A stretch of 64,000 nt of DNA from Sphingopyxis sp. (lineage in GTDB: Bacteria > Pseudomonadota > Alphaproteobacteria > Sphingomonadales > Sphingomonadaceae). Below the pieces are notes generated by a model that was given only the letters and a program-made list of their open reading frames with translations, was not told where the DNA came from and made no database searches. A program made the position numbers and the translations under genes. The number at the start of each line of letters is the position of its first letter. The first letter of the stretch is position 1. Below, piece by piece: positions 1 to 64,000 of this stretch. The stretch spans positions 522,903 through 586,902 of the forward strand of contig NZ_JAEULM010000044.1 of NCBI RefSeq assembly GCF_016793825.1. The letters run 5' to 3'.

Positions 1-482
1 GCAGGTTCAAGCTTCAGCTTCCAGAACTCGCCATCATGGTCGAGCGCCTCACCGTTCAGCAGCGTCTTCAGGATATGCATCGCCTCGACCGTACGGCGAT
101 AGCGCGGTTCGGACTCCATGGTCTCGCCGGGCATGTCCGACGAGATGATATTGACCGTCAGCCTGCCGCCCAGAATGCGATCGATCGTCGCGATCTGGCG
201 CGCGAGCTGCGGCGGCCATGTTTCGCCGACGCGCACCGCCATCAGCAGGCGGATGCGTTTCACCATCGTCGCGATCGCCGCGGCGAAGGCGGTCGTGTCG
301 ATGCCGAGCGCATAGCCCGACGGCAGCAGGATATTGTCGAAGCCAAGGGTATCGGCCTGCACCACGATGTCGCGGCAATGCTCCCAGCTCGATTTGAGCA
401 TCGGGTCGGGGATGCCCAGAAATTCATAGTCGTCGTCGCAGAGCGCCGAAAACCAGCTCACTTCGCACGTACGATCGGTCAC
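1..482 (-). CDS. LLM-class flavin-dependent monooxygenase (partial, runs off left edge)
   Basis: Only the N-terminal ~160 codons are inside the window; the rest lies beyond base 1. The visible protein follows the TIM-barrel pattern of the luciferase-like (LLM, SsuD-related) monooxygenases, which use reduced flavin supplied by a separate reductase: a strand LGFDNILLPSG, then IRLLMAVRVGETWPPQ, and GGRLTVNIISSD, the strand that lines the flavin site in SsuD relatives. The start is the GTG at 482-480, whose GTGA overlaps the stop of the aldo/keto reductase, so the two are translationally coupled. Substrate unknown; SsuD-like members cleave C-S bonds in sulfonates, others oxidise hydrocarbons, ketones or amines. 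Family assignment is firm, function is not. Confidence 0.85.
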   Translation of the reverse strand, partial: MTDRTCEVSWFSALCDDDYEFLGIPDPMLKSSWEHCRDIVVQADTLGFDNILLPSGYALGIDTTAFAAAIATMVKRIRLLMAVRVGETWPPQLARQIATIDRILGGRLTVNIISSDMPGETMESEPRYRRTVEAMHILKTLLNGEALDHDGEFWKLKLEP

Positions 483-1381
483 GGTAAATTCTCCCCCATC
501 GATGTTTGCAGCACCGCGTACCATTCGGCGCGCGTCCAGCGCGGCGCGAAGGCTTGCGGGATTTCCTTGATCCGGTCGGGATTTTGGGTGCCGACGATCG
601 GGATCGGGCGCGCGGGATGCGCCATCACCCAGCTATAAGTCGCCGCGGCGCGCGAGACGCCGTACTCCGCCGCCTTCGCATCGAGCAGTCCAGCGACTGC
701 GCGCGTGCGCTCGTCCGCCGGATCGCCGAGCCGGCCGCCGCCGAGCGGCGACCAGGCGAGGAGGCTCATCCCCTCCGCCATCGACTGATCGAAGATGCCA
801 TCGAAGAGCGGGTTCAGGTGAAGCGGGGAAAATTCGCTCTGATGGCTGACCACAGGAACCGGCAGGAATTTGGCGAGCGCCGCGGCCTGCGCGGTCGTGA
901 AGTTCGACACGCCGATCGCACCGATCTTGCCCGCGCGGTGCGCGTCTTCGAGCGTGCGTGCAATTTCCTGCGGATGCGTGAGCAGGTCGGGACGATGAAT
1001 CTGCCACAATTCGACATGGTCGGTACGCAGGCGTTTCAGCGAGATATCGATCGCAGAGGTCAAATAGGAGGCACTGCTGTCATAAGGCACGCCAAGGATG
1101 ATCCCGCCCTTGGTCGCAAGGACCATCTTGTCACGCAGCGCAGGCGCTTCGGCGAAGACCTCACCCAGCAACGCTTCGGCCGAACCAAAACCCGCCGGCG
1201 TATCGCAGCCGTAAATGTCGGCGGTGTCGAACAGGGTCACGCCCGCTTCGAAAGCTGCATCGACGCGCGCCCGCGCCGTGGGGACATCGACACCGGCAAA
1301 GCGCCACATGCCCCAGGCAATGGGTGCGACTTTATGACCGGCAAGAGTCAAAGGGGTGGTGGCGGGAAGATAATCTGACAT
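479..1381 (-). CDS. aldo/keto reductase
   Basis: NADPH-dependent oxidoreductase of the AKR superfamily (YdhF/YajO-like), about 300 residues, normal for the family. The catalytic tetrad is visible from the chosen start: D52 and Y57 in FDTADIYG, K91 in LATKGG and H129 in LWQIHRPD. The C-terminal IPIVGTQNPDRIKE segment is the usual NADP-binding region. Starts at 1399, 1390 and 1381 are all possible; 1381 gives the usual N-terminus (MSDYLPATTPLTL), but the ribosome-binding GGAG sits closer to the upstream ATGs. It lies 57 bases downstream of the MFS gene and overlaps the LLM monooxygenase gene by GTGA, suggesting one transport-plus-oxidation operon. An operator-like palindrome (1376-1389) covers the start region. 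Confidence 0.88.
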   Translation of the reverse strand: MSDYLPATTPLTLAGHKVAPIAWGMWRFAGVDVPTARARVDAAFEAGVTLFDTADIYGCDTPAGFGSAEALLGEVFAEAPALRDKMVLATKGGIILGVPYDSSASYLTSAIDISLKRLRTDHVELWQIHRPDLLTHPQEIARTLEDAHRAGKIGAIGVSNFTTAQAAALAKFLPVPVVSHQSEFSPLHLNPLFDGIFDQSMAEGMSLLAWSPLGGGRLGDPADERTRAVAGLLDAKAAEYGVSRAAATYSWVMAHPARPIPIVGTQNPDRIKEIPQAFAPRWTRAEWYAVLQTSMGENLP

Positions 1382-1389
1382 CGCTGTCA
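1376..1389 (-). promoter_or_regulatory. LacI-type operator-like palindrome at the aldo/keto reductase start
   Basis: On the minus strand the sequence is TGACAGCGATGTCA, palindromic in 12 of 14 positions with a CG at its centre, the usual layout of LacI-family operators. The same TGACAGCG(T/A)T core occurs upstream of the MFS gene and at the start of the yeiH-like gene, all around a LacI-family regulator gene. That this regulator binds here is an inference. Confidence 0.45.
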
Positions 1390-1438
1390 TATACTCCATA
1401 AGAGAGGTCGAGTGAAGCGGGTTTCTTATATGATCCCG

Positions 1439-2686
1439 TCAGTGGGCGAAAATCGGGGTATCGTCGATGCCATCCTCGTCGATCGCGACGATCCGGGGCA
1501 GGATGAGATGAATTACCGCGAGCGCTACGAGGTAGGTGAAGGCGCAGATGAGCATCATCGGCAGATAGCCCCTGCCTGTGTCGAGCGACCAGCCCGCGAA
1601 CTCGATCATCGCCATGCCCGACAGATTGCCCGCGAAAGCGCCGATGCCGATTGCCGATCCCACGATGCGCGCCGGGAAAACGTCGGTCGTAAGGCCGAAG
1701 AGATTGGTCGAAAATCCCTGGTGCGCGAACAGCGCCAGCCCCAGGATCATCGCGGCGATCCATGCGCTGTCCACACCGACCAGCGACGGCACGGGGAGGA
1801 TCAGCAGCGCATAGAGGAGCATCGTCGTCTTGCGCGCGGCATTCACAGTCCACCCGCGCGCCATCAGCCAGGACGGCAGGACGCCACCGGTAATTCCGCC
1901 CAGTGCCGCCATGAAATAGACAAAGGCGACAGGCAACCCCAACGTCCCCTGCGTCAGACCAAAGACGCGGTGGAACAGATCGGGCATGAAGAAAAGCAGG
2001 AACCACCAGACCTGATCGGTGAGCGCCTTGCCAAGTATGACGGCCCATTGCCGGCGATCGCGCAAGAGGCTGCTCCACGCGATCTTCGGTGCAGCCGCAT
2101 CCGCCGCGGCGTTAGGTTGCTCAGGAATGCGGACAGCAAGCCAGACGACGACCCAGACGAGGCCGAGCCCCCCGGCGATCAGAAAGGTCGCCTGCCAACC
2201 CCACATCATCGCCATCAAGGGAATGAGCAAGGGCGTGAGGATCGCGCCGACATTGGGCGCGATCCCCCCAAGGCCAAGAACGAAGCTTCGCTCCTTCGCG
2301 TTGAAATAGGTCGCGGCCGTCTTGACCGCAGCGGGGGTGCCGATCGATTCGGCGGCGCCGAGCACGGCGCGCGATGTCACGAAGCCTGCCACGGTCGATG
2401 CGAAGGCGTGAGCCATCCCGGCCAGGCTCCAGATCCCTACCCCGATAGCGAAACCCCAGCGCAGGCCTACCTTGTCGATGAACCAGCCGGTACCGAGAAA
2501 GGCGAGCGCCGCGGCGAACTGGAAGGCCGAGGCCATGTGACTGTAATCGCGGTCGGACCAGTCGAACTCCACCTGCAACGTGGGCTTGAGGAGCGCGAGA
2601 ATCTGGCGATCGACATAATTGAGAACGATGGCAACGAAGACGAGCCCCACCACCAGCCAGCGGCGCCGATCGGCGTGCGTCGTCAC
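1439..2686 (-). CDS. MFS transporter (ACS/ExuT-like)
   Basis: Twelve-helix major facilitator of the anion:cation symporter type, about 415 residues. The first helix ends in the family-typical LNYVDRQILALLKP, and AFLGTGWFIDKVGLRWG is the loop 2-3 signature (G-x-x-x-D-x-x-G-x-R). I chose the GTG at 2686, preceded by a good GGGGGAG Shine-Dalgarno six to eight bases upstream; the longer frame to the ATG at 2740 has no ribosome-binding site and would place an operator-like motif in coding sequence. It is the first gene of a presumed MFS - aldo/keto reductase - LLM monooxygenase operon next to a LacI regulator, so it is probably the importer of the locus's substrate (sugar acid or related carboxylate is the family's usual cargo). 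Confidence 0.85.
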   Translation of the reverse strand: MTTHADRRRWLVVGLVFVAIVLNYVDRQILALLKPTLQVEFDWSDRDYSHMASAFQFAAALAFLGTGWFIDKVGLRWGFAIGVGIWSLAGMAHAFASTVAGFVTSRAVLGAAESIGTPAAVKTAATYFNAKERSFVLGLGGIAPNVGAILTPLLIPLMAMMWGWQATFLIAGGLGLVWVVVWLAVRIPEQPNAAADAAAPKIAWSSLLRDRRQWAVILGKALTDQVWWFLLFFMPDLFHRVFGLTQGTLGLPVAFVYFMAALGGITGGVLPSWLMARGWTVNAARKTTMLLYALLILPVPSLVGVDSAWIAAMILGLALFAHQGFSTNLFGLTTDVFPARIVGSAIGIGAFAGNLSGMAMIEFAGWSLDTGRGYLPMMLICAFTYLVALAVIHLILPRIVAIDEDGIDDTPIFAH

Positions 2687-2725
2687 GTTGCTCTCCCCCG
2701 AGTCTCTATCTCTGTCCTTGAAATA

Positions 2726-2739
2726 AGATAACGCTGTCA
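2726..2739 (-). promoter_or_regulatory. LacI-type operator-like motif upstream of the MFS gene
   Basis: The minus strand reads TGACAGCGTTATCT about 40 bases before the GTG start of the MFS gene. It shares TATGACAGCGTTA with the sequence at the yeiH-like start and resembles the TGACAGCGATGTCA palindrome before the aldo/keto reductase. Binding by the adjacent LacI-family regulator is inferred. Confidence 0.45.
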
Positions 2740-2786
2740 TACGCGAAAAGACAGCCCTTTTTCTTGTCGCTCGGGCAAAAAAGGAG

Positions 2787-3791
2787 TTATGCCTGCGGCG
2801 GCGCTGTCGAGCCGCGCACGATCAGTTCGTGCGGCAGTTGCCGCCGCTCGATCGTCTCGCCGAATTCAAGCAGCAGGTCCGCCGCGGCATAGCCTAGGTC
2901 GCGGATCGGTTGGCGGATCGTCGTCAGCGATGGCCAGACGACCTGCGCGAGATCGGTGTCGTCAAAGCCCGCGACCGACAGACGATCCGGAACCCGAATG
3001 CCCATGCGGTGCGCCGCGGCGAGGACGCCCGCCGCCATTTCGTCGCTGCTCGCGAAGATCGCGGTCGGCGGATCGTCCAGCGCCAGCAGCGCGTCCGCCG
3101 CGGCCGCGCCCGACTGAAAATCGAACTGGCCCGGAAACACAAGCGTCGCATCGAATCCGATCCCCGCGCGCTGCAACGCCTGACGATAGCCCGTCAATCG
3201 CTGCCCGCTTGCGAAATAATTGGCGTGCCCGGTGACCAGCCCGATGCGGCGGTGGCCGAGCGAGATCAGATAGGCGGTCATGTCGTCTGCCGCCTGGACG
3301 TTGTCGATGTAAACCGCTGACGTCGCTGTCAAATCGGTCCCCGGCTGGACGCGCACGACCGGGATCTTGCGGCGGAACAGTTCGGCGAGCGCGGTGCCGA
3401 CGTCGGTCACCGGCGGGGTCATGATGATGCCATCGAGCTGCGCCTGATCGATCAGCGCACCGATGTCGTCGATCAACCCCGGCGAGTTCACGTCGCACGG
3501 CTGGATGATCATGCGAAAATTCGCCTCGCGGCAGCGTTGCCCGACCCCGGCCTGCATGTTGAAGATATAATAGGGGCTGGGATTGTCGTGGATCAGCCCA
3601 ATCTGGAATGAGCGTTTGCCGGCGAGCGTGCGCGCGGCGAGACTGGGGTGGTAATTGAGGCGCGCGACTGCTTCCTCGACCTTTTGCCGCATGTCGTCGC
3701 TGACATAGCGTTCCTTGTTGAGAACGCGCGACACGGTCTTGATCGACACGCCGGCGACGCGCGAGACATCCTTGATCGTCGCCCGGGTCAT
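2787..3791 (-). CDS. LacI-family transcriptional regulator
   Basis: About 334 residues, full family length. The N-terminus is a classic LacI helix-turn-helix (TIKDVSRVAGVSIKTVSRVLN), followed by the hinge helix region (HPSLAARTLAGKRS) and a periplasmic-binding-protein-like effector domain with the expected GYRQALQRAGI, AIFASSDEMAAGVL and LSVAGFDDTDLAQVVWPSLTTIRQP motifs. Start is the ATG at 3791 with GGAGCG seven bases upstream; a TTG two codons earlier is less likely. A perfect 12-bp palindrome GCGCAATTGCGC (3792-3803) lies directly in front of the start. It reads towards the MFS/aldo-keto operon and divergently from the yeiH-like gene; TGACAGCG-type sites on both sides make it their likely local repressor. 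Confidence 0.93.
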   Translation of the reverse strand: MTRATIKDVSRVAGVSIKTVSRVLNKERYVSDDMRQKVEEAVARLNYHPSLAARTLAGKRSFQIGLIHDNPSPYYIFNMQAGVGQRCREANFRMIIQPCDVNSPGLIDDIGALIDQAQLDGIIMTPPVTDVGTALAELFRRKIPVVRVQPGTDLTATSAVYIDNVQAADDMTAYLISLGHRRIGLVTGHANYFASGQRLTGYRQALQRAGIGFDATLVFPGQFDFQSGAAAADALLALDDPPTAIFASSDEMAAGVLAAAHRMGIRVPDRLSVAGFDDTDLAQVVWPSLTTIRQPIRDLGYAAADLLLEFGETIERRQLPHELIVRGSTAPPQA

Positions 3792-3939
3792 GCGCAATTG
3801 CGCTCCGCCCCGGCAAGAGCAATCGACTTCACGGCTCCGTTCCCCTGCTGGCCATCGTTGGCTTGCTTAGGCGCGCCGACAGCCATTCCGCAAGAGAAGC
3901 CTTGCGCGCTTCCCCTGCTCCGGATTATGGCACATTGAT

Positions 3940-5040
3940 ATGACAGCGTTAGACAGAAATGCCGAAACATCGATGCGCCACGCGCATTGGAACAATCTGC
4001 CAAGCGGCGGCGACCTGTTCGGCGAACTGCATCTGGCACAGGTCAAGGCCGGAGCGGCGCCGAAGGGTAGCCTCTTTCCCGGGCTTGCCGCCTGCGCGGC
4101 AGGATCCGCTGCCGCAGCATGGCTGTCCGACCATTATGGCTTTCCGATCATCCTGCTTGGCTTGCTTGTCGGCTTGTCGCTCAATTTCATCTCGACCAAC
4201 GAGGCGACGCATCGCGGCCTCGATTTCGCGTCGCGAACCTTCCTGCGCATCGGCATCGTCGTACTGGGGCTGCAGGTGACGTTCGCACAGATCGCCGTGC
4301 TGGGGCCGGTTCCGTTCGGCGCGCTGCTGGTCGTGATGGCGCTGACGATGGGCGCGGGGCTCCTCGGCGCGCGGATTGCGGGTCAGTCTTCGTACGCCGG
4401 GCTACTTGCAGGCGGAGCGACGGCGATCTGCGGCGCGAGCGCAGCGCTCGCTCTCTATGGCGTGATCGGCAAACAGCGGCTGTCGCAGGCGCAATTCGCG
4501 CTGACACTGGTCGGCATCTCGCTCGCAAGCGCGCTCGCGATGACGATCTATCCCCTGCTCGCCGGCCAATTTGGGCTCAGTGACAAACAGGCCGGTTTCC
4601 TGATCGGCGCGTCGATCCACGACGTCGCGCAGGCGATCGGCGGGGGTTACGCCTTTTCCGACGCAGCCGGCGCAAGTGCGACCATCGTCAAGCTCGCGCG
4701 CGTCGCACTGCTTGCGCCTGTGGTCGCGCTCGTCAGCCTGTTGCTCAAGCCCGAGAGGAGCGGCGACACGCACTTTTGGCGCCGCCTTGCCCTTCCTTGG
4801 TTCATTCTGGCCTTTCTGGCTGTCGTGACGCTGAATAGCGTCATTTCCGTTCCCGATACGGCGCGCGACTGGGCGCTGACGGGATCGAAGGCGTTGCTGC
4901 TGCTCGCGGTCACCGCAACGGCGATGCGCACACGGCTCGACCTGCTGCTCGAAATGGGCTGGCGTGCGGCGATTCCGGTGGCGCTGGCGACGTTGACCAG
5001 CTTTGGGGTCGCACTGTTCTTTGCCTTTACCCTTGGATAG
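3940..5040 (+). CDS. YeiH-family (Cons_hypoth698) putative sulfate exporter
   Basis: Polytopic inner-membrane protein of about 366 residues with roughly ten hydrophobic segments. It has the family's recognisable stretches: FIGASIHDVAQ-type sequence (here LIGASIHDVAQAIGGGYAFS), GATAICGASAALALYGVI, and a FRIGIVVLGLQ-type segment (here RIGIVVLGLQVTF). Family members are annotated as putative sulfate exporters but the transported substrate is not firmly established. The ATG at 3940 has no clear ribosome-binding site; an ATG at 3973 is the alternative, which would leave the operator-like TGACAGCGTTAGAC (3941-3954) in the untranslated leader. Divergent from the LacI regulator. Confidence 0.85.
   Translation: MTALDRNAETSMRHAHWNNLPSGGDLFGELHLAQVKAGAAPKGSLFPGLAACAAGSAAAAWLSDHYGFPIILLGLLVGLSLNFISTNEATHRGLDFASRTFLRIGIVVLGLQVTFAQIAVLGPVPFGALLVVMALTMGAGLLGARIAGQSSYAGLLAGGATAICGASAALALYGVIGKQRLSQAQFALTLVGISLASALAMTIYPLLAGQFGLSDKQAGFLIGASIHDVAQAIGGGYAFSDAAGASATIVKLARVALLAPVVALVSLLLKPERSGDTHFWRRLALPWFILAFLAVVTLNSVISVPDTARDWALTGSKALLLLAVTATAMRTRLDLLLEMGWRAAIPVALATLTSFGVALFFAFTLG
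3941..3954 (+). promoter_or_regulatory. LacI-type operator-like motif at the yeiH-like start
   Basis: TGACAGCGTTAGAC, identical over TATGACAGCGTTA to the motif upstream of the MFS gene on the other side of the LacI regulator. It is the least symmetric of the three sites, so confidence is low; it may partly reflect a shared MTAL N-terminal coding sequence if the first ATG is used. Confidence 0.35.
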
Positions 5041-5073
5041 CGGCGAGCCCAGCACGCCAGACCACGCCGCCGA

Positions 5074-5568
5074 TTACAGGATTTCGAAGATGCTATAGAT
5101 CGGGCCCGCAGGCCGCCGGTGGCCGATACCGACCGCGACAATCCGGTTGAGCCATTCGTAACGGGGATCGACGGTTGCGAAACGAGGCGACGTACGAAAA
5201 TAATAGTCGGACGGTTCGACAGGCTCGCCGCGTGCGAGCCGCGCCATGACCGTTGGCGGGCCGACGCGGATGCCGGTATAATCCATTGCGATCACCGCGT
5301 CGTCGTCGGTGCGCAGCACGACCCGCGCGTCAAGCAAAAGAGCGCCATCCGCGCGCAATATCTGCCAGTCGGTCCCGCCTGAAAACACCTCGCCCGACAG
5401 ACGCTCGCCCCTGAAGTGCCCAGCACCAATATCGCCGACCCGCCGGTCGATGCCCGCAGGGCCGCCGATCAAGTGCGTCCGATCGACCCCGATCTCCATC
5501 ACGAACAGCGGGCGCGTCCTCGGCGGGCCAAGCGCGGTAAAGGCCGTGTCCAGATCACCCAAGACCAT
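5074..5568 (-). CDS. DUF3237 (UPF0311) family protein
   Basis: Protein of about 164 residues with the whole DUF3237 pattern: PLFVMEIGVD near the start, GDIGAGHFRGERLSGEVFSGGTDWQILRADG-like core, LDARVVLRTDDDAVIAMDYTGI, and the terminal LNRIVAVGIGHR strand followed by IYSIFEIL. The family forms a small beta-barrel; its biochemical role is not established. It overlaps the 3' end of the nitronate monooxygenase gene by 14 bases and is therefore its operon partner. No signal peptide. Confidence 0.88.
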   Translation of the reverse strand: MVLGDLDTAFTALGPPRTRPLFVMEIGVDRTHLIGGPAGIDRRVGDIGAGHFRGERLSGEVFSGGTDWQILRADGALLLDARVVLRTDDDAVIAMDYTGIRVGPPTVMARLARGEPVEPSDYYFRTSPRFATVDPRYEWLNRIVAVGIGHRRPAGPIYSIFEIL

Positions 5569-6640
5569 TCTCCGCTGCCATCGCCTGCGCTATCTCCGCC
5601 GCGAGTACAGCGACCAGATCGGCAGTGGACATCGCACGCGCCATCGGCGCACCCTGCCCTGCCCATTGCGCTCCGAACCCATAATCGCCACGCGCCTTAG
5701 CTGCCGCATGCAGCGATTTCCCCAGGTCATAGGCGATCGGATAGGCGGGAATGTCGCCCGACGGGGTTTCGGCATCGAGCGCCGCAAAGCGGTTGCCGAG
5801 GATGCGTGCCGGCCGGCCCGACACCGCGCGGACCATCGAGGTAATCCGCGCTGCGTCGCTGGCGAGTGCGGTACGATAACCCGCGTCGGCGAGGCTTTCA
5901 TCGCTCACGACAAACGCCGTTCCAAGTTGGGCCGCCGATGCACCGCTCTTCAGCGCCGCGACGATCGCTGCGCCATCCATGAGCCCGCCCGCGGCGATAA
6001 TGGGCAGATCGATCGCGCCGACAAGGCGGCGCGTCAGTTCCAGCGTACCAAGCCGATCGTCGGGGCCATCGGGATCGAATATCCCGCGGTGCCCTCCCGC
6101 CTCCCATCCCTGCGCGACGATCGCATCGATCCCTGCGGCGACGATCCGCTCGGCTTCTGCGAGGCTGGTCGCCGAAGCGAGGAGGACAATTCCGGCCGCG
6201 CGCAGGGCGCTGATCGCATCGGCATCCGGCAGGCCGAAATGGAAACTGACAACCGCCGGCCGCGCGTCGATCAGCATCCGCAACATGGCGTCATCGGTCA
6301 CAAAGCTATGGTAGATTTCGCGCAGCGACTCGGGAGGCAACGCGCCGAATTCGACAAACAGCGGACGAAAGGTTTCGATCCAGCGGCGTTCGACTACCTC
6401 GTCGGCGACGGCCGGGCGGTGGCAAAAAAGATTGACGTTGAACGGTGCGCTCGTCCGCGCCCGCACGTCGGCAATCATGCCACGGGCGCCAGTCGCATCC
6501 GTAGCGCCGACGCCGATCGATCCCAACGCCCCCGCTTCGCTCGCCGCCGCCGCCATGGCGGGCGACGACACCCCTGCCATTGGCGCCTGGATGATCGGCA
6601 AACGAATGCCGAGCAACGAGAGCAGGTCGCGGGCAGGCAT
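5555..6640 (-). CDS. nitronate monooxygenase (2-nitropropane dioxygenase family)
   Basis: FMN-dependent class I nitronate monooxygenase-like enzyme, about 361 residues. The N-terminus GIRLPIIQAPMAGVS, the central QGWEAGGHRG with the catalytic-type His, and the phosphate-binding IIAAGGLMDGAAIVAALKSGASAAQLGTAF region are characteristic (the last is the FMN phosphate site of the TIM barrel). Start: ATG at 6640 with AGGGGA seven bases upstream; further in-frame ATG/TTG codons upstream lack this spacing. Such enzymes oxidise alkyl nitronates, although many homologues have other unsaturated carbonyl substrates. Operon with the DUF3237 gene downstream. Confidence 0.9.
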   Translation of the reverse strand: MPARDLLSLLGIRLPIIQAPMAGVSSPAMAAAASEAGALGSIGVGATDATGARGMIADVRARTSAPFNVNLFCHRPAVADEVVERRWIETFRPLFVEFGALPPESLREIYHSFVTDDAMLRMLIDARPAVVSFHFGLPDADAISALRAAGIVLLASATSLAEAERIVAAGIDAIVAQGWEAGGHRGIFDPDGPDDRLGTLELTRRLVGAIDLPIIAAGGLMDGAAIVAALKSGASAAQLGTAFVVSDESLADAGYRTALASDAARITSMVRAVSGRPARILGNRFAALDAETPSGDIPAYPIAYDLGKSLHAAAKARGDYGFGAQWAGQGAPMARAMSTADLVAVLAAEIAQAMAAENGLG

Positions 6641-6902
6641 CGTCATTCCCCTTGTTCGCAATGCCGACCGGACAGCAGGCCCCGATCCTATATGATAGCC
6701 GCGACGGCGGAAGAACAGGTTTCCTCAGGGTGCGGCGGAGACAGGATTTGAATCATTCTTCAGAAAAATGGATTGCTCTTCGTTTCCATCGGTTATCTTC
6801 CATCAGCGCTCCCGAAAGGCCTTAATAATGCCGGCCGGAACAGTCCCTGAAATCAGGCGTGGAATGCGCGACCTCTGCTCATACTGTCATCAACGGGTCT
6901 TC

Positions 6903-7790
6903 TTACAGGCTGATATGACCTTGCAAGACAGGAACACATGACCCGCTCAAAGTCGCCATTATTCCATCTGCGGTGCGATAGGCCTCAACGCGCAATTGGC
7001 TTGGCCGCCCCATTTCGACACCCTGATGAATAGCGAAATTGGCCCTCTCGGTTTCCGGCTCCAGTGAAAGAAGAAAACAGGCAAGGGGCACATTTGCGCT
7101 ACCGGTTGCCGGGTCTTCCCATGTCCCCGCCAGTGGTGCGAACATGCGTGCGCTTAACGTTCGCCCCTCTCTTGAATAGACATGAACCGGGAAACACCCT
7201 GCCATCTCGGGATGAGCCGCCGCGGCAGCGCGAAAGGCCTCAAGGTTGGGCATGCAGCGCCGCAGGGCATCATGTGAGAGTTCGGCTATGGCATATGGAG
7301 TGCCGCTTGAAACGAAGATCGGCGGATGGCTTGCCATCATCACATCTTGCGGTTTCAGACTCAATAGGCGGCCGATCAGTTCGGGCTCAAATGTATCACC
7401 AATCTTGAGCGGCTGGGGAGCCGCGATCGTGACCGACGTCAGCTGTCCATCGCTTTGCCGGTCGATCCTTACGTCGATGATGCCCGCCGGTATTTCGAAT
7501 TTCGCATGGCTCAGTTCGGGCTGTTGACTGGCAAGTGCGAAAGCTGTCCCCACCATCGGATGACCTGCAAAAGCCATCTCGGCAGTGCAGTTGAAAATGC
7601 GGATACGCGCGGTGTTCGCTGGATTGGCTGGTGGCAGCACGAACGTGGTTTCACTCAGATTGAATTCCGATGCGACGGCCTGCATCGTCGCGGTGTCCAG
7701 ATTTTCGCCGCCCATGACGACGGCTAGCGGATTTCCGCCAAAGCGCTCGTCGGTAAACACATCAACTGTGGTGAATGGATATGTCATCAT
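6903..7790 (-). CDS. PhzF-family isomerase/epimerase
   Basis: About 295 residues, normal for the family. Signature features are the start TYPFTTVDVFTDERFGGNPLAVV, the conserved SEFNLSETTFV with the catalytic Glu (E47), IFNCTAEMAFAGHPMVGTAFAL and, in the second half, ARMFAPLAGTWEDPATGSA. The family has a diaminopimelate-epimerase fold and includes isomerases of dihydroanthranilate and many proteins of unknown substrate. No other phenazine gene is present, so a housekeeping or detoxifying isomerase is more likely than phenazine synthesis. Start ATG at 7790 (second ATG at 7787) with GAGG upstream; divergent from an ArsR-type regulator 59 bases away that is its probable regulator. Confidence 0.92.
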   Translation of the reverse strand: MMTYPFTTVDVFTDERFGGNPLAVVMGGENLDTATMQAVASEFNLSETTFVLPPANPANTARIRIFNCTAEMAFAGHPMVGTAFALASQQPELSHAKFEIPAGIIDVRIDRQSDGQLTSVTIAAPQPLKIGDTFEPELIGRLLSLKPQDVMMASHPPIFVSSGTPYAIAELSHDALRRCMPNLEAFRAAAAAHPEMAGCFPVHVYSREGRTLSARMFAPLAGTWEDPATGSANVPLACFLLSLEPETERANFAIHQGVEMGRPSQLRVEAYRTADGIMATLSGSCVPVLQGHISL

Positions 7791-7820
7791 TCTTCGCCTC
7801 CGATTCCCCCGTGATTGACA

Positions 7821-7851
7821 TATATTTCGTTGATTGGCAAACTAACGATAT
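7821..7851 (+). promoter_or_regulatory. imperfect inverted repeat between phzF-like gene and ArsR-type regulator
   Basis: The 59-base divergent spacer holds an AT-rich dyad: ATATTTCGTT on the left and AACGATAT on the right around TGATTGGCAAACT, with the right arm touching the regulator's start codon. This is the type and place of site expected for ArsR-family autoregulation. Inferred from symmetry only. Confidence 0.35.
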
Positions 7852-8149
7852 GACTGACGCCGAACTGTTCCGCGCACTGGGCAATGATCGCCGACTGCAA
7901 ATCCTGACCTGGCTCAAGGAGCCTACGGCGCACTTTCCGCCGCAGCGGGACGGCGATCTCGTTGAGGATGGCGTCTGCGGTCAACTGATCGCGGAAAAGC
8001 TGGGCATCAACGCATCGACACTGAGTGAGCATATGCGGGTGCTGCAAGGCAGCGACTTGGTGACGGCCAAGAAAATCAAGCAGTGGACCTTCTATCGCCG
8101 CAATTCCGAGCGGTTGCGCGCAATAGCGTCGATCGTCGATGGCCTCTGA
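7850..8149 (+). CDS. ArsR-family (winged helix) transcriptional regulator
   Basis: Small regulator of about 99 residues: AELFRALGNDRRLQILTWLKEP is the first helix pair of the ArsR winged helix, CGQLIAEKLGINASTLSEHMRVLQGSDLVTAKKIKQWTFYRR the recognition helix and wing. The start is the ATG at 7850 giving MTDAELFRALGN; an upstream ATG at 7775 would add 25 residues overlapping the divergent phzF-like gene. A single internal Cys in the C-G-Q-L segment and no CxC metal motif argue against classical metal sensing. Probably represses itself and the divergent PhzF-like gene. Confidence 0.85.
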   Translation: MTDAELFRALGNDRRLQILTWLKEPTAHFPPQRDGDLVEDGVCGQLIAEKLGINASTLSEHMRVLQGSDLVTAKKIKQWTFYRRNSERLRAIASIVDGL

Positions 8150-8403
8150 CAAGGCGGAAAACGGGATCGTCGTTCAGGGCAAGACAAGGCCAAGAACTGG
8201 CCGATTGCTTCTCCACTTACCGGAAATGCATGATCTCTGGCCGCGCGGATTGCGCACGATGGCATCTCCCCGACCTCCGCGAATTCAAAAACCGATAGCG
8301 GCTTTCGCGGGCGGACCGCGGGTTCGCTTGCCTCACGGCACCGTTTTCACCATCATTCTCGCCGCAACCATCGTCTGCTGGCTGCGATCCATGAGTCTTG
8401 ACC

Positions 8404-9384
8404 CTATTGACGATATCCGTGTTCGGCGAGGATAGCGCGAACGCGCTCGATCGGCAGCGCCGGTACGTAGAAACGATTGGCGCCTTCCATCGCCTCGGCG
8501 GCGACCATGGCGTTAACGATGGCTTCCTCGGTGGCGTCGATCACGGCTTCGAACATCGGCGTCAGGTTGAGATTCGGAAAATGATCGATGGCTTGAGGAG
8601 CGCCCACCTCGCTCACATTGCCATTTGCCGTCGACAACGCCAGGAAAATATCGCCCGACAAGGACGCGCCCACACCGCCAAGATGACCGATGCCGAGCGC
8701 CGGGCGCTTGGCAATACGTTTGAGCTGGTGTGGCAAGAGGGGGGCGTCGGTCACCACGATGACGATGATCGACCCGTCCCCAGCTTCGTTCGGCGCCTGT
8801 TGTAGCGTATCATTGTAGGTGCCGAGCCAACGTGCGTACAGGCCGGCATGTTCCGGCGGGATCAGATCGGGGTCGAGTGGGCGGGGCATTTCGTCCTGCA
8901 GGCGCTCGCCGACCTTGATCCCTCCAATCCGCAACGAATGTCGGGTGCCGAAATTGCTCTGAACCAGCACGCCGACGGTATAGCCCCCTTGTTCGGCGGG
9001 CAGCACGCGCGAAGCGGTGCCCGTGCCCGCCTTATATTCGAACGTCATCATGCCGGTACCGCCGCCGACGCTGCCTTCGGCAATCGGGCCGCCCCGCGCG
9101 CCGTCGAGCGCCGCAAAGACATGGTCCGGCCGGATATGACCGCCGTCGATGTCATTGAGCAGCCCGTCGAACGTCTCCGCGACAATCGGCGTCAGGAAAA
9201 CCGCATCGTTGCCACGCCGGCGGTTCTCCAAGGCGCCGCGAGTTTCGATCGTGCACAAAGCTGCAAGCACATCGCGCGGCGTGATGCTGCGAATAGGGCT
9301 GCCGCCCAGTAAGGGCATGTCAGGCACGCGATCAAGCGTGCGGCGTGCGCCGGACTGAGCGTATGTTTCGGGTTCTCGCGCCAA
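8404..9384 (-). pseudogene. P1 (DmpA/BapA-type) aminopeptidase, N-terminus replaced by integrase fragment
   Basis: The open frame from a TTG at 9384 encodes 326 residues, of which only residues ~62-326 (bases 9201 downwards) are peptidase. That part has the family hallmarks: PIVAETFDGLLNDIDG, HVFAALDGARGGPIAEGSVGGGTGM, YTVGVLVQSNFG, and the autoprocessing site GDGSIIVIVVTDAPL, where the Ser (residue 205 here) becomes the N-terminal nucleophile after self-cleavage. Known P1 peptidases have about 100 further residues before this point; they are missing. Residues 15-57 instead read as the core-binding domain of a P4-type phage integrase (PLLGGSPIRSITPRDVLAAL, TIETRGALENRRR). The gene is thus a 5'-truncated peptidase joined in frame to integrase debris. 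An active product is doubtful. Confidence 0.8.
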
Positions 9385-9673
9385 ACCAACATCACTACCT
9401 CGAACGCCCGCCTCACCGCCTGGTGGCTTAGTTCGACCCGCGGATCCTTGTAACAGGTACCGTGCGCGCCGCCTTTCCTCGCGCGTCCGCTATCGACACG
9501 CGGGGATCAGAGCCAAACGATGATGTATTTTCATTGCCTTCATGTCGATATTGGAACCGCTACAACTTGGATCCGCCGGGCTGGATCGAGAGGTAGAGCC
9601 CGCCGCCGTAAGATATTTTATAGAGCTTCAGGCAGGGTTCGGCTTGTCGAATAGTTGCTTCACTCAATAGCAC
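9202..9673 (-). pseudogene. degenerate P4-type tyrosine integrase remnant
   Basis: Translated on the minus strand from a GTG at 9673 (AAAGGAG ten bases upstream) the sequence reads LLSEATIRQAEPCLKLYK, ISYGGGLYLSIQPGGSKL, then a TAG (9562-9560) where P4 integrases have Trp in SKLWRF, then RFQYRHEGNENTSSFG and DPRVSIADARGKAAR: the N-terminal DUF4102 domain almost motif for motif. After frameshifts it continues as AFEVVMLVWRENPKHTLSPAHA and, in a third frame, RRTLDRVPDMPLLGG, PIRSITPRDVLAAL and RGALENRRR, the SAM-like core-binding domain. The catalytic domain (R-H-x-x-R-Y) is absent; the sequence joins the peptidase instead. One stop and at least two frame changes make it a pseudogene. No adjacent tRNA is visible. 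The 267 bases between it and 9941 hold no gene I can recognise. Confidence 0.8.
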
Positions 9674-9940
9674 CTGGTCACACTCCTTTGTTGGAGAGTC
9701 CGGGTGCGCCAAAGAGATCGAGATCGTTTCGCAAGCAGAGGTGCGAATGATGAATAGCCAAATCTGCCGTTAGCCACCCTCTCGGTGTAAACGAGATGCT
9801 CTACGATAGCGTCAATGGCCGAAAGCAGTACGGCCGTTCTCAGCACTTCGCGCGTCGAAAGCGGCCATGAACGATATTGGCTGCGACCGGCCAGCGGACG
9901 ATCTCGATATGCGTCGTCACGCGCCTGCGTCCGTGTCGAT

Positions 9941-10288
9941 CTATCTGGGTGAGCACGCCCTGAGAAATCGCGCAAGTCGTCGATAGAAGCCGGTTATCGG
10001 GCGAAGGAGAACGGCCCGATAGCTGAGGCTCATCGCGACGAGGAAAGCGGACAGGGCGAAGAGGAGCGGCCAGGCCAGCGCGGCGAAACCTGGACCATCA
10101 CGGATCGCGCACGGCAGCAGGGCCGCGAACAGCGCCAACCATCCAGCGCGCCGCGTTATGGCCATATCGGTCGCGCCGAGCGGCTCGCCGACGACCGCGA
10201 GCCAGTTGCGCGGCAAACTGAGGGCAAGCGATGCACAACCGAGAAATGCAAGAAACGCCGCGGCAACGAGCAGGAGCCATTCGCTCAT
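9941..10288 (-). CDS. DUF3325 membrane protein of the siderophore-uptake operon
   Basis: About 115 residues, three to four hydrophobic segments (SEWLLLVAAAFLAFLGCASLAL; AGWLALFAALLPCAI; ALAWPLLFALSAFLVAMSLSY). The pattern matches DUF3325, a small inner-membrane protein usually encoded after a PepSY and a DUF3649 gene next to siderophore receptors. The start ATG at 10288 overlaps the stop of the PepSY gene (ATGA, 10285-10288); the longer frame to 10588 is out of place because it runs through the PepSY gene. Molecular role unknown. Confidence 0.82.
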   Translation of the reverse strand: MSEWLLLVAAAFLAFLGCASLALSLPRNWLAVVGEPLGATDMAITRRAGWLALFAALLPCAIRDGPGFAALAWPLLFALSAFLVAMSLSYRAVLLRPITGFYRRLARFLRACSPR

Positions 10289-11883
10289 ACAGCTTGCCCG
10301 GCGGCAATGTCCGACTCCTCTCGCGGGCGAGCCGGATCTGTGACGGCACCCTGCCCGCTCCGGCCTAATCGCCGGGCGGCAAGGACTGCGAAAGCCGCTC
10401 CTCCAAGTAGCAGCGCGTCCATCGCGGCAACGGGCCAGATTGCGCCGTCGATGGCCGCGACCGGATGCATGCCCGTCGTCAGCCAGTTGAGCAGAACCGC
10501 AGCGCCCGCACCGACTGCGATGAAGATACTCTGGTCCCGCCAGGCCTTTTTGCGCCTCAGTGCGGCATGCGCGAAGGTCATGAACCAAGTGCCAAAGAAT
10601 ATTCCGATCTCGATCTCATGCCTCGGCACATCTGTGAAGCCGATAACCTTTGGAAGCAGCCGGTTTGCGATCAGGAACGCGCATGTTGCAACAATGATAC
10701 CGGTAATCGAGCCGATGCTGATCGCGCGCACGACCCGCACACTGGCCGGATCCATGCGCCCCTTCGAAAGGCGCGCCTCGATCCAGAAGAGCAGGCCCGA
10801 GCCGATCATGGCGCATCCCGAAAGTCCCGCAAGGAAATAAAGCCAGCGGAGCGGCCAATGGTCGAACTGGATCCAGTGCAGTCCTTCGATCCAGTTATTG
10901 ACATAGTTGACAGGCTGCGGCGCAAAACGGCCGATGATATCGCCCGACCGCAGATCGAACGTCAGCTGGTCCGGGCCGATTGCGACGCGCCGATCTGGGA
11001 AATAGCGCTCGATCATAACATAGGCGTTGGCGTCTTTCGGGTTGAAGATAGCGATCCACTCGGCCGAACTCGACGCTCTCCCTTCCTCCGATCGCCAGAT
11101 GGCCTCGGCGCGGTCGCGGTACCGATCGATCGCGGCGATTGCTCCTCCCGGAACGCCAGCCGGCTCGATCTTACGCTCCTCATAGCCGAGCTGGTCGGTG
11201 CGGAGCTGCTTAAGATCGCCCTGATAGGGGACCCCCATCGACCAGGGCAGATAAGTGGTCGCGAGGATGAGCAGGCCGCTGAACGGAATGAGGAAATGAA
11301 AGGGCAGCGCGATCACCCCAGTCAGATTATGGAAATCGAGGACCGCCCGCCGCGCCCTCTTCTTTGGTCGAAAGGTGAAAAATTCCTGGAAGATCTTGCG
11401 GTGGATGAAGATGCCCGAGATGATCAGGATCATCATGCCGAGCGCCGCGAGCCCAACGACATAATAGCCGATGCCGTCCGGCAGGTGCAGCATGAAGTGG
11501 AAACGGAAAAAGAATTCGCCCGCATCGCTATCGGTCGGCTTGATTAGCTTACCGTTGTGCGGATCGATCAGTTCCTCATGCGACTCCCCCGCTGCATCGT
11601 CGTAGAAAAGGCGAATGACGCTCTGCCGGTCTCGCGGCGGGCCGATCCAGATCACCGAATCCGGACCGGTATCGAACGTCGCAACGCGCTGTAGTACCAG
11701 ACTGTCGAGCGAGACATTGTCCGCCGACGCGATCCGCAGTTCGGGCTTCATCCACTGGTCGATTTCCTTGTCGAACACGGTCAGCGTCCCGGTCCAGAAG
11801 ACCGCGAAGAGCACCGCCGACAGGGCGATGCCGAGCCAGGTGTGGAGCCAGCCCATCGACTGCCGGAAGCGCTCGGAGATCAT
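10285..11883 (-). CDS. PepSY-associated TM protein (putative periplasmic/inner-membrane ferric reductase type)
   Basis: About 532 residues. The N-terminal FRQSMGWLHTWLGIALSAVLFAVFWTGTLTVFDKEIDQW is the standard first helix of the PepSY_TM family, with three or four further helices (GYYVVGLAALGMMILIISGIFIHR; LPFHFLIPFSGLLILATTYL; WLYFLAGLSGCAMIGSGLLFW). Conserved His residues in HTW, HFMLH, HNLTG and HWIQFDHWP are the putative haem/metal ligands of the family. Proteins of this group (FoxB/FsrB relatives) are thought to reduce ferric siderophores at the inner membrane. Four bases after DUF3649 and overlapping DUF3325, within the FecIR-TBDR operon, which fits that role. Confidence 0.88.
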   Translation of the reverse strand: MISERFRQSMGWLHTWLGIALSAVLFAVFWTGTLTVFDKEIDQWMKPELRIASADNVSLDSLVLQRVATFDTGPDSVIWIGPPRDRQSVIRLFYDDAAGESHEELIDPHNGKLIKPTDSDAGEFFFRFHFMLHLPDGIGYYVVGLAALGMMILIISGIFIHRKIFQEFFTFRPKKRARRAVLDFHNLTGVIALPFHFLIPFSGLLILATTYLPWSMGVPYQGDLKQLRTDQLGYEERKIEPAGVPGGAIAAIDRYRDRAEAIWRSEEGRASSSAEWIAIFNPKDANAYVMIERYFPDRRVAIGPDQLTFDLRSGDIIGRFAPQPVNYVNNWIEGLHWIQFDHWPLRWLYFLAGLSGCAMIGSGLLFWIEARLSKGRMDPASVRVVRAISIGSITGIIVATCAFLIANRLLPKVIGFTDVPRHEIEIGIFFGTWFMTFAHAALRRKKAWRDQSIFIAVGAGAAVLLNWLTTGMHPVAAIDGAIWPVAAMDALLLGGAAFAVLAARRLGRSGQGAVTDPARPREESDIAAGQAV

Positions 11884-11887
11884 CGAC

Positions 11888-12175
11888 TCACGCCCCTCCC
11901 GCCAGCATCGGAGCGAGCAGGATCATCGTGAGCGCTGCAACGACAATGACCAGTGCCGTCCGCAATGGCCGCACGCTCGACGCGACCCATATTATGATGA
12001 CGAGATAGGCCGGCAAACCCAGTATCGCGCCGAGCGTTGCGGCTTCGACGCGCTCCATCCCCCAATGCGGAAGGCCCGCACCGATCATCGCGACCAGACC
12101 GGCGGTGAAGGCGTATCCGCCGATGAGGGCAACCGCCAACCGACCGGATCGCGCAAGGGTAGTCTCGCCGCTCAA
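11888..12175 (-). CDS. DUF3649 membrane protein of the siderophore-uptake operon
   Basis: About 95 residues with three hydrophobic helices (LAVALIGGYAFTAGLVAMIGAGL; ATLGAILGLPAYLVIIIWVAS; LRTALVIVVAALTMILLAPML). It matches the DUF3649 family, found with PepSY and DUF3325 proteins near siderophore receptors. The start is a TTG whose TTGA overlaps the stop of the sulfotransferase gene (12172-12175), so expression by translational coupling is likely. Function unknown beyond iron context. Confidence 0.8.
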   Translation of the reverse strand: MSGETTLARSGRLAVALIGGYAFTAGLVAMIGAGLPHWGMERVEAATLGAILGLPAYLVIIIWVASSVRPLRTALVIVVAALTMILLAPMLAGGA

Positions 12176-13656
12176 ATCCCCGCCTCCGCGGCCTCGATCA
12201 ACGGAGCGAGGTGGCGCTCATACTGCCGCCAGCGCGCCTTCGAACTCTGGTAGATCGGCTGGCGTACCTGCCAGCGGCTGGGAGTCTGCACCGCGCGGTC
12301 GTTCTCGTGAAACTGCAGGACGCGCTCGTCCCATGGTAGCTCGACGAAGGCGAGAAGCTGCCGCGCCCGTCCCTCCAGATCTGCGACTGTGTCCTCATAG
12401 GAAACGTCCAGAATCTGAAGCCCGCTCACCCGCCGCCAATGCTCCATCAGCCGCCGATAGCCGCGCCAGTAATATGCAATATCGCCAAGGTCGGTCGACC
12501 AGCTCTGCTGCGCGTTGAAATTCTGGGTGAAGATCGAAAAGCCGCAGTCCCTGATATCGCGTGTGCAGTGGATGATCCGCGCATGCGGAAGCGCCACCGC
12601 GACCAGCCCGAGGTGCCAGAAGTTCAGCGGTTGCTTGTCGACGATCCGCAGCGCAGTGCCGGGCGCCCGTTTGCCAACCTCGGCACCATAGTCGCGGCCC
12701 ACCGCATCGAAATGCTCGCGCGTCAGCAAGGGCGCGCAGTGTGGCCACGGTGGGTCGTCCGTCCCGCGACGGTCGGGCGTGCCCGTGGCGAGATCAGTCA
12801 GGACGCTTAGTTCGCCCGCGCCAAAACATTGCGGATGCGAGGCGATAATCTGCTCGGTGAGCGTCGTCCCCGAACGCGGCAGGCCGACAATGAACACCGG
12901 ACGGTCCGAAGGGTCGCCCCACCCCTTTCGCTCTTCGAAAAATCTTTCGGAGAAGATATCGATCATCGCATCGACGCGGCGGTCGAATGCGGCCCGATCG
13001 AACGCCCCGGCCTGCACGCGCCGTGCCTCGTTGGCGACTTGATAGGCCGCAAAGGCGGCATCGTAGGACTTTCGCTGATCGAGCGCCTTGCCGAATCCAT
13101 AGCCCAGCAAGGCCCGCGCCCGCTGATCGTCACCGTTCAACTCGGTCGTCGCCCTTTCAATTTCGGCGGACACATCGACATGCCGTCCAAGGCCCAAGAG
13201 ATTGGCTAGCGCCTCATGCGTGCCGGGATCGCTCTCTAGCGCCACACGATAGGATTGTGCGGCGGATTCCGGTTCGCCGATATCCTCGAACAATTGCCCC
13301 AGTCCGAAATGGGCCGCGGCCGAACCCGGATCCTGCGCCAGCACCGTGCGATATTCGCTCAGCGCATCGTCGACATAGCCCAGGCTCTTGTGCGCGTTCG
13401 CCAAGTGCAGCCGCGCGACAAGATTATCGGGGCTGGCGACCACCGCCTGCCGAAGACATTCGCGCGCATCCTCGAACTGGCTGTTCGCTTCGAGTAGCTG
13501 CGCGAGGCCCATCCAGGGCGCCGCATTCCTGGGATTGAGCCGGATCGATTGACGATAGGCTCCGAGCGCACCGGCAAAATCGCCGGCGCGCCGTAGTTCA
13601 TTGCCCTTGTCGAACCAATCCCTGGCCGACGGCACCGAAGAGGCCTCGATCGTCAT
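12172..13656 (-). CDS. TPR-repeat sulfotransferase family protein
   Basis: About 494 residues in two parts. Residues ~10-215 are tetratricopeptide repeats (e.g. AWDW-like pairs GDFAGALGAYRQSIRLNPRN, GYVDDALSEYRTVLAQDP). Residues ~250-490 are a sulfotransferase domain with the PAPS 5'-phosphosulfate loop GLPRSGTT (258-265), the 3'-phosphate segment CTRDIRDCGFSIF, and the C-terminal PSRWQVRQPIYQSSKARWRQYE region. Such proteins are common beside TBDR genes in sphingomonads; the acceptor is unknown. It sits 18 bases after the siderophore receptor gene and overlaps DUF3649, inside an iron-uptake operon, which may point to sulfation of a surface or siderophore-related molecule; that is speculative. 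Confidence 0.88.
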   Translation of the reverse strand: MTIEASSVPSARDWFDKGNELRRAGDFAGALGAYRQSIRLNPRNAAPWMGLAQLLEANSQFEDARECLRQAVVASPDNLVARLHLANAHKSLGYVDDALSEYRTVLAQDPGSAAAHFGLGQLFEDIGEPESAAQSYRVALESDPGTHEALANLLGLGRHVDVSAEIERATTELNGDDQRARALLGYGFGKALDQRKSYDAAFAAYQVANEARRVQAGAFDRAAFDRRVDAMIDIFSERFFEERKGWGDPSDRPVFIVGLPRSGTTLTEQIIASHPQCFGAGELSVLTDLATGTPDRRGTDDPPWPHCAPLLTREHFDAVGRDYGAEVGKRAPGTALRIVDKQPLNFWHLGLVAVALPHARIIHCTRDIRDCGFSIFTQNFNAQQSWSTDLGDIAYYWRGYRRLMEHWRRVSGLQILDVSYEDTVADLEGRARQLLAFVELPWDERVLQFHENDRAVQTPSRWQVRQPIYQSSKARWRQYERHLAPLIEAAEAGI

Positions 13657-13674
13657 GCGTCCTGCCTAGGCCAT

Positions 13675-16158
13675 CTAGAAACGTCCGCGAAGCGTGAACA
13701 CGAAGGTCCGCGGCGCACCGAAGGTGTGCGAACCGGTCAGGCGCCCGACGAAGGCGCCCGAGCTTTCCTGATAGAGCTTGTCCGTGACATTCTGGACGTT
13801 GAGCGAGGCCGTCAGCTTTTCGCTGAACGGATAGGAGACGACGAGGTCGGCAACCGTGTAATCGGCGAAGGAAATGCCGGGCACATTCGAGTTGCGCTTG
13901 CCGACATAGCGCGCGCCGCCGCCGAACTTCAGCCCGGCGAGCACGCCGTCCTGGACCGTATAGGTCATGAAGCTGCTGGCCGTATCCTTCGGGAAGGTGT
14001 TCGTCGTGACTTCGTCCTGCCCGGCTTCGAGAATGTCGATGTCGGTGTGGCCATAGTTGAGGTTGATGTTGAGGCCGGCGACGGGAGACCAGTCGCCGCT
14101 GAACTCGAGACCGCGGGCACGCAGCTTCCCGATCGTCACGCTGAAGAACTCGTCGACCGTGTTCGTCGGGTCGCTGACCGCAACGCCCTGCCGCATGGTC
14201 TGGAAGAAGGCAGTCGCGAACTTCAGACGATTGCCGAACAGATCGCCCTTGGCGCCGATCTCATAGCCCTTCGACAACTCCGGCCCGACCACCGAATTGT
14301 CGCGCCGCGTGCCGGCCTGCGGCGTGAAGGCCTCCGCATAGCTCGCATAGAGATTGAACCCTTCGGACAATTTGAAGGTCGAACCGAAACGGAAGGTCGT
14401 CTTGGTTCCCTTGAGGCCCGACGCAAAGGCGGTGCCGCGGCGATAAGTGATGAAGGACTGGTCGAGATCGTCGTAGCGCACCCCGCCGACCAGCGTGAGC
14501 CACTCGGTCGGCCGGATCGCCGCTTCGGCGAAGACCGAATAGAGCTTGCCGTTGGATTCCATCTGCGGCGACAGCGGCCCGAAATTGGTGAGACCGAGCC
14601 GCGGCGTGTCGATGTCGTCTAGATCGAAAGGCCCGATCATCGGCGTCGGCGAGAACTGCCGCTCGAAACTGTCCTTGTTGTAGGCCGCGCCGACGACGAT
14701 GTCCTGCCGCTGGCCGCCCATCTCGAAATCATAGGCAAGCTGGGCGTCAAGGAAGGTACTGCGGGTCTTGGTCGCGCCTGCGTAGGAGTAGGAATAGACG
14801 ATCGGATTGTTGAGGCCGATCCCCGGCCCACCGTCGTCATAGTTGTAATTATAGAGGCCGCTGGTGTTCTGATAGTCGAAGTCGGTCGACTGATGGCTGC
14901 CGCGCAGCGTCAGCTTCAGATTGTCGAGAAATTCGTGGCGGAACTCGCCGTCGACATAGACGTCCTCGGCAATCCCCTCGCCGTTCGCGAGCCCAGTGAA
15001 GGTGCTGGTATCGAAATTGTCGGGAATCGATCCATCCGAGAAGAGCGGGAAGCCCTTGTTGGGATTGATCTTGTGCCGGACGTAGGAGGCACTCGTCTTG
15101 AGCGCTGTCGCCTCACCCAGCTGGAAGACGAGAACGGGCCGGATCGCGATGGTCTGGCGCTTGGTTTCCTTGGCGTCATACTGGAAATCGCGCGCCGCCC
15201 CGCTGATCCGGAGCTGCACGGCATCGGTCCCGAGTATCGAGCCGGCATTGAGGTCGAATTCCGCCCCGATAGAGCCGAAATGATCGACGCGCAGCTCGAA
15301 CGCCGCGAAGGGATCGCTTTCCGGAAGCTTGGTAACCGTATTGATGATGCCGCCGCTCGACACCGGGCCGAGCGAGATCGAGGCCGGTCCACGCAGAACT
15401 TCGTATCGATCGACGAAGCTGTCGTCGCGCGCGCCCGAACCGCGGAACGCATTCTCCTTGCGGTTGTCGACGAGAACCGGCGCCTCGAAGCCGCGTGCCA
15501 GAAACACAGGCGAGCCGACATTCTGAAGGTCGGACACGATCGTGATGTTCGGCAAGGTGGTTAGAATGTCGATCGGACGCGCGAAGTTGCGCTCGTCCAT
15601 CAGCTCGCGATCGGTGACATTCAGCGTGAACGGTAATTCGATCGGCGCGATCGGAATGCGATCGATCAGCGACTGCTGGAACTGTGCGGTGACGATGATC
15701 GTGTCCACCTCACCCGCCCGCTGGCGACGTTCCAGATCCTCGCGCTCTGCCGCGCTCACCTGCCCGTCCGTTCCCGCGACGGCACCGCGCACATCGACCT
15801 GCGAAAGCGTCATCGTGCCCGTGGTAGCCGGCGCGATCGTCACGAGGTTCGATCCGGCATTCCGCGCGACAAGGCCCGTCCCGGACAATAGCCGCGACAG
15901 CACCTCCGATTGCGTCATGCGGCCGCGCACGGCTTCGCTGCGAAGGTCGCCGGCAAGAGAGGCCTCATAAGAAAGCTGGACGCCGCTCTGTGCGGCAAAG
16001 CGGTTCAGCGCTTCGGCCAGCGAACCCGCCGGAATGTCATAGGGCCGCTCGATCTCGGCCGACTGGGCGAATACCGGTGCGGCAAGGCCGCCCGCCCCCA
16101 GGATCGTGGTTCCCAAAAGCGACGCCGAAAGCAGCGCGCGAGCCGAAACTTGAAGCAT
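13675..16158 (-). CDS. TonB-dependent siderophore receptor with STN signalling domain (FecA type)
   Basis: About 827 residues. After a signal peptide ending ...VFAQ, residues ~38-110 form a secretin/TonB N-terminal (STN) domain (YDIPAGSLAEALNRFAAQSGVQLSYEASL, VLSRLLSGTGL), the module that talks to a FecR anti-sigma regulator. A TonB-box-like VDTIIVTAQ precedes the plug, whose IEVLRGPAS-type sequence (YEVLRGPASISLGPVSSGGIINTVTK) is typical of siderophore receptors. The barrel ends in the aromatic-terminated strand RTFVFTLRGRF. Downstream of FecR in a TonB-sigma-FecR-receptor arrangement, so the receptor both imports a ferric siderophore and reports its presence. The particular siderophore cannot be read from sequence. 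Confidence 0.93.
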   Translation of the reverse strand: MLQVSARALLSASLLGTTILGAGGLAAPVFAQSAEIERPYDIPAGSLAEALNRFAAQSGVQLSYEASLAGDLRSEAVRGRMTQSEVLSRLLSGTGLVARNAGSNLVTIAPATTGTMTLSQVDVRGAVAGTDGQVSAAEREDLERRQRAGEVDTIIVTAQFQQSLIDRIPIAPIELPFTLNVTDRELMDERNFARPIDILTTLPNITIVSDLQNVGSPVFLARGFEAPVLVDNRKENAFRGSGARDDSFVDRYEVLRGPASISLGPVSSGGIINTVTKLPESDPFAAFELRVDHFGSIGAEFDLNAGSILGTDAVQLRISGAARDFQYDAKETKRQTIAIRPVLVFQLGEATALKTSASYVRHKINPNKGFPLFSDGSIPDNFDTSTFTGLANGEGIAEDVYVDGEFRHEFLDNLKLTLRGSHQSTDFDYQNTSGLYNYNYDDGGPGIGLNNPIVYSYSYAGATKTRSTFLDAQLAYDFEMGGQRQDIVVGAAYNKDSFERQFSPTPMIGPFDLDDIDTPRLGLTNFGPLSPQMESNGKLYSVFAEAAIRPTEWLTLVGGVRYDDLDQSFITYRRGTAFASGLKGTKTTFRFGSTFKLSEGFNLYASYAEAFTPQAGTRRDNSVVGPELSKGYEIGAKGDLFGNRLKFATAFFQTMRQGVAVSDPTNTVDEFFSVTIGKLRARGLEFSGDWSPVAGLNINLNYGHTDIDILEAGQDEVTTNTFPKDTASSFMTYTVQDGVLAGLKFGGGARYVGKRNSNVPGISFADYTVADLVVSYPFSEKLTASLNVQNVTDKLYQESSGAFVGRLTGSHTFGAPRTFVFTLRGRF

Positions 16159-16295
16159 GAACAGGTCCCCCAGACATAAGCATAAAGGGAGCGCAATCGC
16201 GCTTGTTGCGACGCACTCTCAATAACTAAGTCGGAGGAAGGTCCGATATGACGCCTACCCTCGCGAAAAAATTTCGCGGAAGCGCCCGGCGCCGA

Positions 16296-17264
16296 TCAGC
16301 GACTGAGGACGATCACCCGGTCGGAGAGCCGCAATGATCTCAAATTCAATGTCTTTTCGAGCGCGTCGATAGCCTCAAGCGGATGATCGAGATCGTAGAC
16401 GCCGCTAACGCGGATAGCAGCGGCATCACCACGAACCGTCCAATAGCCTCGCCGCTGGCGCCCGATCTCAGCCACGACCTCGCCGAGCGGACGATCCACG
16501 ACGATGAGCCGCCCTTGCCTCCAGGCGGTCGCCGCGGCGACATCGGCGCGGGCCGGGACGCTCACGCGGTCAGCACCGAAGCTCGCGGCCTCTCCCTCCT
16601 TCACGACGGCTGTGCGCCCCGCTTCGGTCCGCACGCGAACATCATGCTCGGTCACCGCCAATTCAGCCGCATCGTCCCGCTCGCGTATCCCGAACGCGGT
16701 GCCGAGCGCGGTTACCGAACCGACGCCGGTCTCGACCGTAAAAGGTCGGGATTGATCAGGCGCTATGTCGAAATAGGCTGAGCCTTCGAGAAGACGAAGT
16801 ATCCGCCGCCGCCCGCTGTCGTCGTATGCAATTGCCGAGCGACCATCGAGCGTCACGACCGAGCCATCGGAAAGATTAACCAACAGCCTTTCCCCGGCAC
16901 CTGTCGCATAGTCTGCGCGCAGCCAGATAGAAAACGCCCCGACTTGGGTGAGCGCCAGCACCGCGAGGCTTGCAGCGATCGCGACCGCGGTGCGTCGGCG
17001 CCGCATGATCGGCCAAGGTCGGCCATTGCTCGCGGGATGGCACCGGGCGTGGGGCGCTGGCAGCGCGGGCATCCGAGCACCAGTTTGCTGGTACCGGAGC
17101 CAGACCGAACGATGGCGCCGATAGGCGGCCTCGTGGACGGGATCAGCGATCCATCTATCGAATGCGGCCTGTTCGGCCGTGCTCAGCCCGTGCCCGTCGT
17201 GCTTGACCACCCAAACCGCTGCCTGAGCATCCATACCGCCAACAAGATCATCCTCACTCGACAT
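16296..17264 (-). CDS. FecR-family anti-sigma/signal-transducing regulator
   Basis: About 322 residues. The cytoplasmic N-terminus carries the DUF4880/FecR N-terminal pattern AAVWVVKHDGHGLSTAEQAAFDRWI, then HEAAYRRHRSVW, followed by one membrane helix (~92-113) and the periplasmic FecR domain (RLLVNLSDGSVVTLDGRSAIAY, GSAYFDIAPDQSRPFTVETGVGSVTALGTAFGIR). The C-terminal part (GRLIVVDRPLGEVVAEIGRQRRG) resembles a STN-like receptor-binding module. Start ATG at 17264 with GAGG six bases upstream; ATG at 17300 is the alternative. It lies between the sigma factor and the STN-domain receptor, as in Fec-type surface signalling. Confidence 0.92.
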   Translation of the reverse strand: MSSEDDLVGGMDAQAAVWVVKHDGHGLSTAEQAAFDRWIADPVHEAAYRRHRSVWLRYQQTGARMPALPAPHARCHPASNGRPWPIMRRRRTAVAIAASLAVLALTQVGAFSIWLRADYATGAGERLLVNLSDGSVVTLDGRSAIAYDDSGRRRILRLLEGSAYFDIAPDQSRPFTVETGVGSVTALGTAFGIRERDDAAELAVTEHDVRVRTEAGRTAVVKEGEAASFGADRVSVPARADVAAATAWRQGRLIVVDRPLGEVVAEIGRQRRGYWTVRGDAAAIRVSGVYDLDHPLEAIDALEKTLNLRSLRLSDRVIVLSR

Positions 17265-17366
17265 CGCGCGCCTCGTCGCTCCGCCCCGATGGGCGAGCAT
17301 CCTTCCACCCTCTCATTCCCTTAGTCGGAGTGGAATTGGAATTGACGCCTAGCGGCAAAAAAATTC

Positions 17367-17870
17367 TCAGGGATGATCGTCGGCGAGGAAGCGCGCGCAC
17401 AGCATCAGCGCGTGCGCAAGTTGCTTGTCGATCTGCTTCTGCCCGATCCCCAGACGCTCGGCAATCTCCGCTTTCTCGAGCATTTCGACATGACGCATCG
17501 CAAAGACTTCGCGGCAGCGTGGCGGAAGCGTCTGGGTCGCGGCATGAAGCCGCGCGAGCTCATCGCGTCCCACGACATACGCCTCGGCGGAAGGCGCGTC
17601 GTCAGCAATTCGCTCAGCGTCAGCATCATGAACGAGCCAGCTCGACCATCGGTACTGCTGCCGCATGGCATCGGCAGCGAGGTTTCGGGCAATACCGAAG
17701 AGATAGCGCGGAACATTCTCGACACGCCCTGCCTTGATCGCGGGCATGGCCTGCGCCCATGTTTCCTGGACGATATCGGCAGGCTCGATCGGCGGACGCA
17801 CTCGTCGCTCGACGCTGGCCAGCAGGCCGGCGCGGTGCTGCGCGAACAGCGAAAGGGCATCAACGGTCAT
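17367..17870 (-). CDS. FecI-type ECF sigma factor
   Basis: About 167 residues with the two ECF regions only: sigma-2 (EPADIVQETWAQAM, VPRYLFGIARNLAADAMRQQ) and sigma-4 (LPPRCREVFAMRHVEMLEKAEIAERLGIGQKQIDKQLAHAL). Region 1 and 3 are absent, as expected. The true start is the ATG at 17870; the longer frame upstream lies in the tonB gene. The ATGA (17867-17870) overlaps the stop of the reading frame that encodes the proper TonB C-terminus, so sigma-factor translation would be coupled to full-length TonB. It should transcribe the downstream fecR-receptor genes when the siderophore is present. Confidence 0.92.
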   Translation of the reverse strand: MTVDALSLFAQHRAGLLASVERRVRPPIEPADIVQETWAQAMPAIKAGRVENVPRYLFGIARNLAADAMRQQYRWSSWLVHDADAERIADDAPSAEAYVVGRDELARLHAATQTLPPRCREVFAMRHVEMLEKAEIAERLGIGQKQIDKQLAHALMLCARFLADDHP

Positions 17871-18663
17871 TGCTCGAACACCGGCGGCATGATCAGGAAC
17901 CGGATCGGCATCGTCACTTCGAGCTGATCCGGAAGCTCGGGGGGATCGGCGGGAACGGCGCGGAGCGGTGCACCATATCGAGGGTCGCGCGGTCGAGAGC
18001 CTTGCTGCCCGTGCTGGCGATGATCGACACCTCCGCCAGGCGGCCAATGCGTTCGATCGTGAAACGGATGGTGCCATTGCCTTCGAAGCCGGCGAGCAAG
18101 GCGCCGCGCGGGTAACGGCGCTGGGCACTGATCCGGGCAAGGACCGCGCGCTGATAGCTGTGTGTCACAGCGCCTAGCGGATCCGGCTCGGCGCTGTCCG
18201 GAGGAAGCACTTGTACCCGAAGCGGTTCGGAGACTTCGATCGGGCGCTGCGCCTGCGGTTCGGCGGCTGGGAGCGAAATTTCGACCGTTTTCGGCAATGG
18301 CGTTGCAACGACTGACATCTCGCGGTCGGGCCGCGCCGTCGATCGATCGACCGAATTGGGCAGCAAGGTAACAACGATGGTGTCGTCAGGTGGGTAGGAT
18401 GTCGTCGGCCCAGTCCAACTGTGGATCGCGATCGCGACGATCCCGAGGAGGATCGCCACCGAGACCGCTGTCGCAATCAGGCGCCCCGGCCAGAGCACCG
18501 GACGATAGTGAGATGGCAGCCTGTCTTCGAGAGCAACGATCGAACCTGCGATCTTTTGACTTCGCCTTTCGACACGATCAACGCCCGCCGCCGCTCTTCC
18601 GTCGAGGCAGACTACCGTCGGTTCAGCGAAGGCGAGCGCAGTAGAACGCATGATCTCTGCCAT
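17867..18663 (-). CDS. TonB-family energy transducer, frameshifted near its C-terminus
   Basis: Inner-membrane anchored TonB-like protein: membrane helix at residues ~62-81, a proline-rich periplasmic linker, then a TonB C-terminal domain (AVLARISAQRRYPRGALLAGFEGNGTIRFTIERIGRLAEVSIIASTGSKALDRATLDMV, APFPPIPP). As written, the frame ends at 17914 in PPSFRISSK. One base more in the run of six G at 17939-17944 would restore PPELPDQLEVTMPIRFLIMPPVFEQ, the standard last beta strand, ending exactly in the ATGA overlap with the sigma gene. The gene is therefore either frameshifted, phase-variable at the homopolymer, or affected by a sequence error. The ~60 residues before the helix are longer than in E. 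coli TonB. Confidence 0.85.
17939..17944 (-). other. homopolymer (six bases) where the tonB reading frame breaks
   Basis: Six G on the plus strand (six C in the gene). Reading before the run encodes ...APFPPIPP and reading one base shifted after it encodes ELPDQLEVTMPIRF, the conserved continuation. A seventh base would rejoin the two frames. Confidence 0.8.
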
Positions 18664-18801
18664 AACAGTTTGCGAACGACTCGCAATAAAGTTCTCATTG
18701 TCAACACTTGAGGCTCACCGAAACGGCAGAGCCGTCCGCCAGCCGGACCTTTCAGTGCAAACCTCATGACGGAGTAACGGTGCTCGGCCGCTTGCGGCCT
18801 G

Positions 18802-19968
18802 TCAGCTTTGCGGTGAATTCGGAGAAATGCTGATCGACGTGGCGCCTCGACGGCGCCGCCTGTCCGCTCCGAATCGAACGGAGGAACCGAGCGCTGCATT
18901 GAGGCGGGCAAGACGGTCGAGAACCTCGTCCGCCGAGGAACCGGTTGCGAGCCGCGGACTCCCTCTCACACGACGCCCCTTATATTCGATCCCGCCGGCG
19001 TCGAGCTGAACCGGGATCAAAGACGTGTTCGTGACGCGGCCGCCGACGACGTCGAGTTGTGCAATCACCGACTGCCATGCCTCCGGTCCATAGGCACCAT
19101 CGGCTTTTTCCGACTGGAAGATGAAGGACGAGAGACCGTGGAAGAGCGGTGCGCCACGATAATATTCAATGCCCTGCAGTTCGGGAACGCCGTGCGCGAC
19201 AAAGGTCGCGGCGCCGGCATCGATCGCGCGGCGCGCCAGGTCGCGTTGCCATGCCGGCGTATCCGACTTGCGCGCTTCCCAATAATGGCTGTGCAGATAG
19301 GCAATGACTGTCGCCCCGCTGCCCGCTGCAAGGCGGATAGCGGCGAGATAGCGCTCGACGTCGACCGCGACAAGCGCGCCGTCCGGTCCGCGCCGCAGTT
19401 CGTTGACCCCCGGCCTTGTGTCGGTGGCTGCTGCTCCGTCACGGATCGCCCCCGCAGCCGCCGAGACGAGCGCAATGCGTTCGCGAGCCTGTAGAAATCC
19501 GGGGCTGCTCGCGGCGGCGAGGTCGCGGCCGGTGCCGGCATAAGCGAGCTTGCGGGTCTCGAGAGCGTCGATCGTCGACAGGATACCGCCGCTGTCCAGA
19601 TCCCAGGCATGATTGTTCGAGGTCGCGACAATATTGACCCCGATCGCCTGCAAGCAGTCGATGACCTCCGGATGGCCGACGTGCAGCACCTCGCTGTCCG
19701 AAGGCCGCGTCGACTTCCCGGCCAGCGGGCCCGCGATCACCGTTTCCAGGTCGGTGAAGACCGCATCGCGCCCTTTCAGCAAACGCTGAAACCCGCTGAG
19801 CCCGTCCCAGCCGAGCGCACGCAGATCGGTCTTGATCAGCGATTGGCCAAGCAGGCTGATCCGCAGAGGCCGGCTGCCGGCCCCAACCAGAACCGGCAGA
19901 AAAACGACCGAAATTCCAGCACCGATCAGGTGTCTTCGGGTCGGCGCGGGCAAGCAGGCTGATGTCAT
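18802..19968 (-). CDS. CapA-family protein (metallophosphatase-like), Tat/Sec exported
   Basis: About 388 residues from the ATG at 19968, which follows a strong GGGGGAT ribosome site; upstream ATGs in the same frame lack one. The N-terminus TRRHLIGAGISVVFLPVLVGAG is a signal sequence with a twin-arginine-like pair. The CapA (PgsA) fold signatures follow: LLGQSLI, FTDLETVIAGPLAGK, VATSNNHAWDLDSGGILSTIDAL, TGRDLAAA, IAYLHSHYWE and FVAHGVPELQGIEYYRGAPLFHGLSSFIF. The family resembles calcineurin-like phosphoesterases; some members make polyglutamate capsule, but no PgsB/PgsC genes are present, so another exported hydrolase role is likelier. Divergent from the TBDR operon at 20124. Confidence 0.88.
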   Translation of the reverse strand: MTSACLPAPTRRHLIGAGISVVFLPVLVGAGSRPLRISLLGQSLIKTDLRALGWDGLSGFQRLLKGRDAVFTDLETVIAGPLAGKSTRPSDSEVLHVGHPEVIDCLQAIGVNIVATSNNHAWDLDSGGILSTIDALETRKLAYAGTGRDLAAASSPGFLQARERIALVSAAAGAIRDGAAATDTRPGVNELRRGPDGALVAVDVERYLAAIRLAAGSGATVIAYLHSHYWEARKSDTPAWQRDLARRAIDAGAATFVAHGVPELQGIEYYRGAPLFHGLSSFIFQSEKADGAYGPEAWQSVIAQLDVVGGRVTNTSLIPVQLDAGGIEYKGRRVRGSPRLATGSSADEVLDRLARLNAALGSSVRFGADRRRRRGATSISISPNSPQS

Positions 19969-20036
19969 AATCCCCCCTTCCTCTTGCCCCTTCCATACAG
20001 ACTGCGCCGAAAGACGGGCAACATCATGCACTTTCG

Positions 20037-20063
20037 TTATGAGACTATCCACGACTGTCATAA
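20037..20063 (+). promoter_or_regulatory. LysR-type dyad upstream of the TBDR-AbgT-CocE-LysR operon
   Basis: TTATGAGA and TGTCATAA form an inverted repeat with one mismatch per arm, 11 bases apart, 60 bases before the TBDR start and between two divergent genes. Size and spacing suit a LysR-type binding site, and the operon ends in a LysR gene. Binding is inferred. Confidence 0.4.
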
Positions 20064-20123
20064 TGTTTTTCGATGGCACGCATCGCCCTAAGCCGGTGAG
20101 CGAATCACAATTTGGGGGGCAAT

Positions 20124-23021
20124 ATGACCATCGAATCCGCTCGTTTCGTCCGGCGCCGGCAGGGCGCCAAACTGGCCGCCGCGGCCGGCATCAGCCTTGC
20201 CGCGCTGGCATGGCCTTCTCTGGTTCAGGCGCAGGATGCGGAAGAAACGGCCGCCTCGGATGCCGACACCGGCGGCGACATCATCGTCACGGGCTCGCGC
20301 ATCGGACGCAAGGATGCCGATTCGGTCGGACCGATTCTGACGGTCACCTCGGACGACATAACCAAGTCGGGCACCTCGTCGATCGGTGACCTGCTCCAGA
20401 AGCTCCCGTCCGCCGGTGTCAGCCTCAACTCGAACGGAACCCAAGGCACCTCCTACGGAGCGAGTTCGATCAACCTGCGCTACCTCGGCGGCGCCGAAGG
20501 CAGCGGAAACCGCGTCCTCGTCCTCGTCGACGGGCACCGCTGGGTCGACGGGGTCGGCCAGCGCGGCTTCCGCGACTTCGTCGATCTCAACACGATGCCG
20601 CAGGGCATGATCGACGGCATCGAGATCCTGAAGGACGGCGCCTCTGCCATCTATGGCGCCGACGCGATCGCCGGCGTCGTCAACATCAAGACCGTCCAGC
20701 CCTTCGACGGGCTACGCGGATCGGTACGCGCCGGGATCACCAGCCATGGCGATGGTGCCGAACTCGGCGGCAAGCTGACCGTCGGCAAGACCTGGGATCG
20801 CGCCTCGGTCATCCTGTCGGGCAGCTATTTCAAGTCTCGCCCGATCCGCACCGACGCGCGCGACCTGACGACGCTGACGCTCGTCCCGCAGACTGCGGTC
20901 GGCAACAATCCCAACGGGCTGTTCATCCTGCCGGGACTTGCGAACAACGCCTATTTCGGTACGCCCGCTGGCTTCGCCAGTTCGGCGAACCCGATCGTGC
21001 TCAACAATGGCGCGACGATCGGCACCGGCAATACCGCGGACAACGCCTTCCACGTCGGCGCGCTGCCAGGCGATTTCTACAACACGCAGGCTCAGGGCAT
21101 CTACTCGGCGGGCCCGTCGGAGCGTTACGGCTTCTACGGCCGCTTCGATTATGAACTGACCGACGATGCGCGGATCAAGGTCGAGGGCGTCTATAACCGG
21201 CGCAAGTCGAACCAGCTCTTCTCGCCCGTCCTGCTCGACATCGGCGGTACGGCCGGAACGGTGCGCGGCTTTGCGATCCCGAACAATCAGATGTTCAACC
21301 CCTTCGGAACCGCGAACGGCGTGCCGGTCGCGAACGCGCTCGGCTTCGCCGCAAACAGCGCGTGGCGCATCCGCACGGTGATGGACGACGTCGGCAACCG
21401 CAACAATATTCAGGATGTCGAGACGCTCCGCTTTTCGGTCGGCGTCGACGGCAGCTTCATGATCGGCGGCGGCGAATGGCGCTGGGACGTCTTTGGATCC
21501 TATTCGAAGAACAGCATCCACACCGTTGCCGAGAACGGGATCAACTATGACAACCTGTTTCTCGGACTCGGGTCACCCGCGACCTGCGCCGCGACGGCTG
21601 GCTGCGTGCCGATCAACCTCTTCGCGCCGATGACCGAGGCACAGGCGGCCTACATCCGCTTCACCACGCGCGAGTACAACCGTACCGAACTCTACAACGC
21701 TGCGTTCAACGTCACCGGCAACCTGTTCGACCTGCCCGCGGGCCCGGTCGCGCTCGCGGTCGGCTATGAGTATCGCCAGAACCGCGGCTTCGATGCGCCC
21801 GATCCGATCGTGAACGCGCCGCCGACCTATCTCAATCCGGCACTTTATGCCAAGACGACCGGGCAGACGCGCACGCCGACGGTGGGCCAATATGATCTCC
21901 ACGAGGCCTATGCCGAACTCAATGTCCCGATCTTCCGCGACCAGCCGTTCGCCGAGAGCCTCGAACTCAGCCTGGCGGGCCGCTATTCGGACTATTCGAC
22001 CGTCGGCAACAAGGTCACGTTGAAGGCGGGCCTCGGCTATCGTCCGATCGAAGACATCCTGTTCCGCGGCACCTATTCGCAGGGCTTCCGCGCGCCATCG
22101 ATCAACGAACTCTATCAGGGAGCTCGCCAGACGAGCTTCCAGGGCGTCGACCCATGCAACGGCGGCGCTTCGGCAAATCAGGGTCTGCCGGGCTGCGCCG
22201 GCGTGCCGACCGGCTACAATCAGGCCAATTTCAATCTCAACGGCCTGATCCCCGGCGTTATCAGCGGCAACGCAGGCCTCAAGCCCGAAACAGCCGACAC
22301 CTACAGCGCCGGCGTCGCCATCTCGCCGAGCGGGATCCGCGGGCTGTCGCTGACGGTCGATTATTACAAGATCAAGATCAAGAACGCGATCGCTTCGCAG
22401 ACGCCGACCCAGATCATGCAGCTTTGCGCCGTGCGCGGCGGCGTGTTCTGCGACCTTGTCAGCCGTGACGCCGGCACCGGCGCGATCCTGGAATTGCTGC
22501 AGGGCGCGCAGAATCTCAACTCGATCACCACCGATGGTGTCGACGCGACGCTGCGCTACGACTTCAATACCGGTATCGGCCGCATCTCTGCGGTGGTCGA
22601 CGCCTCCTACCTCCACTCGTTCAAGACGACCGCGCCAAACCCCGCGGGCGGCGATCCGATCGTCGACGAACGGGCCGGCAAGGGCGATACGCCGCGCGCG
22701 ACCTATCCGCACTGGAAGGGACAGACATCGCTCGGCTGGACCGGCGATACCGTCGATGCGACGCTGCGCGCCCGTTACATCGGCCCAACCACCGACGTCG
22801 TGAACACGGTGAAAAACGCCCGGACGCGTTCGATCATTTATACCGACTTCGAACTCGGCTTCAGCATCAACGACGACGCGGCGCGCTTCAGCCTCGGCAT
22901 CAACAATCTGTTCGACAAGGCCCCGCCCGCTTCCTACGCCAATGCCCCGATCAACTATGACATCTACACCTATGACGCGCGTGGACGCTTCGTTTACGCC
23001 AGCTTCTCGGTAAAGATGTGA
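20124..23021 (+). CDS. TonB-dependent receptor (large, OMR-type)
   Basis: About 965 residues from the ATG at 20124, preceded by GGGGGGCAAT. Signal peptide ends near LVQAQ; the TonB-box/plug begins DIIVTGSRIGRKD, with GNRVLVLVDGHRWVDGV and IEILKDGASAIYGADAIAGVVNIKT, the plug sequences of the large sphingomonad/Caulobacter-type receptors. The barrel ends DARGRFVYASFSVKM. It begins a four-gene plus-strand operon: AbgT transporter, CocE/NonD hydrolase and LysR regulator follow with one- to four-base overlaps. This grouping implies that the receptor brings in the compound that the downstream pair transports and hydrolyses, probably an amide/ester conjugate or peptide-like molecule. Confidence 0.93.
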   Translation: MTIESARFVRRRQGAKLAAAAGISLAALAWPSLVQAQDAEETAASDADTGGDIIVTGSRIGRKDADSVGPILTVTSDDITKSGTSSIGDLLQKLPSAGVSLNSNGTQGTSYGASSINLRYLGGAEGSGNRVLVLVDGHRWVDGVGQRGFRDFVDLNTMPQGMIDGIEILKDGASAIYGADAIAGVVNIKTVQPFDGLRGSVRAGITSHGDGAELGGKLTVGKTWDRASVILSGSYFKSRPIRTDARDLTTLTLVPQTAVGNNPNGLFILPGLANNAYFGTPAGFASSANPIVLNNGATIGTGNTADNAFHVGALPGDFYNTQAQGIYSAGPSERYGFYGRFDYELTDDARIKVEGVYNRRKSNQLFSPVLLDIGGTAGTVRGFAIPNNQMFNPFGTANGVPVANALGFAANSAWRIRTVMDDVGNRNNIQDVETLRFSVGVDGSFMIGGGEWRWDVFGSYSKNSIHTVAENGINYDNLFLGLGSPATCAATAGCVPINLFAPMTEAQAAYIRFTTREYNRTELYNAAFNVTGNLFDLPAGPVALAVGYEYRQNRGFDAPDPIVNAPPTYLNPALYAKTTGQTRTPTVGQYDLHEAYAELNVPIFRDQPFAESLELSLAGRYSDYSTVGNKVTLKAGLGYRPIEDILFRGTYSQGFRAPSINELYQGARQTSFQGVDPCNGGASANQGLPGCAGVPTGYNQANFNLNGLIPGVISGNAGLKPETADTYSAGVAISPSGIRGLSLTVDYYKIKIKNAIASQTPTQIMQLCAVRGGVFCDLVSRDAGTGAILELLQGAQNLNSITTDGVDATLRYDFNTGIGRISAVVDASYLHSFKTTAPNPAGGDPIVDERAGKGDTPRATYPHWKGQTSLGWTGDTVDATLRARYIGPTTDVVNTVKNARTRSIIYTDFELGFSINDDAARFSLGINNLFDKAPPASYANAPINYDIYTYDARGRFVYASFSVKM

Positions 23022-23074
23022 TCGGATCGGCCGCGCCGGGGACGGTGCGGCCTTTGAGACGCGGGGCGGCGAAT

Positions 23075-24607
23075 ATGCCAGGCAAGACGCAGAAATGGCT
23101 CGACCGGGTCGAGCGCTGGGGCAATGCCCTGCCCGATCCGGTATTCATCTTCCTCGGCCTGATCGCGCTGCTGGTCGCGGCGTCGGTCGCCGCAGCGCTG
23201 TTCGGGTGGAGCGCGGTCAATCCGGTCAGCGGCGAGATGCTGACCGCGAAGAGCCTGCTCTCGGCCGAAAATGTCGGCAAGCTGTTGACCGAGATGCCCG
23301 ATACGATGGCGAATTTCCCGCCGTTGGGGCTGATCCTCGTCGTGATGCTCGGCGCCGCGGTCGCCGAGCGGTCGGGGTTGTTCACCACGCTCATGAACCG
23401 CGCGATGCGCGGCGTCCCGAACCGTTTCCTCAGCCCCGCGATCTTCCTGATCGGGCTTCTGTCGCATCAGGCGGCCGACGCCGCCTATGTGGTGCTTATA
23501 CCCTTGTCGGCTATCATCTTCGCGGCGGCCGGGCGTCACCCGTTGTCGGGCATCGCGATTGCCTATGCCGGGATCTCCGGGGCTTTCGCCGCCAACCTGC
23601 TGCCCGGCCAGTTCGACGTGCTGATGCTCGGCATCACCAAGTCGGCGACCGCGCTGCTGGTCCCCGACCATATGCTCAACCCGCTCGGTAACTGGTATTT
23701 CACCGCCGCGCTGGGACTGATCCTGATCCCGGTGACCTGGTTCGTGAACGACCGTATCGTCGAGCCGCGCCTCGGCACCTGGACAGGTTCGCCGCCCGAG
23801 GGCGAAATAGAGGATGAGGCTGATCCCGCTGCCCATCGGAAAGGTCTCCGTCGCGCAGGGCTGGCCGCGATCGCGATTGCGTTCATCTTCGCGGCCTTCA
23901 CGCTGTGGCCTGGCTACACTCCGCTCGTCGATGGCACCGCAGCCGGGCCAGCGCGGCTCGAGCCTTTCTACGCCTCGCTCGTCGCGGGCTTCATGTTCCT
24001 CTTCCTCGTCTGTGGCTGGGTCTACGGCGCAGCGGTCGGTACGATCAGCTCGCACCGCGACGTCGTGAAAATGATGACCGAGGGACTCGCGACGATGACG
24101 CCCTTCCTCGTCATTTCCTTCTTCGCCGCGCACTTCATCGCGATGTTCGCCTGGTCGAACCTGGGTCCGGTCATGGCGATCAACGGCGCCGACTGGCTGC
24201 GCGCGCAGCAGCTCGCAACACCGGTAATGCTGATCTTGCTGCTGCTCATGTCGTCTGTCTTCGACCTCGTCATCGGATCGGCCTCGGCAAAGTGGAGCGC
24301 GATGGCACCGATCGTCGTGCCGATGCTTATGCTGCTCGGCGTGTCGCCCGAAATGACGACTGCGGCTTACCGGATGGGCGACTCTATTTTCAACATCGTG
24401 ACCCCGGTTGCGTCGAACTTCGTCCTCGTCCTCGTGCTGGCGCAGCGCTGGCGGCAGGATTTCGGCGTGGGATCGCTGATCGCGCTGATGCTGCCCTTCT
24501 CGATCGCGATCGGGCTGACCGGACTCTGCCTCGTCAGCCTGTGGACAGGGTTCGAGTTGCCCGTCGGTCCGGGTGCGCCCGCGACCTATGCGATGCCCGC
24601 GCGATGA
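23075..24607 (+). CDS. AbgT-family transporter (p-aminobenzoyl-glutamate type)
   Basis: Inner-membrane carrier of about 510 residues. Family signatures: WLDRVERWGNALPDPVFIFLGLI at the N-terminus, AVAERSGLFTTLMNRAM, LLSHQAADAAYVVLIPLSAIIF, GISGAFAANLLPGQFDVL, FFAAHFIAMFAWSNLG and SSVFDLVIGSASAKWSAMAPIVVPM. Chosen start is the ATG at 23075 after GGGGCGGCGAAT; a GTG at 23018 overlaps the TBDR stop. AbgT proteins import p-aminobenzoyl-glutamate or act as sulfonamide exporters; here the operon with a receptor and a hydrolase favours import of a dipeptide-like or aromatic amide. The stop overlaps the CocE start by ATGA. Confidence 0.93.
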   Translation: MPGKTQKWLDRVERWGNALPDPVFIFLGLIALLVAASVAAALFGWSAVNPVSGEMLTAKSLLSAENVGKLLTEMPDTMANFPPLGLILVVMLGAAVAERSGLFTTLMNRAMRGVPNRFLSPAIFLIGLLSHQAADAAYVVLIPLSAIIFAAAGRHPLSGIAIAYAGISGAFAANLLPGQFDVLMLGITKSATALLVPDHMLNPLGNWYFTAALGLILIPVTWFVNDRIVEPRLGTWTGSPPEGEIEDEADPAAHRKGLRRAGLAAIAIAFIFAAFTLWPGYTPLVDGTAAGPARLEPFYASLVAGFMFLFLVCGWVYGAAVGTISSHRDVVKMMTEGLATMTPFLVISFFAAHFIAMFAWSNLGPVMAINGADWLRAQQLATPVMLILLLLMSSVFDLVIGSASAKWSAMAPIVVPMLMLLGVSPEMTTAAYRMGDSIFNIVTPVASNFVLVLVLAQRWRQDFGVGSLIALMLPFSIAIGLTGLCLVSLWTGFELPVGPGAPATYAMPAR

Positions 24608-26442
24608 TCGAAACCACGGATATCCGGTTCATCCGCAACGCGATGGTCCCGATGCGCGACGGCGTGCATCTGGCGACCGATATCTATCTTCCCGCCGACG
24701 GCGCAGCGCTTCCGGTACTGCTCGAGCGTACACCTTACGACAAGGACGGCACCAACCACGCCGATTTTTCAGCGGCCGATCCGACACCGCGATCAAAGCC
24801 GGAGATCGCGCGCCTGTTCGCGGCGCACGGCTATGCCTTTGTGTCGCAGGATTGCCGTGGCCGTTACGGCTCCGAAGGCACGTTTCGCAAATATATGTCG
24901 GAGGCCGAGGACGGCGCCGACACCATCGCGTGGATCATGGAACAGCCATGGTGTAACGGCCGCATTGGTACGCTCGGTCTTTCCTATGGCGCGCATGTGC
25001 AAGCGGCGCTCGCGACGCTCGATCCGCATGGCCTCGCGGCGATGTTCCTTGATTCGGGCGGCTTTTCCAGCGCCTATCACAGCGGCATCCGCCAAGGTGG
25101 GGCCTATGAGCTGAAGCAGCTCACCTGGGCGCTGAAGCATGCGTTGCTGGCACGCGAAACCGCCTCCGATCCCGCGCGTCGCGCAGCGCTCGAGGCGGTC
25201 GACATCCGCGAATGGATCGGGGTCGAAAAATGGCGCCCCGGCCATTCGCCCATCAGCGCGGCGCCCGAATATGAGGATTTCATTCTCGAACAATGGAGCG
25301 AGGACCGCTTCACCGACTTTTGGAAACAGCGCGGCCTCTATGCACGCGGCTGGTACGACGCTTTCGCCGATGTGCCGATGGTCCACATGTCGAGCTGGTA
25401 CGACCCCTATGCGCTGACGGCGATCGAGAATTTTACCGGGCTTTCGGCACGCAAGCAGAGCCCGGTGAAGCTTATCATGGGCCCCTGGACGCACGGCAAG
25501 CGTTCGCTGACATATTCGGGCGACGCCGACTTCGGACCGCAATCGACACTCGACCATTTATTCGGCGACTATGTCGCGCTCCGCCAACGCTGGTTCGATC
25601 ATCATCTGAAAGGCGCCGGGCCCGACCCGCTACCCGAACCCGTCTATCTGTTCACCATGGGCGGGGGCTCGGGCCGACGGCTACCGAGCGGGCGGCTTGA
25701 TCACGGCGGACGGTGGCGGAGCGCCGCGGGCTGGCCGCTTGCGGCGATGCGAATGACGCCCTTCCACCTGCACATGGACGGGGGTCTTGGCGAAAATCCC
25801 GTCAGTGGTGCCGGTGCCCGCAGCTTCGTCCATGATCCCCATCATCCGGTACCGACGATCGGCGGCGCGATCGCCTCGGGCGCGCCGGTGATGGAGGCCG
25901 GGGGGTTCGACCAGCGCGAAGGCCCCGACTTCTTCGGATCGCGCGAAGCCGGACGCGCGCTGGCCGACCGGCCCGATGTCCTGATCTTCGAAACGCCGCC
26001 GCTCGATACCGATGTCGAGTTGACCGGTCAGGCTATTGCCGACCTGTTCGTCAGTTCGACCGCCGCCGACACCGACGTGATGATCAAAGTCGTTGATGTT
26101 TATCCGCCCAGCGCCGACTATCCGGATGGCTATGCGCTCAATATCGCGCATGGTCTGCTCAGAATGCGGTTCCGCAACGCGTTCGAGGAACCCGAAATCA
26201 TGGAACCTGGAAAGGTCTATCGCGTGCAGATCGTCTCCTTTCCCATGAGCAACCGCTTCGCGATGGGGCACCGCATCCGAGTCGAGATCGCCGGCAGCAA
26301 TTTCCCCCATTTCGACATCAATCCCAACACCGACTGGCAGGTCGAGGGCCTTGCGCCAGCGACGGCGGAGACGAGCATCCACCTCGGGCCCGACCGGCCT
26401 TCGTACATCCTGTTGCCGGTCGTGCCGATCGAAATCGCCTGA
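24604..26442 (+). CDS. CocE/NonD-family (S15) alpha/beta hydrolase
   Basis: About 612 residues in the three-domain layout of the X-Pro dipeptidyl-peptidase/cocaine-esterase family. N-terminal alpha/beta-hydrolase: VPMRDGVHLATDIYLP, LERTPYDK, VSQDCRGRYGSEGTF, and the nucleophile S127 in GTLGLSYGAH. C-terminal jelly-roll: PDVLIFETPPLDTDVELTGQ, MIKVVDVYPP, GHRIRVEIAGSNFPHFDINPNT, typical of the family. No signal peptide, so cytoplasmic. Start ATG at 24604 in the ATGA overlap with abgT-like gene; the long frame before it lies inside that gene. Members cleave cocaine, glutaryl-7-ACA, alpha-amino esters or X-Pro peptides. Next to AbgT, hydrolysis of an imported amide or ester is likely. Confidence 0.92.
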   Translation: MIETTDIRFIRNAMVPMRDGVHLATDIYLPADGAALPVLLERTPYDKDGTNHADFSAADPTPRSKPEIARLFAAHGYAFVSQDCRGRYGSEGTFRKYMSEAEDGADTIAWIMEQPWCNGRIGTLGLSYGAHVQAALATLDPHGLAAMFLDSGGFSSAYHSGIRQGGAYELKQLTWALKHALLARETASDPARRAALEAVDIREWIGVEKWRPGHSPISAAPEYEDFILEQWSEDRFTDFWKQRGLYARGWYDAFADVPMVHMSSWYDPYALTAIENFTGLSARKQSPVKLIMGPWTHGKRSLTYSGDADFGPQSTLDHLFGDYVALRQRWFDHHLKGAGPDPLPEPVYLFTMGGGSGRRLPSGRLDHGGRWRSAAGWPLAAMRMTPFHLHMDGGLGENPVSGAGARSFVHDPHHPVPTIGGAIASGAPVMEAGGFDQREGPDFFGSREAGRALADRPDVLIFETPPLDTDVELTGQAIADLFVSSTAADTDVMIKVVDVYPPSADYPDGYALNIAHGLLRMRFRNAFEEPEIMEPGKVYRVQIVSFPMSNRFAMGHRIRVEIAGSNFPHFDINPNTDWQVEGLAPATAETSIHLGPDRPSYILLPVVPIEIA

Positions 26443-27380
26443 TGGTGCATAAACCGCTCGCACCGGCCGGCGTCGAACCCGACAAGGACGTCAGCTTCCG
26501 CGCGCTCCGCGTCTTCGCCGAGATCATGCGCACCGGATCGGCGACTGCGGCAGGCAAGCAATTGTCGCTCTCGCAGCCTGCGGTCAGCCGCCTCATCGCG
26601 CAGCTCGAGGCACAGGTCGGCTTCGACCTCTTCTACCGAGATCGCGGCAAGCTGGTACCCACGGCCGATGGCACCAAACTGATCCAGGAGGTCGAACTGA
26701 CGCTCGCCAGCATCGACCGGTTCAACAGTCTGGTCCGCGATATTGCGGGCTATTCCGCAGGCACGGTGCGGATCGTAGCGCCGCCGAGCTTTGCCGAGGG
26801 AATCCTGCCCGAGATCGTCTCGCGCTTTCGCGAGCGCTTTCCAGGGGTCGAATTCAATATCGATTCCCGCAGCGTCGAAACCGCCCGGTCGATGATCGCG
26901 ATGCGCTATGTCGACTGCGGCTTCGTCAAGCTACCAACGGACGAGAGCGACCTTGCGATCGAACAGATCGTGTTGAGCGGGTCGGTTTGCGTGATGCGTG
27001 AAGATCACCCGCTTGCCGGCCTCGCGACAATCACCCCGACCGACATCGGACAATATCCGCTGATCCTGCTCGGCGCCGGGCGGCATTGGCGGACGCAGGT
27101 CGACACGGCCTTTGCAGCCTTCGGCCTTCGACCCGCGGTGGCGATAGAAACCCATACCCATGGTTCGGCCTGCGCGCTCGCGGCACGCGGCAACGGCATG
27201 GCCATTTTGAATGAGCTGCTTGTAAAGCCTTACCTGCATGCGCCATTGGTGACCCGGCCCTTCCAGCCGCCGATCGCGCACGAATACGCCTTTGCCGTGT
27301 CGAACGTATCGCGCCCCTCACGCCTCACGCTCGAATTTAGGAACGAGGTACTGGCCTATTTCGCAACGAGAATCGCATAA
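26442..27380 (+). CDS. LysR-family transcriptional regulator (operon-local)
   Basis: About 312 residues. Winged helix near residues 20-80 (SFRALRVFAEIMRTGSATAAGKQLSLSQPAVSRLIAQLEAQVGFDLF), then a type 2 periplasmic-binding effector domain starting GTVRIVAPPSFAEGILPEIVSRF. The ATG shares one base with the stop of the CocE gene (TGATG), so it is the last gene of the receptor-transporter-hydrolase operon. The pattern of a LysR at the distal end suggests autoregulation through the dyad at 20037-20063 upstream of the receptor. Confidence 0.92.
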   Translation: MVHKPLAPAGVEPDKDVSFRALRVFAEIMRTGSATAAGKQLSLSQPAVSRLIAQLEAQVGFDLFYRDRGKLVPTADGTKLIQEVELTLASIDRFNSLVRDIAGYSAGTVRIVAPPSFAEGILPEIVSRFRERFPGVEFNIDSRSVETARSMIAMRYVDCGFVKLPTDESDLAIEQIVLSGSVCVMREDHPLAGLATITPTDIGQYPLILLGAGRHWRTQVDTAFAAFGLRPAVAIETHTHGSACALAARGNGMAILNELLVKPYLHAPLVTRPFQPPIAHEYAFAVSNVSRPSRLTLEFRNEVLAYFATRIA

Positions 27381-27526
27381 GCCCATGGGCCGATGGCGGA
27401 CAGTCAACCTCCCGGCCCGTTTGTGTGGTCGACCTTTCGCTTCACAATGTCTGGGCGATGCAGGGTATCGGACGAGCCGCAAACCATATCTGCACTTGAC
27501 CGATGGAGCAGCCTGTAACTCCGGAG

Positions 27527-28450
27527 CTATGAAGTGCCCATCCCGGCAGACGCCTGCCGGCGCTGCCGAGCGCATTCTTCGGCGAGAAAATCCAGCATCG
27601 CCCGCACCGACGGCAAAAGTCCGCGCCGGGACGGGAAAACGGCGTGAACAATTCCCGCCTTGGGCCGCCAGTCGGGCAGCACATGAATCAATCGCCCTTC
27701 CGCGACATCTTTCCAGATCATCAGCGTCGGCAGCTGGACAATTCCCACGCCCGCAAACGCCGCGTCGCGCAGCGTGGCCATGTCGTCCGTCACGAGGCGC
27801 GGGCGATGCGGAAGGATGGCGGTCGTTCCATCGGCATGCCGGAGTTCCCAGCGATGGTCACGCCGCGGGGGGCCAAGGTCGAGCGTGGGAAAACCGCTCA
27901 GATCGGCGGGAGAAACAAGCGCTCCGCTGACAAGAGCCGGACAAGCGACGAGGCATTGGCTGCTTTCATCGAGCTGGCGCATGACAAGATCGCTTGCCTC
28001 CAGCGGGGGGAACCGCACGCGGATGGCCAGATCGAAGCCCTCCGCAACCACATCGACGCGGCGGTTGGTGCCTTCCAGGTGGATTTCGACTGCCGGATGT
28101 TCGGCGATGAACCGGGCGACGAGCGAGCCGAACTGAAACGCCAGCAGCCCGGTCGGGCAGCTCATCCGAACGATGCCGTGCGGTTCCGAACGCGCGGTCG
28201 CGATCACCTGCTCGGCCGCCTCGGCCTCGACGAGCATGGCGACGCAGCGCTCATAATAGTCGCGGCCGATCTCGGTGACTGAAAAGCGCCTCGACGAGCG
28301 ATTGAGCAAGCGAACGCCCAGCCCGTCCTCGAGCAGGCCGATCCGGCGGCTCAGCAATGATTTCTGTATGTCCAACGCGCGAGCGGCCGGCGCAAAGCCT
28401 CCATGATCGACCACTTGGACGAAATAGTAGAGGTCGTTGAGGTTTCGCAT
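27527..28450 (-). CDS. LysR-family transcriptional regulator (divergent from pirin)
   Basis: About 307 residues: helix-turn-helix NLNDLYYFVQVVDHGGFAPAARALDIQKSLLSRRIGLLEDGLGVRLLNRSSRR and an effector-binding domain starting GIVRMSCPTGLLAF. It belongs to the AaeR/DmlR-like branch often placed next to pirin and YcaC-type genes. It reads away from the pirin gene 109 bases distant, and a perfect inverted repeat covers its own start codon, implying autoregulation and control of the divergent pair. Convergent with the preceding LysR gene; the 146 bases between them hold nothing I recognise. Confidence 0.92.
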   Translation of the reverse strand: MRNLNDLYYFVQVVDHGGFAPAARALDIQKSLLSRRIGLLEDGLGVRLLNRSSRRFSVTEIGRDYYERCVAMLVEAEAAEQVIATARSEPHGIVRMSCPTGLLAFQFGSLVARFIAEHPAVEIHLEGTNRRVDVVAEGFDLAIRVRFPPLEASDLVMRQLDESSQCLVACPALVSGALVSPADLSGFPTLDLGPPRRDHRWELRHADGTTAILPHRPRLVTDDMATLRDAAFAGVGIVQLPTLMIWKDVAEGRLIHVLPDWRPKAGIVHAVFPSRRGLLPSVRAMLDFLAEECARQRRQASAGMGTS

Positions 28451-28506
28451 CGTCCTTCAGATAGGACGATGCGTCCATTTTCTCAATCTTTTCTAATTAT
28501 CGTCCT
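28447..28506 (+). promoter_or_regulatory. LysR operator region: perfect inverted repeat plus third half-site
   Basis: GCATCGTCCT (28447-28456) and AGGACGATGC (28463-28472) are perfect 10-bp arms six bases apart; a third copy of the half-site, ATCGTCCT, lies at 28499-28506, 53 bases before the pirin start. The first arm includes the LysR start codon. This recognition-plus-activation arrangement is typical of LysR regulators acting on a divergent target. Confidence 0.6.
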
Positions 28507-28559
28507 GAAGTTATCTCCACTTCAACAGCGCCTCCTCCCATCGAGACGCACGGAGACAG

Positions 28560-29432
28560 ATGATGACGAAAACTATCCTCGGTCGTTACGGCAATGATCT
28601 CAGCCACTGGGTCGGCGACGGCTTTCCCGTTCGCTCGCTTTTTTCCTACAACAGCCTCGGCCAACATGTGAGCCCGTTCCTGCTGCTCGACTATGCGGGG
28701 CCGCATTATTTCGCCCCAACGACCGATCGGCGTGGGGTCGGCGAACATCCGCACCGTGGGTTCGAAACAGTGACGATCGTCTATGACGGCGAGGTCGAGC
28801 ATCGCGATTCCACCGGGAACGGCGGGATCATCGGCCCCGGGGACGTGCAGTGGATGACCGCCGCAGGCGGCATCATTCACGAGGAATATCATTCCTCTGC
28901 GTTCGCCAAGACCGGCGGACCGTTCCGGATGGTGCAATTGTGGGTCAACCTTCCCGCAAAGGACAAGATGGCGCCCGCCGGCTATCAGGGGATCGTCGCG
29001 GCCGATATTCCGGTCGTCGACCTGCCCGAAGCCGCCGGCACCGCCCGCGTCATCGCCGGCACGCTCGGCGATACAACAGGACCGGCAAAGACCTTCACGC
29101 CGATCAACATGTGGGACGTGCGACTGAACCACGATGCCGACATCACACTGCCCCTGCCCGACGGGCACACGGCGATACTCGTCGTGCTGACCGGCCATGT
29201 CACGGTGAACGGGACACAGGAAGCAGGCGAGGCGGGGATGGTCCTGCTGAGCCGCGACGGCGGCGGCGTCGACATCCACGCCGACGGCGATGCGACGCTG
29301 CTCGTCCTGACCGGCGAACCGATCGACGAGCCGATCTTCGGCCATGGCCCGTTCGTGATGAACAACGAGAAGGAAATCCGTCAGGCGATCGACGACTATA
29401 ACAGCGGTCGCTTTGCACAGGCCGCGACCTGA
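28560..29432 (+). CDS. pirin family protein
   Basis: About 290 residues, bicupin fold. The metal site of pirins is complete: H63 and H65 in GEHPHRGFETVTIVYDGEVEH, H107 and E109 in GGIIHEEYHS. The N-terminal pirin domain is followed by the C-terminal cupin (MWDVRLNHDADITLPLPDGHTAIL; VLTGEPIDEPIFGHGPFVMNNEKEIRQAIDDY). Bacterial pirins include quercetinases and regulators of pyruvate metabolism; the role here is open. Two adjacent ATG codons (28560, 28563) follow GGAGACAG. It is divergent from a LysR regulator and followed by a terminator and a YcaC-type hydrolase, a common trio in Proteobacteria linked to electrophile or redox stress. Confidence 0.93.
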   Translation: MMTKTILGRYGNDLSHWVGDGFPVRSLFSYNSLGQHVSPFLLLDYAGPHYFAPTTDRRGVGEHPHRGFETVTIVYDGEVEHRDSTGNGGIIGPGDVQWMTAAGGIIHEEYHSSAFAKTGGPFRMVQLWVNLPAKDKMAPAGYQGIVAADIPVVDLPEAAGTARVIAGTLGDTTGPAKTFTPINMWDVRLNHDADITLPLPDGHTAILVVLTGHVTVNGTQEAGEAGMVLLSRDGGGVDIHADGDATLLVLTGEPIDEPIFGHGPFVMNNEKEIRQAIDDYNSGRFAQAAT

Positions 29433-29439
29433 TCCCTCG

Positions 29440-29475
29440 ACCCGGCCCCTCACGGGGCCGGGTTCCCTTTTTCCC
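29440..29475 (+). terminator. rho-independent terminator after pirin gene
   Basis: Perfect 10-bp stem ACCCGGCCCC / GGGGCCGGGT (29440-29449, 29454-29463) with a TCAC loop, followed by TCCCTTTTTCCC. It starts eight bases after the pirin stop, so the YcaC-type gene 100 bases further on is either expressed by read-through or from its own promoter. Confidence 0.75.
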
Positions 29476-29577
29476 GACGTCGAGCGGCGACGTGCTCGCG
29501 CCGCTTTTCCCTGCCTCCGGCGGCGCGCCGTGCCGCGCGGAACCTCTGCGAGCATCTGAAACAAATGGAGAAATACC

Positions 29578-30204
29578 ATGTCCAAGCCCTATGTCCGCCT
29601 CGACAAGAATGATGTCGCGGTATTGCTGGTCGATCACCAGACCGGCCTCTTGTCACTGGTACGAGACATCGATCCTGACAAGTTCAAGAACAACGTCCTG
29701 GCGCTCGGCGACATTGCTCAATATTTCGGCCTGCCAACGATCTTGACGACCAGTTTCGAAGAGGGCCCGAACGGCCCGCTCGTCCCCGAACTCGTCGAAC
29801 AGTTTCCCGACGCGCCGTACATCGCTCGGCCGGGCCAGATAAACGCATGGGACAACGAGGATTTCGTCGCCGCCGTAAAGGCGACAGGCAAGAAGCAACT
29901 GCTGATCGCCGGCGTCGTGACTGAAGTCTGCGTTGCGTTCCCGACCTTGTCGGCTCTGGCGGAAGGTTTCGATGTGTTTGTCGTCACCGACGCCTCGGGC
30001 ACCTTCAATCCGATCACGCGCGATGCGGCGTGGAACCGCATGTCGGCAGCCGGTGCCCAGCTGATGAGCTGGTTCGGCGTCGCGGCGGAACTCCACCGCG
30101 ACTGGCGCAACGATATCGAAGGACTGGGCGCGCTGTTTTCAGCTCACATCCCCGACTATCGCAACCTCATCACCAGCCACTCCAAGCTGACACAGCGTCA
30201 GTAA
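29578..30204 (+). CDS. isochorismatase-family cysteine hydrolase (YcaC type)
   Basis: About 208 residues. The cysteine-hydrolase triad of the family is visible: D19 in AVLLVDHQTGLL, a basic residue in the YIARPGQINAW region, and nucleophile C118 in LLIAGVVTEVCVAFPTLSAL preceded by the expected cis-peptide GVVTE. C-terminal AGAQLMSWFGVAAELHRDWRND is a YcaC signature. YcaC homologues are octameric with unknown natural substrate. Start ATG at 29578 follows GGAGAAATACC. It lies after pirin on the same strand with a terminator between. A weak hairpin with a short T-rich tail follows its stop (30219-30251). The next 200 bases hold no gene I can see. Confidence 0.92.
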   Translation: MSKPYVRLDKNDVAVLLVDHQTGLLSLVRDIDPDKFKNNVLALGDIAQYFGLPTILTTSFEEGPNGPLVPELVEQFPDAPYIARPGQINAWDNEDFVAAVKATGKKQLLIAGVVTEVCVAFPTLSALAEGFDVFVVTDASGTFNPITRDAAWNRMSAAGAQLMSWFGVAAELHRDWRNDIEGLGALFSAHIPDYRNLITSHSKLTQRQ

Positions 30205-30448
30205 CAATAAGGAAATGACCGGCTGCCGTGAAACCGACGGCCGGCACTTTCTTCGAAAGACGCCCGACTGACCAGTTGCGAACCCTCGGCTTCCAGATAA
30301 GAAAATGCAGCAAGATGACGTTCAAGTCGCAGATCTTGCAATCGCGAGCCACTTGCGCAGCCCGAAAAGTAAGTCGACGAACGTCTCCGCCGCGCCCTCT
30401 ACAACGTCAAATCAATTAACGATAAACTGATGCAGGCACTTGTACCCG

Positions 30449-31339
30449 TCAACGGTTTCGCGCGGCGATGGTTGCCCGCATGACGGCGCTTTCGCTCGCT
30501 CTGCCGAGCTTTCCGTTGAGCCAACAACCCGTGTCCACCAATTGATCCACATCTATCCCGCCGGCGATCCGGTCACCAAAGGCATAAGCGATGTCCTCGC
30601 TCGCGACATTGCCCGCGGCACCGGGAGCGAAGGGACATCCGCCGGTGCCGCCGATCGCGGCGTCGATCGTCGCCGCGCCCGCGGCTGCAGCGGCGACGCT
30701 GTTGGCGACCCCCATGCCGTGCGTGTCATGGAAATGGACGCGGACGGGCAACGGCGCAACGGCGTCTCTGACGAGGGCAACGAGTCGCCCTGCCTCGTCG
30801 GGGCGAGCGATGCCGATAGTGTCGGCGAGCGAGATTTCGCGAATGGGGGAACCGGCAAGACGTCGCGCCATCGCCACAACCCGAAGGGGATCGACGGCTC
30901 CGTCGAACGGACAGCCGAAGGCCACCGCCAGCGTCACCTGTGCCGGCCGGCCGGCCTCCCGCGCCTCTGCCAGAACGCGTTCGGCCATGGCGGCGCATCC
31001 CTCGGCCGACATGCCCTGATTTGCGATCGCGAAGCCGTCAGTCATCGGCACAACCAGGCCGATCTCCCCGATATTCGTAGCCAGCGCGCGCTTCGCGCCC
31101 CGCTCATTCAGGACGAGGCCGATCGTGCGAATGGCGGGATCGAGGCGCAAGGCCGCGATCACCGCTTCGGCATCCGCCATCTGCGGCACGCGCGACGGGT
31201 TCACGAAACTGGCCACCTCGATCCGCCGTATGCCGGATGCGACCGCGCGTTCGATCAGTGCGACCTTCGTTGCCGCGGACAGAATCGCGGTTTCGTTCTG
31301 CAGCCCGTCGCGGGGCGACACTTCAACCAGTTCGATCAT
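30449..31339 (-). CDS. hydroxymethylglutaryl-CoA lyase-like aldolase
   Basis: About 296 residues, DRE-TIM metallolyase. All HMG-CoA lyase features are present: SPRDGLQNE (8-16, with R10 and D11 matching the catalytic Arg and metal Asp), ASFVNPSRVPQMADA, VHFHDTHGMG with the metal His pair, and the flexible loop GGTGGCPFAPGAAGNVASED with the catalytic Cys. HMG-CoA lyase cleaves 3-hydroxy-3-methylglutaryl-CoA to acetoacetate and acetyl-CoA at the end of leucine or isoprenoid catabolism; homologues cleave other branched 3-hydroxyacyl-CoAs. Here it is nine bases behind the epoxide-hydrolase-like gene and under the shared MarR-type operator, so a branched-chain or terpenoid-derived substrate is plausible. 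Confidence 0.92.
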   Translation of the reverse strand: MIELVEVSPRDGLQNETAILSAATKVALIERAVASGIRRIEVASFVNPSRVPQMADAEAVIAALRLDPAIRTIGLVLNERGAKRALATNIGEIGLVVPMTDGFAIANQGMSAEGCAAMAERVLAEAREAGRPAQVTLAVAFGCPFDGAVDPLRVVAMARRLAGSPIREISLADTIGIARPDEAGRLVALVRDAVAPLPVRVHFHDTHGMGVANSVAAAAAGAATIDAAIGGTGGCPFAPGAAGNVASEDIAYAFGDRIAGGIDVDQLVDTGCWLNGKLGRASESAVMRATIAARNR

Positions 31340-31348
31340 GCAACGGGG

Positions 31349-31735
31349 CTAGTCCGCAATCTGCCGCTCGTACATGCCCCAATCATAATATTCGCGCCAT
31401 GTACGTATCAGCCCGTCCTCGACCTCGAAAATCCCGACCGCGGGCAGGATGCCTGACTTACCGCGCGCCGTGAAATGATCGCGGCGCTCCAGCGTGACGA
31501 CATTGCCCTCGACGCGGCGGTTGAGCACCTCCATCCGCACCGCCGTCGCGATCGCGAAAAAGCCGTCGAGCATCGCCTTGATCTCGGCCTTCCCGCGATA
31601 CGGCTCCTTCATCATGCTCTGCATCACCGCGTCGTCATGGAACAACGACAGGATCAGATCGCCGTCGAGCTTCTGCCATCCCTCCTTCATCCGGTCGACC
31701 ACCGCCAGTGCAGCTTCTTCGTCGGGGCTACGCAT
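31349..31735 (-). CDS. limonene-1,2-epoxide hydrolase-like / SnoaL-fold enzyme
   Basis: About 128 residues from the ATG at 31735 (GAGGGAGAG upstream); a longer frame to 31804 would run through the operator. The NTF2/SnoaL cone fold shows DEEAALAVVDRMKEGWQKLDGDLILSLFHDDAVM at the start. The Arg-x-Asp...Asp triad of limonene epoxide hydrolase is matched by R84 and D86 in LERRDHF and D118 in TWREYYDWG, at nearly the same spacing. LEH opens epoxides by direct hydrolysis with this triad. Function as an epoxide hydrolase is therefore likely but other SnoaL-type isomerases cannot be excluded. First gene of a two-gene unit with the HMG-CoA-lyase-like gene. Confidence 0.75.
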   Translation of the reverse strand: MRSPDEEAALAVVDRMKEGWQKLDGDLILSLFHDDAVMQSMMKEPYRGKAEIKAMLDGFFAIATAVRMEVLNRRVEGNVVTLERRDHFTARGKSGILPAVGIFEVEDGLIRTWREYYDWGMYERQIAD

Positions 31736-31787
31736 GTGAATATCTCTCCCTCTGTCCATTCGATCCCGATGGCCGAAATGGGATTTC

Positions 31788-31803
31788 GTCAAATCTATTG
31801 ACA
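31788..31803 (-). promoter_or_regulatory. MarR-type operator copy 1 (epoxide-hydrolase-like / TBDR promoter region)
   Basis: Minus strand TGTCAATAGATTTGAC, 15 of 16 identical to the copy at 35927-35942. Arms GTCAA and TTGAC are exact inverted repeats. It lies between the divergent genes at 31735 and 31897. Confidence 0.7.
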
Positions 31804-31896
31804 ATAATAACTCTCATGCGTCATCTTCAACATGTCAACCAGCTTTACAAAGCGGCAAACCGCGAGGGGCTGGCGAAGCGTGGAGGGAGAGCGAAA

Positions 31897-34104
31897 ATGG
31901 GCATTTCCGGCAAAGGAATATGGCTGGTCGGGGCAAGCTTGCTGGCGTCGCCGGCGTACGCGCAAGACGAAAGCGGCACGGCTCGGGATTCGACGGCCCA
32001 GATGAGCGGCCCAACCGACATTGTGGTCACTGCCCAGCGCCGCGAACAGCGGCTGCAGGATGTGCCGATCTCGATAGCCGTCGTATCTGGCAACACGCTC
32101 GAAGACCGCGCGATCCAGAATTTCGAGCAGCTCGCACCACTGGTTCCCAACCTCACCATCGCGAAAACGCCGGCCGCGAATCTGATCGTTCTTCGCGGCA
32201 TCGGATCGAGTGCCGGCAGCCCGTCGCTCGATCAATCGGTCGTGATGTTCGTCGACGGCATCTATGCAGGCAATGCGCGCCAGTTCGCGGCACCCTTCCT
32301 CGACATCGAACGGCTCGAGGTGTTGCGCGGCCCGCAGGGGGCGCTCGTTGGCCGCAACACCAGTGCCGGCGCCATCAATATTCTGACGCGCCGGCCGGGA
32401 GATACTTTCGGCGGCTATGTCCTCGGCGACTATAATTTCACGTTCGACGGTCCCAGCGTCGAGGCCGGGCTCGATATCCCGGTCACGGGCAATTTCGCCA
32501 TCCGCGCGGTTGGGCGTTATTCGGATACAGAAGGTTATATCTACAATGACCTCGTCGATCAGAATCAGCCCACGCGGCGCGAGCTAATCGGCCGTATTAC
32601 GGGCAGGCTGGAGAGCGGGCCGGTGACGTTGCTCGCCAAATATGAGCATGCCGACGTCGATATCGAGGGATCGCCGGTGCAGGTTTTCGCCCCTGCGAAC
32701 AACGAGTTTCGCGACTATCGCAAGAGCAGCCGCCTGCTGAACGGCCCGGAATACGACAACATCGTCACCGACAATGCGGTCGTGCAGTTCGATATCGATC
32801 TCGGTGGCCCGACGCTGACATCGATCAGTGGCTTTTCTGCCTTCCGCAACCGCAACCTGATCGATGCCGACTTCTTCGCCGGCAATTTCGCGACAGCCGA
32901 CTTCGATCAGGATTTTCAACAATTGTCGCAGGAGGTCCGCCTCACCTCTCCGTCGGGCGGCAAAATCGAATATTCGGTCGGGGCCTATTATTCGGTCGCC
33001 GACCTTGACGAAGAACGCACGACCGGCGTGCTCTTTGCGCCGGCGGCCAGCACCTTCCGCCAGTTCAATCAGGAAGACCGCGCCCTCTCGGTGTTCGGCC
33101 AATTGACGTGGATCGTATCCGAAAGCCTGCGGATCAACGGTAGCGGGCGCTGGACGCATCAGGAAAAGAGCGCGGACTACCTCCGTCTGGGCGGCACCCA
33201 GGCCGCAACCGACCGTGTCGGCGCCGTGCAGGCCGATTTCAGTGGCAAGACCAAGGACAGTCGCTTCGACCCTGCCGCATCGATCCAGTTTTACGCCAAT
33301 CGCAACTCGATGCTCTATCTGAGCTTCGGCAAGGGGTCCAAGAGTGCGGGCTTCCAGGGTGCGATCTCGAACGCATCTGCGGCGACCTTCGCCTACAAGC
33401 CCGAACGGTCGACCGCCTTCGAAGCGGGCGCGCGACTGAGCTTTCCCGGCACCGGATATCTGAACCTCGCGGCCTTCCATACGACCTACCGCGACCTGCA
33501 GGTTTCGGCAGGTATTTCGGTTCCGGGCTCGCTCGCCGCCATCTTTTTCACCGGCAACGCCCCCAAGGCACGCATCGCGGGGCTCGAAGCCGAATTCCTC
33601 GCGCGCAGCGGTCCTTTCCAGCTCGACGGCAGCCTTGCCTGGCTGCCCACCGCCAAATATGTCGATTTCACCGCCGGCCCCTGCTACGCATTGCAGCCGA
33701 GCAACGGCACCCTGCCCGGCACCTGCAACCAGACGGGCCAGCGACTGGGCTTCACTCCCAAATTTTCCGGCGCGGTGAACGGCACGGTGAGCGTGCCCGT
33801 GGGGGACAGCCTGCAGATCAAGGCGACGATTTCACCCAGCTTCCAGTCGGGGAACTTCCGCGACTTCACCAACGACCCGGTCGCGCGGCAGGACAGCTGG
33901 CTGAAACTCGATGCGAGACTTTCGTTCGGGATGATCGATGAAGGCTGGGAGGTCGCCCTGGTCGGGCGCAACCTGACGAACAAGCTGACCAACGCATACA
34001 GCAATACCGCGGGACTCGCGAACACCTTCCTCAATCCGGCGGCGCGCGTCACGGTCGTCGATCCGCCGCGCAACGTCTCGATCCAGGCGCGCTACAAATT
34101 CTGA
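31897..34104 (+). CDS. TonB-dependent receptor of the catabolic cluster
   Basis: About 735 residues from the ATG at 31897 behind GGAGGGAGAGCG. Signal peptide MGISGKGIWLVGASLLASPAYAQ; TonB-box region DIVVTAQRREQRLQDVPISIAVVSG, a sequence typical of receptors beside sphingomonad catabolic genes; plug with VVMFVDGIYAGN and IERLEVLRGPQGALVGRNTSAGAINILTRRP; C-terminal strand PRNVSIQARYKF. It is divergent from the epoxide-hydrolase/aldolase pair, with the MarR-type operator between, so it is probably the outer-membrane entry for the cluster's substrate. Convergent with the marR gene, with an 11-bp perfect hairpin at the junction. Confidence 0.93.
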   Translation: MGISGKGIWLVGASLLASPAYAQDESGTARDSTAQMSGPTDIVVTAQRREQRLQDVPISIAVVSGNTLEDRAIQNFEQLAPLVPNLTIAKTPAANLIVLRGIGSSAGSPSLDQSVVMFVDGIYAGNARQFAAPFLDIERLEVLRGPQGALVGRNTSAGAINILTRRPGDTFGGYVLGDYNFTFDGPSVEAGLDIPVTGNFAIRAVGRYSDTEGYIYNDLVDQNQPTRRELIGRITGRLESGPVTLLAKYEHADVDIEGSPVQVFAPANNEFRDYRKSSRLLNGPEYDNIVTDNAVVQFDIDLGGPTLTSISGFSAFRNRNLIDADFFAGNFATADFDQDFQQLSQEVRLTSPSGGKIEYSVGAYYSVADLDEERTTGVLFAPAASTFRQFNQEDRALSVFGQLTWIVSESLRINGSGRWTHQEKSADYLRLGGTQAATDRVGAVQADFSGKTKDSRFDPAASIQFYANRNSMLYLSFGKGSKSAGFQGAISNASAATFAYKPERSTAFEAGARLSFPGTGYLNLAAFHTTYRDLQVSAGISVPGSLAAIFFTGNAPKARIAGLEAEFLARSGPFQLDGSLAWLPTAKYVDFTAGPCYALQPSNGTLPGTCNQTGQRLGFTPKFSGAVNGTVSVPVGDSLQIKATISPSFQSGNFRDFTNDPVARQDSWLKLDARLSFGMIDEGWEVALVGRNLTNKLTNAYSNTAGLANTFLNPAARVTVVDPPRNVSIQARYKF

Positions 34105-34111
34105 TCGCGCT

Positions 34112-34139
34112 TGCGCGGCGGCGGATCAGCCGCCGCGCA
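34112..34139. terminator. bidirectional hairpin between TBDR and marR stops
   Basis: Perfect inverted repeat TGCGCGGCGGC / GCCGCCGCGCA with loop GGATCA, covering the marR stop codon and lying seven bases after the TBDR stop. No U-run on either side, so it may act as a weak or factor-assisted bidirectional terminator. Confidence 0.5.
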
Positions 34140-34587
34140 GCGTAATCGTTGCGGGCGATCCCCAGTCGGCGACAAAGGCCTCGCGTAGCGCCTGCACCGC
34201 GCGCTTGCCGATCCGCCGCGTCAGTTCATCGGTGAGCTGATCGACGATCTGCTTCGCGTCCGCGCGCATGGCATTTCCGAGCGCGGTCAGCACGACCTGC
34301 TTGATGCGGCCATCATCGGGATCGTCCTCGAGCGCGAAAATGCCACGTTCGACCAGGGAGGTAATCGTCGAATGCACCGCCTGCCGCGTGATACGCAGGC
34401 TGCGCGCAATGTCTGCGGGGCGCGTGATACCCAACTGGACATGCATCATGACCATCGATTCCGGCCGGGTCAACGCGGGCTGACCGTTCGCGACGAGGCT
34501 GCGCTGGAGGCTTTCGTCGAACCATTCGAAACCCTGCAGCAAGGGTACAATCAGATAATCCGAACGGTGAAGAGGTATATCGCCCAT
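34126..34587 (-). CDS. MarR-family transcriptional regulator, probable master regulator of the cluster
   Basis: About 153 residues from the ATG at 34587 (AGGGGCGAT upstream; a TTG at 34623 is less likely). The winged helix is clear: MHVQLGITRPADIARSLRITRQAVHSTITSLVERGIFALEDDPDDGRIKQVVLTALG, with the DxDxR-type wing that contacts DNA in MarR proteins (here DDPDDGRIK). Fifteen bases behind the HsaA-like gene, so co-transcribed with it. Because a 16-bp palindrome recurs before this unit and three other promoters of the cluster, and this is the only regulator encoded among them, it is the best candidate to bind it, including its own promoter. Ligand unknown; CoA thioesters or free aromatic acids are common MarR ligands. 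Confidence 0.9.
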   Translation of the reverse strand: MGDIPLHRSDYLIVPLLQGFEWFDESLQRSLVANGQPALTRPESMVMMHVQLGITRPADIARSLRITRQAVHSTITSLVERGIFALEDDPDDGRIKQVVLTALGNAMRADAKQIVDQLTDELTRRIGKRAVQALREAFVADWGSPATITLRGG

Positions 34588-34638
34588 ATCGCCCCTATGC
34601 CCGCCGGAGCCGTGCTTTGCCAAGCCTCTTTGCCCCGT

Positions 34639-35877
34639 TCACAACAGAGCCGAGTTGGGCGGCAATCCGACGAGCGCGCGGCCGTGCAGTTCGGTGGCGA
34701 CGTCCTGATCATAGACGATGTGGCTCTGCATCACCTGAACGTCGCGAAGCATGCGCTGCAGCGGGTTCGACAAGGCATGGACACTCGACCCGACAGCTTC
34801 ACAGCAGGTCCGTACCGCCTCGACGCATTGCTGGACCGCAAAGGCGACCTGCGCACGCAGACGGATGCGCTCGATCGTCTGCGCAGGCTCGTCGATAGCA
34901 CCGATCGCAATATTCTCGCGCGCCACCGAACGGATTGCCAGTTCCGCCGACCGGGCAAGAATGTCGGCACGGGCAAGGCGCATTTGGGCGGCAGGCTTGT
35001 CGACCGACGTCGTCGCCATGCCCATCTTCACATGGCCGGCAAGCCGCGCGCGGCAAAGCGCGATCGCGCCACGGGCCGCGCCAAGCGCCGGAATCGATGC
35101 CGTGACGCAAAGGTTCGGCAGCATCGGTGACCCATAAAGGCCATTGCCGTGGATCTCGCGCCCGTTTCCCCGACCCGACCGCACCGGCCCGACCGCAAAG
35201 CCGTACCCTTCGGGAACGAAATGATCGTCGACCGCAATGTCATTGCTGCCGGTCGCCGCCATGCCCGCCATCTGCCAGGTGTCGATGACGCGCGCGTCGC
35301 CCGCGGGCAGGATGAACATGCGAGCATCTGGCGGCGATCCCTCGGGAACCGGCACCATCGCATTCAGCATCACCCAGTCGGCATGCATCACGCCCGATCC
35401 CCATTTCCATCGGCCGGTCAGCCTGAACCCGCCGTCGACCGGTTCGGCCCGTCCGGGCGGTGACGCGCAGCTGGGCGCGATGACATAGGGGAAGCGAGCC
35501 CAGATCTCGGCCTGCGTCGCCTCGGGCAACTGCGCGATCAGCCAGTTATGTTCGGCAGCAAAGCAGGCCGCCCAGGCCGTCGACGGGCAAGCCTCAGCAA
35601 GCGGCAGCGTAGCGCTGATATAGGTATCGGGATCGAATTCGAGTCCGCCGAAGCGCCGCGGCACATAGACATAGAAATAGCCCGTCGCGCGGATCGCGTT
35701 CCACACGGCATCGACCGGTCGGCGCAGCCGCTCGGCCTCGTTTGCGTGGTCCGCAGCGAGCGGCTTCAGCGTCGCCATACGGTCGATCAGTATCTCGGGC
35801 GTCAGTGCGGCCAGCTCCGCAGCGGAGAGATAGTCGCCACCCGTCGGGATCCGGCGATCAGCCAGCGCTTCGCTCAT
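34639..35877 (-). CDS. acyl-CoA-dehydrogenase-fold flavin monooxygenase (HsaA / HpaH-like)
   Basis: About 412 residues. It shows the N-terminal acyl-CoA dehydrogenase domain (AIRATGYFYVYVPRRFGGLEFDPDTYISATLPLAEACPSTAWAACFAAEHNWLIAQLP), the middle beta-domain (DGGFRLTGRWKWGSGVMHADWVMLNAM) and a C-terminal Acyl-CoA_dh_2 type domain (GSSVHALSNPLQRMLRDVQVMQSHIVYD). The SGxxHADW and the missing catalytic base place it with group D flavin monooxygenases such as the steroid-ring hydroxylase HsaA and 4-hydroxyphenylacetate hydroxylase, which need a flavin reductase; none is nearby. It probably hydroxylates a phenolic or cyclic intermediate. Upstream partner of marR; MarR-type operator 50-65 bases before its start. 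Confidence 0.85.
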   Translation of the reverse strand: MSEALADRRIPTGGDYLSAAELAALTPEILIDRMATLKPLAADHANEAERLRRPVDAVWNAIRATGYFYVYVPRRFGGLEFDPDTYISATLPLAEACPSTAWAACFAAEHNWLIAQLPEATQAEIWARFPYVIAPSCASPPGRAEPVDGGFRLTGRWKWGSGVMHADWVMLNAMVPVPEGSPPDARMFILPAGDARVIDTWQMAGMAATGSNDIAVDDHFVPEGYGFAVGPVRSGRGNGREIHGNGLYGSPMLPNLCVTASIPALGAARGAIALCRARLAGHVKMGMATTSVDKPAAQMRLARADILARSAELAIRSVARENIAIGAIDEPAQTIERIRLRAQVAFAVQQCVEAVRTCCEAVGSSVHALSNPLQRMLRDVQVMQSHIVYDQDVATELHGRALVGLPPNSALL

Positions 35878-35926
35878 CCTTGCCTCCCTTATCCGTTCGC
35901 CGCGATTGTCGCCGATCGAACAACAA

Positions 35927-35942
35927 TGTCAATATATTTGAC
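35927..35942 (-). promoter_or_regulatory. MarR-type operator copy 2 (monooxygenase-marR promoter)
   Basis: TGTCAATATATTTGAC on the plus strand; exact inverted arms GTCAA and TTGAC around TATAT. It sits 50 bases before the monooxygenase-marR unit, which suggests autoregulation. Used here as the reference copy for the other sites. Confidence 0.7.
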
Positions 35943-35946
35943 GTTA

Positions 35947-37113
35947 TCATTCTGTCGTGCGGTCAAGCCACCGGGCAAAAATCGCGTCATTATCCTCGCC
36001 CACGGCGACGGGTGCTGGTTTGCGGATGCTTCCGGGCGTCGCCGACAATTTCGGGAAGACGCCCTGCATGGGGGTCGGACCGCGGGCGGGATCGTCTACC
36101 GTCACGATCGCATCGCGTGCCGCGAAATGGGGATCGGCAAGCATGGCTTCGGCGTCATATATCCGCCCCGCGGGTACGCCTGCGTCGATCATCCGTTCTT
36201 CAAGTTCGTCGACGGTGAGCGTCCGCGTCCACGCGGCAATCAATGCGTCGAGCTCTTCCTGTCGCTCCCCGCGCGCCAGATGCGTCGCATAGCGCGGATC
36301 GCGCGCAAGGTCCGGGCGCCCCATGCTTTCGCACAGCCGCGCAAAGACGCCGTCCTGATTGGCGCCGATCAGATACTCGCCGTCGCGGCACGGATAGACG
36401 TTCGACGGCGCAATGCCCGGCAAAGCCGAGCCGGAGCGTGCCCTCTTCGTTCCCGCCACTGCATATTCCGGCACGAGCGACTCCATGACCTGCAGCACCG
36501 ATTCATAGAGGGCCGCATCGACGACCTGCCCTTCACCGCTGACCGACCGGTGGTGAAGCGCCGCGAGCGCCCCCATGCAGCCATAGGTCGCCGCCAGTGT
36601 ATCGCCGATCGACACTCCCATGCGCGCGGGCGGCAGATCGGGATAGCCGACGATGCCGCGCCATCCGCCCATCGCCTCCCCGATCCCGCCGAAGCCAGCG
36701 CGGCGGGAATAGGGTCCGGTCTGGCCATAACCAGAGACACGAACCACAATTAGCCGCGGATTGCCCGCGCGCAGTCCGGCAGGATCGAGGCCCCATTTCT
36801 CCAGCGTCCCGGGACGGAAATTCTCGATCAATATGTCCGCCTGTCCGATCAGGGCGCGGGCATCGGCCTGCCCTTCCGGACTTCGCAGGTCGAGCGCGAC
36901 CGAATATTTGTTGCGTGCAATCACCCGCCACCATGTCTTCGGCTCGCCCTGCCCCCAGTCGCGCATGGGGTCGCCACCGCCAGGAGGCTCGATCTTGACC
37001 ACCTCCGCCCCCATATCTCCCAGCAACTGGCCGCAGAAGGGGCCGGCGATAAGCTGTCCCATCTCGACCACGCGAATGCCCGTCAGGGGGCCGCCCGCCT
37101 CCACCGTCATCAT
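35947..37113 (-). CDS. CaiB/BaiF-family (class III) CoA-transferase
   Basis: About 388 residues. Start at the ATG pair 37113/37110 behind GAGGACAG; the longer frame to 37236 covers the promoter. Family motifs: GIRVVEMGQLIAGPFCGQLLGDMGAEVVKIEPPGGGDPMR, NKYSVALDL, ENFRPGTLEKWGL, and the catalytic Asp (D171) in VSIGDTLAA. C-terminal SNVYPCRDGEYLIGANQDGVFARL is the small-domain pattern. Class III enzymes move CoA between carboxylic acids through an enzyme-bound anhydride; many racemase relatives act on 2-methylacyl-CoA, but the D and not H/D/E racemase set favours a transferase. Located between two MarR-type operators and divergent from the VOC gene. Confidence 0.92.
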   Translation of the reverse strand: MMTVEAGGPLTGIRVVEMGQLIAGPFCGQLLGDMGAEVVKIEPPGGGDPMRDWGQGEPKTWWRVIARNKYSVALDLRSPEGQADARALIGQADILIENFRPGTLEKWGLDPAGLRAGNPRLIVVRVSGYGQTGPYSRRAGFGGIGEAMGGWRGIVGYPDLPPARMGVSIGDTLAATYGCMGALAALHHRSVSGEGQVVDAALYESVLQVMESLVPEYAVAGTKRARSGSALPGIAPSNVYPCRDGEYLIGANQDGVFARLCESMGRPDLARDPRYATHLARGERQEELDALIAAWTRTLTVDELEERMIDAGVPAGRIYDAEAMLADPHFAARDAIVTVDDPARGPTPMQGVFPKLSATPGSIRKPAPVAVGEDNDAIFARWLDRTTE

Positions 37114-37153
37114 CTGTCCTCTTCTTTCGCTTGCGGATCGCATCATAGACATT

Positions 37154-37169
37154 CGTAAATATATTTGAC
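37154..37169 (+). promoter_or_regulatory. MarR-type operator copy 3 (CaiB / VOC promoter region)
   Basis: CGTAAATATATTTGAC, 14 of 16 identical to copy 2; the left arm is degenerate (GTAAA in place of GTCAA) while the right arm is intact. It lies between the divergent CoA-transferase (start 37113) and VOC protein (start 37235). Confidence 0.65.
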
Positions 37170-37234
37170 AATCTTCGCCGTGCGAGCTTTGATTTGCGCA
37201 AGGGCCCGAACCGGCCTGTAGCAGGAGAGATGCC

Positions 37235-37822
37235 ATGGCCGAAGCGCCGCCGGCGATCCCCCTTGGCGGGATCCATCACAACGCCTTTCGCTGCCGGGAT
37301 GCGGCGCAGACGCGCTGGTTCTACGAAGAAGTGCTCGGGCTGAAGGCCGCCGCCGGACTGGTCATCGACACCGTGCCGGGAACTGGCGCCGAAACGCCCT
37401 ACATGCATATCTTCTTCGAACTGGGCGACGGCAACTACATCGCCTTCTTCGATTCGCCCTATGACGCCGACGCCGACTGGTTCGATGCGAAGAACAGCTT
37501 CGACATGCATGTCGCGATCGAGGCGAAAACCAGAGGCGACATGCTGGCCATGCAGGACCGGATCAAGGCATTGGGGGTCAAGTGCTTCGGTCCGATCGAT
37601 CATGATTTCGTCGAATCGGTCTATATGTACGATCCGAACGGCATTCAGGTCGAAATCACCTGCCGCACCGCGGACCACGAGCGGATCATGGCGGACGAAG
37701 CGGCGCATCTCGACGACGTCATGGCGGCGTGGAGCGAACGGACGCGCCAGCTCAAGGAAGAGAAATTCGGGGCGGACTCGCTGGCCAATCGTGGCAGTCG
37801 CTGGCCGGCGATGAGGCACTGA
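37235..37822 (+). CDS. VOC-superfamily protein (glyoxalase/extradiol-dioxygenase-like)
   Basis: About 195 residues: one VOC module (GGIHHNAFRCRDAAQTRWFYEEVLGL ... VYMYDPNGIQVEITCR) plus a 45-residue charged helical tail. Possible metal ligands are H14/H15, H92 in DMHVAIE and E140 in GIQVEIT, the His-His-Glu spacing of type I extradiol dioxygenases and glyoxalases. A full two-domain dioxygenase would be about 300 residues, so this is a single-domain member; isomerase, epimerase or dioxygenase activity are all possible. It starts a plus-strand unit with the alpha/beta hydrolase and MFS carrier. A GCAGGAGAG ribosome site precedes the ATG. Confidence 0.88.
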   Translation: MAEAPPAIPLGGIHHNAFRCRDAAQTRWFYEEVLGLKAAAGLVIDTVPGTGAETPYMHIFFELGDGNYIAFFDSPYDADADWFDAKNSFDMHVAIEAKTRGDMLAMQDRIKALGVKCFGPIDHDFVESVYMYDPNGIQVEITCRTADHERIMADEAAHLDDVMAAWSERTRQLKEEKFGADSLANRGSRWPAMRH

Positions 37823-37824
37823 CG

Positions 37825-38970
37825 ATGGCAGTCGAGAAAATCCCCTATCTCGTCGTTTTCGAAGAGAGCGCCCACTTCAAGGACACCTATGGCGGCGTAC
37901 CCGGACGCGTCGCAATCGAGTGCATGCACCTGAAACCCGATACGCCGTCGGACACGGTCGTGATCTTTTCGCACCCGATCGGCGGCGGTGCCTGGCTGCC
38001 GCTGCCGCTCGCGATGGCGCGCGCGGGCATTCATGTCATCTATGCCAACACGCGCTACCGTGGCAACGACAGCGCCCTGATCATGGAAAAATGTGCGCTC
38101 GATTTCGGCGCTGCCATTCGCGATGCGAAGGAACGTCTGGGGTACGACCGCGTCATTCTGGGCGGCTGGTCCGGCGGCGGTGCGCTGTCGCTTTTCTACC
38201 AGGCGGAGGCAGAAGATCCGCGCGTCGTCGCCACGCCGTCAGGCGACCCGGTCAATCTGGTCGAGGCAGGGCTGGTCAAGGCCGACGGCATCGCGTTGCT
38301 TGCGGCCCACCTGTCGCGCAACCGAACGCTTACCGAGTGGATGGACCCGTCGATTACCGACGAGAGCAGGCCGTTCGACCGCGACCCCGCGCTCAACATC
38401 TATGATCCCGCGAACCCGGCTCTACCGCCCTATGACGCGGCCTTCATCGAAACCTATCGCGCCGCGCAGATCGCCCGCAACCGGCGGATCACGGCCTGGG
38501 TGAAGGACGAGCTGGCACGGATCGAAGCGAGCTCGCATCCGCACGACGAGCGTGGTTTCACGACACATGGCACGATGGCCGACCCCCGCTTCATCGATGC
38601 CACATTGGAGCCGAGCGAACGCAAGCCCAACTGGTGCATGCTTGGTGATCCGCGCATGGCGAACGACGGGCCGACGGGGCTGGCCCGCTTTTCGACGCTG
38701 CGCAGCTGGCTGTCGCAGTGGTCATATGACGACAGCAACGCCGACGGCATCCGTTGCGCGGCGCGGGTTTCGGTGCCGATGCTGGTGATCGAACATGGCG
38801 CCGACGATGCCTGTACGCCCAGCCATGCGGCCCGTTTGATGGCGGCCGCGGTCAAGGCGCCGCAACAGCATCACGTCATCGCTGGCGCGGGACATTATCT
38901 GATAGGCCAGCCCGACAAGGCGAAGGAAGGGGTGCGGTTGTTCGGCGACTGGTTGAAAGCCGCCTTTTGA
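37825..38970 (+). CDS. alpha/beta hydrolase
   Basis: About 381 residues from the ATG at 37825, two bases after the VOC stop; the longer frame overlaps that gene. Oxyanion region IFSHPIGGGAWLP, nucleophile S116 in LGGWSGGGALSLF, a late Asp (EHGADDACTP) and the catalytic-type His in IAGAGHYLIGQP. A long insertion (roughly residues 130-290) forms a cap domain. No signal peptide. In the context of a Baeyer-Villiger monooxygenase, this could hydrolyse the ester or lactone made by that enzyme; alternatively it could cleave a ring-fission C-C bond after the VOC protein. Both are inferences. Confidence 0.88.
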   Translation: MAVEKIPYLVVFEESAHFKDTYGGVPGRVAIECMHLKPDTPSDTVVIFSHPIGGGAWLPLPLAMARAGIHVIYANTRYRGNDSALIMEKCALDFGAAIRDAKERLGYDRVILGGWSGGGALSLFYQAEAEDPRVVATPSGDPVNLVEAGLVKADGIALLAAHLSRNRTLTEWMDPSITDESRPFDRDPALNIYDPANPALPPYDAAFIETYRAAQIARNRRITAWVKDELARIEASSHPHDERGFTTHGTMADPRFIDATLEPSERKPNWCMLGDPRMANDGPTGLARFSTLRSWLSQWSYDDSNADGIRCAARVSVPMLVIEHGADDACTPSHAARLMAAAVKAPQQHHVIAGAGHYLIGQPDKAKEGVRLFGDWLKAAF

Positions 38971-40295
38971 CGTCCGCTGCGTGCGACGGGCAGCGAGAGG
39001 CGGGCGCGCCACTCGGCTACAGCTATTATGTCGTCGTCCTGCTGATGCTCGCGTATATGCTGTCGTTCCTCGACCGCGTTCTCATCAGCCTGCTCGTCGA
39101 ACCGATCCGCGGCGAGTTCGACCTCGGCGATACCGAAATCGGTCTGCTCGTGGGCTTCGGCTTCGTGCTGTTTTACACGATCCTGGGCGTGCCGTTCGGC
39201 GCCGCTGCCGATCGGACCAACCGGCGCAATCTGATCGTGCTCGGGCTGATCGGCTGGAGCCTCGCCACAGCAGGCAGTGGGCTGGTCGCCGGCTTCGGCG
39301 GCCTTTTGCTGATGCGCGCGCTCGTCGGGGTCGGCGAAGCGACTCTCTCGCCCGCTGCGCTGTCCACGATCGCCGACCGCTTTCCGCCCGACAAACTGGG
39401 TTTCGCGATTTCGATCTACTCGTCGGGCGTCGTGCTCGGCGGCGGGCTTGCCATGGGGTTCGGCGGCATGATCGCCGAATGGGCCGCACAAACCACCGTC
39501 AATATCCCGGGCTGGGGCCTTCTTGACGGCTGGCGGCTTGCGATGCTGCTCGTCGGCCTGCTCGGCCTGCCGCTGGCGCTGGTCCTGCTGACAACTATGC
39601 GCGAAGCACCCCGCGGCGGAAGCGCAGACGCGGTTCCGGGCATCGGCGCGCTGATCGCCATGATGAAGTCGCATTCGGCAGCCTTCGCTACCGTATTCTT
39701 CGGCTATGGCTGCGCGGTCATATCGGCCTATATTCCGATGCTCTGGGGCCCCGCGCTGCTCGCCCGCGAACATGGGCTGGCTCCGGCAGAGATCGGCGCG
39801 GCGCTGGGCGTCATCGTCGGTATTTGCGGATTCGCGGGGGTATTGGCCGGCGGCGCGGTATCCGACCGGCTGGCGCGGCGGGGTATAGTGCATGCGCCAG
39901 TCCTTCTGGTGCTGGCAACACTTCCACCCCAGTGCCTGGCGCTCGCCACCGCCTATTTGACGGACGATACCGGGCTGACGCTTGTCCTTCTCGGCCTCGG
40001 CACCTTTCTGTCGTCGATCCTCGGCGGACTGCAAGCCACGACGGTCCAGTTGCTGACGCCTGCGCCTATGCGCGGGCGCGCGATGGCGATCTACCTCTTG
40101 GTCGTGACCCTGCTCGGTATGGGATTAGGGCCGCTGGCTATCGGCCTGCTCAGCGATCATATATTCGGCGGCTTGCCTTCATCGCTTGCGACCGTCTCCA
40201 TCGTATCGCTGACGCTTGCGGGGGCTATTTTGTGGACGGGGCGCCGCGCGGTCGCGCGATCGATCCGCGCCGCCGGCCAGCAGCCCCCCGCCTAG
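38967..40295 (+). CDS. MFS transporter (aromatic-acid/spinster-like)
   Basis: About 442 residues, twelve helices. YVVVLLMLAYMLSFLDRVLISLLVEPIRGEF is the spinster-like first helix with the D-R pair, GVPFGAAADRTNRRNLI the loop 2-3 motif and ALVGVGEATLSPAALSTIADRFPP helix 4. The only suitable start is a TTG (38967) whose TTGA overlaps the hydrolase stop; no in-frame ATG or GTG precedes the first helix. The tail overlaps the convergent acyl-CoA ligase by four bases. Probable inner-membrane importer of the cluster's substrate or an intermediate. Confidence 0.88.
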   Translation: MTSAACDGQREAGAPLGYSYYVVVLLMLAYMLSFLDRVLISLLVEPIRGEFDLGDTEIGLLVGFGFVLFYTILGVPFGAAADRTNRRNLIVLGLIGWSLATAGSGLVAGFGGLLLMRALVGVGEATLSPAALSTIADRFPPDKLGFAISIYSSGVVLGGGLAMGFGGMIAEWAAQTTVNIPGWGLLDGWRLAMLLVGLLGLPLALVLLTTMREAPRGGSADAVPGIGALIAMMKSHSAAFATVFFGYGCAVISAYIPMLWGPALLAREHGLAPAEIGAALGVIVGICGFAGVLAGGAVSDRLARRGIVHAPVLLVLATLPPQCLALATAYLTDDTGLTLVLLGLGTFLSSILGGLQATTVQLLTPAPMRGRAMAIYLLVVTLLGMGLGPLAIGLLSDHIFGGLPSSLATVSIVSLTLAGAILWTGRRAVARSIRAAGQQPPA

Positions 40296-41812
40296 TCGCC
40301 CGCACCGGTCGCTTCGGCGCGCAACTCGCGTTTCAATATCTTTCCGGCGGCCGAGCGCGGGAGCGGCTCGCGGCGCAGGTCAAAGCTTTTGGGAACCTTA
40401 TAGCGAGCTATCCGCTCGCGGCAGAATTCCGCGAGTTCCCGCGCATCGGGCTCGGGCACGCCATCGGCAAGGGCGATAATCGCATGGACCCGCTCGCCCC
40501 ATTCGCGATCGGGGAGGCCGACAACGGCGACTTCGGCAACCGCCGGGTGCCAGCTCAGGGCATTTTCCACTTCGATCGAATAGATATTTTCGGCGGCGGA
40601 CACGATCATGTCCTTCAGCCGGTCGGTGATCGTGATATAGCCGTTTTCGTCCATCCGACCCGCGTCGCGGGTGTGAATCCGGCCATCGCGTAACACCTCG
40701 GCTGTTTCCTCGGGCCGGTTCCAATAACCCATCATCACATTGTCGCCGCGCCCCACGATCTCGCCGACCTCGCCCGGCGCGCACTCTCGCCCGTCCTCAT
40801 CAACGATCCGGATATCATAGCCGTAGCAAGCACGGCCGCAGCTGCCGAGACGTGCCGGATCGCCCGACCGATGATCCTCGGGCGTCAGGATCGTCGCAGC
40901 CGGAAATTCGGTCTGACCATAGCCCTGACAGAAGCCCACGTTCGGGAAGCGTTCGCGCGCCGCCGCCTGTGAGCCCGCCGTCATCGGCGCACCACCATAG
41001 CCCAGGATACGAAGCGCGTCGAAACGCCCGCCCCGCGAGGTCGACGAAGAGACCAGCCGTTCGATAATCGTGGGCACCGTAAAGCAATGCGTCACCCGAT
41101 GCTCGACGAAATCGGCAAGCATGGTCTCCGCATCGAGCTGGCGGCGAAAGACGTGTGTCCCGGCGGCCATCGTGCCGAACAACGTCCCGATATCCGCAAG
41201 GTGAAACATCGGCGCCGCATGGAACAGGACATCGCCTTCGCGAAAATCGATATGCGCCAGCAGGTTCGACGCCATCGCGGTCAAATTCGCATGGCTCAGC
41301 ATGACGCCCTTCGGGAGGCCTGTGGTCCCGCCGGTATAGAATATTCCGGCCAGGTCGCCGGGGGCAGAAGCCTCGGCCAGCGGCGCACTTGCCGTCACCA
41401 GGGCCTCGCGCACTCCGGGGCCGTCGCCGTCCATGGCAATTATGGATTTCACCGCCCCCCGTTGCAGCAACGCCTGCGCGACGGCCTCATATTCCCGACC
41501 GAACAACAGGATATCCGCACCGGCATCGCGAAGCTGAAAGGCCAGTTCGGGAGGCGCAAGCCGGCAATTCAACGGCACGATAACCCCTCCCGCCCAGGGG
41601 ATGGCAAACCAGATCTCGAAATATGCGCTACCGTTGTCGGACAGCACCGCAACCCGGTCGCCCGGCGCGATACCGCTCATGGCAAGCGTTGCGGCGAGCC
41701 GCGCTACCCGATCGCCCGTTTCGGCCCAACTGCGACGAAGCCCTTCTTCAATCGTAGCAGTCCGCGCTCCGGCAACACGCGCGGCTTTCGCAACTGCCTG
41801 ACTGATTTGCAT
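40292..41812 (-). CDS. acyl-CoA synthetase / AMP-dependent ligase (cluster)
   Basis: About 506 residues, ANL superfamily. P-loop-like A3 motif FYTGGTTGLPKGVMLSH, A5 region GYGQTEFPAATILTPEDH, A7 GRGDNVMMGYW with HTRDAGRMDENGYI, hinge DRLKDMIVSAAENIYSIEVE and the A10 catalytic Lys in PRSAAGKILKRELR. Activates a carboxylate to its CoA thioester via an adenylate. Start is the ATG at 41812 behind GGGGTGGGT, which leaves operator copy 4 in the leader (17-32 bases upstream); the frame to 41845 would translate through it. It is divergent from the Baeyer-Villiger monooxygenase operon. The acid produced there after hydrolysis and oxidation is a reasonable substrate. Confidence 0.93.
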   Translation of the reverse strand: MQISQAVAKAARVAGARTATIEEGLRRSWAETGDRVARLAATLAMSGIAPGDRVAVLSDNGSAYFEIWFAIPWAGGVIVPLNCRLAPPELAFQLRDAGADILLFGREYEAVAQALLQRGAVKSIIAMDGDGPGVREALVTASAPLAEASAPGDLAGIFYTGGTTGLPKGVMLSHANLTAMASNLLAHIDFREGDVLFHAAPMFHLADIGTLFGTMAAGTHVFRRQLDAETMLADFVEHRVTHCFTVPTIIERLVSSSTSRGGRFDALRILGYGGAPMTAGSQAAARERFPNVGFCQGYGQTEFPAATILTPEDHRSGDPARLGSCGRACYGYDIRIVDEDGRECAPGEVGEIVGRGDNVMMGYWNRPEETAEVLRDGRIHTRDAGRMDENGYITITDRLKDMIVSAAENIYSIEVENALSWHPAVAEVAVVGLPDREWGERVHAIIALADGVPEPDARELAEFCRERIARYKVPKSFDLRREPLPRSAAGKILKRELRAEATGAGD

Positions 41813-41828
41813 ACCCACCCCAAAACTT

Positions 41829-41844
41829 GTGAACTTTATTGACA
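41829..41844 (-). promoter_or_regulatory. MarR-type operator copy 4 (acyl-CoA ligase / BVMO promoter region)
   Basis: Minus strand TGTCAATAAAGTTCAC, 13 of 16 identical to copy 2, with the GTCAA arm intact. It is located 17 bases before the ligase start and about 250 bases before the Baeyer-Villiger monooxygenase start. The remaining 230 bases of this divergent spacer hold no gene. Confidence 0.55.
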
Positions 41845-42092
41845 TAATCCGTTGGAGCGACCGTCGTCAACGATTGCCTTGAACGTGGACGTCGAATGGC
41901 CGGTGGCGAGCAGTCCGCTTTCGCAGCGAGAAGCTGTGGACAGGACTTTCCGTGGTCTAAAAGCCAAGGCTCGCACCACTCGTATGCTTGGCAATGCGCG
42001 GGACCGATACCGATCATTGCGCCATTCGATTTGAAGAGCGATGCCGCGATAAATTACTCCACCGGCAATGGCGCAAGGCCGGGAGAGATAGA

Positions 42093-44072
42093 ATGCAGTT
42101 CAGCGCGTTGGAAAACGCTCCCGGCGAAAAATTCGATCCCGATTTGCATGGATCGGGCGCGCCTACCGAAGTCGATGAAGCCTTCATTCGTCGCGCTTTC
42201 GATCACGCCAATCTGAACGTTCTGCGTATCGCTCTATTCCAGCATACCGGGGACCCCGAACTCGCGGCGATGAAGGTCATCAAGCATTCGCGCGCGGGTA
42301 GCCCATTCCTCTTCTCTATCCTTTCCCCCGAAGACGATGAGCGGGTCCGGCAAAAGGCGCTGGCATATCTGTTATCGAACGCGGCTGCCGCCATGCGGAA
42401 ACCCGACCGGGCCGAGGCGGGGTATCTGATGGAGCTGTTCACGGGAGACAGCCTTCGCCCGTCCGAACGCGATTTCGGGTGGGAGGAGCTGGCGTTCGAG
42501 GGTTTTCCCAGAGCGGCGGCCTGGACGCGCCGGCCATCGCCGGAGGTGATCGCAAATTATAATGTGACCATCATCGGCGCCGGATTCAGCGGATTGATCG
42601 CCGCGATCCAACTCGAAGCTCTCGGGATAAGTTACCAGATCATCGAGCGGCAAACGGGGCTCGGCGGCACCTGGTTCCTCAACGATTATCCCGATGCGCG
42701 TGTCGACATCACGAGCTTTCTCTATCAGTTCAAGTTCGAGAAGGCCTATCCGTGGAAAAGCTATTTCGCGACGCAGGCGGAACTACGTGATTATGTCGAT
42801 TATATCGTCGACAAATACCGGCTTCGCGACCGGATTTCGCTCGGGACCAAAGTGACGCACGCCGAATGGTCGGCGGCGGAAGCGAAATGGATTGTGCAAA
42901 TCGAGAAACCCGACGGCACGCCCGAAACGCTCCGCAGCAATTTCGTCATCAGCGCAAGCGGCCTCTTCAGTACGCCGAAGCTGCCCGACATACCGGGTAT
43001 CGGCGATTTCAAGGGGGAGATGTTCCACTCGACGGCGTGGAACCACGGCTATGATTACAGCGGCAAGCGTGTCGCCGTCGTCGGTACCGGTTCGACGGGT
43101 TCGCAGCTCGTCCACGGCGTTGCCGAGAAGGCGGAATCGCTGACCATATTCCAGCGGACGCCGAACTGGGTCACCGGCATCCCGGGATACCGGAACCGGG
43201 TCGAACCCGAGAAGCGCTGGCTGCTCGACAATATGCCGGGCTATGCCCAGTGGTACAGCTATAGCCATCATATATCGCAGCTACAGATGCAGGCGTTTCA
43301 CCGCATCGATCGAGACTGGCAGGCGAAGGGGGGACTGATCAACGAGAAGAACGACCAGCTTCGCGAAGGGCTGAAAAGCTTTATCCGCAAGCAGGTCGGC
43401 GATCGCGACGATCTCTACGAAAAGCTCGTCCCCGACTTCGCCCCCATTTCGCGGCGCCTTGTGGTCGACAACGGATTCTATCGCACGCTGGTCCGCCCGA
43501 ATGTGACGCTCGAGACGAGCGGGATCGACCGCTTCACGGCAACGGGCATTATCGACAACCAGGGAGTCGAGCGATCGTTCGATCTTGTGGTGCTGTGTGC
43601 GGGCTTCAAGGTGTCGCAATATCTGTGGCCGGTCGATTATGTCGGTCGCGACGGGATCCGGTTGCAGGACAATTGGGCGCCGGACGGCGCCCGGGCGCAC
43701 ATGACGATGACGATGCCGGGTTTCCCGAACTTCTTCATGCTCTATGGCCCCAACGCCGGGGTTCGGGCGGGCAGCTTTCACACATGGGTCGAGATTTTTT
43801 CGCGCTACATCTGCAACCTGATCACCCACGTGATCGAGAGCGGAAACCGCACGGTCGAGGTCACACGCGAGGCCTATCAATCCTATAACGACCGGCTCGA
43901 TGCCGAGATGCGGGAAATGTTGTGGGAGGAGGAAAAGGGCGGCGGCGGCAGCTATTATGTCAATGAGTTCGGCCGCTCGGGCGTCAACATGCCTTGGACG
44001 CTCCAAGCCTTCTATGAAATGGTCCGCACGCCCGACTTCGCGGATTTCCGACTGACGGGACAACAAGAGTGA
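42093..44072 (+). CDS. Baeyer-Villiger monooxygenase with N-terminal extension (HAPMO-like)
   Basis: About 659 residues from the ATG at 42093 behind GGGAGAG. Residues 1-155 form a helical extension unlike small BVMOs but like 4-hydroxyacetophenone monooxygenase (640 residues). Then FAD Rossmann GAGFSG (162-167), ERQTGLGGTWFLNDYPDARVD, the BVMO fingerprint F-x-G-x-x-x-H-x-x-x-W at 306 (FKGEMFHSTAWNHG) and the NADPH Rossmann GTGSTGSQ. FHSTAWNHG differs from the usual HTxxWP in lacking Pro. The enzyme inserts oxygen beside a ketone to give an ester or lactone. First gene of a tightly overlapping five-gene operon under operator copy 4; an aryl or cyclic ketone is the likely substrate. Confidence 0.9.
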   Translation: MQFSALENAPGEKFDPDLHGSGAPTEVDEAFIRRAFDHANLNVLRIALFQHTGDPELAAMKVIKHSRAGSPFLFSILSPEDDERVRQKALAYLLSNAAAAMRKPDRAEAGYLMELFTGDSLRPSERDFGWEELAFEGFPRAAAWTRRPSPEVIANYNVTIIGAGFSGLIAAIQLEALGISYQIIERQTGLGGTWFLNDYPDARVDITSFLYQFKFEKAYPWKSYFATQAELRDYVDYIVDKYRLRDRISLGTKVTHAEWSAAEAKWIVQIEKPDGTPETLRSNFVISASGLFSTPKLPDIPGIGDFKGEMFHSTAWNHGYDYSGKRVAVVGTGSTGSQLVHGVAEKAESLTIFQRTPNWVTGIPGYRNRVEPEKRWLLDNMPGYAQWYSYSHHISQLQMQAFHRIDRDWQAKGGLINEKNDQLREGLKSFIRKQVGDRDDLYEKLVPDFAPISRRLVVDNGFYRTLVRPNVTLETSGIDRFTATGIIDNQGVERSFDLVVLCAGFKVSQYLWPVDYVGRDGIRLQDNWAPDGARAHMTMTMPGFPNFFMLYGPNAGVRAGSFHTWVEIFSRYICNLITHVIESGNRTVEVTREAYQSYNDRLDAEMREMLWEEEKGGGGSYYVNEFGRSGVNMPWTLQAFYEMVRTPDFADFRLTGQQE

Positions 44073-44779
44073 CGCGCCCCGTCGAGCCCGCACGAAAAAA
44101 GCGCCTTGAGGAGAGCTTCATCAAGCATGCCGCGCTCGCAAGGTTTCATCGATGGTGTGCACTCGATGGTCATGCCGTCCAATCTTCCGCGGTCGAGATA
44201 TTGCCAGGCGGTCGAATCACGGTGGCGGCGGAACTCGGGAGCGACGATCCCCGCACAAACCCCACCCGTTGCCACGCCGAAATGACGGCGCTCGACCCAA
44301 CGCTTCCCCATCTGGTCAATGTCGACGGTGCGCCTGCGCCGGCAGACGCCTCCCCTTTCAATGCGCGCAACCGGTTGCTCAGCCTGATCCATTATTTCAC
44401 GAGTCTCGTCGAGAATCCCGCTCGCGATCCCGCGCCGTTCCGCGAACTTCTGGCGGATAATTTCGCGCTGCATTACGTCGATCCGCCGGTCAGCAGCTTC
44501 GCCATGCTCAACGACTGGGTGACCGGCCGGCTCGCCTCGGTTGTCGCCAGCAATCACATGATCCACGATGTTTCGTTCGATACGGTTGGCGACGGCGAAT
44601 ATCTCGTGACCGTCGCCATGGAATCCGAAGCGCTCTTTCCCGACGGCAGCGGCATCATCAGCAAGAACCGGCAGAGCTGGCGCGTGATCGACGACGCATC
44701 CGAACGCTTTGCCCGGATCGCCGAAATCCGGATCGAGCGCGACGACGTGCGCCGCTTCGACCTGCCCGAGACGAATTGA
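44069..44779 (+). CDS. NTF2/SnoaL-fold protein A
   Basis: About 236 residues from a GTG whose GTGA overlaps the monooxygenase stop. Residues ~95-236 look like a SnoaL/NTF2-type domain (NRLLSLIHYFTSLVENPARDPAPFRELLADNFALHYVDPPVSSFAMLNDWV ... YLVTVAMESEALFPDGSG ... QSWRVIDDASERFARIAEIRIER). The first ~90 residues hold an FIKHAALARFHRWCALDGHAVQSSAVEILPGGRITVAAELGSD segment that I do not recognise. Members of this fold are isomerases, dehydratases, epoxide hydrolases or non-catalytic binding proteins. No signal peptide. Function unknown; operon position suggests a step or chaperone role between BVMO and the quinoprotein. Confidence 0.7.
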   Translation: MTRPVEPARKKRLEESFIKHAALARFHRWCALDGHAVQSSAVEILPGGRITVAAELGSDDPRTNPTRCHAEMTALDPTLPHLVNVDGAPAPADASPFNARNRLLSLIHYFTSLVENPARDPAPFRELLADNFALHYVDPPVSSFAMLNDWVTGRLASVVASNHMIHDVSFDTVGDGEYLVTVAMESEALFPDGSGIISKNRQSWRVIDDASERFARIAEIRIERDDVRRFDLPETN

Positions 44780-44781
44780 CC

Positions 44782-47004
44782 ATGATGCCGCGCGTCGTCG
44801 CGTTGCTCGCCTTGCCGCTTCTGCTGCCGATGCTCGCCGGCTGCGGGCCGGATAAGCGCGAGGCAGGCGCCATTTCGACCGAGCGATTGCTGACGAGCGA
44901 CAGCGCCCCCGAGGACTGGCTGACAGGCGGGCGCGACTGGCAGCAAAGCTATTATTCGCCTCTGAAGCAGATCGACCGCAACAATGTGGGCCGCCTTGGC
45001 TTTGCCTGGGAATATGACATTGAAACGACCGACGGGTTCGAGGCGACCCCGATCGTCGTCGACGGAACGATGTACAGCAGCGGTCCCAAGGGTGCGGTCT
45101 ATGCGCTCGACGCGAAAACCGGCCGCGCACTGTGGACCTTTATGCCCGACATCGACCCCGGGATCATGCAAAAGCTGTGCTGCGGGGTCGTCAATCGCGG
45201 CGTCGCGGTGTGGAAAGGCAAAGTCTATGTCGCCTCGCTCGACGGCTATCTTTACGCGCTGAATGCCGCATCGGGCGCCATCGTGTGGAAGGCCGACACG
45301 ATCACCGAACGGCAGCGCGGCTATTCGATCACGGGCGCGCCGCAAGTCGCGGGCGACGTGGTGGTCATCGGCAACGGCGGCGCCGAGCTCGACGCGCGCG
45401 GCTATATCACCGCCTATGACCTGGACACGGGGAAGCAGGCGTGGCGCTTTTTCACGGTGCCGGGCGATCCCGCGAAAGGTTTCGAGCATCCCGAACTTGC
45501 GATGGCCGCGAAGACCTGGGACCCGCATAGCCGCTGGGACGTCGGCCTTGGCGGCACGGCATGGGATGCGATGGTCTGGGATCCCAAGCTGAATATTCTT
45601 TATGTGGGGACCGGCAATGCCGCCCCCTGGTATCGAAAACTGCGCAGCCCCGCGGGCGGCGACAATCTGTTCCTATCGTCGATCCTCGCCATCGATCCGA
45701 GAAGCGGGCGACTGCTCTGGCACTATCAGACCACCCCCGCCGAAAGCTGGGACTATACGGCAACGCAGAAGATGATCCTCGCCGACCTGCGGATCGGAGG
45801 CCGATTGCGGCAGGTCCTGATGCAGGCGCCGAAGAACGGATTCTTCTATGTTCTCGATCGCAAGAGCGGCGAATTGCTGTCCGCCAAACCCTATGTGCCG
45901 GTCAATTGGGCCAGCCATGTCGACATGGAGACGGGGCGGCCGGTCGAGACGGGGCAAGGCGATTATTCGACAGGGCCCAGGCTGATATTCCCCGGCAGCG
46001 CCGGCGGGCATAATTGGCAGCCCATGTCGTTCAGCCCCGCGACCGGGCTGGTCTATATTCCCGCCTATCAATTCCCGATGATCTTTGCGCTGCCGCCGGG
46101 AAAATTCGCTTATCAGAAGGGCGGCGCGAATACCGCGGTGTCGGTGGTCTTTCCGACCCCGGGACCGTTTGGGCTGGATGGCGAAGCCGCAAAAGACCTG
46201 CCGCCGATCGCCGAGTTGGCGAAGGGTCAGCCCGATTATCGTCCGCGCGGATTCCTGATCGCATGGGACCCCGTTGCCGCAAAGGAGGTCTGGCGGGTCG
46301 ATACGTCGGGACCATGGGCGGGCCAGTTCTTCGCGAGCTGGAACGGCGGCGGCGTAATGACGAGCGCCGGCGGCCTGCTTTTTCAGGGCCGCAGCACCGG
46401 CGAACTCGCGATTCTCGATTCCGCGAGCGGTCGATCATTGGGCACCATCGCCGTCGGTACGAGCATGATGGCCGCGCCGATGACCTACAGCATCGACGGC
46501 GTACAATATGTCGCGATCATGGCCGGGCTCGGCGGTGCGTTCGGGCGTACCAGCCTGCCCGGCACAGCGGCTTATGCCTATGGCAATCGCGGACGCATCG
46601 TCGCCTTCAGGCTGGGCGGCGGCGCGGTGCCGAAGCGCCCTCCCCTTCGTCACGACGCGCCCGTGCTGGTGCCGCCGCCGGTACCCCGACAGGGAACCGC
46701 CGCGGATCAGCAGGCCGGCGCCCGGTTGTTCCAGCGAAACTGTGCGATATGCCATGCCGCGGCGGGCGGGAAAGTGCCCGACCTCTCCCGAATGTCTGCG
46801 CAGACGCATCGCGACTTCATGGCAATCGTTCTGGAGGGCACGCGGGCGGCGAAGGGGATGGGCAATTTCAGCGGTGTGCTGTCGCGGTCGGACGCCGAGC
46901 GGATCCATCAGGCCCTGATCGAACAACAGTGGAAAATCTATGAGGCGGCGACGAAAACAGCCGCACCGCATTCGGTGAACAAAGGGAGTGGAAAGAGTGA
47001 CTGA
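44782..47004 (+). CDS. quinohemoprotein (PQQ + cytochrome c) alcohol dehydrogenase, predicted lipoprotein
   Basis: About 740 residues. An N-terminal signal with lipobox L-A-G-C (C21) predicts lipid anchoring. The eight-bladed PQQ propeller contains the adjacent Cys pair (C133-C134 in KLCCGVVNRG), repeated tryptophan-docking motifs (e.g. YALDAKTGRALWTF, YALNAASGAIVWKAD) and the catalytic Asp D324 in SWDYTATQ. The C-terminal cytochrome c domain has C654-A-I-C657-H658 and axial M693 in KGMGNF. This is the type II alcohol dehydrogenase layout: periplasmic oxidation of an alcohol to an aldehyde, electrons leaving through haem c. No PQQ synthesis genes are in the window. Start ATG 44782 two bases after the previous stop. 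Confidence 0.92.
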   Translation: MMPRVVALLALPLLLPMLAGCGPDKREAGAISTERLLTSDSAPEDWLTGGRDWQQSYYSPLKQIDRNNVGRLGFAWEYDIETTDGFEATPIVVDGTMYSSGPKGAVYALDAKTGRALWTFMPDIDPGIMQKLCCGVVNRGVAVWKGKVYVASLDGYLYALNAASGAIVWKADTITERQRGYSITGAPQVAGDVVVIGNGGAELDARGYITAYDLDTGKQAWRFFTVPGDPAKGFEHPELAMAAKTWDPHSRWDVGLGGTAWDAMVWDPKLNILYVGTGNAAPWYRKLRSPAGGDNLFLSSILAIDPRSGRLLWHYQTTPAESWDYTATQKMILADLRIGGRLRQVLMQAPKNGFFYVLDRKSGELLSAKPYVPVNWASHVDMETGRPVETGQGDYSTGPRLIFPGSAGGHNWQPMSFSPATGLVYIPAYQFPMIFALPPGKFAYQKGGANTAVSVVFPTPGPFGLDGEAAKDLPPIAELAKGQPDYRPRGFLIAWDPVAAKEVWRVDTSGPWAGQFFASWNGGGVMTSAGGLLFQGRSTGELAILDSASGRSLGTIAVGTSMMAAPMTYSIDGVQYVAIMAGLGGAFGRTSLPGTAAYAYGNRGRIVAFRLGGGAVPKRPPLRHDAPVLVPPPVPRQGTAADQQAGARLFQRNCAICHAAAGGKVPDLSRMSAQTHRDFMAIVLEGTRAAKGMGNFSGVLSRSDAERIHQALIEQQWKIYEAATKTAAPHSVNKGSGKSD

Positions 47005-47947
47005 AAACTTCGCATCCCGGCCGGCCTATGCCGAAGCCGACAACGGCGACTACAATACGGCGGTTTCGATGCTGTTTCGCTGGTGGGGGCTGTTCGAAGC
47101 ACCGGCGGGGGTCGATATTTCGCCCTTCTACGCCGACCTTTTCGCCGATGACGTGCATATCGACCTGCCCGACGGCGGGGTCGACATCACGGGGGTCGAT
47201 GCGATCCAGGCCACGATGGCAGCGCTTCCCGCAGGCATCCGCCGATCGCACGCGATCAACCATGACGACATTCAGGTTACGGCGCTGGGTGACGGCCTCT
47301 ATCGGCTTCAGGCCAACTACACGTATCAGCTCGAGACCGACGGCAAACTCGTCAGCGGCCATAGTCATTGCGACAACATCCTGCGGAAGGTCGCACCGGC
47401 CCGAATGGTCTATACGCGCGTGTCCGGCGGCCTTGGCGACACGTTCGGGCGGCCCGAATTCGTCGACAGCTATGTCGAGAACAGGATCAAGGCGGTCCTC
47501 ATCCAGTGGCAAGCCGTCATGGATACGTTGAACGGCGATGCCGCGCCGCTGGAAGAACTGGTCATGCCCCGGCTCGAATTCCATGGCCTGATCTCGTCAA
47601 AACAGGATCAGAGCGACGGCCGGGCCGAGACGGTCACCGACTTCAAGGAAATGAAGGGCATATTGGCGGGCACCGACGGCAGCGAAGACACAATCATTCG
47701 CGGCTTCGAGGGTGTGCAGGAATGGTTCGCCACGGGACCGGCGCTGCTCAAGTCGAACATCCACCGCTTCGAAACGATCGCCATCACGCCGCTTCCCGAC
47801 AACCGCTTCGAAACGACGGCGTGTTTCGGTTGGTACGCCGAGACGCTGAGCGGAGTCCCGATCGAGCTGCACCAGCCGCTGACCTGGATCATCGTCGAAC
47901 GCGGCGAGAAATATATGCGGCTCGAAGCGCTGCGGCCGCATGACTGA
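46997..47947 (+). CDS. tandem NTF2/SnoaL-fold protein B
   Basis: About 316 residues from the GTG at 46997 (GGAAAGA just upstream), overlapping the quinoprotein stop by eight bases; a GTG at 46988 is the alternative. Two related halves: residues ~25-150 (YNTAVSMLFRWWGLFEAPAGVDISPFYADLFADDVHIDLPDGGVDITGVDAIQATMAALP) and ~170-310 (DGDAAPLEELVMPRLEFHGLISS ... ETVTDFKEMKGILAG ... HRFETIAITPLPDNRFETTACFGWYAETLSGVPIELHQPLTWIIVERGEKYMRLEALRP), each with the strand-rich SnoaL pattern. No signal peptide. I do not recognise a characterised homologue. It ends in an overlap with the SDR gene, so it is a fixed member of the operon. Confidence 0.72.
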   Translation: MTENFASRPAYAEADNGDYNTAVSMLFRWWGLFEAPAGVDISPFYADLFADDVHIDLPDGGVDITGVDAIQATMAALPAGIRRSHAINHDDIQVTALGDGLYRLQANYTYQLETDGKLVSGHSHCDNILRKVAPARMVYTRVSGGLGDTFGRPEFVDSYVENRIKAVLIQWQAVMDTLNGDAAPLEELVMPRLEFHGLISSKQDQSDGRAETVTDFKEMKGILAGTDGSEDTIIRGFEGVQEWFATGPALLKSNIHRFETIAITPLPDNRFETTACFGWYAETLSGVPIELHQPLTWIIVERGEKYMRLEALRPHD

Positions 47948-48761
47948 CATGCGCCTGAACGATCATGGCGCGGTTGTGACCGGCGGCGCATCGGGCATCG
48001 GCGCTGCAATCGTCCGCCGCTTCGTCGCCGAGGGCGCGAAGGTCGTCATCGTCGACGTCAACGAGGATCTCGGCGCCGCGCTCCTCGGCGAGATCGGCGA
48101 GGAGTATGGGTGCTATATTCGCTGCGACGTCGGCAAGGCCGATCAGGTCGAGGCGATGGTCGATGCGGCCGACCGATGGTTGTCGGCTGCCGGAACCGGG
48201 CTCGACATATTGGTCAACAATGCCGCCATCGGCGGCAATGGCCAGACGCCGGATATGAGCATCGAAACCTGGCTTCGCGTGATCGAGGTCGATCTCCACG
48301 CGGTCTTCTTTGCCTGCCGCAGGGCGATTCCTTTGATGCGCAAGCAAGGCGGCGGCGCGATCGTCAACACGGCCTCGATCTCGGGAATACGCGGCGACCG
48401 CGGCTTTTCGCCGTATAGCGCCGCCAAGGCGGCAGTGATCAATTACACCCGTACGCTGGCGCTCGACCACGGGGTCGACAATATCCGCGTCAATGCGCTG
48501 TGCCCGGGCCTGGTCGACACGCCGATCCTGGCCGGCGCCCTCGACGCCCTGCCCGCCTTTACCAGGGATTACATGCGCAGCCTGCCGCTGGGCCGGGCCG
48601 GACGCCCCGAAGAGATCGCGAATGCCGCACTGTTTCTGGCGTCCGACGAAGCCTCCTATGTCACCGGGACGACGCTGGTGGTGGACGGCGGACGCCTCGC
48701 CGGCACCGGCCAGCCCAACATCGAAGACTGGCTCGCCAGCAAGGCAGAACAGGCTGGTTGA
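47940..48761 (+). CDS. SDR-family oxidoreductase (classical)
   Basis: About 273 residues. NAD(P)-binding TGGASGIG (14-21), acidic VDVNED after beta-2 (favouring NAD+), ILVNNAAIGG, catalytic Ser in NTASISGIRG and Y-x-x-x-K in YSAAKAAVINYTRTLA, and the PGLVDTPI region. Terminal LASDEASYVTGTTLVVDGG is the standard C-terminal signature. Start ATG at 47940 overlaps the preceding stop by eight bases; ATG 47949 is possible. Last gene of the BVMO-quinoprotein operon. Probably interconverts an alcohol and ketone, for example making the ketone substrate of the Baeyer-Villiger enzyme. Confidence 0.93.
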   Translation: MTDMRLNDHGAVVTGGASGIGAAIVRRFVAEGAKVVIVDVNEDLGAALLGEIGEEYGCYIRCDVGKADQVEAMVDAADRWLSAAGTGLDILVNNAAIGGNGQTPDMSIETWLRVIEVDLHAVFFACRRAIPLMRKQGGGAIVNTASISGIRGDRGFSPYSAAKAAVINYTRTLALDHGVDNIRVNALCPGLVDTPILAGALDALPAFTRDYMRSLPLGRAGRPEEIANAALFLASDEASYVTGTTLVVDGGRLAGTGQPNIEDWLASKAEQAG

Positions 48762-48767
48762 CCGCCG

Positions 48768-50237
48768 TCAGGCGACAGCGCCCGGCAGCCCGTCGAGCAG
48801 GATGGTTTTGGTCTCCAGATAGGCCATCAGCCCGTCGGGACCGCCTTCGCGCCCGATCCCCGATTGTTTGTAGCCGCCAAAGGGCACGCCCAGTTCCAGC
48901 TTGATGCCGTTCTGATTCATCGTCCCCGTGCGTACCCGGCGAGCGATATCGTAGGCGGCATCGACATCGTGCGTCAGCACGGCGCCCGACAGCCCGAAAC
49001 GGCTCTCGTTCGCGATCCGGATCGCGTCGTCCTCGTCCTCCGCCGGTATCAGGCACAGCACCGGGCCGAAAATCTCCTCCTGCGCGATACGTGAGCGGTT
49101 ATCGACATTGGCGAACAGCGTCGGTTCGATGAAATAGCCGCGGTTCAGATGCGCAGGGCGCTCGCCGCCCGTGATCAGGTCGGCGGTCAGCCGGCCCTCG
49201 GCAATATAACCCTCGACCTTCTCCAGCTGCCGCTTCATCGCCACTGGACCCATTTGCGTTTCGGGGTCGGTGCTGGCGCCGACGCGGATCTTGCGCATTT
49301 CGTCGGCAATCGCCTCGGCCAGTGCGTCGTGGCGCTTGCGCGGTACGATCGCGCGGCTCAGCATCGCACAGACCTGCCCGCTCATCATGCTGATCGTCCC
49401 GGCAAGCAGCGCCGCTGCGTCCGCCGTGGGAAAATCGTCGCGGACGATGGCGGCGGACTTGCCACCCAGCTCCAGCGTGCAGCGGGCAACACGGCCCGCG
49501 CACACCGCGCCGATATGCTTGCCTGTGGCGGTCGAGCCGGTGAAGCTGACCTTGTCGACGCCGTCATGACGGACCAGATAATCGGCAGCGTCACGATGAC
49601 CGCAAACGAGATTGAGTACCCCCGGCGGAAGCTCCGCCGCCTCGGCCGCTTCGGCGATGATGTAAGCCTCGAGCGGCGTCTCGGGAGCAGGCTTCATGAC
49701 GACGGTGCAGCCTGCGAGCAGCGCGTTCGCAACCTTGGCGGCCATGATGAAATAGGGCGCATTCCACGGCGCGATGGCGGCCACGACCCCGACAGGCTCA
49801 CGCCGGACTATCACCTCGCCGACCATTTGCCCGGCCCGGCGGCTTTCGAATTCGAAGCTGTCCGCCATCGCGGCGATGCCGGAAAACGTCATTGTCGCAA
49901 GCGTCGTCATGCCAGGCGCATGGGTGGCAAGACCCCCGACCTGCCCGGTCCACGCCTGTGCCAGCCGCGGCTCGGCTGCCGTCAGATAGGCGGCCATCTT
50001 GTGCAGGAAGGCCGCGCGTTCGCCCGGCGACATATCGGGCCAGGGTCCCTTGTCGAAGGCGTCGCGCGCCGCCTCGACCGCGCGGTCCATATCTGCTTTG
50101 CTCCCCTCGGCGACGCCCGCGACTTCGGCCTCGCTGTCGGGCGAGACGATGGCGATCCGGCCGCCCCCCGCGGCCGGACCCCATTCGCCCCCGATAAACA
50201 GACAATCGGGATGCCGGGCGATCGCCGCGATCGTCAT
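48768..50237 (-). CDS. aldehyde dehydrogenase
   Basis: About 489 residues, ALDH superfamily. Catalytic E256 in LELGGKS and nucleophile C290 in MMSGQVCAM; cofactor strand FTGSTATGKHIG; VAAIAPWNAPYFIMAAKVANALLAG and the C-terminal GGYKQSGIGREGG confirm it. Converts an aldehyde to the acid with NAD(P)+, the logical step after the quinoprotein alcohol dehydrogenase, whose operon it faces tail to tail (six bases from the SDR stop). It is the second gene of a minus-strand unit whose first gene is a TBDR ending ten bases upstream. Confidence 0.94.
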   Translation of the reverse strand: MTIAAIARHPDCLFIGGEWGPAAGGGRIAIVSPDSEAEVAGVAEGSKADMDRAVEAARDAFDKGPWPDMSPGERAAFLHKMAAYLTAAEPRLAQAWTGQVGGLATHAPGMTTLATMTFSGIAAMADSFEFESRRAGQMVGEVIVRREPVGVVAAIAPWNAPYFIMAAKVANALLAGCTVVMKPAPETPLEAYIIAEAAEAAELPPGVLNLVCGHRDAADYLVRHDGVDKVSFTGSTATGKHIGAVCAGRVARCTLELGGKSAAIVRDDFPTADAAALLAGTISMMSGQVCAMLSRAIVPRKRHDALAEAIADEMRKIRVGASTDPETQMGPVAMKRQLEKVEGYIAEGRLTADLITGGERPAHLNRGYFIEPTLFANVDNRSRIAQEEIFGPVLCLIPAEDEDDAIRIANESRFGLSGAVLTHDVDAAYDIARRVRTGTMNQNGIKLELGVPFGGYKQSGIGREGGPDGLMAYLETKTILLDGLPGAVA

Positions 50238-50247
50238 CGCCCGACCC

Positions 50248-52593
50248 TCAATATTTCCAGGACAGCGAGAGGCCGTAGGTGCGCGGCGGATTGACCGTCC
50301 GGCCGATGATCCCGAGCCCGGTCAGCGTATCGCTCGACACTGTATAAACCTCGTTCGACAGATTCTTGCCCCACAGCGCGGCTTCCCATTTTCCGTCCTT
50401 CCACGACAGCGCGACCCGCGCGTCGAACAGCCAGTACGGATGCTGGACCGAGTAGATGTCGTTCGACGCATCCTTATAGGCCGTGCTCTGGTGGGTGAAA
50501 TTGCCCTGGAGCACGAGGTTGAAATCGCCATTGCCGATCGGCGTCTCGTATCGGGCGAGGCCGTTCCACATGAACCCCGGGGCGTTCGAAAAGCGATTAT
50601 CGGTAAAAGTACCGCTGCCGTTCGTGAAAGGCGCCAGCTTCGTGTGCAGAAGTCCGATCCCCGACTGCAGCGTAAAGCCGGTGAAGGGCCGGAAGCTGAC
50701 ATCGGCTTCGACGCCATAGATTTCCGATTTGCCGGGAATATTGCCCAGCCGCTGCGCCGGAACGGCGAGCGATCCGTCGAGAATGAGCGCCTGCACATTC
50801 TTGAAATCATAATAGAATGTCGCGGCGTTGATCGTGAAGTTCGAGAGCGGCTGTGACCGCACGCCAATTTCATACGCGATCAGCGATTCCGGGTTGAAGG
50901 GCAGCAACTGGGCCGGAATGGTCGAAATGCGCGATACGAAGCCGCCGCTCTTCGTGCCTTTCGAGGCACTGGCGTAGAGCAGCGTATCGGGTGCCACACG
51001 ATAGTCGAGCCCGAACTTCCACGACCAGTTCTTGTCGCTGATCGTCGTGTCGGTATAGGACGAGAAAATACCGAAAGGCGCACAGGGATTGGTGGCAATC
51101 GGGCACAGGGGGAAGTCGGTGCCGCCTACATAATGGCGCTTTTCCCAAGTATAACGCACCCCGGTGATCAGATCGAGATTATCGCCAAGATGCCAGGTTC
51201 CATTCACGAAGCCGGCCGCAGATTTCGTCTTCTGGTCGAAGGTGGTGTAACCCGTCTGACTGGGGAAACCGAACAATACGAGCGGAAACTCGGTCAATAT
51301 ATTGTCATTGAGCCCGCGAGCGCGGTCCCATGAATAAAAGCCGCCGACGATGACGTCGACCAGATCGGAATCGTGCGCAAGGCGCAGTTCCTGGGTGAAC
51401 TGCTTCACATTGTCACGCTGGATGAAGTCCAGTTCGTCGCGCGGCGTGGCGTCGACGTCGATCCGGTAAGCGCGCTTGAAATCGATATAGCCGGTGATCG
51501 CTGTCAGCTTGACGTCGCCCAGATCGTAATTTGCCGCGAAGGACAGCGAATGCTGGTTGAGATCGTAGGGAAGATCGGCCGACTGATCGATGTCGTAGGG
51601 ATCGTTGCTGGTATTGGTAAAGCCGTAGGCGTCCGCACATTGGCTGTTGTCGACCTTGCCCGCCAGCACGGGCGCGCAAAGCACGAAGGGCTGACCCGGT
51701 ACAAAGGCCCCAAAGAATTCATACTGGCCCATTTCGGACCGGGCCTGCTGATATTCATATTTCAGGTTGAGATCGAGCCCGTCGCCCGAGTCATAGCCAA
51801 GCTGCGCGCGGCCCATCCAGACATGGCGTTCGCCGACGTCGCGTTCGCCGATGGCGCCGCCGATCAACCGCGAACTCGTCCAGAACCCCCGCTCCTGCTG
51901 GATCGTCTTGCCGCTGAAGCGCGCTGCCAGCCCTTCGCCGAGCGGAATGTTGATCATCGCCTCGGCATCGAGCGTCTGGTAGTTGCCATAGCCGATCGAT
52001 GCCGCCGCGTCGAAGCGGTCCTTCGGCCGGGCCGAGATGACGTTCATCGCGCCTGCCACCGTGTTGCGACCATAGAGCGTACCCTGCGGCCCCTTCACCA
52101 CCTCGATCCGCTCGATATCGAAGAAGTCGGCGTTCATCAGCGCGATCGATGACAGCGGAACATCGTCGATCGACACGCCGGTCGCCGGACTGTTGGTCGT
52201 GCTGAAATCATCGAGGCCGACGCCGCGGATCGTCAGCACGGGGGACACGCCAGGAATGGATTCGCGGACGTCGATGTTCGGGATCGAACGTGCGATATCC
52301 TTGACCTGTTCGACGCGCGCTTCGGCGATGTTTTCGGAGGAGAGCGCCGAAATGCTGGCGCCGATGTCGATCAGGCGCTGGTCGCGGCGAAAGGCGGTCA
52401 CGACGATGTCGCCATCGGATGCTTCCGTGGCGCCGGCGTCCTGCGCCGGGGCTGTCGTCTGGGCAAAGGCGGGGCTTGTCAGGCCGGCCACGGCCGCGAC
52501 ACACAAACCCCGTGACAAATACCTCGCCGCAGTCGTCGAGCGCAGAATGTTTCGCAGCGAAGGCGACCCTTGACCCTTCGTCTTTTTCATCAT
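50248..52593 (-). CDS. TonB-dependent receptor (operonic with aldehyde dehydrogenase)
   Basis: About 781 residues. Signal region ends GLTSPAFAQ after an unusually long basic N-terminus (MMKKTKGQGSPSLRNILRSTTAARYLSRG). TonB-box region DGDIVVTAFRRDQRLIDIGASISALSSENI; plug with SIDDVPLSSIALMNADFFDIERIEVVKGPQGTLYGRNTVAGAMNVISARP; C-terminal RTYGLSLSWKY. GGGAGGATC precedes the first ATG; an ATG pair is present. It resembles the receptors that accompany aromatic and terpenoid catabolism in sphingomonads. Transcribed with the aldehyde dehydrogenase and divergent from the iron-type alcohol dehydrogenase; the 230-base spacer holds no copy of the MarR-type palindrome. Confidence 0.93.
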   Translation of the reverse strand: MMKKTKGQGSPSLRNILRSTTAARYLSRGLCVAAVAGLTSPAFAQTTAPAQDAGATEASDGDIVVTAFRRDQRLIDIGASISALSSENIAEARVEQVKDIARSIPNIDVRESIPGVSPVLTIRGVGLDDFSTTNSPATGVSIDDVPLSSIALMNADFFDIERIEVVKGPQGTLYGRNTVAGAMNVISARPKDRFDAAASIGYGNYQTLDAEAMINIPLGEGLAARFSGKTIQQERGFWTSSRLIGGAIGERDVGERHVWMGRAQLGYDSGDGLDLNLKYEYQQARSEMGQYEFFGAFVPGQPFVLCAPVLAGKVDNSQCADAYGFTNTSNDPYDIDQSADLPYDLNQHSLSFAANYDLGDVKLTAITGYIDFKRAYRIDVDATPRDELDFIQRDNVKQFTQELRLAHDSDLVDVIVGGFYSWDRARGLNDNILTEFPLVLFGFPSQTGYTTFDQKTKSAAGFVNGTWHLGDNLDLITGVRYTWEKRHYVGGTDFPLCPIATNPCAPFGIFSSYTDTTISDKNWSWKFGLDYRVAPDTLLYASASKGTKSGGFVSRISTIPAQLLPFNPESLIAYEIGVRSQPLSNFTINAATFYYDFKNVQALILDGSLAVPAQRLGNIPGKSEIYGVEADVSFRPFTGFTLQSGIGLLHTKLAPFTNGSGTFTDNRFSNAPGFMWNGLARYETPIGNGDFNLVLQGNFTHQSTAYKDASNDIYSVQHPYWLFDARVALSWKDGKWEAALWGKNLSNEVYTVSSDTLTGLGIIGRTVNPPRTYGLSLSWKY

Positions 52594-52823
52594 GATCCTC
52601 CCACCCCTTTCGCCGTAGTCCTGGCGGAAGGCTTTCCGTCAGGCGGCAAACTTTGTAATTTTATTTCGCAAAATGAAGCAGCAATGCAGCAAGAGGTCAA
52701 ATCCCTGAACGACATGGCTGGCATCTGCGATATGGATGGCACGATGACCCAAGGCTGATGGTACCCGTGAACCGAGGCCTGAGCGTTTCGGGCAGCGCAT
52801 CCGGGAAGGTCGAAGAAAAGATC

Positions 52824-53960
52824 ATGAATACAATCTATTCCCAGGCTCGCAGCTTTCGGACGATTGGACCCGATCGGGTCGAATCCGGCGCAGGGAGCAT
52901 CGATCGCCTGCCGAAACGCCTCGACGCGATCGGCGCGACGCGCGTGCTTGTCGCAACGTCCAAAAGCGTGTTGGCGAACACGCCGAATGTACAGCGAGTG
53001 GAGGCGCTGGTCGGCGATCGGCTGGCGGGCCTATTCGCCGCGTGTCGCGAGCATTCGCCCGAAGAGGATGTCGATCACGTCGTAGCCGCGCTGGAAACGA
53101 GCGACGCGGATGCGGTCGTCTCGATCGGCGGAAGCAGCGTTTTCGATACGGTCAAGGTCGCGACCAGCCGCTTCGCCGACCGGACCGGCGACGCACCGAT
53201 ACCCCAGATCGCAATACCCACCACCCTGTCGGCGGGGGAATTTTCGCCCGGCGCCGGCTATACCGCAGCGAATGGCGAAAAGGCGCTCGTCATCGATTAT
53301 CGCGTATCGCCGGCGTGCGTGATCCTCGATCCCGCGGCGACCGTCGATACACCCGATGCCCTGTGGCTTGGAACCGGGATAAAAGCGCTCGACCATGCGC
53401 TTGAAGCCGTCTGGTCGCGGCGGCCGCACCCCTATGTCGATGCCCTCGCGCTCGAAGCGGTGCGTCTGCTCTTTCACAACCTGCCGCTGACGCGGAGGGG
53501 CACGGATCTGGAACCGCGGGCAGCGTGCCAATTGGGCGCCTGGATGTCGATCGCCGGTGTCGGCGCCTCCGGGATGCGGCTCAGCCATTTCCTCGGCCAC
53601 CAGATTGGCGCGCGGATGCACATCCCGCACGGCGTCACCTCATGCATCCTGCTGCCCGCCGTCATGCGCTATCTGCGCGACGACACGCTGGACGCCCAGG
53701 TGCGCATCGCGGCGGCAATGGGGGTCGAAACGTCGGGACGGAAACGCGAGGCGGTGGCTGACGAAGGCGCCGACCGGCTAGCTGCCCTGATCGCCGGCCT
53801 TGGCCTGCCGGCGACGCTCTCTGCGGCGGGCGGCAAGCCCGAAGATATCGACGCGGTCGCCAGCGCGAGCATGCGCGCCGCCGCCTCGCTCGGACTGACC
53901 GACGACCTCCCGAATGGCGCCGACAGCGTTCGCGCGATTTTACTCTCCGTCTACGAGTAG
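52824..53960 (+). CDS. iron-containing alcohol dehydrogenase / maleylacetate reductase-like
   Basis: About 378 residues from the ATG at 52824 (GAAGAAAAGATC upstream; the frame from 52758 has no ribosome site). N-terminal nucleotide domain: GAGSIDRLPKRLDAIGATRVLVATSKS, DAVVSIGGSSVFDTVK, IPTTLSAGEFSPGAGYT. Helical metal domain: GIKALDHALEAVWS and MRLSHFLGHQIGARMHIPHGVTSCILLP with His residues at the Fe/Zn site. The SAGEFSPGAG loop resembles maleylacetate reductases, which reduce maleylacetate to 3-oxoadipate at the end of hydroxyquinol-type aromatic degradation. General alcohol dehydrogenase is the alternative. Convergent with a LysR gene two bases beyond the stop. Confidence 0.85.
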   Translation: MNTIYSQARSFRTIGPDRVESGAGSIDRLPKRLDAIGATRVLVATSKSVLANTPNVQRVEALVGDRLAGLFAACREHSPEEDVDHVVAALETSDADAVVSIGGSSVFDTVKVATSRFADRTGDAPIPQIAIPTTLSAGEFSPGAGYTAANGEKALVIDYRVSPACVILDPAATVDTPDALWLGTGIKALDHALEAVWSRRPHPYVDALALEAVRLLFHNLPLTRRGTDLEPRAACQLGAWMSIAGVGASGMRLSHFLGHQIGARMHIPHGVTSCILLPAVMRYLRDDTLDAQVRIAAAMGVETSGRKREAVADEGADRLAALIAGLGLPATLSAAGGKPEDIDAVASASMRAAASLGLTDDLPNGADSVRAILLSVYE

Positions 53961-53962
53961 CG

Positions 53963-54904
53963 TCAGAGCGTCTTCCCGAAGTCGATCAACGTCTGCCGCA
54001 CCATGTCGAGGACCGGATCGTTGTCGGTGTCATCGTGCCAGATCATTTCGACCTGATAGCGATCCTGCCCCAAAGCCTCCGGAAGGCGAAGCGAAGACAG
54101 ATAGGTTTCGCCGTTGGGGATCGCCTGCAGGCTGCGCACAGAGCCGAGGCAGATCAGGTCCGTATTGCGCAGAATGTCGACCGCCATCGAAATATGCCCG
54201 ACGATAGCGCCAACCTTGCGAACGACAGCCTTGCGCGCGAGCCAGCGCGAGATGCTCGCATCCTCGATATTGTCGGTGTCGGCCACCACCATGTGCGGAT
54301 AGCTCGTAAAGTCGGCCATCGAGATGCGGTCGTGCTCGGATGCCGCCGCCATGATTGGATGATCCTTGCGCAGGATCACGATCATCTCCTCCTCATAGAT
54401 CGGCTGGCGATGAAAAGGCGGCGCAAGCTTGTCGAACGTACCGAGTGCGAGGTCGGCCTCCCCCCGTTCCATCAGCTGCAGGATATTCTTCCGGTTGAAC
54501 GTCTGCATCCCCACATAGAGCGGTGGATCGTCGTTCAGCATCAGATTGCGAACGGCATCGGCGAGGGTCAGATGCACATGTTCGGGGGCGCTGATCGTCA
54601 CGGTTCGCCCCTGCGGTTGTCCATCCTTTTTCTTCAGCGCGCCGACGATGTCGTTGAGTTCGGAAAGGGCGGCCCGCAATTCCTTGCTGATCTGCAGCGC
54701 CTTGGGCGACGGGACCATCGCCTGTCCCTGCCGGACGAGTATCGGGTCGCTGAAGGTTTCGCGCAGCCGGCGCAGCGCGGTGCTGGTCGCCGACTGGGTC
54801 AGGAATATCTTCAGCCCCGCCTTGGTGACCGAACGCTCGGTAATCAGCGCGTCGAGGATCGGCAGCAGGTTGAGATCGATGCTCCGCAAATAGGAAGGTT
54901 TCAT
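53963..54904 (-). CDS. LysR-family transcriptional regulator (NodD/PcpR-like)
   Basis: About 313 residues. The N-terminal SIDLNLLPILDALITERSVTKAGLKIFLTQSATSTALRRLRETFSDPILVRQG is the NodD/LinR/PcpR-type helix-turn-helix, a subgroup that often controls aromatic catabolism in sphingomonads. The effector domain begins VTISAPEHVHLTLADAV. Start ATG at 54904 with GGGAGAG upstream. It follows the SDR and esterase genes on the same strand (67-base gap) and is convergent with the maleylacetate-reductase-like gene, so its targets could be either group. Confidence 0.93.
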   Translation of the reverse strand: MKPSYLRSIDLNLLPILDALITERSVTKAGLKIFLTQSATSTALRRLRETFSDPILVRQGQAMVPSPKALQISKELRAALSELNDIVGALKKKDGQPQGRTVTISAPEHVHLTLADAVRNLMLNDDPPLYVGMQTFNRKNILQLMERGEADLALGTFDKLAPPFHRQPIYEEEMIVILRKDHPIMAAASEHDRISMADFTSYPHMVVADTDNIEDASISRWLARKAVVRKVGAIVGHISMAVDILRNTDLICLGSVRSLQAIPNGETYLSSLRLPEALGQDRYQVEMIWHDDTDNDPVLDMVRQTLIDFGKTL

Positions 54905-54971
54905 GGCCGCTACTCTCCCACCCCTGTCGGCCTTCCCCTCGACCGCTCATCCGCCTTTTGCCGGTTCGATC

Positions 54972-55961
54972 CTATGGGTTGAGGTCGGCCTCGTCCAGAC
55001 CGGCTACCCGCTCACGAACATAGGCCTGGATCAGCCCGTTGCAGGCCGCCGCCATTTGCGTCGACTGCCCGTTGAAGCCATGGGGAGCGGACGGAAACAC
55101 CCGCAAGCGGCACTCATTTCCCGCCGTAACCAGCCGCCTTTCGAGAAACAGGGAATCGTCGAGCAGTGGATCCAGCTCGCCGACGCAAAGCAATGTTGGG
55201 GGCAGCCCTGACAGATCGGCATAGAGTGGAGACAGGTCAGAATGTCCACGCTGGTCGCGCGAATGCCCGGGCAGGGCGAGAGCGTAAAACCACTCCAGCC
55301 ACTCCGTCGACAGGTTGAGGAAATCCTTGCCCCAACTCCGCTGCGACGGCGTCATCGACAGGTCGGTGATCGGATAGCAGAGAACCGCGCCCGAAATCGC
55401 CGCGAGCAGATCGGGTCGGGTCCTCAGGCGAAGCAGGCTCGACAAGGCGACATGGCCGCCGGCCGACTCCCCGCCGACGCAAACAGGCCGTCCGTGATGC
55501 GCCGCCACGATCGCTTGCAACGCGGCCGCACCGACATCCAGTATTTCGGTAAGCTCATGTTCGGGAGCGAGCGGATAGTCGACGCTGATAACCTTGACGC
55601 CCGCGTTCCGCGCGATCGCAGCCAGATACAGATCCTGCTCATAGAGCGAACCGAGCGCCCAGCCGCCGCCGTGGTAATGGACGAAAACTCCGTGGGGATC
55701 GCCCTCCGCGAACACACGGACCGCGACCTCCGCGCCATTGGCAAGGGCGATACGTCCATCGCTGCCGATCTTGTCGAGCGGAGGCTTGATGCTGCCATCG
55801 CGGTTGTGACTGCGCGATCGGCGCAGTGCAATCGGATCAATGCCATCGATCGGCGGCATCGCCCGCGCCGCCTGCCGTATCCCGTCATTGACGCGCTGCT
55901 GCTCGGCGACGAACGGCAGCAGCGCCGGATCGATCAAGCCGGCAGGAGGTGTGCCGGTCAC
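54972..55961 (-). CDS. HSL-family alpha/beta hydrolase (esterase)
   Basis: About 329 residues from a GTG at 55961 whose GTGA overlaps the SDR stop; the longer frame lies within the SDR gene. Hormone-sensitive-lipase family hallmarks: HGGG oxyanion motif (97-100 in HYHGGGWALGS), nucleophile S166 in GGESAGGHVALS, Asp in GELDPLLDDS and His in APHGFNGQS. Catalyses hydrolysis of carboxylic esters or lactones. No signal peptide. Second gene of the SDR-esterase pair; with the SDR it could oxidise and open a cyclic alcohol/ester. Confidence 0.92.
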   Translation of the reverse strand: MTGTPPAGLIDPALLPFVAEQQRVNDGIRQAARAMPPIDGIDPIALRRSRSHNRDGSIKPPLDKIGSDGRIALANGAEVAVRVFAEGDPHGVFVHYHGGGWALGSLYEQDLYLAAIARNAGVKVISVDYPLAPEHELTEILDVGAAALQAIVAAHHGRPVCVGGESAGGHVALSSLLRLRTRPDLLAAISGAVLCYPITDLSMTPSQRSWGKDFLNLSTEWLEWFYALALPGHSRDQRGHSDLSPLYADLSGLPPTLLCVGELDPLLDDSLFLERRLVTAGNECRLRVFPSAPHGFNGQSTQMAAACNGLIQAYVRERVAGLDEADLNP

Positions 55962-56755
55962 AGTCCGATCCGCGCCGCCTGCCCTCCATCGACCGGCAGC
56001 ACCGCGCCGGTGATGAATTTGGCTTCGTCGGACGCGAGGAAGAGCGACGCATAGGCTGTGTCCCACGCATCGCCCATCTGGTTCTTCAGCGGCACCATCG
56101 CATTGCGCTCGGCGCGCAGCTTGTCGGCGTCGATCCCGCGCGCCGCCGTGTGATGGCCGATCGCCATCGGCGTATCGAGCAGCCCCGGCATGATCGCATT
56201 GGCGCGAATGCCATATTTGGCGTTCGCCATCGCGAGCGAATGCGTCAATGCGTTCACCCCCGCCTTCGATACCTTATAGGCGATGTAGGTGGTCGACACG
56301 ACGGCAGCACCTGACGAGATATTGGTAATCACGCCGCTTTTCTGTTCGCGCATGTGCGGGATCACATATTTGCTCGTCAGGTACATGCCCTTCAGATTGA
56401 CATCCATGATCCGGTCCCACGCCGCGGCCTCGAGGCGCGTCGCGTCATTGTCGCCATGACCTATGCCGACATTATTTTGCAGGATGTCGATGCGACCATA
56501 ATGGTCGATGCAAGTCGCGGCGATCCGCGCACAATCCTCTTCTTGGGTGATGTCGGCGCGGCAGACGCTCGACGTGCCGCCTTCGGCCGCGATCATTTCC
56601 ATTGTCTCGATCGCCGATTGCTCAACCCGATCGACAAGAAGAACGCGGGCGCCATGCCGAGCGAACAGGATCGCCGTCGCGCGTCCGTTACCGATCGTCT
56701 CGCCATCGGCCTGCCCCGCCCCGACCACGATAGCGATCTTGCCTTCCAGTCTCAT
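55958..56755 (-). CDS. SDR-family oxidoreductase
   Basis: About 265 residues from the ATG at 56755 behind GGGAGAGCAAT. The glycine motif is unusual: GAGQADGETIGNG in place of the short TGxxxGxG, a longer insertion seen in a subset of SDRs. The rest is classical: VDRVEQ after beta-2, ILQNNVGIG, NISSGAAV and Y-K-V-S-K in AYKVSKAGVNALTHSLA, PGLLDTPMA, FLASDEAKFITGAVLPVDGG. Probably NAD-dependent. It overlaps the esterase gene by GTGA and is divergent from the carboxymuconolactone-decarboxylase-family gene; the 167-base spacer holds no other gene. Confidence 0.92.
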   Translation of the reverse strand: MRLEGKIAIVVGAGQADGETIGNGRATAILFARHGARVLLVDRVEQSAIETMEMIAAEGGTSSVCRADITQEEDCARIAATCIDHYGRIDILQNNVGIGHGDNDATRLEAAAWDRIMDVNLKGMYLTSKYVIPHMREQKSGVITNISSGAAVVSTTYIAYKVSKAGVNALTHSLAMANAKYGIRANAIMPGLLDTPMAIGHHTAARGIDADKLRAERNAMVPLKNQMGDAWDTAYASLFLASDEAKFITGAVLPVDGGQAARIGL

Positions 56756-56922
56756 ATTGCTCTCCCGACGGCGACGGTGCCGCCGCCCGGTCTCAGGATA
56801 GCGGGCCGCGCTGCCAGCGGGCATCGAACCCGCGCATGCGCGGTATCTGCAGGATCAATCACGGGCGGCGGCGGCCTCTGCTAGGCCGCAACGGCGTATC
56901 GAACTCACAGAAGGGCCAGACC

Positions 56923-57453
56923 ATGACCAGCGTTCGCCTGCCGCCGTTGAAACCGGCCGAACTCGACGAACGGCAGAGCCGGTTCCTGAAACCATTCACC
57001 AGCCCGAAGGGCGCTTACCCCAATGTCTTCGGGACGCTGGCCCATCATATGGACATCGTCGATGCCTGGCGCGATTTCGGCCTTTATACGATGCGCAATT
57101 CGGCGCTCGACCCGTTGCTGCGCGAGATCGTGGTGCTGCGCGCGGCACTCAATGCCGGCTGCGACTATGAATGGCACCATCATCGCCACATCGGATTGAA
57201 AGTCGGACTGAGTGACGAGCAGATCAAGCGGATTCACGACCGGCGGCCGATGGACGCGGAAGTCCATAATCTGCTTCTCGCCGCAACCGACGAATTATGC
57301 GCGGATCAGCGCCTGTCCGATCACGGCTGGGGCGCGATGACCGCCGCGTTCGGCGTCCAGCGGACGATCGACGTCATCTTTACCGTCGGCGCCTATGTCT
57401 CGCTGGCAATGTTCATCAACAGCTGCGGCGTCGAGGTTGAAGGCGCGCGGTAG
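56923..57453 (+). CDS. carboxymuconolactone decarboxylase (CMD/AhpD-like) family protein
   Basis: About 176 residues from the ATG at 56923 (AGAAGGGCC upstream). The conserved core is LLREIVVLRAALNAGCDYEWHHHRHIGLKVGLSDEQI with C80, E83 and H85; only one Cys is present, so AhpD-type peroxidase activity (which needs C-x-x-C) is unlikely. A second helical repeat follows (LLLAATDELCADQRLSDHGWGAMTAAFGVQRTIDVIFTVGAYVSLAMFINSCGV). Such single-Cys proteins are frequent beside CoA-ligase and SDR genes in catabolic clusters; the reaction is unknown. Convergent with an acyl-CoA ligase two bases beyond its stop. Confidence 0.88.
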   Translation: MTSVRLPPLKPAELDERQSRFLKPFTSPKGAYPNVFGTLAHHMDIVDAWRDFGLYTMRNSALDPLLREIVVLRAALNAGCDYEWHHHRHIGLKVGLSDEQIKRIHDRRPMDAEVHNLLLAATDELCADQRLSDHGWGAMTAAFGVQRTIDVIFTVGAYVSLAMFINSCGVEVEGAR

Positions 57454-57455
57454 GC

Positions 57456-59057
57456 TCAACCCCGATCGCGCGCAAAAACCGCCTTCGCCGTCGCATAGTC
57501 GGGCTTCCCGTTCGCGAGCCTGAGAGTCTGGTCCCCAACGACAATCTGCTTCGGGATCTTGTAGCTCGCGAGCGCGCTGCGGAGATAGGCCCTGAGATCG
57601 CTTCCTTCAACCGTCGTGCCCGGTTCCAGCCCGACGACCGCCTGCACCGCGCTGCCCCATTGCGGATCGGGCAATCCGAACACGAGCGCATCCGCGACCT
57701 GCGGATGGCGCTTGAGCGCTTCCTCCACCTCTTCGGGGAAAATCTTTTCCCCCCCGCTGTTGATGCAATTGCTCCCGCGCCCCAGCAGGTGGATCGTGCC
57801 GTCGGCATCGACGGTGCAAAGGTCGCCGGGAACAATATAGCGTTCGCCCGCGATCGTCCTGAAGGCCGCTCCCGTCTTTTCCTCGTCCTTGTAATAGCCG
57901 AGCGGCATCGGACCGCTACGCGCCAGATAACCTGCCTCACCCGATCCGGGCACAACCTCGCGCCCCGCCTCGTTAAAGACCTTCGTGGATGGCCCGATCT
58001 TGAAGGTCGCCGTCTTTGTCTCCCCCGCCGCAGTCATGATCGAGCTGCCAAGCCCCATCGCCTCCGACGAACCCAGCGCATCATAGAGCGTCGCCTGCGG
58101 CAGATGTTTGAGCAGACCCAGCTTGACCTCGCGGCTCCACATCACGCCCGATGACCCGATCAGCTTCACCGAACTGCCATCGACGCGTCCCTTGTCGAGC
58201 GCATCGAGCATCGGACGCGCAAATGTGTCGCCGACAAGCGAGATCGCGTCGACACCATATTTGTCGACCAGCGCCCAATGATGCGCCGCATCGAAGGGAC
58301 CGCTGTTGTCGGTGAGCACCACATGTCCCCCGTTGCAGAGCGTGGTGATCGCCGCATAGAGCCCGGATGCATGCATCAGCGGGGACGCAATGAGCGGTCG
58401 CAGATAAGGTTTCGGATCATCCAGCCGGGCTGCGAGTTCCTGCACCGTCCGCGGAAAGGCGCCGTCGGTGATCGCCCCGCCGAGCAGGCCGACGACCTGG
58501 CTGGCGTGCGGCCACATGACGGCTTTCGGATGGCCGGTCGTACCGCCGGTGTAGATAAAGATCAGGTCGTCGGGCGACCGGTCGATGCCGAGCGGTCGGC
58601 CGTCCCCTGCGCCGATCAAATCTTCGTAGCGAGACGCCGAATTTTCCGGCACCGCGCCGCCAACCTCGATCATCAACAGGCGGTCCTGCACCGGCTTCGC
58701 GACGCCCCCGACAACTTCGGCCAGCCGCCCATCATAGACCAGCGCCTTGCTGTCCGAGTTTTCCAGAATATGTTCAAGTTCGTGGGCAAGGTAACGGAAA
58801 TTGGCGTTCACATGAACCAGGCGCGCCTTGAAGCACGCGGCCAGAAGTTCGAGATAGGCCGCCCCGTTGAAGAGAAAGAAGCACAGCTTGTCGCCGGGCA
58901 GCAAGCCCTGACCAATGAGACTGCTAGCCAGTGCATTGGTTCGACGGTCAAACTCCGCCCAACTCAACTCTCGTTCGGAACTGGAGATCGCCGTTTGCGA
59001 AGCGCGAAGGGGGGCTACCGCATCCAATATGTCGCCGTAATTCAGAGGCAATGTCAC
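57456..59057 (-). CDS. acyl-CoA synthetase 1 of the 57-63 kb run (FadD3/steroid-type)
   Basis: About 533 residues, ANL superfamily: A3 FIYTGGTTGHPKAVMWPH, A5 DALGSSEAMGLGSS, A7 YIVPGDLCTVDADGTI, hinge LGRGSNCINSGGEKIFPEEVEEAL and A10 Lys in LANGKPDYATAK. The layout with MWPH and NSGGEKIFPEEVEEAL is typical of ligases from steroid and terpenoid catabolism in actinobacteria and sphingomonads. The annotated start is GTG at 59057; a TTG three codons in has better spacing to AAAGGG. Last gene of the minus-strand ligase run; the 245 bases before it contain hairpins (59133-59159; CCGCTTTT/AAAAGCGG at 59223-59250) that may separate it from the gene upstream. Confidence 0.93.
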   Translation of the reverse strand: MTLPLNYGDILDAVAPLRASQTAISSSERELSWAEFDRRTNALASSLIGQGLLPGDKLCFFLFNGAAYLELLAACFKARLVHVNANFRYLAHELEHILENSDSKALVYDGRLAEVVGGVAKPVQDRLLMIEVGGAVPENSASRYEDLIGAGDGRPLGIDRSPDDLIFIYTGGTTGHPKAVMWPHASQVVGLLGGAITDGAFPRTVQELAARLDDPKPYLRPLIASPLMHASGLYAAITTLCNGGHVVLTDNSGPFDAAHHWALVDKYGVDAISLVGDTFARPMLDALDKGRVDGSSVKLIGSSGVMWSREVKLGLLKHLPQATLYDALGSSEAMGLGSSIMTAAGETKTATFKIGPSTKVFNEAGREVVPGSGEAGYLARSGPMPLGYYKDEEKTGAAFRTIAGERYIVPGDLCTVDADGTIHLLGRGSNCINSGGEKIFPEEVEEALKRHPQVADALVFGLPDPQWGSAVQAVVGLEPGTTVEGSDLRAYLRSALASYKIPKQIVVGDQTLRLANGKPDYATAKAVFARDRG

Positions 59058-59302
59058 ACCCTTTGCTGAACGATCGGCTAATAAATCGAAATCGCGGTTT
59101 CCCGAAATTCATTCGATTGATGTCGGACATTATCGAGGCCCATTTTATCAGGCCCTCGACCATCGTCCGAGGGGCCCGCCCCTCTGCGTTCGACACGACC
59201 TCGACCGACCGATTGGAGACGGCCCGCTTTTGAATAGGAATAAAAAAGCGGACACGGGCGGATGATTTACCCACAGTGGGGCCCGCAACCCTCATCCCGC
59301 CA

Positions 59303-60934
59303 CTATTGCGATCGCTTGTTATCGACCCCCTTCAACACATGCCGTTGAAGTTTACCACTTGGTGTCCTTGGCAAACGATCAATGAACTCGATCTCGCGGG
59401 GATAGGCGTGAGCCGAAAGCCTTTTGCGAACATGCTGTTTCAGTTCCTCGATCAAATCGTTCGTGGCGTCGACATCGGGCATCAGGACGACAAAGGCCTT
59501 TACGATTTCAGTCCGCTGCACGTCGGTTTTTCCAATGACCCCAACCTCAAGAACCTTGGCATGTTCCGCCAGCGCACTCTCGACGTCGAACGGCCCGATG
59601 CGATAGCCTGATGAGGTGATGACATCGTCGGTGCGGCCGATGAAAAGAATGCCGCCTTCGCTGTTCCACTGAACCAGATCGCCTGTTCTATAATAGGAGT
59701 CCGACAGGGCTTTCCGTTCCCGATAGCCTGCGAACCAGAACAGCGGCGATGCTGTGCGGTGGACCGCCAACTCGCCGACGGCTCCGGGCCCAAGTTCGCC
59801 TCCCGCCTCATCGAGGACGGCGAGGCTAAAGCCAGAGATCGGCGTGCTGCCCTTTGGTTGTGAAGCCAGGTCTTCCGGCATCGTGCGGCTGACGAGCACT
59901 ATGCCAAGCTCCGTCTGCCCATAATGGTCACGGACATCTACGCCGAGATGTTCGCGGAACCAGTTGCTGACCTCCGGGGTCAGCGGCTCTCCCGCGCTTG
60001 AGACGACCCGCAGCTGCTTCCTGATCGGCCGGACGGCGTCGGGGCCAGCCTTCATCAGCAGCCTGAATGCCGTGGGGGACCCGGCCAAGCTGGTGATTTT
60101 CAGCCGTCGAATAATCTCTATGGCGAGATACGGATCAAAGGCCTGCTTGCTGAAAACAGTCGGAATGCCGAGCAGCAAGGGACCGATCAGCGCATAATAT
60201 AGGCCATAGGCCCAGCCAGGGTCGGCAAGATTCCAGAACCGGTCTGCTTGTTGCAGATCGATCCCTTCGCGCATGTAAACCGCGAAAGCGACCAGCGCGC
60301 GGAGCGGTACATCCAAAGATTTCGGCTTGCCGGTCGTCCCGGAGGTAAACATGCGAAGGAAGGGCGCTTCGCGGTCCAACATGATCGGTTCGGAGAGCGT
60401 CGCCGCGGCGACCATTTGGTCCCAAGATTCCGTCGTGCTACAAGAACATCCAAAGTTCGAGATCAGAATGGAAGGCGGGCGATTGTCGATCCCTTCGACA
60501 CTCGAAAGATAGGCTTCATCGACGATCAACACAGCGGCATTTGCCTGTTGGAGCCGATGCCCGATCGCCGCTTCGCCAAAAGCGGTGAACAACGGCATGA
60601 AAATGGCGCCTATCCTCCATGCCCCCAAAGCCGCCACGACCAGTTCGGGGCTGCGCGGAACAAGGGCCGCGACACAGTCGCCGGGCTGTACACCCAGCCG
60701 GGTCAATAGGCCCGCGAAGGCAGTCGATCGCGCCCGAAGCTCGCCAAATGTCGTAACGCTCGACCGGCCCTCGTCTTCAAAATAAATCGCTGGCCTGTCG
60801 GCATCGACTGCGGCGTGACGATCGCAACATTCGAAACATGCGTTGAGGCCAATATCCCAGTCTCCCGACAGACAATCCGCCGCTGAATCGGGGGCAAATG
60901 CCGGCCCGACTATCACGTCATCGCTGCGGTCCAT
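59303..60934 (-). CDS. acyl-CoA synthetase 2 of the run (acetyl-/medium-chain-CoA-synthetase type)
   Basis: About 543 residues from the ATG at 60934, preceded by GATAGGAGTTGG. ANL motifs: A3 RMFTSGTTGKPKSLDVP, A5 DHYGQTELGIVLVSRTMP, A7 YYRTGDLVQWNSEGGI, hinge GRTDDVITSSGYRIGPFDVE and A10 Lys in LPRTPSGKLQRHVL. Its sequence is of the acetyl-CoA/propionyl-CoA-synthetase-like branch (FECCDRHAAVDADRPAIYFEDEG), distinct from its two neighbours, so it probably activates a shorter carboxylic acid. Second gene behind the large ligase (122-base gap). Confidence 0.92.
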   Translation of the reverse strand: MDRSDDVIVGPAFAPDSAADCLSGDWDIGLNACFECCDRHAAVDADRPAIYFEDEGRSSVTTFGELRARSTAFAGLLTRLGVQPGDCVAALVPRSPELVVAALGAWRIGAIFMPLFTAFGEAAIGHRLQQANAAVLIVDEAYLSSVEGIDNRPPSILISNFGCSCSTTESWDQMVAAATLSEPIMLDREAPFLRMFTSGTTGKPKSLDVPLRALVAFAVYMREGIDLQQADRFWNLADPGWAYGLYYALIGPLLLGIPTVFSKQAFDPYLAIEIIRRLKITSLAGSPTAFRLLMKAGPDAVRPIRKQLRVVSSAGEPLTPEVSNWFREHLGVDVRDHYGQTELGIVLVSRTMPEDLASQPKGSTPISGFSLAVLDEAGGELGPGAVGELAVHRTASPLFWFAGYRERKALSDSYYRTGDLVQWNSEGGILFIGRTDDVITSSGYRIGPFDVESALAEHAKVLEVGVIGKTDVQRTEIVKAFVVLMPDVDATNDLIEELKQHVRKRLSAHAYPREIEFIDRLPRTPSGKLQRHVLKGVDNKRSQ

Positions 60935-61056
60935 TATCCAACTCCTATCGATGCTATTCGGGTTTGGCGTGCGCCCTATCGTCCGACCCACGGTCTGAAA
61001 TCACGGTGCCGCTTGCTTTTCACCAGCCGACCTACTGCACCCTGCGCGCCGTCACC

Positions 61057-62946
61057 TCAGGACTTTTCACCGCTCCACCTGACGTCGAAGTGAAGTGAAA
61101 GCGGGTTCAATATTCCCCGGACGATATCGGCCAGCCTCTCGTTCGGGGGCCCCGCGATCGCCACCTCGACTACGGTCCCCCGTGAAGGATCATTGACAGC
61201 GACGATGTCGTCGAGTGCATGTCCGAGATCGGGTGAGAGAAGCGCAAGGCAGGTCCGGCGCACGGCGTCGAGGCGAAGCGTCGGTTTGAACACTTTCCCC
61301 ACCGCTGTCATCGGAAGCGCATCGACAATGTATATGTCGCTGGGGGCGGCAGGCCGCTCGGCGACGCGGTCGCGCGCGAACGCCACAAGGTCTTCCGCCG
61401 TGACGTCATATCCCGGCTTTCGCACGACATAGGCGACGGGCAGTTCGCCCGCATATCCGTCTGGCTTTCCCACCGCAGCCACCGCTGCAACCGCAGGGTG
61501 CCCCGCAAGGGCATCTTCGGCGATCGCAGGGTCGATGTTGTGACCACCCCGGATGATCAGATCCTTCTTGCGCCCCGTCAGGAAGATATAGCCTTGATCG
61601 TCCATGCGCGCAGTGTCGCCGGTATCGAGCCAGCCGGGCAGCGGTCTCGCCCCTTCATTGGCTGAATGCGGCAAATAACCCGGCGTGACATTGGGACCGC
61701 GAAGCAGAAGAGCCCCCGCCTCGCCCACTTTTGCATCGCGAACGAACACGCCCGCATCGTCGAGAACAGTGATGCGAAGGTCCTGATAAGGAGCGCGGAT
61801 ACCGGCGGCGCCAATTCTGCGTTCTCCGTCTCGCGGATTGACGATCGACGTCGAACAGGTTTCGGTCATTCCGTACCCCTCGATGATCATCGCTCCCGTC
61901 TTCTCGAAGAAGGACTCCGCTACATAGTGCGGCAATGGCGCGGCGCCGCAGATCGCGAGCCGCAAGCAGGAAATGTCATGCCCCTCGACCGGGCTATTCA
62001 ACAATGTCGCGTAGACAGTCGGCACGGAACAGAAGACCGAGATTCTGTATCCGGCGACGATATTCCAGAATGACGCGATCGTGTCCGCGGTCCGAAATCC
62101 GTCAGGACCACCCATCACGACATGCGCGCCCTCCGAAAACGGCGCTAGGCTAAGAAGGATCGAACCCGTCACATGAAACAGCGGTGCCGCGTTGAAGACG
62201 ACATCGTCTCGGGTCAGGGCGAAACAGCAGCAGCTTTGCCATGCATTGGCGATTTCGTTGCGATGCGAGTGCGTGACCAGCTTCGCTTTCCCGGTCGTGC
62301 CGCCGGTGTGATACAGCGCCGCAATGGCATCGTCCATCGCCGGCAAGACGAAGTCGAGCCGGTCGCCGCGAGACAAGGCCAGCTCAGCCGCGAAATCGAT
62401 CGCGTCGCCGTCCACTGCTTCATCTGAAACCGCGATCAGGACGACGTGTGGCGGACACGCCTTTTTGGCGCGCTCGAACAGTCCGGACGCATGCCCGGGC
62501 GGCAGGGTGATCAATATTCGGGTGCGGGCCGCGCGGACGATGGCACCGATCGCTTCGACATCCAGAAACGGGTTGATGGGATTGGCGCGGCCAGCGGCCT
62601 CTGCGCCCCACATCGCGAACTGAAACTCCGCGATATTGGGCAGCAGGATCGAAACAGATTCGTCGTGCTGCAACCCGAGCCTGCGAAACAGATTTGCCGT
62701 CCGTGTCACGGTATCGAACAGGTCACGATAGCTTAACGTCCGACCGCCGGAAAACGGCGTTCCTTTCGGCAGCGTTGTCAGCGCCGGCCGATCGGCAAAG
62801 CGATCGGCAGCCGAACGAAAGAGGTCATATGTCGTGGAAGCGGACACCCTTTGGTCGAAGGGCACCCGTTCAATATCGAGAATATCGTCCAAATTCCGGA
62901 GCGGCTTCCATCGCGTGTCCAGCATTGCTTCCTGGCTGGGGGCCAT
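61057..62946 (-). CDS. acyl-CoA synthetase 3 of the run (long form)
   Basis: About 629 residues from the ATG at 62946, two bases after the deacetylase-like stop. A3 is ALYHTGGTTGKAKLVTHSH, A5 EGYGMTETCSTSIVNPRDGERR, A7 WLDTGDTARMDDQGYI, hinge GRKKDLIIRGGHNIDPAIAEDAL and A10 Lys in LPMTAVGKVFKPTLR. About 60 residues follow A10 (LDAVRRTCLALLSPDLGHALDDIVAVNDPSRG ... NERLADIVRGILNPLSLHFDV), longer than in most ligases. The N-terminal IERVPFDQRVSASTTYDLFRSAADRFADRPAL is characteristic of acyl-CoA synthetases of this branch. Operon partner of the NodB-fold gene. Confidence 0.92.
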   Translation of the reverse strand: MAPSQEAMLDTRWKPLRNLDDILDIERVPFDQRVSASTTYDLFRSAADRFADRPALTTLPKGTPFSGGRTLSYRDLFDTVTRTANLFRRLGLQHDESVSILLPNIAEFQFAMWGAEAAGRANPINPFLDVEAIGAIVRAARTRILITLPPGHASGLFERAKKACPPHVVLIAVSDEAVDGDAIDFAAELALSRGDRLDFVLPAMDDAIAALYHTGGTTGKAKLVTHSHRNEIANAWQSCCCFALTRDDVVFNAAPLFHVTGSILLSLAPFSEGAHVVMGGPDGFRTADTIASFWNIVAGYRISVFCSVPTVYATLLNSPVEGHDISCLRLAICGAAPLPHYVAESFFEKTGAMIIEGYGMTETCSTSIVNPRDGERRIGAAGIRAPYQDLRITVLDDAGVFVRDAKVGEAGALLLRGPNVTPGYLPHSANEGARPLPGWLDTGDTARMDDQGYIFLTGRKKDLIIRGGHNIDPAIAEDALAGHPAVAAVAAVGKPDGYAGELPVAYVVRKPGYDVTAEDLVAFARDRVAERPAAPSDIYIVDALPMTAVGKVFKPTLRLDAVRRTCLALLSPDLGHALDDIVAVNDPSRGTVVEVAIAGPPNERLADIVRGILNPLSLHFDVRWSGEKS

Positions 62947-62948
62947 GG

Positions 62949-63917
62949 TCAATCCCAGCCCGGCCAGGAAAAGTCACCGCCCATGGAGTTGCAGAGGCGA
63001 AGCAGAATATCATGGAACACTTCGCCAGTGCTGTGCCCCTCGATATAGGCAATATTGTCCAGTTCGTCCAAGATCTGCGGCGGGATGCCGGCCATGCTGA
63101 CGGACTTTGCGTCTGCCCATTTCTGCGTCTGGTTGCGGAATCGTTCCGTGACGATGGGCTGCACACTGTAGAATGGATCAGCCATCGCTTCTTCAAGGGG
63201 AATGAATTCGACGCCGCCCTCGGCAAATCTGTCGAGGATTTCGCGCATGCACTCACCCGCGATGGGCGAGCCATGGGCAAGCCAGATCAGCGGCGGATTG
63301 CGGCCGAACATCGCCCAGTTAAGCGCGACGTGACGGCGCAATTGATCGACCGCCGTATCGACGAACGTCTTTCGCAGATAGGCTAAGGCTTCCCGGTCGC
63401 CGAGCTTATGCGCGCGCCAATAGGGGACGATCCAGGCGTGATCGTAAAACCAGGCACTGAGCGGACTCGATGTGAAGCCTTCGCTTTTCAGAAACGCTTC
63501 GACACCATCGCGCTTCTCCCGCGCGTTGCCCCACATATCCATGCAATACCGGAAATATTTGGTCGGGGCTTGAGCCGTCCACCTGCCGATGAGTTTCTCG
63601 GTACGTTCGATATCGGCGATATAGGTGGGGGCATCGACCCAGTTCAGGCTGGCATGCAAATGGGTATGATTGGCCACATGGTGCCCGGTCTCGACCCAAT
63701 GATCGAACACCCTGTAAAGCGTGGGATCCCCATCGGCGGGCGCCGTGCTCGAAAAGCTGTAGACGCCCTTTATGGCGTGACCCGCGAACGCATCCGTCAT
63801 TTCGCGCGCCGTGCGCGCAGCCGACCGATCAGCGGGGATCGGTGTTCCGTCCCACAAGAAAAGATCGTCGATCGTTACGGCGACCCTGACTGTTCCATGC
63901 GGAGAAATTGGTTGCAC
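62949..63917 (-). CDS. polysaccharide-deacetylase (NodB-fold) family protein, cytoplasmic
   Basis: About 322 residues from a GTG at 63917 with AGAGGA six bases upstream; a TTG at 63935 is the alternative. NodB motifs: metal Asp pair in VTIDDLFLWDG (D17-D18), GVYSFSST strand, and metal His pair H84/H88 in GHHVANHTHLH; later LIWLAHGSPIAGECMREILDRFAEGGVEFIPLEEA is motif 4-5. No signal peptide, unlike true chitin or peptidoglycan deacetylases, so a small-molecule amidohydrolase (as in the cytoplasmic PuuE/cyclic-imidase relatives) is more likely. First gene of the run with three acyl-CoA ligases; it could release an acid that they activate. The last 83 bases of the window hold nothing I recognise. 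Confidence 0.87.
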   Translation of the reverse strand: MQPISPHGTVRVAVTIDDLFLWDGTPIPADRSAARTAREMTDAFAGHAIKGVYSFSSTAPADGDPTLYRVFDHWVETGHHVANHTHLHASLNWVDAPTYIADIERTEKLIGRWTAQAPTKYFRYCMDMWGNAREKRDGVEAFLKSEGFTSSPLSAWFYDHAWIVPYWRAHKLGDREALAYLRKTFVDTAVDQLRRHVALNWAMFGRNPPLIWLAHGSPIAGECMREILDRFAEGGVEFIPLEEAMADPFYSVQPIVTERFRNQTQKWADAKSVSMAGIPPQILDELDNIAYIEGHSTGEVFHDILLRLCNSMGGDFSWPGWD

Positions 63918-64000
63918 TTGGGTTCCTCTCAGCAAGCGGGTCGCTCCGTGGCGCCCTTCAAGTGCAGCAAATTTGGAACCGTTGCCTTGTTCCTGCTTTC

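Follow-up and report, generated by a model that had tools for sequence, protein, structure and literature searches.

Whether a palindrome that recurs between the genes of a catabolic cluster marks the operators of the one MarR-family regulator encoded among them, and how far the regulon of such a protein would reach, are the questions raised by a 64,000-nucleotide stretch of a Sphingopyxis sp. genome (contig NZ_JAEULM010000044.1; here termed the window). MarR-family proteins are homodimers whose DNA binding is modulated by a ligand, and catabolic repressors of this family such as PcaV and HcaR recognize pseudopalindromic operators at the promoters of neighbouring catabolic operons, with operator sequences and pathways that differ from those of the window. 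CouR-type members have a CoA thioester as ligand and need N-terminal arginines for DNA binding. The arrangement of MarR operators within a local catabolic cluster is of an ordinary type. We consider it highly probable that the palindromes of the window are operators at which the MarR protein (34126..34587, minus strand) represses a compact catabolic regulon spanning 30449-41812, its own transcription unit included.

The four copies are present where the original prediction had placed them (31788..31803, 35927..35942, 37154..37169 and 41829..41844, hereafter sites 1 to 4), with 1, 0, 2 and 3 mismatches, respectively, to the 16-mer; dinucleotide shuffles of the window gave a mean of 0.07 expected copies against the 4 seen, and four copies were reached in 0 of 100 shuffles. 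Described as a 16-bp palindrome, the element does recur as a dyad, but its core spans 15 bp, as the inverted repeat GTCAA-N5-TTGAC flanked by A/T-rich sequence, and the first T of the 16-mer is not part of the dyad. Site 1 (minus strand; core GTCAAATCTATTGAC, 31788-31802) separates the divergent SnoaL-HMGL genes (minus strand) and TonB-dependent receptor gene (plus strand) and ranks first in the window under matrices made from relatives only. Site 2 (plus strand; core GTCAATATATTTGAC, 35928-35942) precedes the monooxygenase-marR unit on the minus strand, and site 3 (plus strand; core GTAAATATATTTGAC, 37155-37169) lies between the divergent CoA-transferase gene (minus strand) and VOC-hydrolase-MFS genes (plus strand). 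Site 4 (minus strand; core GTGAACTTTATTGAC, 41829-41843), imperfect and the weakest of the four, lies 24 bp ahead of the ligase start. The claim that all copies fall between genes and none in coding sequence holds for the likely start codons at 31735 (minus), 31897 (plus), 37113 (minus) and 41812 (minus), which were placed by ribosome-binding sites, the receptor signal peptide and the start of a ligase orthologue, but not for the longest open reading frames, which overlap sites 1, 3 and 4: site 1 lies inside those of both flanking genes, the longest CoA-transferase frame covers site 3 and the longest ligase frame covers site 4.

The MarR protein, of 153 amino acids from a likely ATG at 34587 (a TTG at 34623 is possible), matches PF12802 with 34.4 bits against a cut-off of 27, and its AlphaFold2 model (pLDDT 87.1) shows helices and a beta hairpin arranged in the order of a winged helix; a sequence search of the PDB with this protein gave no match at E 0.001. 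As had been proposed, it is the sole regulator recognized by Pfam between 30449 and 41812, and the LysR genes at 26442, 27527 and 53963 lie outside the cluster. The marR gene is located 3' of, and on the same strand as, the gene for the oxygenase component of an HsaA-like flavin-dependent monooxygenase (34639..35877, minus strand; NCBIfam HsaA 233 bits, under the equivalog cut-off of 450; PDB 2rfq, E 1.8e-50), the first gene of the presumed marR-holding unit. Its location behind site 2 is the expected place for autoregulation, and site 2, which lies 4 bp beyond the CoA-transferase stop codon with its centre 58 bp ahead of the monooxygenase ATG, is presumed to be the autoregulatory site of this unit. 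The remaining minus-strand genes encode an HMG-CoA-lyase-like aldolase (HMGL, 30449..31339; NF004283, 260.3 bits, cut-off 246), a SnoaL-fold protein (31349..31735; PF12680, scanned from 31732), a class III CoA-transferase (35947..37113; PF02515, 421 bits) and an AMP-forming acyl-CoA ligase (40292..41812; PF00501 and PF13193; start backed by the orthologue's open reading frame at 907 in locus L035). On the plus strand are genes for a TonB-dependent receptor (31897..34104; PF00593, PF07715), a VOC (glyoxalase-fold) protein (37235..37822; PF00903), an alpha/beta hydrolase (37903..38970; start uncertain, with PF00561 on the longer frame from 37729) and an MFS transporter (38754..40295 as the longest frame, the true start probably being later; PF07690). 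Within the pair first read as epoxide-hydrolase-like protein and aldolase, the latter stands as an HMG-CoA-lyase-type protein, but the former is the SnoaL-fold protein, whose LEH match is only the weaker one.

The palindrome is also present ahead of several orthologues of these genes, its absence from which had been named as grounds for abandoning the idea. It lies 66-114 bp (mostly 66-81 bp) upstream of VOC orthologues in 9 of 11 cases within MarR-bearing loci and in 0 of 3 without MarR (73 bp in the window), 61-65 bp upstream of the monooxygenase orthologues in 4 of 5 cases (58 bp in the window), and 85-113 bp upstream of all 3 receptor orthologues (102 bp in the window). Conservation is weak for the ligase, with an upstream site in 2 of 8 orthologues, and a site was found directly upstream of 0 of 4 CoA-transferase and 0 of 8 HMGL orthologues; the membership of these two genes is read from their adjacency, in the window, to sites 3 and 1, respectively. 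Most likely, the MarR protein represses the monooxygenase-marR unit, the TonB-dependent receptor, the VOC-hydrolase-MFS unit and the ligase and, judged by position, SnoaL-HMGL and the CoA-transferase, over 11.4 kb. The original prediction had placed all these units under one MarR, in agreement with the sites kept by monooxygenase, receptor and VOC orthologues and, weakly, by those of the ligase, but had also included a BVMO-NTF2-PQQ-NTF2-SDR block in a single regulon of about 18 kb, and this extension is without support. Control of the block through site 4 is unlikely. The site does occupy the intergenic region from which the ligase and BVMO genes diverge, and no better operator-like site was found there, but the ligase starts 24 bp away and the likely BVMO start is at a distance of 257 bp. 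The loci of 13 relatives, covering no more than 10 kb on either side, yielded neither BVMO nor PQQ genes, and the loci of 11 BVMO homologues contain no comparable site (best score 18.3 versus 25.3-32.9 in the window).

For the compact regulon, a MarR dimer would bind each operator with one winged helix per GTCAA/TTGAC half-site, and its presence ahead of the transcription units, the monooxygenase-marR unit among them, would repress these until a pathway compound releases the protein; plausible candidates are a CoA thioester formed by the ligase and a compound that arises when the ring is hydroxylated or cleaved. We infer repression rather than activation: apart from site 4, the sites are positioned roughly 50-100 bp ahead of start codons, between divergent genes and at the regulator's own unit, which is the usual layout of a repressor, and CouR, whose operator also has 5-bp spacing, represses according to excerpts of its description (PMC4737184). 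An activator or roadblock is improbable, even with site 4 merely 24 bp ahead of the ligase start codon and -10-like hexamers just mildly enriched at a spacer of 17 (mean 1.65 of 6 matches versus 1.14-1.47 at other spacers from 8 to 31), an enrichment that weakly supports overlap of the operator with the -35 box. In the same excerpts, CouR of Rhodococcus jostii RHA1, a MarR-family protein with p-coumaroyl-CoA as ligand, has the inverted repeat cATTGA--TCAATg with a 5-bp spacer in four promoters, one repeat serves divergent promoters, and the repeat overlaps the -35 box (PMC4737184). The likeness comprises a local regulon, a 5-bp-spaced inverted repeat per promoter and CoA-linked catabolism, and in the window such a repeat stands ahead of the regulon units, in an imperfect copy at site 4; the half-site of CouR, however, is another, and its -35 overlap is reported in those excerpts whereas that of the window is weakly suggested (PMC4737184).

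Exact GTCAA-N5-TTGAC occurs in 13 of 13 loci retrieved via the MarR protein alone, with 26 sites in 248 kb against 0.10 expected. When these loci were pooled with six 20-kb stretches from four MarR-bearing family genomes, a spacer of 5 accounted for 37 copies and a spacer of 6 for 3, the remaining spacers from 0 to 13 giving none. Among 18 family genomes selected through the hydrolase gene, exact sites are present in 4 of 4 with one of the paralogues MarR-A or MarR-B in the stretch and in 0 of 14 without (Fisher 3e-4). MarR and operator are found together in Brevundimonas, Hyphomonas, several sphingomonads and some bins labelled Gammaproteobacteria, and the enzyme set joins them in Brevundimonas, Hyphomonas and sphingomonads; the hydrolase is present in 7 of the 13 relatives' loci at 72-75% identity. 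Since MarR-bearing relatives keep the palindrome before several of the same genes, the palindromes are very probably docking sites of MarR, and their prediction as operators of the cluster's own MarR protein is strongly supported. It is very unlikely that another regulator, either a MarR encoded elsewhere or one of the flanking LysR proteins, binds them with the neighbouring marR as a bystander. Another MarR gene of the genome (L118) does have a related 21-bp perfect palindrome alongside, and the presence of the motif is not by itself diagnostic of MarR-A, because family genomes G253 and G056 have it with only MarR-B in the stretch; but across genera the sites go with MarR-A or MarR-B, and they are missing from the 14 hydrolase-only family loci, a MarR-B query of the window's genome returned the window MarR (E 6e-15) and a weak locus (C40, E 7e-4) and no MarR-B, and the LysR protein at 27527 found a match (24%) in just one of the 13 relatives' loci. 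A third MarR paralogue group (L022-L025, 46-48% identical) has no site scoring above 8.8 in its 3.4-kb loci; because this motif-less group branches on the B side of the drawn tree (86/76), tree position by itself does not predict the motif.

The genome scanned comprised 3,859,738 bases in 52 contigs. The 16-mer with up to 3 mismatches has 18 matches compared with 1 for the reversed control; the three with up to 2 mismatches are sites 1-3, and site 4, being one of 15 with exactly 3 mismatches, is unremarkable alone. Specificity depends on the A/T-rich centre and flanks, because the arms alone with up to 1 mismatch are not enriched genome-wide (87 versus 111 for the reversed control); exact arms occur at 3 places, sites 1 and 2 among them, versus 5 for the control. 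A longer pattern that includes these A/T-rich parts, picked after the sites of the relatives and the window were seen, matches 18 places versus 13 for the control with up to 2 mismatches and, with up to 1, only 4 places in the genome, all in the cluster (sites 1-3 and a copy at 30406). The hundreds of equally good matches that would have spoken against the prediction are absent from the genome-wide scans with the 16-mer and the longer pattern. Under a matrix from relatives sites 1-4 score 25.3-32.9, and they rank top both here and under a second matrix, derived from 17 exact sites of loci without a sphingomonad label, each matrix being built without the window. A chance or composition artefact of A/T-rich intergenic DNA can practically be dismissed, for although A/T content is higher between genes and, on a 50% GC background, the expectation at the score of site 4 rises to 0.44 per genome, the scores of sites 1-3 are still expected at most 0.06 times per genome, and the 26 exact sites in relatives, the genome-wide pattern matches confined to the cluster and the top matrix ranks all contradict it.

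A tentative proposal, which we regard as possible rather than probable, is that MarR-A and MarR-B share the GTCAA/TTGAC arms and split one pathway via the outer two bases of the 5-bp centre, the single MarR-A of the window's genome having taken over the hydroxylase promoter through an altered operator centre. A/T at both outer bases would assign a site to MarR-A and the CoA-processing genes, and G/C at both (G-TAA-C type) to MarR-B, with the receptor, the aromatic hydroxylase and its flavin reductase. Among sites picked by hand before the regulator's own unit, G/C at both bases occurs in 0 of 11 MarR-A versus 6 of 8 MarR-B sites (Fisher 0.001, or 0.045 with Brevundimonas-type loci collapsed), and the split lacks significance (p 0.07) when every site is counted; locus L042 is counted as MarR-A only, and a MarR-B may lie beyond its stretch. 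The recognition helices also differ (TRQAVHSTI in MarR-A versus SRQAMSQFL in MarR-B). The two-paralogue pattern may represent a small natural experiment on the divergence of regulator/operator specificity.

Protein families, solved structures, plasmid neighbours and literature yielded no named pathway. On plasmid pMI1, genes annotated as VOC, hydrolase, CoA-transferase and HMGL lie beside a LuxR-type gene, and on a Sagittula plasmid the hydrolase is near an IclR gene; neither plasmid has an exact site or a score above 11.1. A literature search for the exact operator sequences and for GTCAA/TTGAC found no paper. Saro_0803 of Novosphingobium aromaticivorans is likewise a sphingomonad MarR-like regulator of a catabolic gene with an A/T-rich inverted repeat, given in excerpts of its report as GCAATA------TATTGC, in contrast to GTCAA-N5-TTGAC here (PMC10046596). 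The window MarR is not the Saro_0803 protein, because its 31.2 bits against the cut-off of 200 rule out that family (NF053777). GTCAA-N5-TTGAC with A/T flanks is a putative operator of a MarR group for which no link to any described regulator was found; it would mark genes belonging to a catabolic pathway and could provide a sensor part once the effector is known.

The copy at 30406..30420 (GTCAAATCAATTAAC), a good one overlooked in the original prediction, lies about 29 bp beyond the HMGL stop codon in the gap of convergent genes with no evident promoter; it scores 21.2 under the first matrix and 24.5 under the second, a tie with site 4, and is possibly a relic. A weak second site (GTCAACCAGCTTTAC, 31834..31848; scores 17.7 and 11.4, respectively) precedes the receptor gene at a distance of 46 bp from site 1, and paired sites 34-35 bp apart are found at the receptor genes of five Brevundimonas-type loci.

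Four copies of a palindrome with the core GTCAA-N5-TTGAC lie at 31788-31803, 35927-35942, 37154-37169 and 41829-41844 (sites 1 to 4), and the original prediction placed them correctly, with 1, 0, 2 and 3 mismatches, respectively, to the 16-mer TGTCAATATATTTGAC. Dinucleotide-shuffled versions of the window held a mean of 0.07 matches, and none of 100 shuffles held four. Site 1 separates the divergent SnoaL-HMGL (-) and TonB-dependent receptor (+) genes, 60 bp from the SnoaL start. Site 2 occupies the gap between the CoA-transferase and monooxygenase genes (both -), 58 bp before the monooxygenase start; on that strand the monooxygenase gene is followed by the gene of the MarR-family regulator (34126-34587, -). 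Site 3 is flanked by the divergent CoA-transferase (-) and VOC-hydrolase-MFS (+) genes, and site 4 is 24 bp before the ligase start. Gene families were assigned by Pfam and NCBIfam, and start codons (31735, 31897, 35877, 37113, 37235 and 41812) were selected from the positions of ribosome-binding sites, with the signal peptide as a further aid for the receptor and the start of an orthologue in a relative's locus (L035:907) for the ligase. The proposal that no site lies in coding sequence holds with these starts but not with the longest ORFs, and is conditional on the choice of starts because site 1 falls inside the longest ORFs of both neighbours, site 3 inside that of the CoA-transferase and site 4 inside that of the ligase. 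A fifth good site (30406-30420) is found in a gap between convergent genes, approximately 29 bp beyond the stop codon of HMGL; the ORFs that start there are all short and unsupported, and the site is possibly the relic of a lost promoter.

The window represents C43:522903-586902 of a 3.86-Mb assembly, in which the 16-mer had 18 matches with up to 3 mismatches compared with 1 for the reversed control. The three with up to 2 mismatches were sites 1-3, all inside the cluster, and the 15 with exactly 3 included site 4. A longer pattern suggested by the relatives' sites, WWNGTMAANWNWNTTKACNWW, with A/T flanks and a partly A/T centre, occurred with up to 1 mismatch at four places, none of them outside the cluster (sites 1-3 and 30406), and with 2 mismatches at 14 further places including site 4, giving 18 places compared with 13 for the reversed control. 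Based on these counts, sites 1-3 are exceptional within the genome, whereas the case for site 4 depends mainly on its location. With the window excluded, a symmetric 25-column matrix was built from 63 distinct sites of relatives, some of them within genes, that had up to 1 mismatch in the arms and three or more A/T in the centre. It gave its highest scores in the window to sites 1, 2, 3 and 4, in that order (32.9, 32.3, 28.7 and 25.3), followed by 30406 (21.2), 31834 (17.7), 52655 (14.7) and 42795 (13.7). A second matrix, based on 17 exact sites in ten loci not labelled as sphingomonad (L041 is labelled only Pseudomonadota), scored sites 1-4 at 32.4, 31.1, 24.8 and 24.5; site 30406 equalled site 4, and the best score after these was 14.0. 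At the score of site 4, the expected number per genome is 0.009 under the composition of the genome and 0.44 under a 50% GC background.

A scan of genome contigs with the window MarR protein identified 13 loci (52-74% identity) from Brevundimonas, Sphingobium lactosutens, Hyphomonas johnsonii, Hephaestia caeni, Novosphingobium mathurense and metagenome bins. One contig (L032) is binned as Bordetella and has a cluster order much like the Brevundimonas clusters; mis-binning or transfer is possible. Within up to 10 kb on each side, these loci encode the hydrolase (7/13, 72-75% identity), VOC protein (7/13, 57-64%), HMGL (7/13, 62-68%), monooxygenase (5/13, 63-65%) and CoA-transferase proper (2/13, 64-69%), along with ligase matches of up to 59% identity. 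A window-type MarR was found at E 1e-20 or better in 9 of 249 sampled family genomes, the window's own included, and is therefore uncommon in the family. The exact core was present in all 13 loci, with 26 occurrences in 248 kb where 0.10 would be expected for first-order Markov sequence. Pooling these loci with six stretches, each of 20 kb, from four family genomes that carry such a MarR gave 37 occurrences of the arms at spacer 5, 3 at spacer 6 and none at any other spacer from 0 to 13. Some of the relatives' exact sites fall inside predicted ORFs, several of them at over-long starts, and one (L085:18287) falls within a receptor match.

The hydrolase, present in 58 of 397 family genomes, provided a natural control, and the surrounding DNA, in stretches of up to 20 kb, was taken from 18 of the 58. 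Four genomes (G253, G189, G056 and G185) carried in these stretches a MarR of the window's group (MarR-A) or of a paralogous group (MarR-B), and all four had exact sites (11 in 120 kb). The stretches of the remaining 14, whose genomes may have such a MarR at another location, contained neither group at E 1e-6, no exact site in 278 kb and no matrix score of 17 or more; the association of site with MarR across the 18 genomes is significant (Fisher, 3e-4). VOC orthologues passed the filters in three of these 14 genomes, and none had a site upstream. Annotated VOC, hydrolase, CoA-transferase and HMGL genes lie beside LeuCD-like and LuxR-type genes on pMI1 of Sphingobium sp. MI1205, and on a Sagittula stellata plasmid an IclR gene lies near the hydrolase gene; neither stretch contains the operator, and therefore such enzymes are also under other regulators.

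Further MarR paralogues were compared through loci of just 3.4 kb. Scores reached at most 8.8 in a third group (L022-L025, 46-48% identical) and at most 5.3 in L026, L029 and L030. Sites scoring 26.6-27.5 were present in L027 and L028, which are nearer MarR-B; exact arms were absent from the eight loci counted (L022-L028 and L030). L029 comes from G189, in which the longer stretch has sites. In a tree of 36 MarR rows, the window protein grouped with nine named orthologues (98/95); deeper forks had modest support and long branches, and the motif-less third group was drawn with the B proteins (86/76), a placement that the proposed pairing of regulator and operator accounts for only if a change of specificity is supposed.

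Sites also recur at matching distances before orthologous genes. An upstream site was found for 9 of 11 VOC orthologues (66-114 bp; 73 in the window), 4/5 monooxygenases (61-65 bp; window 58), 3/3 orthologues of the site-1 receptor (85-113 bp; window 102) and 2/8 ligases (48 and 97 bp; window 24). Of the VOC misses, L081 has its site before the preceding SDR gene instead, and L082 has an exact site, first base 74 bp upstream, that scores below threshold. No site was directly upstream of CoA-transferase (0/4), HMGL (0/8), hydrolase (0/11) or MFS (0/1) genes, several of which lie inside apparent operons in the relatives. Among genes without a counterpart in the window, sites preceded two sets of acyl-CoA dehydrogenases (8/9 each), an APH gene (8/10), a second CoA-transferase (5/7), flavin reductase (5/5) and MarR-B (7/9), as well as other receptors (5/9 and 3/4), and were mostly missing before thiolase (1/9), second SDR (1/9), sulfatase (0/4) and SGL (0/2). 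Of 15 MarR-A genes, 3 had a site immediately before them, most being the second gene of their unit.

The original prediction of an approximately 18-kb regulon that includes the BVMO-PQQ-SDR block is wider than the evidence supports. The likely BVMO start, ATG 42093 behind GGGAGAGATAGA, is 257 bp from site 4, and no site above 18.3 was found in the loci of 11 BVMO homologues; therefore the supported regulon is 30449-41812. Across 397 family genomes, the closest homologue of the BVMO shares 58% identity with it, and the BVMO and PQQ genes had no match in the 13 loci, which span up to 10 kb on each side of the MarR. A weak operator-like sequence (52655-52669) lies approximately 70 bp upstream of a second TonB-dependent receptor gene (50248-52593); it scored 14.7 by the first matrix and is not supported by the second (9.3).

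The layout suits repression relieved by a pathway compound, because sites precede the regulator's own unit and separate divergent genes; the window MarR would be the repressor. It contains a MarR domain, and its predicted model has a confident winged helix (pLDDT 87.1). MarR dimers bind inverted repeats with each half taking one winged helix, according to PMC4737184. The closest precedent by layout is CouR of Rhodococcus jostii RHA1, which has the same spacer in four promoters and a CoA thioester as its effector. The TTGAC halves may double as -35 boxes: resemblance to a -10 box peaks weakly at spacer 17 (1.65 of 6, compared with 1.14-1.47 across the rest of the 8-31 range), TAnnnT occurs there in 6 of 162 oriented half-sites (up to 5 at other spacers, a weak difference), and only two oriented half-sites in the window have a 4-of-6 hexamer at spacers 16-18. 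An autoregulated local MarR regulon is of a well-known kind. Literature searches, with most subscription journals outside their scope, returned no paper for variants of the operator sequence or for a MarR family with GTCAA and TTGAC, and no title or opening of an abstract on the window's MarR group.

A second MarR, of group B, is present in 5 of the 13 loci (L031, L032, L033, L035 and L043) and was not found in the window's genome. In Brevundimonas-type loci, sites before MarR-B/monooxygenase and flavin reductase, and one of the two upstream of the receptor, have G/C at both outer centre positions; those before ACAD-MarR-A and ligase have A/T, and the second CoA-transferase and VOC/ACAD2 sites are intermediate. 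Among hand-picked own-unit sites, G/C at both positions occurred in 0/11 for A compared with 6/8 for B (p 0.001, or 0.045 with Brevundimonas-type loci collapsed); across all sites the contrast was not significant (p 0.07). The window's monooxygenase promoter has an A-type centre. Elsewhere in its genome, a 21-bp perfect palindrome, ACAGTAAAGTTACTTTACTGT (L118:1501-1521; G000:C7:134082-134102), with a centre similar to the MarR-B type, is flanked by a mandelate-racemase/muconate-lactonizing-enzyme family gene and another MarR gene, whose product shares 32% identity with the window MarR across 77 aa.

In two relatives (L031:7607-9909 and L034:7682-9966) the operator separates two divergent genes, one for an APH-type phosphotransferase and the other for an acyl-CoA dehydrogenase. 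We take this pairing, on which a literature search returned nothing relevant, to be reminiscent of ACAD10/11-type handling of 4-hydroxyacyl-CoA, and it may hint at the pathway chemistry. Sulfatase genes lie within the clusters of L031, L032, L033 and L035 (e.g. L035:12909-14603), and a sulfate ester is a possible natural substrate.
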